Shown here piece by piece: positions 1 to 24,540 of a DNA stretch of 24,540 nt. A model generated the notes under the pieces. It searched no databases. It was not told the DNA's origin and saw only the letters and a list, made by a program, of their open reading frames with translations. A program made the position numbers and the translations under genes. The DNA comes from a virus: positions 1-24,540 of IMG/VR virus record IMGVR_UViG_3300048555_000012. One strand, written 5' to 3'. Position 1 is the first letter of the stretch; each line of letters begins with the position of its first letter.

Positions 1-1
1 A

Positions 2-472
2 GATGAAACTAGCCTTTCTGTACAAAGTGAAGGCTGGAACTTTAACACAGAATACAATGTAACTTACTCAATAGATGATGATAGTAAGATTCCATTACCT
101 TCCAACTGCGTCCAAGCTGACGCTCATGCAACACACAGATATCAAAACGTAGTAATACGTGATGGTAAACTGTATGACCTAGATAACCACACAGACGTCT
201 TTACAATCGTCCCACCATTAGATGTTGTATTAGTACAACAATTTGAACAACTACCTGAATACGCTAGACGCTATATTACAGTTAAAGCAGCTAGACGTTT
301 TGCAGCTAGATTCATAGGTGACGCTGGTTTATCTGAGCTAATGAGCATAGATGAACAGGAAGCTTATAATAACTTTAAGCAGTCTGATTCTAGAAGTGAA
401 GATGTAAACATACTAGAAGGTGATGCTAATACATATTCAATAATCAATAGAACACCTAGAAGGACTTATTAA
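2..472 (+). CDS. gp11: Tail tubular protein A (T7 gp11-like), 3' part
   Basis: The C-terminal 156 residues of an ORF that enters from the left edge. The T7 counterpart forms the upper ring of the short tail, between portal and nozzle, and is about 196 residues long, so most of the protein should be here. The stretch ARRYITVKAARRFAARFIGD and the acidic, helical C-terminus fit the tail tube A family, where this amphipathic helix precedes a final loop. The stop codon overlaps the start of the next gene (TAATG, 470-474), implying translational coupling to tail tube B. The assignment rests on the sequence pattern and on the adjacent gp12-like gene. The true start lies outside the window. Confidence 0.85.
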   Translation, partial: DETSLSVQSEGWNFNTEYNVTYSIDDDSKIPLPSNCVQADAHATHRYQNVVIRDGKLYDLDNHTDVFTIVPPLDVVLVQQFEQLPEYARRYITVKAARRFAARFIGDAGLSELMSIDEQEAYNNFKQSDSRSEDVNILEGDANTYSIINRTPRRTY

Positions 473-2958
473 TGGCAGTAGTTTCTCAGTCGATACCTAA
501 CTTTCTGAATGGTATAAGCCAACAAACACCTACCCAACGTGGTATTAATCAAGGTGAAGAACAGATTAATTGTCAAAACAATATAATCAAAGGCTTAGGC
601 AAACGCCCACCATCAGAATATATAGCTACACTAGATGCTACAAATGTGTTTCCTAACACTACAAAGATATGGAGCATACAAAGAGACGAGAACAATAAGT
701 ACATTGTTGCGTTTTACAATGGTGGTGTAAGAGTCTTTGACTTACAAGGTAATGAGAAGACTGTAAGTTACCCTGACGGAACATCTTATCTTACAACTAC
801 AAATCCTAAGAATGACCTTAAGATGGTTAACATTGCTGACTATACTTTTGTATCTAACAAATCTATAACACCAGCACAAAGTGGCACAACTACAGCAGCT
901 AAAGTAGAATACTTTTATGTAGTGTTTAAGGTAACTAACTTTGGTAGAGAGTATGCAATACATCTTACTCACCCTGACTTACCTTATGGTATTCATGCAA
1001 TTATACAAATGCCTGATGGTAGTGACGCTAACCATGACACACAGTTTAGAGATACAGCAAAGCTTATAGATATCTTTAGATATGGCACAAGCAGTACTTA
1101 TTGGGACGCTTCTTCTAGTATAGGGTTTAAATTAACTAGAGCAGACACAGGGGCAACACTCACTACAACACAAGGCTTAAGTAGTTATTCAGCTGTCACA
1201 GCAGAGTTTACATTTACAGAACACCAGTCTGCACTACGTGGTTATGTAGTAGACCAAAACGCTAACTATACAGTAGAGACACATGATGGTGCTGGTAACA
1301 GTGAACTGTATGCAGTTAAAGATGAGATACAAGATTTTACTAAGTTACCTTATTATGCAAAGTTAGATGATAAGATTAAAGTAACAGGGGATGCTGGTGA
1401 TACTACATCAGATTACTATGTTAACTATGTAGGCAATGGTGTATGGGAAGAATGTATAGCACCTGACACAAGTACAGGGCTAGATAACTCTACAATGCCA
1501 CATGCTCTTATTAATAATAATGATGGTACATTTACTTTTGCACAGCAGACTTACACAGACAGGGACGCTGGGGATGATGTCACAAACCCTGACCCTACAT
1601 TTGTAGGACAGAAAATACAGAACCTTACATTCTATAAAAATAGACTAGGTATATTAGCTGGAGAGAATTTAATATTATCAGGTAATGCTGATTACTTTAA
1701 CTTCTTTGGAACAACAGTAACACAGGTATTAGATACAGATGTTATAGATGTTGCAGCTTCAGGTACAACTGTAAACGTATTAAGAAATTCAATATCATTC
1801 AACGAGACCTTACTGTTATTCTCCGACACATCACAGTATAAACTCGCTTCAGCAGCTGAGACAATTACCCCGACCTCAGCTGTGTTGAATGAAGTATCAA
1901 CATTCTCACACAATGCTGATGTAACACCTGTATCTTCAGGTAGATATGCTTACTTCTCACAAGTACGTAATGCAAACACAGCAGTAAGAGAATATTATTC
2001 AGACAATGATACATTAACTAATGACGGTTTAGATGTTACTGTTGCGGTACAAACTTTGATACCTGACAACGCTTATTCAATATTAAGTAACACAACAGAA
2101 GATTCTTTGATAGTGCTGTGTTCAGATACAGCTGACACTCAGACAGCACCATACACTACAGGAACAGCTGTATCACCTACCAATGCCAACACAATGTATA
2201 TGTACAAATACTTTTTTGATAGAGGTGAGAAAGTACAAACAGCGTGGTCTAAATGGCAACTAGACAATGTTAAAATAATAGGTGGGATGATAGACCGTAG
2301 TTTTGTATATTTATTTGTAGCTGAAGGAACAGACACAAAGTTACTACGTATTGACTTACAAGATTTAGCAGACTCAACCATAGGTCATAATGTATATCTA
2401 GACCTTAAGAAATCTGTAACTGGAACTTATGATTCAGGTACTGACCTTACTACATTCACTAGCCCATATGGAGCTAAGACAGGATTACTAGCTGTGAACG
2501 CTAGCACAGGAGCTGATTACACAGCAACAAATACAACAGGTTCAACATATACAATAGAAGGAGACCACACCAGTTTAATTATAGGTCTGCCTTATGAATC
2601 TAAATATACACTGTCACCACAGTACGTAAGAGAATCTTCAGGACAAGGGGCTATAGCTGTCACTTCAGGTAGATACCAAGTGCGTACTATATCGTTTGAC
2701 TATGAAGACAGTGGGTTTTTTAAAGTAGAAGTAACACCTGAGAATAGAGATACATATACCACATTTATGAATGGTTACATTATTGGTTTAACAGGAGCAG
2801 TAGATAACCCAGCGATTTCGTCAGGTACTATTATTGTCCCTGTACAAAGTAGAAATACATTATTTACATTAGATATAAAGAGTAGCTCACACTTACCTAT
2901 GTTTATTCCTAGTGCTGAAGTGGAAGGTTACTACCACAGACGTTCTAGGAGAATATAA
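472..2958 (+). CDS. gp12: Tail tubular protein B (T7 gp12-like nozzle)
   Basis: 828 residues against 794 for T7 gp12; this protein builds the tail nozzle through which DNA leaves. The similarity runs the whole length. The N-terminus MAVVSQSIPNFLNGISQQ matches T7 MALISQSIKNLKGGISQQ. KRPPSEYIATL, GGVRVFDLQGNEK, NDLKMVNIADYTFV, TMPHAL, FYKNRLGILAGENLILS and YEDSGFFKVEV follow in the T7 order, and the protein ends in EGYYHRRSRRI. The ATG overlaps the gp11-like stop. It is part of the continuous tail and internal virion gene block and is probably transcribed late with it. Confidence 0.97.
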   Translation: MAVVSQSIPNFLNGISQQTPTQRGINQGEEQINCQNNIIKGLGKRPPSEYIATLDATNVFPNTTKIWSIQRDENNKYIVAFYNGGVRVFDLQGNEKTVSYPDGTSYLTTTNPKNDLKMVNIADYTFVSNKSITPAQSGTTTAAKVEYFYVVFKVTNFGREYAIHLTHPDLPYGIHAIIQMPDGSDANHDTQFRDTAKLIDIFRYGTSSTYWDASSSIGFKLTRADTGATLTTTQGLSSYSAVTAEFTFTEHQSALRGYVVDQNANYTVETHDGAGNSELYAVKDEIQDFTKLPYYAKLDDKIKVTGDAGDTTSDYYVNYVGNGVWEECIAPDTSTGLDNSTMPHALINNNDGTFTFAQQTYTDRDAGDDVTNPDPTFVGQKIQNLTFYKNRLGILAGENLILSGNADYFNFFGTTVTQVLDTDVIDVAASGTTVNVLRNSISFNETLLLFSDTSQYKLASAAETITPTSAVLNEVSTFSHNADVTPVSSGRYAYFSQVRNANTAVREYYSDNDTLTNDGLDVTVAVQTLIPDNAYSILSNTTEDSLIVLCSDTADTQTAPYTTGTAVSPTNANTMYMYKYFFDRGEKVQTAWSKWQLDNVKIIGGMIDRSFVYLFVAEGTDTKLLRIDLQDLADSTIGHNVYLDLKKSVTGTYDSGTDLTTFTSPYGAKTGLLAVNASTGADYTATNTTGSTYTIEGDHTSLIIGLPYESKYTLSPQYVRESSGQGAIAVTSGRYQVRTISFDYEDSGFFKVEVTPENRDTYTTFMNGYIIGLTGAVDNPAISSGTIIVPVQSRNTLFTLDIKSSSHLPMFIPSAEVEGYYHRRSRRI

Positions 2959-3441
2959 ATGGCACACGTGAGGCGGGCAATATCAGCAGACATAGCTTTT
3001 CTTGCACCTAAGATGAGGAAAGCAGATAGAGATGAAATCAAAGCATCAGATAACATAGGAGCTGCTGAGGCTCTTATGACACCTTTCCAAGAAAAAGGAC
3101 ATAGAACATGGAGTGTCATAGGAACAGAAGAAGAATATGTTGTAGGCATGTTTGGTAGTGTACCAACGTTAGACCGTGACTATGGTGTAGCTTGGTTATT
3201 ATCTAGTGATGAGTTATTTAATTACAAGAAAGAATTTATAAAACAGTCACCTGAATGGGTGGCACAAATGGGAAAAGGTTATAAATATTTATTTAACTAT
3301 GTAGATGTTAGAAATGACAAGTCTATTAAGTGGCTTAGGTATTTAGGATTTAAAACAATAAGACGAGAGGAGCAATATGGCAAAGGTAAACTGCCATTCT
3401 ATTTAATGATGAAGGAGATAACATATGTGTGGCGTAGCTGA
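2959..3441 (+). CDS. gp13: gp13-like internal virion / assembly protein with GNAT-like fold
   Basis: 160 residues, directly after tail tube B, with an AGGAGA ribosome binding site at 2947-2952. Order and size match T7 gene 13 (138 aa), whose product is needed for virion morphogenesis and belongs to a GNAT acetyltransferase-like family. The central part (VVGMFGSVPTLDRDYGVAWLL, then YKYLFNYVDVRNDKSIKWLR and YLGFKTIRREEQYG) follows the gp13 pattern, in which a strand pair is followed by 'WNYV..N..hIRFLKtiGa.f' and a final strand. Whether it acetylates anything is unknown; a structural or assembly role is inferred from position. Its end overlaps the next gene by 17 nt. Confidence 0.8.
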   Translation: MAHVRRAISADIAFLAPKMRKADRDEIKASDNIGAAEALMTPFQEKGHRTWSVIGTEEEYVVGMFGSVPTLDRDYGVAWLLSSDELFNYKKEFIKQSPEWVAQMGKGYKYLFNYVDVRNDKSIKWLRYLGFKTIRREEQYGKGKLPFYLMMKEITYVWRS

Positions 3442-4045
3442 AGCAATGGCAGTAATGTCAGTAATGCAATCTATACAGGGTTATCAAACCCAACGAGCAG
3501 CAGCAAAAGCTCAAGAAGAGTCTAACAGAATAACAGAACAAAATGCTAACATATCTTACCTAAACGATATCCAAAAGATAGAAGGTGAAAAAGTAGAAGC
3601 TGCTAGAGAATTTGCTCTAGAAGATTTTAAACGTAAGATGGAGTTACGTAAGAAACAATCACAAGCACTTAACTTAGGCTTTGGTAATCCATTTAAGGTA
3701 GTACAAGATTTAGCTGGAACAGCTGACACAGATTACGTAGAACTACAAAATGCTTTCTTATCAGACATGTATAAAGCCAATAATCAATATACACAGGCTT
3801 ATGCAAACATGAAGAACACCCGTGCTAAATATCTTAAACCTGTTGTTAAACCTAGTGCATTAGGGCTAGGGTTAGAGATAGCAACAGCGGGAGCTACTTA
3901 TGCTGGTAATCCAAACGCTATAGTAAATGCTCAATCATTTACAGCAACAGCAGCAGAAGCTTCAAATAAAGCTATGTATGGAATGGGTGTCAATGCTCAA
4001 AGACAGTTAACAGGAAACAAAACTCCATATCTTTTAGGAAAATAA
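3425..4045 (+). CDS. gp14: gp14-like internal virion protein B
   Basis: 206 residues against 196 in T7. The family is ejected ahead of the DNA and forms a channel through the outer membrane. Visible features are the MCGVAEAMAVMSVMQSIQGYQTQRAAAKAQ start, which parallels T7 MCWAAAIPIAISGAQAISGQ, a long Gln/Glu/Lys-rich helical middle (about 20-80), and an Ala/Gly-rich hydrophobic stretch near 145-165. The start is supported by AAGGAG at 3413-3418, and the gene begins inside the end of the gp13-like gene. It precedes the gp15-like gene by 3 nt. The assignment is by size, N-terminal pattern and conserved order. Confidence 0.9.
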   Translation: MCGVAEAMAVMSVMQSIQGYQTQRAAAKAQEESNRITEQNANISYLNDIQKIEGEKVEAAREFALEDFKRKMELRKKQSQALNLGFGNPFKVVQDLAGTADTDYVELQNAFLSDMYKANNQYTQAYANMKNTRAKYLKPVVKPSALGLGLEIATAGATYAGNPNAIVNAQSFTATAAEASNKAMYGMGVNAQRQLTGNKTPYLLGK

Positions 4046-4048
4046 ACA

Positions 4049-5881
4049 ATGGCATATGAATCTAAAGTAACCAATAAATACTTCGGCACTACATTTGCGG
4101 GTGCTGGTAAAGCTAGTGTAGAACAAACAGAACTCGGTGGTCTTGTTAATTCATTAAAAAACGTTGCCCCACAAATAGAACAGCTAGGTACACAATACAT
4201 TAAAACTAAACAAGACGAAGCGGCTGTAGAGATTAATAAATTAAAAGCACAGGGAATGTCAACTGAAAGTATTAAAAAAGTTATTGATTCAGGTTCTAAT
4301 GAAATACTAAGTAACATGTATGCGTCTGCTACTAACAACGTGTGGCTAGGTAAATTAAAAGCAGCTGAGGATATTAACTTGGCTAAACAAAATTTAGCTA
4401 ACTACAATCCTGATGAACAAACTATGGATGAGTTTCTATCTGAGTTTGTACAAACAGATTTTACAAAAGTAGATAAATATTATGCTGGTGGTTACTCTTC
4501 TATATTTAATGAACAGAAAGCTAAGCTATTATCTGTTGACGCTGAAGAAAGATTTAAAGTGGCGTCTCAAAAGAAAACACAAAGCTTAGGTAACTTTATG
4601 TTAGCCAATGACGCTACGGATGAGGAAGGCGTCAGTATCTTTGCTAAACTTCCACAAGATGGAACATACAGCAATAAACAAATAAATGACGCAGCTTTGT
4701 TTGCTGCTACTACTTTGTATTCTACAGGTAAGACAGTAGACGATTTAGATAGAGCAATAGAGTATCTAAATGCTGACAGAGGTGCTGGTAAGAATGGTCA
4801 AAAACTAGGGTCGTTGTTATCAGCCAATAATAAAGACGCAACAGCCTTAAAAAAGAAAATAGAAGACAGAAGAATGACCTTAGTGCAACAGAATCGTCAA
4901 CTTAGAAAGTATCAAGAAGAGGATGAAGTTACTAACATATTTAAAAAAGCAATGGATATGGAAAACTTAACTGCTGTAGAAATAGACCAACTCAAAGAAG
5001 AATTACAAGTATATGGAAACCCAACCTATGTAGACAATTTAATTAAAATTGTTAATCAAACACAATCACCTAATTCTGACGCAGCTTCTATAAACCAATT
5101 TAGAAGAAGGATAGCAGAAGGTCAATTTGATAGTCTTGAAGAAATGCTAGAAGCAGTGGACAAAGCTGGTGTTCCTTATAATGATAGCTTTAGAGTGCTA
5201 CTTAGAGAATCAGAAACACGTAAGCCTATCTATGAAAGAGATTCTATTTACAAGGCTAAAACAGATGAGATAGTTAAAGCTACATCTGAAGATTTAACTG
5301 GTCGAAGAAGTACACTAAAAGCTAGTGATGTTAGAGATTTTGTAGAAAATGAAATAATAGACTTTTATTCTTCTGAAGAAGGTAGAAATGCAACCCGTGA
5401 TGAAAAAAGAGCATTTATGAAAGAAATCAAAGAAAGTGTAATTGACCAGTTTAAGCTTTATGGTCAAACGGAATCACAAAGAAAAACAGATGTTGAAACA
5501 CGTAGAGAAAAAGCAGAGCGTAAACAAAGAGAAGCAGATGAAAGAGAAGCTTTAATTACAAAACTTACAGATAAAGCAACTGGTCTAACTCAAGACTTTG
5601 ACAACACTGAAGCTATTAGTAAGAAACCAACATTTACGGATGATGATGATAAATTCTTAACTAGTGACGCTGAAGACCAGCGTACATTTAAACTAGATAA
5701 ATTGTATCCATACATCAACAACTTTGTAAAAGATTACTTTGATAATGCTACAAGAGAAGATATGTCTCAATATTGGGAATCGTTAGAACAATCTGGCGTA
5801 CAAAACTTTTATAATGTTTTAGCAGATATTCTACAGGTATCATCTGAAGACGTACAAAACGCACTGGGAGATTATAAATAA
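4049..5881 (+). CDS. gp15: gp15-like internal virion protein C
   Basis: 610 residues, strongly helical and charged, lying between the gp14- and gp16-like genes. In T7 gp15 (747 aa) forms the periplasmic tube of the ejection channel with gp16. No catalytic motif is visible. The N-terminus (AYESKVTNKYFGTTFAGAGKASVEQTELGG) resembles marine T7-like internal core proteins. Residues about 470-515 are a continuous Lys/Glu/Arg-rich segment suggesting a coiled coil, and the C-terminus is acidic. The stop codon overlaps the next start (TAATG, 5879-5883). The protein is shorter than in T7. The assignment leans on gene order and general character, so it is less certain than for gp12 or gp16. Confidence 0.8.
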   Translation: MAYESKVTNKYFGTTFAGAGKASVEQTELGGLVNSLKNVAPQIEQLGTQYIKTKQDEAAVEINKLKAQGMSTESIKKVIDSGSNEILSNMYASATNNVWLGKLKAAEDINLAKQNLANYNPDEQTMDEFLSEFVQTDFTKVDKYYAGGYSSIFNEQKAKLLSVDAEERFKVASQKKTQSLGNFMLANDATDEEGVSIFAKLPQDGTYSNKQINDAALFAATTLYSTGKTVDDLDRAIEYLNADRGAGKNGQKLGSLLSANNKDATALKKKIEDRRMTLVQQNRQLRKYQEEDEVTNIFKKAMDMENLTAVEIDQLKEELQVYGNPTYVDNLIKIVNQTQSPNSDAASINQFRRRIAEGQFDSLEEMLEAVDKAGVPYNDSFRVLLRESETRKPIYERDSIYKAKTDEIVKATSEDLTGRRSTLKASDVRDFVENEIIDFYSSEEGRNATRDEKRAFMKEIKESVIDQFKLYGQTESQRKTDVETRREKAERKQREADEREALITKLTDKATGLTQDFDNTEAISKKPTFTDDDDKFLTSDAEDQRTFKLDKLYPYINNFVKDYFDNATREDMSQYWESLEQSGVQNFYNVLADILQVSSEDVQNALGDYK

Positions 5882-8800
5882 TGGTAGATTTTACCAACCC
5901 TTTTGAAACACAGCAAAAAGAAGACGCTAATGACCGCCGAGCAAGAACTAGAAAAGCTAGGCAAGAAAAGTTACAAACAGAAAACTTAAGAAAAGCTGAA
6001 ACAGAAAAACGTGCTCTAGATGAAATACAATCAGAAAGATTTATTGAAACAGCTAGAAGTTATTATAACTATAGAGAAGGAACAGAAGAGTACAATGATT
6101 ATTCTTCAGCTGATATCTTAGAAAAGTTTTATGAAGACAGAACATGGGGAAACTATAACACCTTTGCTATGGGGGCAGACGTAACTGCTACATCTACCGA
6201 AGAAAATGATGATAGATTAAAACAGTTTGCATACTTACAACAAACCTTTGAAACATTGCCATCATTTTGGAATGACCCCAATAGGACATTTGGTGAGTGG
6301 TTAGTAGACGCTGGGGGAGCAATGATAGCTGACCCTATAAATTTAATAGGTGCTGGTGTAGGTGGTATAGCTTCTAAAGAAGCATTTAAACAAGCTTTAA
6401 AACAACAGCTTAAAGGTAAGATGGCTAAAGAGATTACTGATAAGCAAATTAAAGAAGCAGCTAAGCAAGCACAAAAGGAAGCATTAGGTAAAGCAGCTAA
6501 GAAAGGAGCAGCTATAGAAGGCAGTATATCAGCTTTTGCTGGCGGGACACATGACACTTTACTACAAGTCAACGCTATTAACACAGGTGTACAAGACGAG
6601 TTTAGTTTTAAACAAATGGGAGTAGCAGCTGGTGTTAGTAGTGTATTCGGCTCAGCCTTTGGTGCTGGTACATCTGCATTTAGTTTTAAACTAACAAGTA
6701 AACAAATGCAAAACACAGCTGTAAAACAATTAAAAGATTTACATGACTACGGTGTTGACACCACAACAGGTAGAACCTTATTTAAGGACTTAACAGAGGT
6801 GAAACAATCACCTATGCTGTATAAGAACAAACCTAAAAAAGCCAAAGATGACCCATCTTTTAGTAAAATAGAGATGGACACCGACAATCCTACCTTTATC
6901 AAAAACCTTAGAGACATACCGCTAGGAAGGGGAAAACCACCTTATAAAGATTTTAACTATGACAGAATGGATGACCCTAAAAATGCACAACTGTTAGATA
7001 GGATTATTCAAGAAACAGCTTTAGAATTAACATCACCTAAAGTATCACTAAAACAAATGAGAGAAATAGCTGAAGAAATGGGATTAGACCCTGAAGAGGT
7101 CTTAAGAAGAGGTGAGGATTTAGCGTCACAAAAAGATATGTTTGCTGTAGTAATTGCACATAGTAATTTAATACAACGTCAATTATATGAAGTACAAATG
7201 TTAAGTAATAGGCTTAACAGACCTGATTTATCAGCTGCGGACAGAAAACAACTAGTAGAAGAAAGTGTAAAACGATTAGGATTAGTACGTTCATTGTCTA
7301 AAAAACAAAAAAAAATTACAGAAAACCCAGCAAGGGCAACCACAGCTGGACGAGTTACAAGAACAGCAATGGAAGCTGCTGATTTAAAATCAGACCCACA
7401 AGACCCTGTAATGAAAAGACTTTTAGAAGATGACCCTGAAGAGTTTTTAAAACGTATTGCATTATTAGACGACGACAAACAAATAATAATGGCATTAGAT
7501 AATGTTAAGAATTTTAAAAAGTTAGATTTAGCAGCTGAGTATGTTAACAATAACCTGTTGTCTTCTCCTGATACTCATATACTAAACATTATGTCAGGTA
7601 TGACTCAGTACATACACAAACCTTTTGTAATGGCGTTCAAAGCCGCTAACCTTGCAAAGCATGATAGACAACGTGCACAAGCAGTATTTAGAGAAGCTTA
7701 CAATACATTAGCTATGCAGTTTGCGTATACAGGACACGCTTTGTCTAGAGCAAAAGCTGCATTTATACAAGGAAGACCTTTACTAGATAGACAACAATTA
7801 AAGGTAGATAGCAACATTAGACAAGGACAACTACAAAGATGGTTAAACGCTAGTGCAGAACTGATAACAACACCACTAGGTAGAACAGGGGCACTAATGC
7901 AAAAGTATTTAGTAGAACCAACCACCTATGCTGTAACCACACCACTAAGAACATTAGGAGCTGGAGATGAGTTTCTAAAACAAATGTTATTTAAAGGTAG
8001 AATGGCTGCTAATATACATGAAATTATTGTAGCTAAACACCCTGAACTAGTGAGTAACAAGTGGAACGCTTTTAAACAAACCAAAGAATATAAAGCTAAA
8101 TTTAAAGAGTATGAAAAAATATACACAGATAGTAAAGGTGAGGCTAAAAAGTTAGAAGACTTTACACCTGAAGAGAAAGCACAACTAAGACCTGAAGATT
8201 TAAAAGCATACAACACACCTTTACGTTATGCACAAGAGGGTTCATACACACAAGACTATGAGGTAAAAGACGTTATTACAAATGGCTCAGCTCCCGTTAA
8301 CATTACTAAAGGTATAATGGAATTTACTCAGAAATTTCCTTTATTGCGTGTCATAGGTATGCACTTTATTAATACACCGTCTAACTTAATTAGGTGGAAC
8401 ATGCAACACTTACCATTTCTAGGGCGTTTTCAAATAGAAATGAGACAACTACTAAGGACTAAAGACGGTGGTACTCTTAACTTTGACCCAAGAAAAGATG
8501 GGTTAGCTATGACTGACTTATCTAAAGCAGTCGACCCTGAGGCAGCAGCTGAGGCTATTGGACGCATACAAATGGGTTACGTAATATGGACAGCTGGTAT
8601 CTATGCGGCTTTGACAGGTAAAGTTACAGGTGGTGGTGACAGAGATTATAGAGTTAACAAAGAACGTACTAAAGCTACTGGTTGGCAACCATATTCTTAT
8701 AGAAGAGATGATGGTGGTTACGTTAGTTTTAATAGATTAGACCCAATGTTTATGCCGTTTGGTATTGCAGCAGATTTGGTAGATTTATATGAAATGCAAC

Positions 8801-9693
8801 AAGCACACAACTCTCAGGTGTTGCCTAAAGGCTATGAAGACAAAAGTAATGAAGTAGCATTAACAACGATTGCTACTATTGTTAGAAATTTAACATCTAA
8901 GTTTTATACAACAAATATATTAGACACAGCTCATTTCTTTTTATCAGACGAAGCAATGCGTATGCAATCAGCTGAAAGAACAGCTGGTTCTATTATGGCT
9001 AGAGCAATATACAAAGCTACACCTTTATCAGGGTTCTTACGTTATAACAATAGAGTATGGGATGACGAAGCAAAAGAATTAACCAGTTTTATGGACAGGA
9101 TGAAACGTCTAGACCCTACAGGAGCTGACGGTGTTATGCCTGAAAGAAACATGTTTGGTGAAAAAGTTAAAAGACCTAAAGGATGGTTCTTAGGAATGAA
9201 GCTGGTTTCTTCTCCATTTGCATGGACTGAATTTGAGAACCCAGCAGTAGCTAATTTCTTTAGAAACAGAGAATTTAACTATACAAGACCGCCTACTAAA
9301 GTCCCTTTAACTCAATTAGATTTAAGAGACCTTAAGAACAAAAACGGACAATCAGCTTATGATTACATGATGGAACAGGTAGGTGAAACTAGGTGGAGAT
9401 ACAAAAAGAAAAAGAATTTAACTTTAAGACAATATATTGAAGAGTTAATAATGGATAAAAATAGTTACATTTATTCGCTCCCATCACCTGAGTACACATT
9501 GTTAAAAGATTATCAACAAAAAGAAATACTAAAGATAATTGACAGTGCTGAAAATGAAGCATGGGCTAAAACAAGAGAAGCTTTTCCTGAGATAGACGAG
9601 ACAGTACTTAGAGGTAAACTATTCGACGCTGAGGGCTTTGTTAAATATAAAGCAGACAGGGAAAAAGTACTACAGAATATCTTAGACTATTAA
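5881..9693 (+). CDS. gp16: gp16-like internal virion protein D
   Basis: 1270 residues, the largest gene here, close to the 1318 of T7 gp16, which is ejected into the cell and spans the inner membrane to translocate DNA. Features: a basic, charged N-terminus (1-50), a Gly/Ala-rich hydrophobic stretch (about 140-160), an Ala/Lys/Gln helical region (about 160-210), an Ala/Gly-rich segment (about 245-265) and a long mixed C-terminal part with many aromatics. T7 gp16 starts with a lytic transglycosylase domain. No such domain (no ESA/GLMQ-type motif) can be found at this N-terminus, so the enzyme activity appears absent or moved elsewhere. The TAA at the end is also the TAA of a promoter-like motif (9690-9710). 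Confidence 0.88.
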   Translation: MVDFTNPFETQQKEDANDRRARTRKARQEKLQTENLRKAETEKRALDEIQSERFIETARSYYNYREGTEEYNDYSSADILEKFYEDRTWGNYNTFAMGADVTATSTEENDDRLKQFAYLQQTFETLPSFWNDPNRTFGEWLVDAGGAMIADPINLIGAGVGGIASKEAFKQALKQQLKGKMAKEITDKQIKEAAKQAQKEALGKAAKKGAAIEGSISAFAGGTHDTLLQVNAINTGVQDEFSFKQMGVAAGVSSVFGSAFGAGTSAFSFKLTSKQMQNTAVKQLKDLHDYGVDTTTGRTLFKDLTEVKQSPMLYKNKPKKAKDDPSFSKIEMDTDNPTFIKNLRDIPLGRGKPPYKDFNYDRMDDPKNAQLLDRIIQETALELTSPKVSLKQMREIAEEMGLDPEEVLRRGEDLASQKDMFAVVIAHSNLIQRQLYEVQMLSNRLNRPDLSAADRKQLVEESVKRLGLVRSLSKKQKKITENPARATTAGRVTRTAMEAADLKSDPQDPVMKRLLEDDPEEFLKRIALLDDDKQIIMALDNVKNFKKLDLAAEYVNNNLLSSPDTHILNIMSGMTQYIHKPFVMAFKAANLAKHDRQRAQAVFREAYNTLAMQFAYTGHALSRAKAAFIQGRPLLDRQQLKVDSNIRQGQLQRWLNASAELITTPLGRTGALMQKYLVEPTTYAVTTPLRTLGAGDEFLKQMLFKGRMAANIHEIIVAKHPELVSNKWNAFKQTKEYKAKFKEYEKIYTDSKGEAKKLEDFTPEEKAQLRPEDLKAYNTPLRYAQEGSYTQDYEVKDVITNGSAPVNITKGIMEFTQKFPLLRVIGMHFINTPSNLIRWNMQHLPFLGRFQIEMRQLLRTKDGGTLNFDPRKDGLAMTDLSKAVDPEAAAEAIGRIQMGYVIWTAGIYAALTGKVTGGGDRDYRVNKERTKATGWQPYSYRRDDGGYVSFNRLDPMFMPFGIAADLVDLYEMQQAHNSQVLPKGYEDKSNEVALTTIATIVRNLTSKFYTTNILDTAHFFLSDEAMRMQSAERTAGSIMARAIYKATPLSGFLRYNNRVWDDEAKELTSFMDRMKRLDPTGADGVMPERNMFGEKVKRPKGWFLGMKLVSSPFAWTEFENPAVANFFRNREFNYTRPPTKVPLTQLDLRDLKNKNGQSAYDYMMEQVGETRWRYKKKKNLTLRQYIEELIMDKNSYIYSLPSPEYTLLKDYQQKEILKIIDSAENEAWAKTREAFPEIDETVLRGKLFDAEGFVKYKADREKVLQNILDY

Positions 9694-9710
9694 AGTCCCC
9701 GTCTTAGAAG
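9690..9710 (+). promoter_or_regulatory. Candidate phage RNA polymerase promoter, phi17-like (degenerate copy)
   Basis: TTAAAGTCCCCGTCTTAGAA lies in the only sizeable gap of the structural block (9694-9730) and agrees at 15 of 21 positions with the exact motif found at 18673 and 23217. As in those copies, its TAA is the stop codon of the upstream gene. T7 places promoter phi17 at the equivalent spot, just before the tail fibre gene. A role as promoter is inference; it is the weakest copy. Confidence 0.45.
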
Positions 9711-9730
9711 AATCAATTTAGAGGAAACAC

Positions 9731-11830
9731 ATGGCAAACAGTTTTGTAAGGTATACAGGTGATGGCAGCACAGCTACCTATTCTGTACCTTTTAGCTATA
9801 GGGCACAAGAAGATGTCTCTATTACTATAGATGGTGTTGTAACTACAGCATTTACATGGAATGGTGCTGGTACACAGGTTACATTTACCACAGCTCCAGC
9901 TTCCTCTACAGCTATAGAAATCCGTAGAACCACAAGTCAGGGCACAAAGCTCGTAGATTATGCGTCAGGTTCAGTACTAACAGAATCAGATTTAGACACG
10001 GATAGTGACCAAGCGTTCTTTATGTCTCAAGAGGCTATTGATGACGCTGGTGACGTAATTAAGTTATCTAACGCTAACTTTCAATGGGACACACAGAATA
10101 AACGTTTAACTAACGTAGCTGACCCAACATCAGCTCAAGACGCAGCTACTAAGAATTATTTAGAAACCACATGGCTATCAGCTAGTGATAAAGCCAATAT
10201 TAACACTGTGTCAGGAATAGCCAGTGCTGTAAGCACAGTATCAGGTAACACTACTAATGTTAATACTGTAGCGGGCATATCCAGCAACGTTACAACAACA
10301 GCTGGGATTGCTGGTAATATTACCACAACAGCTGGTATCAGCTCAGACGTTACTTCTGTAGCAACTAATGCTAGTAATGTAACAACAACAGCGGGTTCAA
10401 TAAGCAACGTAAACACAGTAGCTGGTAACATAGCTAATGTAAACACTGTTGCTACTAATATTAGTGACGTAGTTACTGTTGCTAACGACCTTAATGAAGC
10501 TATATCCGAAATAGAAACAGCGGCTAATGACCTTAATGAAACTACTTCAGAAATAGATGTAGTAGCTACTAATATTGCTAACGTTAATACTGTTGGTGGA
10601 AACATCACAAACGTTAATGCTGTAGCTGGTGAATTGTTGTTTACAGATGATTTAGGCTCAATAACAGGGGCTATAACTACAGGCACAGGAAATGACATAA
10701 ACACTGTAGCTGGTGGTCTTACTGACGTAACCACAGTAGCTTCTAGTATAAACAATGTTAACACTACAGCTGGAGCAATAGCTAATGTAAACACAGTAGC
10801 TGGTATATCTTCAGATGTAACAACAGTTTCAAGTAATGCTTCAAATGTAACAACAGTGGCTGGTATATCATCTGCTGTATCTACTGTAGCAGCTGATGGT
10901 ACAGATATTGGCGTAGTCGCTGGAGCTGTTACTAATGTTAATAATGTTGGTGGTAGTATTGCTAATGTAAACACAGTAGCTGGTATATCCAGTGATGTAA
11001 GCACAGTAGCAGCTGATGGTACAGATATAGGAACTGTCGCAACTGATATTGCAAACGTAAATACCACAGCTGGTGCAATAGCTAATGTCAATACCACAGC
11101 TGGAGCAATAGCTAATGTAAACACAGTGGCTGGAATTAGTAGTGACGTTACTTCTGTGGCGGGAATTAGCTCAAACGTAACAGCGGTAGCTAATGATTCA
11201 ACTGACATAGGAACAGTAGCTTCTGATATTGCTAATGTTAATACAACAGCTGGAGCAATAGCTAATGTAAATACTGTAGCTTCTAATATTGCTGGTGTTA
11301 ACAGTTTTGCAGACAGATACAGAATAGGTTCGTCTGACCCAACATCTAGTTTAGATGAAGGTGATTTAGCGTACAACAGTACAGATAATGCTCTTAAATA
11401 TTACAATGGTTCATCTTGGGCTAGTATAAGTGCTGGTCTTACAGATATTGTTGGAGATGTTACACCACAACTAGGTGGTAACTTAGATTTAAACTCTAAT
11501 AATATTAGCGGTACAGGTAGTATATCTTGTAGTGGTAATGTAGGTATTGGTACAACTTCTCCTTCTGAAGAACTACATATTTCAAAAAGCTCAGATGTTA
11601 GAATTGCATTAGAAAATACTTCTAATCGTAGATACGATATAATTTCAGGCGATTCAGGAGAGTTTAGAATTTTTGATACTGCTGTTGGAGAACGTATACG
11701 TATCGACAACAATGGTAATGTAGGTATAGGTACAAGTAATCCTACTGCAAAATTAACAGTATCAGGGGATTTAGTAGTAGAAACTATTGATGGAACTAAT
11801 TTACAAATTGACTTTGGAGGCTTAACTTAA
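9731..11830 (+). CDS. gp17: Tail fibre protein with T7 gp17-type N-terminus and decapeptide-repeat shaft
   Basis: 699 residues. Residues 1-145 match the T7 tail fibre N-terminal domain that attaches the fibre to the tail: DGSTATYSVPFSYRAQ, IEIRRTTSQGTKLVDYASGS, then the helix and RLTNVADPTSAQDAATKNY. Residues 158-523 are a ten-residue repeat with consensus near NTVAGISSNV. The C-terminal part holds LGGNLDLNSNNISG and two copies of the GNVGIGT(T/S)xP motif common in phage fibre tips. The T7 C-terminal tip is not present, so receptor binding is probably done here or by the next two genes. The ribosome binding site is GAGGAAA at 9721-9727. The stop overlaps the next start. Confidence 0.9.
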   Translation: MANSFVRYTGDGSTATYSVPFSYRAQEDVSITIDGVVTTAFTWNGAGTQVTFTTAPASSTAIEIRRTTSQGTKLVDYASGSVLTESDLDTDSDQAFFMSQEAIDDAGDVIKLSNANFQWDTQNKRLTNVADPTSAQDAATKNYLETTWLSASDKANINTVSGIASAVSTVSGNTTNVNTVAGISSNVTTTAGIAGNITTTAGISSDVTSVATNASNVTTTAGSISNVNTVAGNIANVNTVATNISDVVTVANDLNEAISEIETAANDLNETTSEIDVVATNIANVNTVGGNITNVNAVAGELLFTDDLGSITGAITTGTGNDINTVAGGLTDVTTVASSINNVNTTAGAIANVNTVAGISSDVTTVSSNASNVTTVAGISSAVSTVAADGTDIGVVAGAVTNVNNVGGSIANVNTVAGISSDVSTVAADGTDIGTVATDIANVNTTAGAIANVNTTAGAIANVNTVAGISSDVTSVAGISSNVTAVANDSTDIGTVASDIANVNTTAGAIANVNTVASNIAGVNSFADRYRIGSSDPTSSLDEGDLAYNSTDNALKYYNGSSWASISAGLTDIVGDVTPQLGGNLDLNSNNISGTGSISCSGNVGIGTTSPSEELHISKSSDVRIALENTSNRRYDIISGDSGEFRIFDTAVGERIRIDNNGNVGIGTSNPTAKLTVSGDLVVETIDGTNLQIDFGGLT
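10202..11299 (+). repeat. 30-bp-period coding repeat in the tail fibre shaft
   Basis: About 36 consecutive or slightly degenerate 30-nt units encode decapeptides such as NTVAGISSNV, TTTAGISSDV, TSVATNASNV and NTVAGNIANV. A divergent patch lies near 10470-10560 and another near 10620-10700. Hydrophobic residues recur at fixed positions, fitting a fibrous trimeric shaft. Some DNA units are nearly identical (around 10764-10805 and 11086-11127), so recombination could change shaft length. Confidence 0.85.
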
Positions 11831-12645
11831 TGGCAAAACTATTACAACACAGAGGTGGCACAACCTCAGAACATTCATCATTTACAGGTGCAGTAAGAGA
11901 AGTTACTGTTGATACCGATTTAAAAACATTAAGAGTACATGATGGCTCTACTGCTGGTGGTACACAACTAGCAAGATTATCAGATGTAACTGGTACAACT
12001 TCTGTTGGTACACTTTCATCTTTAACAGTAAGTGGAGACGCAACTTTTGATACATCTACATTAAAAGTAGATTCTACAAACAATAGAGTAGGTATAGGAA
12101 CTGCAAGTCCAGCACACGATTTGGTTGTAACAAGTGCTAGTGGTGACGCAACATTACAAATTTTATGCCCTACTACTTCTGATAGCTCACAAATATTCTT
12201 TGGTGATACTGGTGATGAAAACATAGGTGTATTACATTATGACCATAGTCTTAATGCTTTTAGATTCAATGTTAATAATGGCGAAGAAATGAGACTAGAA
12301 TCTGATGGCGACTTACATGTAGATGGAGATGTCATTGCTTTTTCAACTACAGTTTCTGATGTTGCACTTAAAACAGATATACAAATGATACCTAATGCAC
12401 TAGATAAAATTGATGAAGTCAGAGGTGTTACATTTACAAGACACAATGGACAAAAATCTGCTGGTATCATTGCACAAGAATTAGAAAAAGTTTTACCTGA
12501 GGCGGTTAGAGAAAAAGAACTTAAACTTGTAGATGGTAAAAAATATAAAACAGTAGAGTATGATGCAATTCATGGTTTACTAATTAACTGTATTAAAGAA
12601 CTCAAAGAGCAAATTAAGGAGTTAAAGAATGGCTTTACAAAGTAG
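11830..12645 (+). CDS. Tail fibre/spike protein with C-terminal peptidase S74 chaperone domain
   Basis: 271 residues, TAATG-coupled to the main fibre gene. The N-terminus (MAKLLQHRGGTTSEHSSFTGAVREVTVDTDLKTLRVHDGS) is the short repeat-like module seen in marine phage fibres, where a collagen- or hyaluronate-like phage protein motif is common. The middle carries RVGIGTASP, matching the GNVGIGT units of the preceding gene. From about residue 177 the protein has the S74 intramolecular chaperone signature: SDVALKTDI, then GVTFTRHNGQKSAGIIAQELEKVLPEAV and a YDAIHGLLINCIKELK coiled-coil end. In this family the chaperone helps trimerise the fibre and then cuts itself off just before the conserved Ser; Ser and the Lys of SDVALK are both present. 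Confidence 0.85.
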   Translation: MAKLLQHRGGTTSEHSSFTGAVREVTVDTDLKTLRVHDGSTAGGTQLARLSDVTGTTSVGTLSSLTVSGDATFDTSTLKVDSTNNRVGIGTASPAHDLVVTSASGDATLQILCPTTSDSSQIFFGDTGDENIGVLHYDHSLNAFRFNVNNGEEMRLESDGDLHVDGDVIAFSTTVSDVALKTDIQMIPNALDKIDEVRGVTFTRHNGQKSAGIIAQELEKVLPEAVREKELKLVDGKKYKTVEYDAIHGLLINCIKELKEQIKELKNGFTK

Positions 12646-13189
12646 TGGTCAAATATCTTTAAGTCAAATAGCTACAGAATTTGGTGGCTCTGCACCTCAC
12701 AGTTTATCTGAATACTATGGTAATGGTAATGCACCAGCTAGTGGTGAGATACAACTAGCAGCAGATTTTTATGGAACATCAAATAACATTTCCCTTTCAA
12801 CTACAATAAATATCGGTCAACAAACACTTAAAGCTGGAATAGTAAACAAAGGATTTATAAGCTCACAAGGAAGAACTGTAGGTACAACTAATGATAATGC
12901 TAATGGAACAACAACTACAATTGGAAGTATCGGCAATAACAGTTATGGTTCTGGTGTTGTAGAGGCACTATATGTTACTGAGGGTACAACTGTAGGCGGA
13001 CATATGCACTTTGAAATATCAACCTCTCAAAGTAATTGGTCATCTATTACTGTAAATGGAAATACTTATTATCGTGTATCTTTTTCTAATGATGCTAATC
13101 AACTTTTTACAATAAGTGTAGGTGGTCAAAATCAAACAGGCAACGTATTTGGTAGTAGTGGCACAATAAACTTTTCAATAAACGCATAG
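12629..13189 (+). CDS. Probable tail-associated protein with marine phage N-terminal module
   Basis: 186 residues, starting 17 nt inside the previous gene with a strong AAGGAG (12616-12621). The opening MALQSSGQISLSQIATEFGG followed by APHSLSEYYG is a module often found at the start of marine phage tail or adhesion proteins; that recognition is from memory of the pattern. The remainder is rich in Gly, Asn, Ser and Thr and in alternating beta-type residues, with no Cys and no catalytic motif, as in a beta-structured surface protein. Position suggests a fibre tip or host-recognition component. The exact function is not known. Confidence 0.6.
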   Translation: MALQSSGQISLSQIATEFGGSAPHSLSEYYGNGNAPASGEIQLAADFYGTSNNISLSTTINIGQQTLKAGIVNKGFISSQGRTVGTTNDNANGTTTTIGSIGNNSYGSGVVEALYVTEGTTVGGHMHFEISTSQSNWSSITVNGNTYYRVSFSNDANQLFTISVGGQNQTGNVFGSSGTINFSINA

Positions 13190-13197
13190 GGAAAATA

Positions 13198-13725
13198 ATG
13201 GCATATACATTTACAGAAAAAACATTTACAACAGGTTCTACATTCGATTCTTTGTATACAGATAGTCTTGGTTCTTTTGAAAATGGAACAGTAGTTTTTA
13301 ATAATTCAGATACTGCTGATGAGAAAAAAGAATTTTTAATAAATTTAATGTGTAATCAAAATTATCATAATATGAAAAATATAGAAGTAGCTAAAGATGG
13401 TGTAGTTTGTATGTGGATTCAAGGCAAATTTATAGACAATATTTTTACATGGGAAAATGTAATGGTTGGTAAAATAAATAATAGTAAAGCATGGACATAT
13501 ACAAATGAATTTCATCAAGCACATAAAGATTGGATTCAATCAATAGGCGGTACTAAGTTTGCACTTGAATGTGTAAAAGGAGCTGAAATAGATACTTATT
13601 TTACACAAGGAACTACTGATGGAGTTTGTTTAGGCTCTTTAACTATAGAAGATTTAGCATACATAGGCTCTGAAGATTATACAAGTAACTTACCAACTAT
13701 GAAAAGAATGACATGGGAATACTAA
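13198..13725 (+). CDS. Unrecognised protein between tail fibre and desaturase genes
   Basis: 175 residues; a weak AGGGAAA precedes the ATG. I do not recognise the family. It starts with a Thr/Phe-rich segment (YTFTEKTFTTGSTFDSLYTDSLG), then has a mixed alpha/beta character with several Trp and three Cys. The C-terminal stretch HKDWIQSIGGTKFALECVKG, with the strands around it, vaguely resembles the last helix and strand of a GNAT acetyltransferase, but no acetyl-CoA loop is clear. Base composition is strikingly AT-rich (8 G/C in the 60 nt at 13321-13380), like the desaturase genes that follow 1 nt downstream. It may have arrived with them, or it may be a further tail component. Confidence 0.55.
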   Translation: MAYTFTEKTFTTGSTFDSLYTDSLGSFENGTVVFNNSDTADEKKEFLINLMCNQNYHNMKNIEVAKDGVVCMWIQGKFIDNIFTWENVMVGKINNSKAWTYTNEFHQAHKDWIQSIGGTKFALECVKGAEIDTYFTQGTTDGVCLGSLTIEDLAYIGSEDYTSNLPTMKRMTWEY

Positions 13726-13726
13726 T

Positions 13727-14410
13727 GTGGCACTTACATTATTATTTGGAGTTTACTTCTTACTAGCATTATATTCTTTTGTAGCATTATCTTGGTTACA
13801 ACTTCTATACACATACATACTTTTTTATTTTCTACTAGAGTTTGTAATGAGTTTGTTTATACACAGATGGGCTACACATAATCTATGGAATCCACCAGTA
13901 TGGTTTCAAAACATAATGAGTGTAGTATCTATGACTGCATTAATTGGAACACCAATATCTTATGCAGCATGGCATAGAAATCATCATAAACATTTTGATA
14001 CTAATAAAGACCCTCATAGTCCTAAGTACAAAAACTGGTTTAATATTATATTTAGAACACATGAACAAGAATCTAATATTAAACTTGTTACAGATAGGCT
14101 AAGAAATAAATGGCAATTATATTTAACTAAATATGAAACAACGTTGGTTTACGTGTTCAATGCTATTCTTTTCTTAGTCCTACCTATTGAATGGTTTTTA
14201 ATTTGGGTAACAGCAGTAGCTATGACTACATTTTGGGTAATGTCAGTTACAGGTATTATGTGTCATCTAGGTAAAGTAAAAGATGTACCTTATATGTACC
14301 CATTTGCATTTTCAGAATCATTTCATAAACAACATCACATAGAACCTAAATTAAAACATTGTAAGTTTGACCCTTGGGTTTGGATAATTAATAAACTGAG
14401 GTGGACATGA
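13727..14410 (+). CDS. Fatty acid desaturase 1 (membrane-bound, acyl-CoA delta-9 type fold)
   Basis: 227 residues, GTG start placed directly after the previous stop. Members of this family use a di-iron centre held by histidine boxes to introduce a double bond into fatty acyl chains in the membrane. All boxes are visible: HRWATH (46-51), HRNHHKH (83-89) and FHKQHH (199-204), plus an isolated His in MCHLG (180). Long hydrophobic stretches at about 3-44, 62-80 and 138-178 give the usual four-helix membrane layout. The protein is shorter than bacterial enzymes (typically 270-400 aa), with trimmed ends. Substrate and regiospecificity cannot be read from sequence. First gene of a three-desaturase run. 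Confidence 0.88.
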   Translation: MALTLLFGVYFLLALYSFVALSWLQLLYTYILFYFLLEFVMSLFIHRWATHNLWNPPVWFQNIMSVVSMTALIGTPISYAAWHRNHHKHFDTNKDPHSPKYKNWFNIIFRTHEQESNIKLVTDRLRNKWQLYLTKYETTLVYVFNAILFLVLPIEWFLIWVTAVAMTTFWVMSVTGIMCHLGKVKDVPYMYPFAFSESFHKQHHIEPKLKHCKFDPWVWIINKLRWT

Positions 14411-15153
14411 ACCATGCAAGAGGTGTGCAATTACTAGCATTAATAAATCATATAATAGCTATAGCTGGTTGTATTTATTATCCTCAATATATTATATATG
14501 GATTAATAGCTTGGGGTGTAGTAAATATATTTTCAACTAATATAGCTTTACACAGATTTATGTGTCACAGAAGTTTTGAAACAACACCTATAAAAGAAAA
14601 GATTTTAAAATATCTTACAGTAATATCAGCGTTTGGTAGTCCTTTATCTTGGGCTGCTATGCACAGATACCACCACAAACATTCTGGAAGTTTAGAAGAT
14701 AATGAGTCACCTAAAAATATAGGTTACATAAGAGCGTGGCTGACTTTATATGACCCAATTATTGTTCCTAAAACAATGGTAAAAGATATTTTAAAAGATA
14801 AAGATTATATGTTTATAACTAAACATTATTGGTTTTTATTGTTTAGTTGGATATTTGTTTTATATTTAATAGACCCTCTATTAGGAATATTTGCTTTTAG
14901 CTTTCCAGCAGCATGTATATATCAAGCAGCTGGTGCATTTGCAGTAATACCACATTGTAAATATTTTGGATATAAAGTTGTTGAATCAAGAAGAGACTGC
15001 ACTGCAGTTAATTCACCTTTAACAAGTTTAGTTAGTTGGGGTGAAGGATGGCATAACTACCATCACACAATATCAAAAGATTATAGACATGGACACAAGT
15101 GGTGGGAGTTAGACCCTTCTGCATGGATAATTGAAAGGTTGTTTTTAAAATGA
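14407..15153 (+). CDS. Fatty acid desaturase 2 (acyl-CoA delta-9 type)
   Basis: 248 residues from ATG 14407, chosen over GTG 14401 because it forms an ATGA overlap with the upstream stop and GAGGTGG (14398-14404) then serves as its ribosome binding site. Of the three it looks most like classical stearoyl-CoA delta-9 desaturases: HRFMCH (49-54), HRYHHKH (86-92) and GEGWHNYHH (212-220), preceded by NSPLTSLVSW, a region that is NSxxH in classical enzymes. An additional His lies at VIPHCKYFG. Hydrophobic blocks at about 7-48, 68-85 and 140-183 are the membrane segments. The likely role is to change host membrane acyl chains during infection. Confidence 0.9.
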   Translation: MNHARGVQLLALINHIIAIAGCIYYPQYIIYGLIAWGVVNIFSTNIALHRFMCHRSFETTPIKEKILKYLTVISAFGSPLSWAAMHRYHHKHSGSLEDNESPKNIGYIRAWLTLYDPIIVPKTMVKDILKDKDYMFITKHYWFLLFSWIFVLYLIDPLLGIFAFSFPAACIYQAAGAFAVIPHCKYFGYKVVESRRDCTAVNSPLTSLVSWGEGWHNYHHTISKDYRHGHKWWELDPSAWIIERLFLK

Positions 15154-15872
15154 GACAACATCATAAAATGTTAGCAATTCAATTTGTTATTCAAATAACA
15201 GCTATAATTGGTTTAATTTATTATCCATTTAGCTGGTCTTTGTTATTAGGTCTTATTGTTTTTCCTTTAATTTGTTTATGTTGTTATTATCATAGATACT
15301 GTTCTCACAATTCTTTTAAAACTTCTATAGAAATAGAAACAGTGGTTCATTATCTAAGCATTTTATTAATGCAAGGGTCAGCTATCTTGTGGGCAAGTAA
15401 CCACATTACACACCATAAACATTCAGATAAAGAAGGAGACCCACACCCAGCGTCTGAAGGATGGAAGACATGGTTTTGGTGGGATACATATAATAATTCT
15501 AAATTAAATGCTTTTAAAGTAAAAAAGATGTTAAAAAATCCGCTGTATAAATATACGCATAATAATTATTTTAAATTGTATTTTATTATGATGGCTACGT
15601 TAATTTTTATTAGCCCACAATTTACTGTTTATTTTGTTTTATTACCTGTTATGTATACATTTCATGCTACTAGTATTGTAAATGTATTAACACATAAATA
15701 TGGATACAGAAATTTTAATACACCTGATAAATCAACTAATTTACCATTACCTATGTTTGACTGTTTACATAACAATCACCATAAATATCCTAATAGGTAT
15801 AACACAAAAATTAAATGGTACGAATTTGATATACCCGCATTTTTAATTAAAAACGTTTTGGAGAGACCATGA
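15150..15872 (+). CDS. Fatty acid desaturase 3 (acyl-CoA delta-9 type fold)
   Basis: 240 residues, starting in an ATGA overlap with desaturase 2. Histidine boxes are HRYCSH (48-53), HITHHKH (85-91), a single His in VLTHKYG (182) and HNNHH (207-211). Hydrophobic stretches at about 7-46, 66-82 and 140-178 fit the membrane layout. Outside the boxes it shares little with the other two, so this is not a recent tandem duplication. The third box lacks the GEG that precedes it in desaturase 2. Its stop overlaps the start of the small membrane-protein gene before the holin, which ties the desaturases to the lysis block by translation coupling. Confidence 0.88.
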   Translation: MRQHHKMLAIQFVIQITAIIGLIYYPFSWSLLLGLIVFPLICLCCYYHRYCSHNSFKTSIEIETVVHYLSILLMQGSAILWASNHITHHKHSDKEGDPHPASEGWKTWFWWDTYNNSKLNAFKVKKMLKNPLYKYTHNNYFKLYFIMMATLIFISPQFTVYFVLLPVMYTFHATSIVNVLTHKYGYRNFNTPDKSTNLPLPMFDCLHNNHHKYPNRYNTKIKWYEFDIPAFLIKNVLERP

Positions 15873-16030
15873 AAGTTACATTAGAACAGTTAGCGGAAAA
15901 GCTAGACCGACTAGAGACAAAAGTAGAGTCACTACAAGCAGATGTAGCTAAAGGTAAAGGAGCAGTAAGCCTTCTTATGTGGTTAGGTGGTATAGCCAGT
16001 ATTATTGTTGGATACTTTTGGAGTAAGTAA
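15869..16030 (+). CDS. Small coiled-coil plus single-TM protein, possible holin accessory
   Basis: 53 residues. Residues 4-27 form a heptad-like charged helix (LEQLAEKLDRLETKVESLQADV) and 31-50 a membrane helix (GAVSLLMWLGGIASIIVGYF), ending WSK. This layout, N-terminal coiled coil followed by one C-terminal membrane segment, is that of XhlA-like haemolysin/holin accessory proteins, though those are somewhat longer. It is coupled at both sides (ATGA with desaturase 3, TAATG with the next gene). A lysis role is inferred from layout and neighbours. Confidence 0.6.
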   Translation: MKVTLEQLAEKLDRLETKVESLQADVAKGKGAVSLLMWLGGIASIIVGYFWSK

Positions 16031-16464
16031 TGATACCTTTTGAAGTTATTACCATGTTAGGTAGTAGTTTACTTACAGGTGTATTAAGCCTGTGGTCAGC
16101 CAGTCAAAAAGACAAGGCAGAACAACAAAAGTATTTAATACAACGTGCTGAGGTTGATAGAGCAGCCGTACAGGACGCACGTAATCACGGTGGACACTTC
16201 CAAAGTGTGACCCGTCGTTGGATGGCATTATTAGCAGTATTCTTTATTATATGTTTACCAAAGCTAGCCGTCTTTATAGACCCCTCTATTGCGGTACATC
16301 TAATGTACTTAGAGCAAGTCAAAGAAGGATGGTGGATATTTGGCTATACACAAGAGGTAACTACCTTTGCTGGTCTTACAGGTATAGTCATAACTAACGC
16401 TGATACACACTTTCTAGCTGCTGTGTCAGGATTTTACTTCGGGAGTGCAGCAGTACGTAGATGA
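16030..16464 (+). CDS. Putative holin (three membrane segments)
   Basis: 144 residues. A short hydrophobic N-terminal segment (about 4-23) is followed by a charged helix (KDKAEQQKYLIQRAEVDRAAVQDARNHGGHFQS), a second membrane helix (about 64-81, WMALLAVFFIICLPKLAVFI) and a third at about 110-140 ending GFYFGSAAVRR. The arrangement and the TRRWMALLAV motif resemble the 3TM holin family associated with gene transfer agents and marine phages. It would form the inner-membrane lesion that sets lysis time. Position, between the desaturases and terminase, is the T7 lysis locus (gp17.5 holin before gp18). No Cys-rich or enzymatic motif. Confidence 0.6.
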   Translation: MIPFEVITMLGSSLLTGVLSLWSASQKDKAEQQKYLIQRAEVDRAAVQDARNHGGHFQSVTRRWMALLAVFFIICLPKLAVFIDPSIAVHLMYLEQVKEGWWIFGYTQEVTTFAGLTGIVITNADTHFLAAVSGFYFGSAAVRR

Positions 16465-16733
16465 AAATAAATGACCAATCATTAATTACCATACCTGTTA
16501 AAAACTTATTAGCATTAATAGCTATTACAGCTGTATCTGTATGGGCGTACTTTGGTATAGAAGAAAGATTAGCTTTCTTAGAATACAACTACAAAATGCT
16601 ACAAGTAGAAGTAGAAGAAAATGATACTTGGATAGATGACTTTCAACCACCATCACAAGTTTTAGAGACTGTAAAAAGGGTTCGTGACTTAGAACTTAAG
16701 GTAAGAGAATTAGAAGTTAAAGGACAAAAATAA
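16461..16733 (+). CDS. Single-TM coiled-coil protein, possible Rz-like inner-membrane spanin
   Basis: 90 residues. One membrane segment near residues 11-30 (VKNLLALIAITAVSVWAYFG) is followed by a hydrophilic, helical domain with two coiled-coil stretches (about 34-53 and 67-88). T7 encodes its spanin Rz (gp18.5) next to the terminase genes; an N-terminal anchor plus periplasmic coiled coil is the inner-membrane spanin layout. No lipoprotein Rz1 is seen embedded in another frame, so the role is tentative. Overlaps: ATGA with the holin-like gene and TAATG with the small terminase. Confidence 0.5.
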   Translation: MKINDQSLITIPVKNLLALIAITAVSVWAYFGIEERLAFLEYNYKMLQVEVEENDTWIDDFQPPSQVLETVKRVRDLELKVRELEVKGQK

Positions 16734-16945
16734 TGACAGAACAAAATGAACAAATAGAAAAGATAGTAGAAGAGTTACCTGTATTACTGGTGGCTCATGC
16801 TTATAGGAAGCTCAAGTCAGGTGATGAAATATCTGCAAGTGAGATGAAGGTATGCTTAGATATCTGTAAGACTTACTCAAGTCCTGATATCGTAGAAAAA
16901 GCTAACAACATACTAGAGGACTTACCGTTCGACACAGATGAATAA
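16733..16945 (+). CDS. terS: Terminase small subunit (T7 gp18-like)
   Basis: 70 residues, acidic, mostly helical, immediately upstream of and overlapping the large terminase by 8 nt. T7 gp18 is 89 residues. The stretch LLVAHAYRKLKSGDEISASEMKVCLDICKTY resembles small terminases of marine T7-like phages, in which a helix-turn-helix-like region recognises concatemer DNA and feeds it to the motor. There is no independent diagnostic motif, so the call depends strongly on the neighbouring large subunit. Confidence 0.75.
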   Translation: MTEQNEQIEKIVEELPVLLVAHAYRKLKSGDEISASEMKVCLDICKTYSSPDIVEKANNILEDLPFDTDE

Positions 16946-18575
16946 GATAGATAACTTTAAGAACTTCTTGTATCTAGCTTGGAAACACCTCAATCTACCT
17001 GAGCCAACACCTATACAATACGATATAGCAGACTATCTACAATCTAAAGAGAAACGTATAGTAATAGAGGCTTTTAGGGGTGTAGGAAAGTCTTGGATTA
17101 CTTCTGCATTTGTATGTCACCAATTACTGCTGAACCCTCAGCGTAACATATTGGTAGTATCAGCTAGTAAAACGAGGGCTGATGACTTTAGTACATTTAC
17201 ACAGAGGCTTATTGCAGAAATGCCTTTGTTACAGCATTTACAACCTAAGGATAGCCAAAGACATTCTAAGGTATCCTTTGATGTTGCCCCAGCACAGGCT
17301 TCACACGCCCCCTCAGTGAAGTCTATGGGGATTACAGGTCAGCTTACGGGGTCTAGGGCTGACCTTATTATTGCTGATGACGTAGAATCTGCCAATAACT
17401 CACAGACTCAGCTTATGCGTGACCGCTTAAGTGAGACCGTAAAAGAGTTTGACGCTATTATAAAGCCTAAAGTAGGACGTGTTATCTTTCTAGGAACACC
17501 TCAAACAGAGATGTCATTGTATAATGACCTAGATGAACGTGGGTTCAAGACACGTATATGGTCAGCATTGATTCCTAACCAAGCACAAAAGGTAGGATAT
17601 GGGCATAAATTAGCTCCTACAATCGCTGATATGGACGGTAAAGAGGGAGACCCTACTGACCCTGATAGATTTAATGAAATCGACTTAATGGAGCGTTTAA
17701 GCTCATATGGTAGGTCAGGCTTTAATTTACAGTTTATGTTGGATACTAGTCTATCTGACGCTAATAAATACCCATTGAAGCTTAATGACCTTATTATAGC
17801 CTCAGGTTGCAGCACATGGACAGAAGCTCCAGCCAAAATACAATGGGCTTCAGGTATAGACCAAATCAAAGCGGTTGACTCTGAGTTACCTAATGTAGGA
17901 CTTAAGGGTGACTATTGGACTTCTTACCTATATATGTCCGAAGAATTTACAGAGTTTGAAGGCTCAGTTATGTCTATTGACCCCGCTGGTCGTGGGGCAG
18001 ATAAAACAGCCTATTGTGTACTTAAGATGTTACACGGTGTATTGTACCTGACTGCCATTGGTGGTCTAGATGGTGGATACTCTGATGACACACTTAAGAA
18101 GCTAGCCAATATAGCCAAGAAACATGACGTTAATGATATCGTCATTGAGAGTAACTTTGGTGATGGAATGGCAACACAGCTTCTAAAGCCTGTATTGGCT
18201 GACATACATCCTTGTAATGTAGAGGAAGTACGTCACAGTATACAGAAAGAGAAGCGTATAATAGACACATTAGAGCCTATTATGAATACCCATAGGTTAG
18301 TTATTGATGATAAGCTTATCAAAGATGACTTTCAGTTAGACCCTGACCACCAGTTATTTAGACAAATGACTAGGATAACAAGGGATAAAGGTGCACTAAG
18401 GCATGATGACCAAATAGACGCCTTAGCTATTGCAGCTAACTACTGGGTAGAAGTAATGGATAGAGACCAAACATTGTCTTATAACCAACATAAAGAAGAA
18501 ATGTTACAGGAAGATTTAGATAAATTCATGGAGACTGCTCTTGGCAGACCTATGGATGGAGATTCGTGGATATAG
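16938..18575 (+). CDS. terL: Terminase large subunit, DNA packaging ATPase/nuclease (T7 gp19-like)
   Basis: 545 residues (T7 gp19, 586). It cuts replicated concatemers and drives DNA into the prohead. ATPase domain: Walker A AFRGVGKSW (45-53) and Walker B LIIADDVE (143-150), with GRVIFLGTPQ (180-189) as the coupling motif. Nuclease domain, RNase H fold: SIDPAGRGADKTAY (346-359, Asp 348), IESNFGDGM (about 403-411) and DDQIDALAIAANYW near 496, supplying the acidic metal ligands. Start: ATG 16938 overlaps the end of the small subunit. It is the last large gene of the structural block; the genome ends should follow within the next few hundred bases. Confidence 0.96.
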   Translation: MNKIDNFKNFLYLAWKHLNLPEPTPIQYDIADYLQSKEKRIVIEAFRGVGKSWITSAFVCHQLLLNPQRNILVVSASKTRADDFSTFTQRLIAEMPLLQHLQPKDSQRHSKVSFDVAPAQASHAPSVKSMGITGQLTGSRADLIIADDVESANNSQTQLMRDRLSETVKEFDAIIKPKVGRVIFLGTPQTEMSLYNDLDERGFKTRIWSALIPNQAQKVGYGHKLAPTIADMDGKEGDPTDPDRFNEIDLMERLSSYGRSGFNLQFMLDTSLSDANKYPLKLNDLIIASGCSTWTEAPAKIQWASGIDQIKAVDSELPNVGLKGDYWTSYLYMSEEFTEFEGSVMSIDPAGRGADKTAYCVLKMLHGVLYLTAIGGLDGGYSDDTLKKLANIAKKHDVNDIVIESNFGDGMATQLLKPVLADIHPCNVEEVRHSIQKEKRIIDTLEPIMNTHRLVIDDKLIKDDFQLDPDHQLFRQMTRITRDKGALRHDDQIDALAIAANYWVEVMDRDQTLSYNQHKEEMLQEDLDKFMETALGRPMDGDSWI

Positions 18576-18676
18576 GTCGTCAAAGGTTTTTCTTCATTTT
18601 TCCTTTGGCGGCTCTTGTCCTACTTGTAGGAGTCCTTGTCTGTAAATATCTAGACAAAGGGTGGACAAAAACTTAA
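18566..18676 (+). CDS. Tiny single-TM protein at the T7 gp19.5 position
   Basis: A GTG-initiated ORF of 36 residues overlapping the terminase stop by 10 nt, with GGAG at 18558-18561 as ribosome binding site. The sequence is a basic head (MDIGRQR), one clear membrane helix (FFFIFPLAALVLLVGVLV, residues 8-25) and a charged tail (CKYLDKGWTKT). T7 has gp19.5, a 49-residue membrane protein, at exactly this position. Its TAA stop is also the TAA inside the promoter-like motif at 18673, as happens for two longer genes, which supports it being real. The function is unknown. Confidence 0.5.
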   Translation: MDIGRQRFFFIFPLAALVLLVGVLVCKYLDKGWTKT

Positions 18677-18693
18677 AGTACCCATATAAGATA
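18673..18693 (+). promoter_or_regulatory. Candidate phage RNA polymerase promoter, phiOR-like
   Basis: TTAAAGTACCCATATAAG plus ATA, identical over 21 nt to the copy at 23217 and sharing the overlap with an upstream TAA stop. T7 phiOR lies at the same place, after gene 19.5 near the right end, and primes replication there. No sigma-70 pattern explains the conservation. The role is inferred from repetition and position. Confidence 0.55.
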
Positions 18694-18750
18694 AAACCCC
18701 TGTGCACCCCTAGCTATATATAGACAAGCTATCCTTCCTTATTACTTATT
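18673..18750 (+). repeat. Copy A of a ~60-nt inverted repeat flanking the early region
   Basis: Begins with the promoter-like motif and continues AAACCCCTGT, CCCCTAGCT and ATATATA. The minus strand of 22161-22232 reads the same with a few substitutions and one or two small gaps, roughly 80% identical over about 60 nt, and both end in TCCTTCC/TCCTAC and TTACT-type tracts. The downstream AT-rich block contains the palindrome CTATATATAG. Such a promoter plus AT-rich unit could be a replication origin. Confidence 0.7.
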
Positions 18751-18754
18751 AATT

Positions 18755-18910
18755 ATGATACTAATAGAAGTACTACTCATAGTTATTACTGGAGTAATAC
18801 TCCTTAATAGTCACTATATTAGAACCTACTGGTTAAAGCCTGAGATATCCATAGGGGAGTTTATTCTGATAGCTGTGTTAACAGCTGTTGTTTTGTCGAA
18901 TATTTGGTAA
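18755..18910 (+). CDS. Small two-TM hydrophobic protein (possible)
   Basis: 51 residues from ATG 18755. Two hydrophobic stretches (about 2-17, ILIEVLLIVITGVILL, and about 34-51, EFILIAVLTAVVLSNIW) flank a short basic, aromatic loop (NSHYIRTYWLKPE). This looks like a genuine membrane hairpin rather than random reading, but no good ribosome binding site precedes the ATG (the upstream sequence is AT-rich). It lies in the segment that should contain the genome ends. An internal hairpin, AGCTGT/ACAGCT (18871-18886), is followed by a T-rich run. The function is unknown. Confidence 0.35.
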   Translation: MILIEVLLIVITGVILLNSHYIRTYWLKPEISIGEFILIAVLTAVVLSNIW

Positions 18911-19157
18911 AAAAATATGAGGGGATAACACGATAGCAAGAGGTGGAATTTCCCCCGTGCCGTCAGCCGTGTATAGTATAGTATCACACGCACACGGGCT
19001 TGCGGTCGCCTGTGGTCTATACATAAAGGGAAGCCTAAAGGGATACACGGCTGGACATTTTTATTTTGTTTGTCTTTGAGCTATGGTCTATTTTTATTTC
19101 TATAAGCTGATGAATCAGCCATATATCAAATTAATTCACTTTCATGTAATTCTTTTA
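18911..19157. other. Intergenic segment, probable genome-end (terminal repeat) region
   Basis: No convincing gene. It lies between the last late-region ORFs and the first host-type promoter, where T7-like genomes have their direct terminal repeat. In a circularised sequence the repeat collapses to one copy and its borders cannot be read from sequence. It holds the inverted-repeat structure at 18964-19053, T-rich tracts (19056-19100) and a short perfect hairpin GCTGAT/ATCAGC (about 19107-19120). Confidence 0.45.
18964..19068 (+). terminator. Structured element with U-rich tail, possible late terminator or small RNA
   Basis: CAGCCGTGTAT (18964-18974) and ATACACGGCTG (19043-19053) form a perfect 11-bp stem. 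Within the loop CACGGGC pairs with GCCTGTG (one G-U), and GTATAG can pair with CTATAC. The stem is followed by GGACATTTTTATTTTG. It is GC-rich against an AT-rich background. A terminator for late transcription is the simple reading; a stable RNA or packaging signal is possible. The loop is large for a standard intrinsic terminator. Confidence 0.4.
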
Positions 19158-19187
19158 TTGACATGGTGTATTCATTGGGTGTAGAGT
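19158..19187 (+). promoter_or_regulatory. Host sigma-70-type early promoter
   Basis: A perfect -35 box TTGACA (19158-19163), 18-nt spacer, and -10-like TAGAGT (19182-19187, four of six). It lies upstream of all early genes and directs transcription to the right, as expected for the host-RNA-polymerase promoters of a T7-like left end. Transcription would start near 19194-19196, just before the GCTAGG hairpin of the non-coding segment. Confidence 0.55.
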
Positions 19188-19194
19188 ATACACA

Positions 19195-19530
19195 TGCTAG
19201 GGGAACGGGAAATCCTAGCTAGTGACTCAGCACTATAAACATTCTGAGATGAGGCAAGGCGGAGCTGAGAGGTGTAAGCGTTGTACGGGGTTAGGAAGCG
19301 TAGCAAATGCTAAGAGCCGAAAGGTGGCTAGACTGACCAAAACCAGCCTAAGACCGTGCTAGTTATGAGATAGCAAGCGGTAAGAAAATTACTGAGGATA
19401 TAGACACCTTATCATTTTTATGAAATCCAGTAAGCGTGTGACAATACACTTCACAGGTGCTGACGCACTGGGTAACAGGTAACGTAATAATCAGCGGTGG
19501 ACGGACGCAACGGGTAAGGCTGGGGTTGTC
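19195..19530 (+). ncRNA. Candidate structured non-coding RNA with hammerhead-made 3' end
   Basis: About 335 nt with no plausible reading frame and 91 G/C in the first 180 nt (19201-19380), far above the surrounding genome. Pairings visible: GCTAGG/CCTAGC at the 5' end (about 19196-19219); ACCG+TGCTA / TAGCA+AG+CGGT (19353-19381, nine pairs with a two-base bulge); CCAGT/ACTGG (19427-19431 with 19467-19471); and a closing helix CCAGCCT/AGGCTGG (19343-19349 with 19517-19523) that ends seven bases before the hammerhead cleavage site. A weaker CGTTG/CAACG long-range pair may exist. Transcribed from the promoter at 19158, self-cleavage would release it from the early mRNA. It matches no RNA class I can recognise. 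Confidence 0.5.
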
Positions 19531-19575
19531 TCAGGCTGTGTAGCCTGACTGATGAGCTCAAAAGAGCGAAACAAC
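19525..19575 (+). ncRNA. Hammerhead ribozyme 1 (type III)
   Basis: Complete core. Stem III 5' strand GTTGT (19525-19529) and cleavage-site C (19530) give the triplet GUC. Stem I is TCAGGC/GCCTGA (19531-19536, 19543-19548) with loop TGTGTA. The CUGAUGA core lies at 19549-19555, stem II is GCTC-AAAA-GAGC (19556-19567), and GAAA (19568-19571) runs into the stem III 3' strand ACAAC (19571-19575). Stem III is open, so this is type III. Cleavage is predicted between 19530 and 19531, 68 nt before the first early gene; the ribozyme stays on the mRNA side. Confidence 0.88.
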
Positions 19576-19598
19576 ACAATAACAATGCGAGGAATATT

Positions 19599-19790
19599 AT
19601 GTTTACAAAAAAACACTACATAGCAGTAGCCGAAATGGTCGGTAGTCAATTGTCAGACAATCCACTGGGAAACACTGAGTTTATTATTAAAGACTGGTGT
19701 TTAATGTTTGAGAGAGACAACCCACTTTTTGACGCTGAAGTATTCACAAATTATGTCTATGACTCAATAGATAAAGCTAGGGGGTGCTAA
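19599..19790 (+). CDS. Small early protein, unrecognised
   Basis: 63 residues, first gene of the early region. The start ATG at 19599 has GCGAGGA in front and belongs to a leader motif reused before other early genes. The sequence (FTKKHYIAVAEMVGSQL, then DNPLFDAEVFTNYVYDS) follows a pattern I associate with short conserved proteins of marine phages, in which a helix 'KKHY.aiAe' is followed by a second helix after 'F..DNP.FD'. No function is known. It ends directly at the next start, so the two are co-translated. The first position after the host promoter suggests production right after infection. Confidence 0.75.
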   Translation: MFTKKHYIAVAEMVGSQLSDNPLGNTEFIIKDWCLMFERDNPLFDAEVFTNYVYDSIDKARGC

Positions 19791-19961
19791 ATGAATAGAC
19801 AAATACAACGTGCTATGAATAATGATGAGTCATACGCTCAAAAAGTAGAAGCTAACGAAGATTACGCAAAAGCTGAGCTATCAGCTAAGCGTATAACTAG
19901 GCTTCAATATCATATCATTATGCGAGATATACAGCGGGGAATACTACCTTATATCGACTAG
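19791..19961 (+). CDS. Small charged early protein, unrecognised
   Basis: 56 residues, from an ATG placed immediately after the previous stop (TAA|ATG). The composition is highly charged and helical, with many Glu, Lys, Arg and Gln (QRAMNNDESYAQKVEANEDYAKAELSAKRITRLQ) and an HIIMRDIQRGILPYID end. No own ribosome binding site stands out beyond AGGGGG (19781-19786), which lies at the end of the preceding gene. Its stop codon abuts hammerhead ribozyme 2: the last G of TAG is also the first base of ribozyme stem I. Function unknown; the tight junction argues that it is a real gene. Confidence 0.6.
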   Translation: MNRQIQRAMNNDESYAQKVEANEDYAKAELSAKRITRLQYHIIMRDIQRGILPYID

Positions 19962-20010
19962 TTACACTGATGAGACTTTATGAGTCGAAACGCCGTGAGG
20001 CGTCTGTAAC
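19961..20010 (+). ncRNA. Hammerhead ribozyme 2 (type I)
   Basis: Complete and compact. Stem I is GTTACA/TGTAAC (19961-19966, 20005-20010). CUGAUGA is at 19967-19973. Stem II is GACT-TTATG-AGTC (19974-19986). GAAA is at 19987-19990. Stem III is ACGCC/GGCGT closed by a GTGA tetraloop (GNRA type), and the cleavage triplet is GUC (20002-20004). Stem I is open, hence type I. Cut predicted between 20004 and 20005, leaving a 32-nt leader before the next gene. Confidence 0.93.
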
Positions 20011-20036
20011 ATTTAACAATTAATAAGAGGTAAAAA

Positions 20037-20399
20037 ATGCAAGTAATTAAATTATATCTACCAATGAAGGACAACGACGGGGATGACTTAATGCACATCC
20101 ATAATAATTTCATTGATAAAATAGCTTATCACAATAAAAGCCGAATTAATGACAATAAAGAGTCTGAGATAACTGGCTTTACTAGATATCAAGCTGAGGG
20201 TTTTTGGTTCGACAGCCATGAAATTTACAAGGATGATATCAAGATATATGAATTTCATGTATCGAATAAAAATGTTGGCATTGCATACACACTTCTACAG
20301 CGTCACGCCGTTACTTTATGCCGTAGGATGAAACAGGAATGTATCTACTTACAGCTTAACAATGAAACTGAGTTAGTGAGGAGTGTAGATAATGAGTGA
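20037..20399 (+). CDS. Early protein, unrecognised
   Basis: 120 residues, ATG preceded by AAGAGGTAAAAA (shared early leader). No family recognised. The N-terminus is an amphipathic strand followed by an Asp-rich patch (MKDNDGDDLMHIHNN), the middle has FTRYQAEGFWFDSHEIYKDDIKIYEFHVSN, and the end is a helix with CRRMKQECIYLQLNNETE. The mixed alpha/beta look and early position suit a host-takeover or anti-defence protein, but nothing in the sequence proves this. It overlaps the following membrane-protein gene by 8 nt. Its mRNA would start at the ribozyme 2 cleavage site if that ribozyme works. Confidence 0.7.
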   Translation: MQVIKLYLPMKDNDGDDLMHIHNNFIDKIAYHNKSRINDNKESEITGFTRYQAEGFWFDSHEIYKDDIKIYEFHVSNKNVGIAYTLLQRHAVTLCRRMKQECIYLQLNNETELVRSVDNE

Positions 20400-20694
20400 A
20401 GAGACAATTATAACAATAATGGGTCACGTCGATAACGTGTTGCTGGCTGTGGGTATCTATTACTCACTAGCTAGCATTGAGCACTACATGGACGCCTATT
20501 TTACAAACTACAAAGCGTCGCCTCAGGTGTTAGCGTGTGTCTCAGGATGTCTCGCTAACACGGTAAGTGACGGCGTAGGCTTCCTAGTTACTGGTAGCTG
20601 GGAATGGGCTTTGTGGGTTATGCTGGGGTGTCTATCAGGTATGCTAGTTATTCCAGTGCTAGAGTATATTAACAACAACGGGGATAAAAAATGA
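20392..20694 (+). CDS. Early membrane protein, unrecognised
   Basis: 100 residues with hydrophobic segments at about 14-28 (VLLAVGIYYSLASIE), 43-66 (ASPQVLACVSGCLANTVSDGVGFL) and 72-92 (EWALWVMLGCLSGMLVIPVLEY). It starts within the preceding gene and ends in ATGA with the next. Two Cys and several Gly lie in the membrane parts. Early membrane proteins of T7-like phages can block superinfection or disturb host membrane functions; that is a suggestion from context, not a match. The neighbouring genes are soluble and charged. Confidence 0.65.
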   Translation: MSEETIITIMGHVDNVLLAVGIYYSLASIEHYMDAYFTNYKASPQVLACVSGCLANTVSDGVGFLVTGSWEWALWVMLGCLSGMLVIPVLEYINNNGDKK

Positions 20695-21095
20695 AAAAGT
20701 ATTATAAATATGAAGAAGTAAAAGATTATTTTCATGACTTCATAACAGAACAAGGAGAAGATTGGGTATTAGAAAATAAAGAAGATATCCACCATCATGC
20801 TTTTAATACTGATTATTACATTATAGGCAGATATCAAGCTAGAAAATGGTTAGGAGATGAAACTTTAAATATAGTACAAATAATAAAAGATTATGAAAAT
20901 GATAATTTTGGAGAGGTAAGCACAGATTTTTCAGAGCCAGAACATGTTGTGAATATGTATGTTTACATCTTAGGAGAAATGATTGTTAGTAATATTGACT
21001 TAGAGCAATATTTTATCAATCAAGAAGTAAAAGAGATTGTAAGAAACGGTAAGACTAGAGCACTGGGTGAGTTATCTAATAAATTTAACAATTAA
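20691..21095 (+). CDS. Acidic early protein, unrecognised
   Basis: 134 residues, ATGA overlap with the membrane-protein gene. Strongly acidic (about 26 Asp/Glu against 14 Lys/Arg), with an aromatic-rich N-terminus (KKYYKYEEVKDYFHDFITEQGEDW), a HHHAFNTDYY segment and FGEVSTDFSEPEHVVNMYVYILG. It resembles no family I can name. It is more AT-rich than the genes on either side (15 G/C in 20701-20760), which may indicate a separate origin. T7 encodes an acidic DNA-mimic anti-restriction protein in its early region; the charge invites the comparison, but there is no sequence resemblance. The stop precedes the shared leader motif of the next gene. Confidence 0.65.
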   Translation: MKKYYKYEEVKDYFHDFITEQGEDWVLENKEDIHHHAFNTDYYIIGRYQARKWLGDETLNIVQIIKDYENDNFGEVSTDFSEPEHVVNMYVYILGEMIVSNIDLEQYFINQEVKEIVRNGKTRALGELSNKFNN

Positions 21096-21108
21096 CAGCG
21101 AGGTAAAA

Positions 21109-21618
21109 ATGTTAAGAGATAAAACTAAAAGACGTATTGGTATGACTGCTCATATAGGGTACTCATGGGGCTTAAGACAGACTAGCGGCTATGATGCTAT
21201 GGTTGACTTGTTATGGTCTAGAATACCACGTTGCGGGGAAGTGCCTGACGCTAAGGGCTCTAATAAAAAGCTAGAGCGTTTTAGAATGGCTAACAAGCTT
21301 GTCTATGACCTATTTAATAACGGTCTATGTAATAGGCGTGGTCAGTTTATGTCATTCTTTAAATCTAAACTTCCTATGCTAGGTAAAGTACCGCAGTATT
21401 CTAGGTTTAGACGTGCAGACTGGGAGAGACTATCTACTAGGCTAGGCTGGGTTATGCAAGACATAATACTGGACGCTTTAAAAGAGCAGTATCCTGAGCT
21501 TTATTACAGCTCATTCGACTCTAAGATTATGTCTAAAAGATGTAAGTCTATAGTGACGAGGGGTCAGCATAAGGTAAAAGATGTACCTGATGACGAGTTA
21601 GTTATGAGGTATCAATAA
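21109..21618 (+). CDS. Basic early protein, unrecognised
   Basis: 169 residues from ATG 21109. An in-frame ATG at 21067 lies inside the preceding gene without a ribosome binding site, whereas 21109 sits behind AATTAACAGCGAGGTAAA, the leader repeated before another early gene. The protein is basic and Trp/Arg-rich: MLRDKTKRRIGM, then RIPRCGEVPDAKGSNKKLER, GLCNRRGQFMSFFKSKLPM and FRRADWERLSTRLGWVMQDI. Basic, largely helical character suggests nucleic-acid binding, but no motif is recognised. It is followed at once by hammerhead ribozyme 3. Confidence 0.7.
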   Translation: MLRDKTKRRIGMTAHIGYSWGLRQTSGYDAMVDLLWSRIPRCGEVPDAKGSNKKLERFRMANKLVYDLFNNGLCNRRGQFMSFFKSKLPMLGKVPQYSRFRRADWERLSTRLGWVMQDIILDALKEQYPELYYSSFDSKIMSKRCKSIVTRGQHKVKDVPDDELVMRYQ

Positions 21619-21620
21619 TA

Positions 21621-21683
21621 GTACTACTGACGAGACTTGATTAGTCGAAAACCCTGACCAGTAATGTGTCGGGGTTCTAGTAC
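21621..21683 (+). ncRNA. Hammerhead ribozyme 3 (type I, UUC cleavage site)
   Basis: Stem I is GTACTA/TAGTAC (21621-21626, 21678-21683). Core CUGACGA, with C at the variable position, is at 21627-21633. Stem II is GACT-TGATT-AGTC (21634-21646). GAAA is at 21647-21650. Stem III has nine pairs, AACCCTGAC/GTCGGGGTT with one G-U, and loop CAGTAATGT. The cleavage triplet is UUC (21675-21677), allowed by the NUH rule but less usual than GUC. The cut leaves a 27-nt leader before the gene at 21705. Stem II matches that of ribozyme 2, suggesting common descent. Confidence 0.88.
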
Positions 21684-21704
21684 AAATTAACAGCGAGGTA
21701 AATT

Positions 21705-22157
21705 ATGGTAGACGTTACAAGTCGTAAGTATCTTGAATCGTATTTCACAGATGAGGTTGACTCGCCTGAGGATATACAAAACAAGATACTAATGGTCATG
21801 AAGGAAGACGGTATTATGGAGCGTAATGAAGAGGGTCAGATGACCGTATTCAAGAAGCGTCCACTACTGGCTTATCTTCGTATAGCCTTTCCTAATATCA
21901 AGCCTAGTGCTATCAATAGACAGCTTAATAATCTGTTTAAGGATGACGTGCTTAAGATATGGGACAAGTACAAAACTAAGCCGTATGTCATCAAGTCTAG
22001 ACAGTATGAAGCTAGGATGAGACGTGCGACCAGTAGAGTACAACGTAGTAAGACTGATATGCTGATTGAGATACTCATGGGAGATGACCCAAGTAAACGC
22101 ATGAGGTATATCACTGACTGTATAGCTAGTGGGGTTAGACCTGAGTTAGATATATAG
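21705..22157 (+). CDS. Basic early protein, unrecognised
   Basis: 150 residues, ATG behind AATTAACAGCGAGGTAAA, the same 18-nt leader as at 21109. The first half is acidic (SYFTDEVDSPEDIQNKILMVMKEDG), the second half basic and helical (YEARMRRATSRVQRSKTDMLIEIL). LLAYLRIAFPNIKPSAINRQLNNLFKDDVLKIW could be a small winged-helix or helix-turn-helix, which together with the basic tail would fit a DNA-binding regulator; this is only a structural guess. Ribozyme 3 lies between it and the previous gene. A 115-nt gap with terminator- and promoter-like signals follows. Confidence 0.7.
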   Translation: MVDVTSRKYLESYFTDEVDSPEDIQNKILMVMKEDGIMERNEEGQMTVFKKRPLLAYLRIAFPNIKPSAINRQLNNLFKDDVLKIWDKYKTKPYVIKSRQYEARMRRATSRVQRSKTDMLIEILMGDDPSKRMRYITDCIASGVRPELDI

Positions 22158-22160
22158 GTA

Positions 22161-22232
22161 GTAAGTAGGAAGTAATATAGCTGTATATATAGCTAGGGGA
22201 GACAGGGGTTTACACTAATATGGGTACTTTAA
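22161..22232 (-). repeat. Copy B of the inverted repeat, with promoter-like motif on the minus strand
   Basis: Read on the minus strand it begins TTAAAGTACCCATATTAG at 22232 and continues AAACCCCTGTC, CCCCTAGCT and ATATATA. It aligns with 18673-18750 for about 60 nt, well beyond the 21-nt core. If the core is a promoter, this copy points left, against the early genes. Alternatively the pair are origin or recombination sites. Most of it lies in the gap between two early genes. Confidence 0.65.
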
Positions 22233-22250
22233 ACACCTGTTTCCTTACTT
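22203..22250 (+). terminator. Possible rho-independent terminator after the first early block
   Basis: CAGGGGTTTA (22203-22212) pairs with TAAACACCTG (22230-22239), nine of ten positions, with a 17-nt loop and a following TTTCCTTACTT tract. It overlaps the minus-strand promoter-like copy. T7 has an early terminator after the first block; the position here, before the gene at 22273, is comparable only loosely. The U-tract is interrupted. Confidence 0.35.
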
Positions 22251-22272
22251 AACAATAACATAGCGAGGTATT

Positions 22273-22755
22273 ATGAATATATTTATATTAGATAGACATC
22301 CACGTACCTGTGCTCAATATCATTGTGACAAACATGTCGTCAAGATGATACTTGAGACAGCTCAGATGATGTGCACCGTACTCAATGAGTTAGGATACGA
22401 GACGCCTTACAAGTCTACTCATCCTAAACATCCATGTACGCTGTGGCTCAAGGAGTCTAGGAACAATTACTTATGGACTAGACAACTAGCTAAGGGACTC
22501 AATGCTGAGTACAAGTTACGCTATAACAAAACTGATAATCATAAGTCATGGGACGTTATAAAAAGCTTACCAGCATTGCCTAGAGAGTTACCACTTAAGG
22601 ACTTAACTGACTTTCCACAAGCTATGCCTGACCAGTATAAACATACTGACCCTGTCGTAGCATATCGTACGTACTACAGACAGGACAAGCGGGACTTTGC
22701 TACGTGGAAACTAGCAACACCTATATGGTGGAATGACAACACATACACATACTAA
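22273..22755 (+). CDS. Pyrimidine-dimer DNA glycosylase-like protein
   Basis: 160 residues, ATG behind the shared early leader (AACATAGCGAGGTATT). The start MNIFILDRHPRTCAQYHCDK followed by HVVKMILETAQMMCTVL matches a family of phage proteins often described as pyrimidine-dimer glycosylase/endonuclease V-like; the pattern 'CA.yHcDKHvvKMilE' is its hallmark. Further family-like stretches are HPKHPCTLWLKESRNNYLWTRQL and DPVVAYRTYYRQDKRDFATWK, and the protein ends PIWWNDNTYTY. If the assignment holds, it would repair UV damage in phage DNA, which makes sense in surface seawater. The activity of this family branch is not something I can confirm. Confidence 0.6.
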   Translation: MNIFILDRHPRTCAQYHCDKHVVKMILETAQMMCTVLNELGYETPYKSTHPKHPCTLWLKESRNNYLWTRQLAKGLNAEYKLRYNKTDNHKSWDVIKSLPALPRELPLKDLTDFPQAMPDQYKHTDPVVAYRTYYRQDKRDFATWKLATPIWWNDNTYTY

Positions 22756-22770
22756 CAAAGGAGAATAACT

Positions 22771-22959
22771 ATGAAGCCAACAATAGAAACTGATACGGAC
22801 TTAGTGTTTGATGTTTGCGACCAAGTCGTGAACTATCCACAAAAGATATATGACTTGTTTGAGGATTATATGTACATGTATAGCATAGGCAGTGAGCATT
22901 ACTTTAAACACAGAGACACAAGAGAATATATATGTATCGGAGCAACATTATACCAATAG
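22771..22959 (+). CDS. Small acidic early protein, unrecognised
   Basis: 62 residues with a strong AAAGGAG ribosome binding site. Acidic and Tyr-rich (VFDVCDQVVNYPQKIYDLFEDYMYMYSIGSEHYFKHRDTREYICIGATLYQ). No family recognised. It lies in a run of three genes (22273, 22771, 22969) with short gaps and classical ribosome binding sites, leading into the RNA polymerase, so it is probably co-transcribed with them. Confidence 0.6.
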   Translation: MKPTIETDTDLVFDVCDQVVNYPQKIYDLFEDYMYMYSIGSEHYFKHRDTREYICIGATLYQ

Positions 22960-22968
22960 GAGAAAACT

Positions 22969-23220
22969 ATGAGTGAACTAACAATAGAACAATTAAACAG
23001 TGACACACCAGCTAATAAATCACCTGTCGGGTGGAATCCAGTAAGAGAGAGACACTACAAACAATTCTTAAGGACTCTTGACTGGCATGACTTCGGTAAG
23101 ATTGACGCAGTACGCCGTCACATGTATGAGACTTGGATAACTAAGGGTGTACATCCTAATGACCTAAAGAAACCATATCATGTGGGTAAGAATGAAAAGG
23201 ACTATGGGTCTGAGTTTTAA
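22969..23220 (+). CDS. Small protein upstream of RNA polymerase, unrecognised
   Basis: 83 residues, ribosome binding site AGGAGA at 22958-22963. Charged and Trp/His-containing (SPVGWNPVRERHYKQFLRTLDWHDFGKIDAVRRHMYETWI, then KGVHPNDLKKPYHVGKNEKDYGSEF). I recognise no domain. Its TAA stop forms part of the promoter-like motif at 23217, just ahead of the RNA polymerase gene. In T7 the equivalent slot before gene 1 holds gene 0.7, but there is no resemblance to that kinase. Confidence 0.65.
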   Translation: MSELTIEQLNSDTPANKSPVGWNPVRERHYKQFLRTLDWHDFGKIDAVRRHMYETWITKGVHPNDLKKPYHVGKNEKDYGSEF

Positions 23221-23237
23221 AGTACCCATATAAGATA
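23217..23237 (+). promoter_or_regulatory. Candidate phage RNA polymerase promoter before the polymerase gene
   Basis: Exact 21-nt copy of the motif at 18673, ending 29 nt before the polymerase ATG and overlapping the upstream stop codon. Autoregulation of the polymerase by its own promoter would follow. Only the 21-nt core is shared here; the CCCCTGT/CCCCTAGCT extension of the other copies is missing, which points to the core as the functional unit. Confidence 0.55.
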
Positions 23238-23266
23238 CCAATACACAATTAACCTAAGGAGTATAC

Positions 23267-24540
23267 ATGGTAGAGATATTTAAGAATATAAAAGAGTACG
23301 CTGATGAGTTAGACCATGAAGCGGAGATGATTAAGCTGGGTAAACAGCGAGTCAATAAGCGTAGGGTCTCTCATGTCCAGCGTGAAGAGGAGTCAGTGAC
23401 CAGCTATGGTAAAGTCATGGTGGCTAATACCATACGACCACTGGCACAAGCCATACAGGACTATCTTGAATCTAATGCTGACGCTAAGGGTCAGCCTGAG
23501 AAAGCTTTTATTAAGCTACGAGAGATTGAGCCTGAGGTGTCAGCCATGATATGTGCTAAGCATGTCATCAATACTATCACACAGCATAAGCCATTGACGG
23601 CTACGAGTATTGCGTTGGGTGGTAAGATTGAGACTGAGACATCTCTTCGTAACTTCAAGAACCTAAACCCTGAACTGTTTGACGCAGTCAAGAATGACTT
23701 GGACAAGCGTTCATGGAACTACGCATACAAGAGACGTAAGCTTAAGGAATCAGCTAAGCGTGACAGCGTGGCTATGTGGGAAGAGTGGACTACGGAAGAG
23801 AAGCTACACACGGGCATGAGACTTATCGAGTTTATGCAGTCAGCTACAGGTATGATTGAGTTTGGACTTGAGGTTATCAATCGTAAGCGTACTAAGATAA
23901 TCAAGCAGACAGCTAAGACTAGAGAGTGGATACAAAATAGAAATAACTTTAATGAGCTATTGAATCCTGAGTACCTACCAACTGTCATGCCGCCTAGAAA
24001 CTGGGAGACAGTCACAGGTGGTGGATACTGGACGAAGGAGTTACCTGAACTAGACTTAGTCAAACAAAAGAATAAGTTATTCAAGCGTGAGCTAGAGAAC
24101 TTTGATATGCCTGAAGTATACAACGCAGTTAACCGTATGCAGTCGACTGGCTTCAGGGTTAACAAGTTTGTACTAGATGTAATGAAGCACGCTTGGGACA
24201 ATGGTATTGCTATGGGTGGTATGCCACCAATTAAGAACATGGAGATACCTAACAAGCCACATGACATTGACACTAATGAGGAAGCACGTAAGGAGTGGAA
24301 GAAACAAGCTGTGATTGCTCACACTGAGAACTCTAGGATGTTTAGTAAGAGATTACTATACGCTAAGATACTGTGGGAAGCTGATAAGTTTAAAGATTAT
24401 GACAACATATACTTTCCCTTACAGTTAGACTTCAGAGGTAGAGCCTATTGTGTCCCAGCATTTCTAAACTATCAGGGAATCAATGGTGCTAAGGCACTGT
24501 TAGATTTCTCACATGGTAAAGAGATAACTGAAGACAACAG
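23267..24540 (+). CDS. T7-like single-subunit RNA polymerase, N-terminal part
   Basis: The first 424 codons of an ORF running off the right edge (T7 RNA polymerase has 883 residues), ATG preceded by TAAGGA. Features: KVMVANTIRPLAQAIQDYL and SAMICAKHVINTI in the N-terminal promoter-binding domain, LEVINRKRTKIIKQ, then PRNWETVTGGGYW, and the family hallmark QLDFRGRAYCVPAFLNYQG with AKALLDFSHGK at the start of the palm/polymerase domain. The catalytic aspartates lie beyond the window. The enzyme should transcribe the middle and late genes from phage-specific promoters. It is the best evidence that the phage belongs to the autographivirus group. Confidence 0.96.
   Translation, partial: MVEIFKNIKEYADELDHEAEMIKLGKQRVNKRRVSHVQREEESVTSYGKVMVANTIRPLAQAIQDYLESNADAKGQPEKAFIKLREIEPEVSAMICAKHVINTITQHKPLTATSIALGGKIETETSLRNFKNLNPELFDAVKNDLDKRSWNYAYKRRKLKESAKRDSVAMWEEWTTEEKLHTGMRLIEFMQSATGMIEFGLEVINRKRTKIIKQTAKTREWIQNRNNFNELLNPEYLPTVMPPRNWETVTGGGYWTKELPELDLVKQKNKLFKRELENFDMPEVYNAVNRMQSTGFRVNKFVLDVMKHAWDNGIAMGGMPPIKNMEIPNKPHDIDTNEEARKEWKKQAVIAHTENSRMFSKRLLYAKILWEADKFKDYDNIYFPLQLDFRGRAYCVPAFLNYQGINGAKALLDFSHGKEITEDN

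Follow-up and report, generated by a model that had tools for sequence, protein, structure and literature searches.

In a marine T7-like phage related to Pelagivirus, three self-cleaving hammerhead ribozymes (HHR1 to HHR3) probably process the early transcript, a reading to which we assign a probability of roughly 0.8. Since hammerheads lie at joints of the early genes, and relatives carry a long hairpin at one of these joints instead, the early mRNA is probably cut into separate pieces by the phage itself. The DNA analyzed here (the window, 24,540 nt) is a fragment of the phage genome, and its nearest relatives are the Pelagivirus phages of SAR11. Its terminase is 84% identical to that of HTVC109P, and small early genes lie upstream of a single-subunit RNA polymerase gene; these features identify a Pelagivirus-related T7-like phage (Autographiviridae), in the sense of kinship to Pelagivirus-type phages. 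A nucleotide-level search for similar DNA among phage records gave no match. The early region comprises the following features.

19158-19187, plus strand: sigma70-type promoter, TTGACA-18-TAGAGT, score 10/12, position conserved in relatives; likely start of the early transcript
19194-19530, plus strand: structured noncoding leader RNA, about 337 nt, with a 3′ end predicted to arise from HHR1 cleavage
19500-19516, plus strand: invariant leader motif GACGGACGCAACGGGTA; in each of the 9 IMG/VR contigs that contain it, a type III hammerhead lies directly downstream
19525-19575, plus strand: HHR1, type III hammerhead; core CTGATGA at 19549, predicted cut after C19530
19599-19790, plus strand: first early gene, 63 aa; homolog in L013
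19791-19961, plus strand: early gene, 56 aa; homologs in 12 related loci
19961-20010, plus strand: HHR2, type I hammerhead; core at 19967, predicted cut after C20004
20037-20399, plus strand: early gene, 120 aa; phrog_3543 (unknown function), homologs in relatives
20392-20694, plus strand: early gene, 100 aa
20691-21095, plus strand: early gene, 134 aa; phrog_10208 (unknown function)
21109-21618, plus strand: early gene, 169 aa; AATTAACAGCGAGGTAAA leader upstream, no ribozyme
21621-21683, plus strand: HHR3, type I hammerhead; core CTGACGA at 21627, predicted cut after C21677
21705-22157, plus strand: early gene, 150 aa; 20 related loci
23267-24540, plus strand: 5′ part of the single-subunit (T7-like) RNA polymerase gene; PF14700 RPOL_N, E 5.5e-12, truncated at the window end

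All three ribozymes possess the CUGANGA ... GAAA core and an NUH triplet (H not G) at the cleavage site. A descriptor scan of the window returned three matches on the plus strand and none on the minus strand, and the same scan found no hammerheads on either strand of 200 dinucleotide shuffles or in 893 kb of SAR11 DNA. These empty controls, along with a spacing to ATG codons that differs from that of random positions, led us to reject a chance origin of the three motifs. The Rfam hammerhead models, named as a check in the first-pass annotation, were matched in a permissive scan below the gathering threshold: HHR1 matched RF00008 (40.3 bits, E 1.6e-6; gathering score 48.5), HHR3 matched RF03152, RAGATH-1-hammerhead (38.9 bits, E 3.8e-4; gathering score 56.3), HHR2 matched the latter weakly (22.5 bits, E 1.5), and two matches to RF00163 were present in the window (23.7 and 22.6 bits; gathering score 34). 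All fell below the gathering scores, which are curators' thresholds and not defining structural features, and a window-wide Rfam scan at the gathering threshold gave no match. The full hammerhead fold was recovered in the MFE structure of HHR2 and the centroid of HHR3; for HHR1 and HHR3, the MFE structure differs from it, which we counted against the assignment.

Stem I was evaluated in 84 unique sites selected by its 5′ half alone. An exact complement follows the UH in 78/84 sites and tracks the varied base, the pairs being GTTACA/TGTAAC (32 sites), GTTATA/TATAAC (32 sites), and GTACTA/TAGTAC (14 sites). Stems II and III, which played no part in site selection, are paired at base pair 2 in 77/78 and 78/78 sites, respectively, with all four Watson-Crick types represented, and position 17 is C in 69, A in 9, and G in none of the 78 sites. 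The three helices around the core are retained by covariation; in relatives, core pairing is kept by compensatory change and not lost. The descriptor scan and stem covariation together confirm the original description of three complete hammerheads at these coordinates on the coding strand, two of type I and one of type III.

The position of hammerheads relative to genes was then summarized over 119 unique hammerheads, a tally that includes related sequences and thus does not represent 119 independent events. For type I, the predicted cut lies a median of 25 nt from the ATG (interquartile range, 23 to 29) and the ribozyme a median of 2.5 nt from the upstream stop codon; for type III, the median distance from predicted cut to ATG is 68 nt (67 to 70). 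Type I sites are located 20 to 35 nt upstream of an ATG in 84/104 cases, compared to 9% of random positions. In the window, the first base of HHR2 is the final base of the upstream TAG stop, and HHR3 begins 2 nt past the upstream TAA stop. The predicted leaders measure 68 nt to ATG 19599, 32 nt to ATG 20037, and 27 nt to ATG 21705, identical to the lengths given in the first-pass annotation. Its placement of all ribozymes in gene junctions is right for HHR2 and HHR3 but not for HHR1, which separates the noncoding leader from the first early gene. Early-region hammerheads were detected in 13/15 Pelagivirus records scanned, and in the window and the cultured phages, every hammerhead is on the coding strand within the early region. 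None were found on scanning T7, LUZ100, and five phages of more distant kinship (CRP-361, Bylgja, HTVC119P, HTVC011P, and HTVC025P). We also considered whether hammerheads are a speciality of T7-like phages and rejected this idea, since many large hammerhead-bearing viral contigs are without a T7-like RNA polymerase match; the device is therefore not specific to such phages.

According to stop and start spacing, covariation, and conserved positions, splitting of the early transcript into separate mRNAs is the best-supported function. Transcription probably begins at the promoter at 19158-19187, with an inferred start near 19194. This promoter is one of two top-scoring sites in the region 18500-23300, and TTGACA-type sites occupy the equivalent place in relatives (L033, L034, L044, L082, and L100); consensus promoter matches are no more numerous in the region than expected by chance, and the support comes from conservation. 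HHR1 would sever the structured leader RNA from the first mRNA, which would then have the stem I hairpin at its 5′ end. HHR2 and HHR3 would cut shortly past the end of a gene, approximately 30 nt ahead of the next one, so that stem III would remain as a 3′-terminal hairpin on the upstream mRNA, and the downstream mRNA would gain a short 5′-OH leader carrying a ribosome-binding site. The sequences show the motif, its strand and spacing, the covariation, and the conserved positions; we infer that cleavage occurs inside the cell and, by analogy with RNase III sites in T7, that its purpose is to produce separate, stable mRNAs. We counted against this processing model the several early junctions of the window that have no ribozyme, e.g., before 21109; the genes at 21109 and 21705 have the AATTAACAGCGAGGTAAA leader in common (repeat D15), with a ribozyme only at 21705.

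The system could instead chiefly serve the leader, with HHR1 freeing a stable structured RNA that would act alone, for instance by affecting termination or the host RNA polymerase, while the type I ribozymes would be secondary. In 9/9 contigs found, the structured leader is accompanied by a type III hammerhead; a conserved promoter lies ahead of the leader, and a second, distinct leader RNA is present upstream of the same junction in HTVC168P, HTVC019P, Eistla, HTVC201P, and HTVC304P. The window leader had no match in Rfam, and a known RNA family was rejected for it as well as for the Eistla and HTVC019P leaders, none having a convincing match there. We nonetheless regard a system centered on the leader as rather unlikely, as 100/119 hammerheads are type I ribozymes between genes with no leader RNA, some relatives keep the leader while a hairpin stands in for the type III ribozyme, and the covariation term of the leader is weak (-0.76, from five distinct aligned homologs with double changes in 18/79 consensus pairs; single-sequence fold z = -1.7).

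The hairpin of these Pelagivirus relatives is long and imperfect and lies downstream of the homologous leader RNA, and single genomes hold ribozymes and hairpins at separate early junctions. In HTVC022P (MH598798), a type I hammerhead lies near base 2354 and a hairpin at 512-575; a first-junction hairpin is present in HTVC201P and HTVC022P. Hairpins in relatives span 20 to 27 bp at some junctions, the longest having 27 bp versus a shuffle maximum of 20, whereas the three window junctions carry hammerheads instead of long RNase III-type hairpins. Because most T7 junctions do not stand out by this hairpin measure, it cannot alone identify RNase III sites; several of the relatives' hairpins also end in U runs and could be terminators, and for both reasons we do not call them RNase III sites outright. 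It had been proposed from the window that the ribozymes do the job of RNase III in T7, independently of any host enzyme. The processing role is supported, as is the comparison with RNase III in a modified form, with the exchange of hairpin and ribozyme in relatives speaking for both, but any necessity is not. A clear RNase III gene is present in 5/9 SAR11 genomes, which are incomplete, leading us to reject an RNase III-less host that would make the ribozyme necessary; the ribozyme would thus be an alternative, and a need for independence from the host enzyme is unsupported. More speculatively, the early operon of Pelagivirus-type phages might be modular, with hammerhead ribozymes and RNase III-type hairpins as interchangeable devices for forming mRNA ends, the first of which would free an undescribed, early-acting leader RNA.

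The 63-aa gene at 19599-19790 had no match in PHROG. Homologs of the gene at 19791 are followed by a hammerhead in 12/12 loci (type I in nine, type III in L043, L069, and L089), and L006, L008, L013, and L020 carry an additional gene-plus-ribozyme unit. Hammerheads might have travelled as passengers of small gene cassettes through recombination between similar leaders, with cleavage being of little value to the phage: such units are gained and lost among relatives, a leader-like stretch in L006 is directly followed by a ribozyme with the gene between them absent, the junction before 21109 has no ribozyme, and two Pelagivirus records are without hammerheads. This scenario seems improbable given that compensatory change preserves every stem, stop and start codons lie at tightly defined distances, all hammerheads of the window and cultured phages share the coding strand and early region, and long hairpins substitute at the homologous site. 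It is equally doubtful that the ribozymes destabilize or switch specific early mRNAs rather than simply mature them, e.g., depending on the presence of a ribosome at the upstream stop: type I ribozymes do overlap or adjoin that codon, and stem I would thus be covered by a terminating ribosome, but a ligand-binding domain is not visible, stem III and the loops vary freely, and a site ahead of the ribosome-binding site fits plain maturation.

If the processing model is true, junctions served by either a ribozyme or a long hairpin would constitute a natural replacement series, testable in cultured SAR11 phages such as HTVC022P, for which RNA-seq of infected HTCC1062 is published (PMC12753301). 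Bacterial-virus hammerheads, largely unproven in function, would thereby gain a clear biological role. The results also point to leader RNAs absent from Rfam in an abundant marine phage group. Literature searches for a connection between hammerheads and Autographiviridae, HTVC019P, or marine-phage RNase III, with most subscription journals outside their scope, returned nothing relevant.

In T7, separation of the early mRNAs depends on RNase III of the host. The cuts predicted here are likewise intergenic, they lie ahead of the RNA polymerase gene in the early transcript, and the mRNAs would keep a 3′ hairpin; unlike RNase III cleavage, self-cleavage is enzyme-free and leaves a 2′,3′-cyclic phosphate and a 5′-OH. 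RAGATH-1-hammerhead shares the type I architecture, and the HHR3 match spans the full length of that model, yet its score stays below the gathering score and that of HHR2 is much weaker. In haloviruses HF1/HF2, a mapped 5′ end of the early mRNA lies ≤3 nt from the hammerhead cut (PMC3088659). As here, that hammerhead immediately precedes the gene that opens an early polycistronic mRNA in a lytic virus, but the virus is archaeal and its ribozyme a core variant, whereas the present cores are canonical and in several copies. Clustered prophage hammerheads have been described in Agrobacterium tumefaciens, Azorhizobium caulinodans, and Clostridium scindens (Perreault et al. 2011, PMC3088659), together with a partly tested proposal that they process long transcripts into shorter mRNAs; the triple phage hammerhead of A. 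tumefaciens cleaves in E. coli (PMC3088659). Those clusters similarly flank single genes or short gene blocks with several hammerheads in one phage transcript (PMC3088659). In the present case, by contrast, the hammerheads belong to the early operon of SAR11-phage-related T7-like phages; this operon opens with a promoter, a leader RNA, and a type III ribozyme, and the ribozyme is exchanged with a long hairpin in relatives. Processing by clustered hammerheads had already been proposed in 2011; the early-operon setting and the hairpin exchange look new.

The window, a virus record of 24.5 kb, encodes a large terminase 84% identical to that of HTVC109P, a T7-like Pelagivirus that infects SAR11; SAR11 is also the inferred host here. 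Small early genes lie between the terminase and a gene at 23267 encoding a single-subunit RNA polymerase, truncated by the window end; this is the layout of the cultured phages, and the ribozymes fall among these genes. A descriptor demanding the hammerhead core, three stems, and the UH positions recovered exactly three hammerheads in the window, confirming the positions, types, cuts, and leader lengths read by the first-pass annotation. They are listed here with the upstream promoter, which has counterparts in five relatives:

19158-19187, + strand: promoter TTGACA-18-TAGAGT, upstream of HHR1
19525-19575, + strand: HHR1, type III hammerhead; cut predicted after 19530, 68-nt leader to the next ATG
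19961-20010, + strand: HHR2, type I hammerhead; cut predicted after 20004, 32-nt leader to the next ATG
21621-21683, + strand: HHR3, type I hammerhead; cut predicted after 21677, 27-nt leader to the next ATG

No descriptor match was found on the opposite strand of the window, in 200 dinucleotide shuffles, or in 893 kb of SAR11 DNA. The Rfam models proposed as a check did match the three hammerheads, but always below gathering scores.

Several other features of the window were observed. An exact 21-nt repeat, TTAAAGTACCCATATAAGATA, occurs after the terminase (18673-18693, +) and before the RNA polymerase gene (23217-23237, +). A near copy lies inverted at 22212-22232 (-), and HTVC168P has a similar stretch close to its end; these repeats are possible promoters for the phage RNA polymerase. 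Adjoining them is a perfect 16-nt inverted repeat, CCCCTAGCTATATATA (18707-18722 and 22184-22199), and the early region is thus bounded by inverted repeats approximately 3.5 kb apart. Three consecutive fatty acid desaturase-related genes (PF00487; the first just under the Pfam cut-off) occupy 13727-15869 in the late region, and a gene with a match to pyrimidine dimer DNA glycosylase (PF03013) lies at 22273-22755, past the early genes and ahead of the RNA polymerase gene.

Selection on the ribozymes was evaluated in IMG/VR sites picked on the 5′ half of stem I alone (84 unique sites). An exactly complementary 3′ half follows the UH in 78 of them and changes in step with the variable base on the 5′ side (GTTACA/TGTAAC, 32; GTTATA/TATAAC, 32; GTACTA/TAGTAC, 14). 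Stems II and III played no part in site selection, and their second base pair is formed in 77/78 and 78/78 sites, respectively, with all four Watson-Crick types occurring, compared to only 16-32/78 when partners were shifted by one position; since the sequences are related, the 78 sites are not 78 independent events. Core pairing, on whose retention in relatives the first-pass annotation had made its proposal depend, is therefore kept by compensating changes in all three stems.

Although the ribozymes had been described as lying between early genes, HHR1 separates no two genes, as the sequence upstream of it is a noncoding leader. About 337 nt of structured, noncoding sequence lie between the promoter and HHR1. 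The leader motif GACGGACGCAACGGGTA was found in nine IMG/VR contigs; in each, a type III hammerhead lies immediately 3′. No Rfam family matched the leader. Five distinct leader homologs back a shared fold in which 18 pairs have changed on both sides, the helix CCAGCC/GGCTGG among them, although the covariation term is small and the sequences are few.

Position relative to genes was determined for 119 unique hammerheads from these IMG/VR records. In type I, the ribozyme begins at a median of 2.5 nt past a stop codon, often overlapping it, and its cut precedes the ATG by a median of 25 nt (interquartile range, 23-29), compared to 68 nt (67-70) for type III. A location 20-35 nt before a start codon was found for 84/104 type I sites versus 9% of random same-strand positions. 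Twelve related loci have a homolog of the gene upstream of HHR2 (19791..19961, +), and in each of them a hammerhead comes after it; since this is type I in nine and type III in three (L043, L069, and L089), the type can switch at one site. Beside this homolog, four related loci (L006, L008, L013, and L020) contain one more gene, which has a ribozyme of its own, and the window stretch corresponding to the L013 ribozyme at 1768 continues without one; from such gains and absences, the unit looks like leader, gene(s), and ribozyme. One contig, L061, carries ten type I hammerheads in 6.3 kb (2298-8601), and nearly none of its genes has a PHROG match.

Early-region hammerheads were present in 13 of the 15 Pelagivirus records scanned: HTVC109P, HTVC168P, HTVC031P, HTVC142P, Eistla, HTVC019P, HTVC201P, HTVC022P, HTVC021P, HTVC304P, HTVC131P, Jormungand, and the fosmid phage S35C6. 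As four records start at or within the first gene, record ends were joined to starts to read one junction. The descriptor detected none in HTVC121P or HTVC105P, and the scan found none in T7, LUZ100, CRP-361, HTVC119P, HTVC011P, HTVC025P, or Bylgja. Spacing is not always tight, since the 3′ end of the upstream gene, as annotated, extends into the ribozyme in a few phages (HTVC201P and Jormungand) and the last type I ribozyme of HTVC019P-like phages lies about 380-440 nt before a MarR gene. These unannotated stretches (L110:3002-3396, L232:2316-2755, and L233:2353-2731) are candidates for another noncoding RNA. In HTVC109P (L106, MH598805), the annotated first-gene ATG at base 1 sits within a hammerhead (ATGAGCGAAAC), and the true start is likely the ATG at base 34.

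HTVC168P, HTVC019P, Eistla, HTVC201P, and HTVC304P share another leader RNA (GCCACACACGG ... GGTGTGTGG), distinct from the one described above. What comes after it is a type III hammerhead in HTVC168P and HTVC019P, a 26-bp imperfect hairpin in HTVC201P and HTVC304P (shuffle maxima, 23 and 20), and a 22-bp imperfect hairpin in Eistla (equal length in 2/100 shuffles). The same 26-bp hairpin precedes the first early gene of HTVC022P and HTVC131P. In Eistla (L109:8150-8305), the stem III strands (TTTGTTTGTT/AACAAACAAA) persist and flank a long hairpin at the position where the ribozyme core would lie, a pattern that would fit replacement of a hammerhead. Hairpins of 20-27 bp occur at other junctions in HTVC019P, HTVC022P, HTVC304P, HTVC131P, HTVC021P, HTVC105P, Jormungand, and S35C6; several may be terminators, having a U run at the end, a feature that the 26-bp hairpin lacks. 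Some of these hairpins may be RNase III sites. A recurring family, AGACTTAAAGCC...GGCTTTGAGACTTTTT, found in early gaps of all these phages except Jormungand, is a candidate processing site or terminator.

We conclude that processing of the early transcript is the role of the predicted ribozymes. In this reading, Pelagivirus-type phages employ both devices, ribozyme and long hairpin, placing them at separate junctions and, in one case, at the same junction. After type I cleavage, the upstream mRNA would carry the stem III hairpin plus UC at its 3′ end, and the one downstream would begin with six stem I bases followed by the ribosome-binding site; after type III cleavage, the first mRNA would begin with the stem I hairpin. 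Because terminal hairpins and a 5′-OH generally slow RNA decay, these ends would fit separate, stable early mRNAs. We also considered whether the device is confined to T7-like phages and rejected this, as PF00940 matched in only 9/44 hammerhead-bearing records; several records without a match span 40-65 kb, though records may be fragments.

The first-pass annotation had proposed that hammerheads do the job of RNase III in T7, independently of any host enzyme. Early-transcript processing and the exchange of ribozyme and hairpin agree with the first part, but the results lend no support to the idea that the phage must bypass host RNase III, which is seen in 5/9 (incomplete) SAR11 genomes. In the literature searched, no paper dealt with hammerheads in these phages. 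Clustered phage hammerheads and the idea of transcript processing were already described by Perreault et al. (2011, PMC3088659), who reported that a triple of clustered phage hammerheads cleaves in E. coli and that a halovirus early mRNA has a 5′ end at a hammerhead cut.
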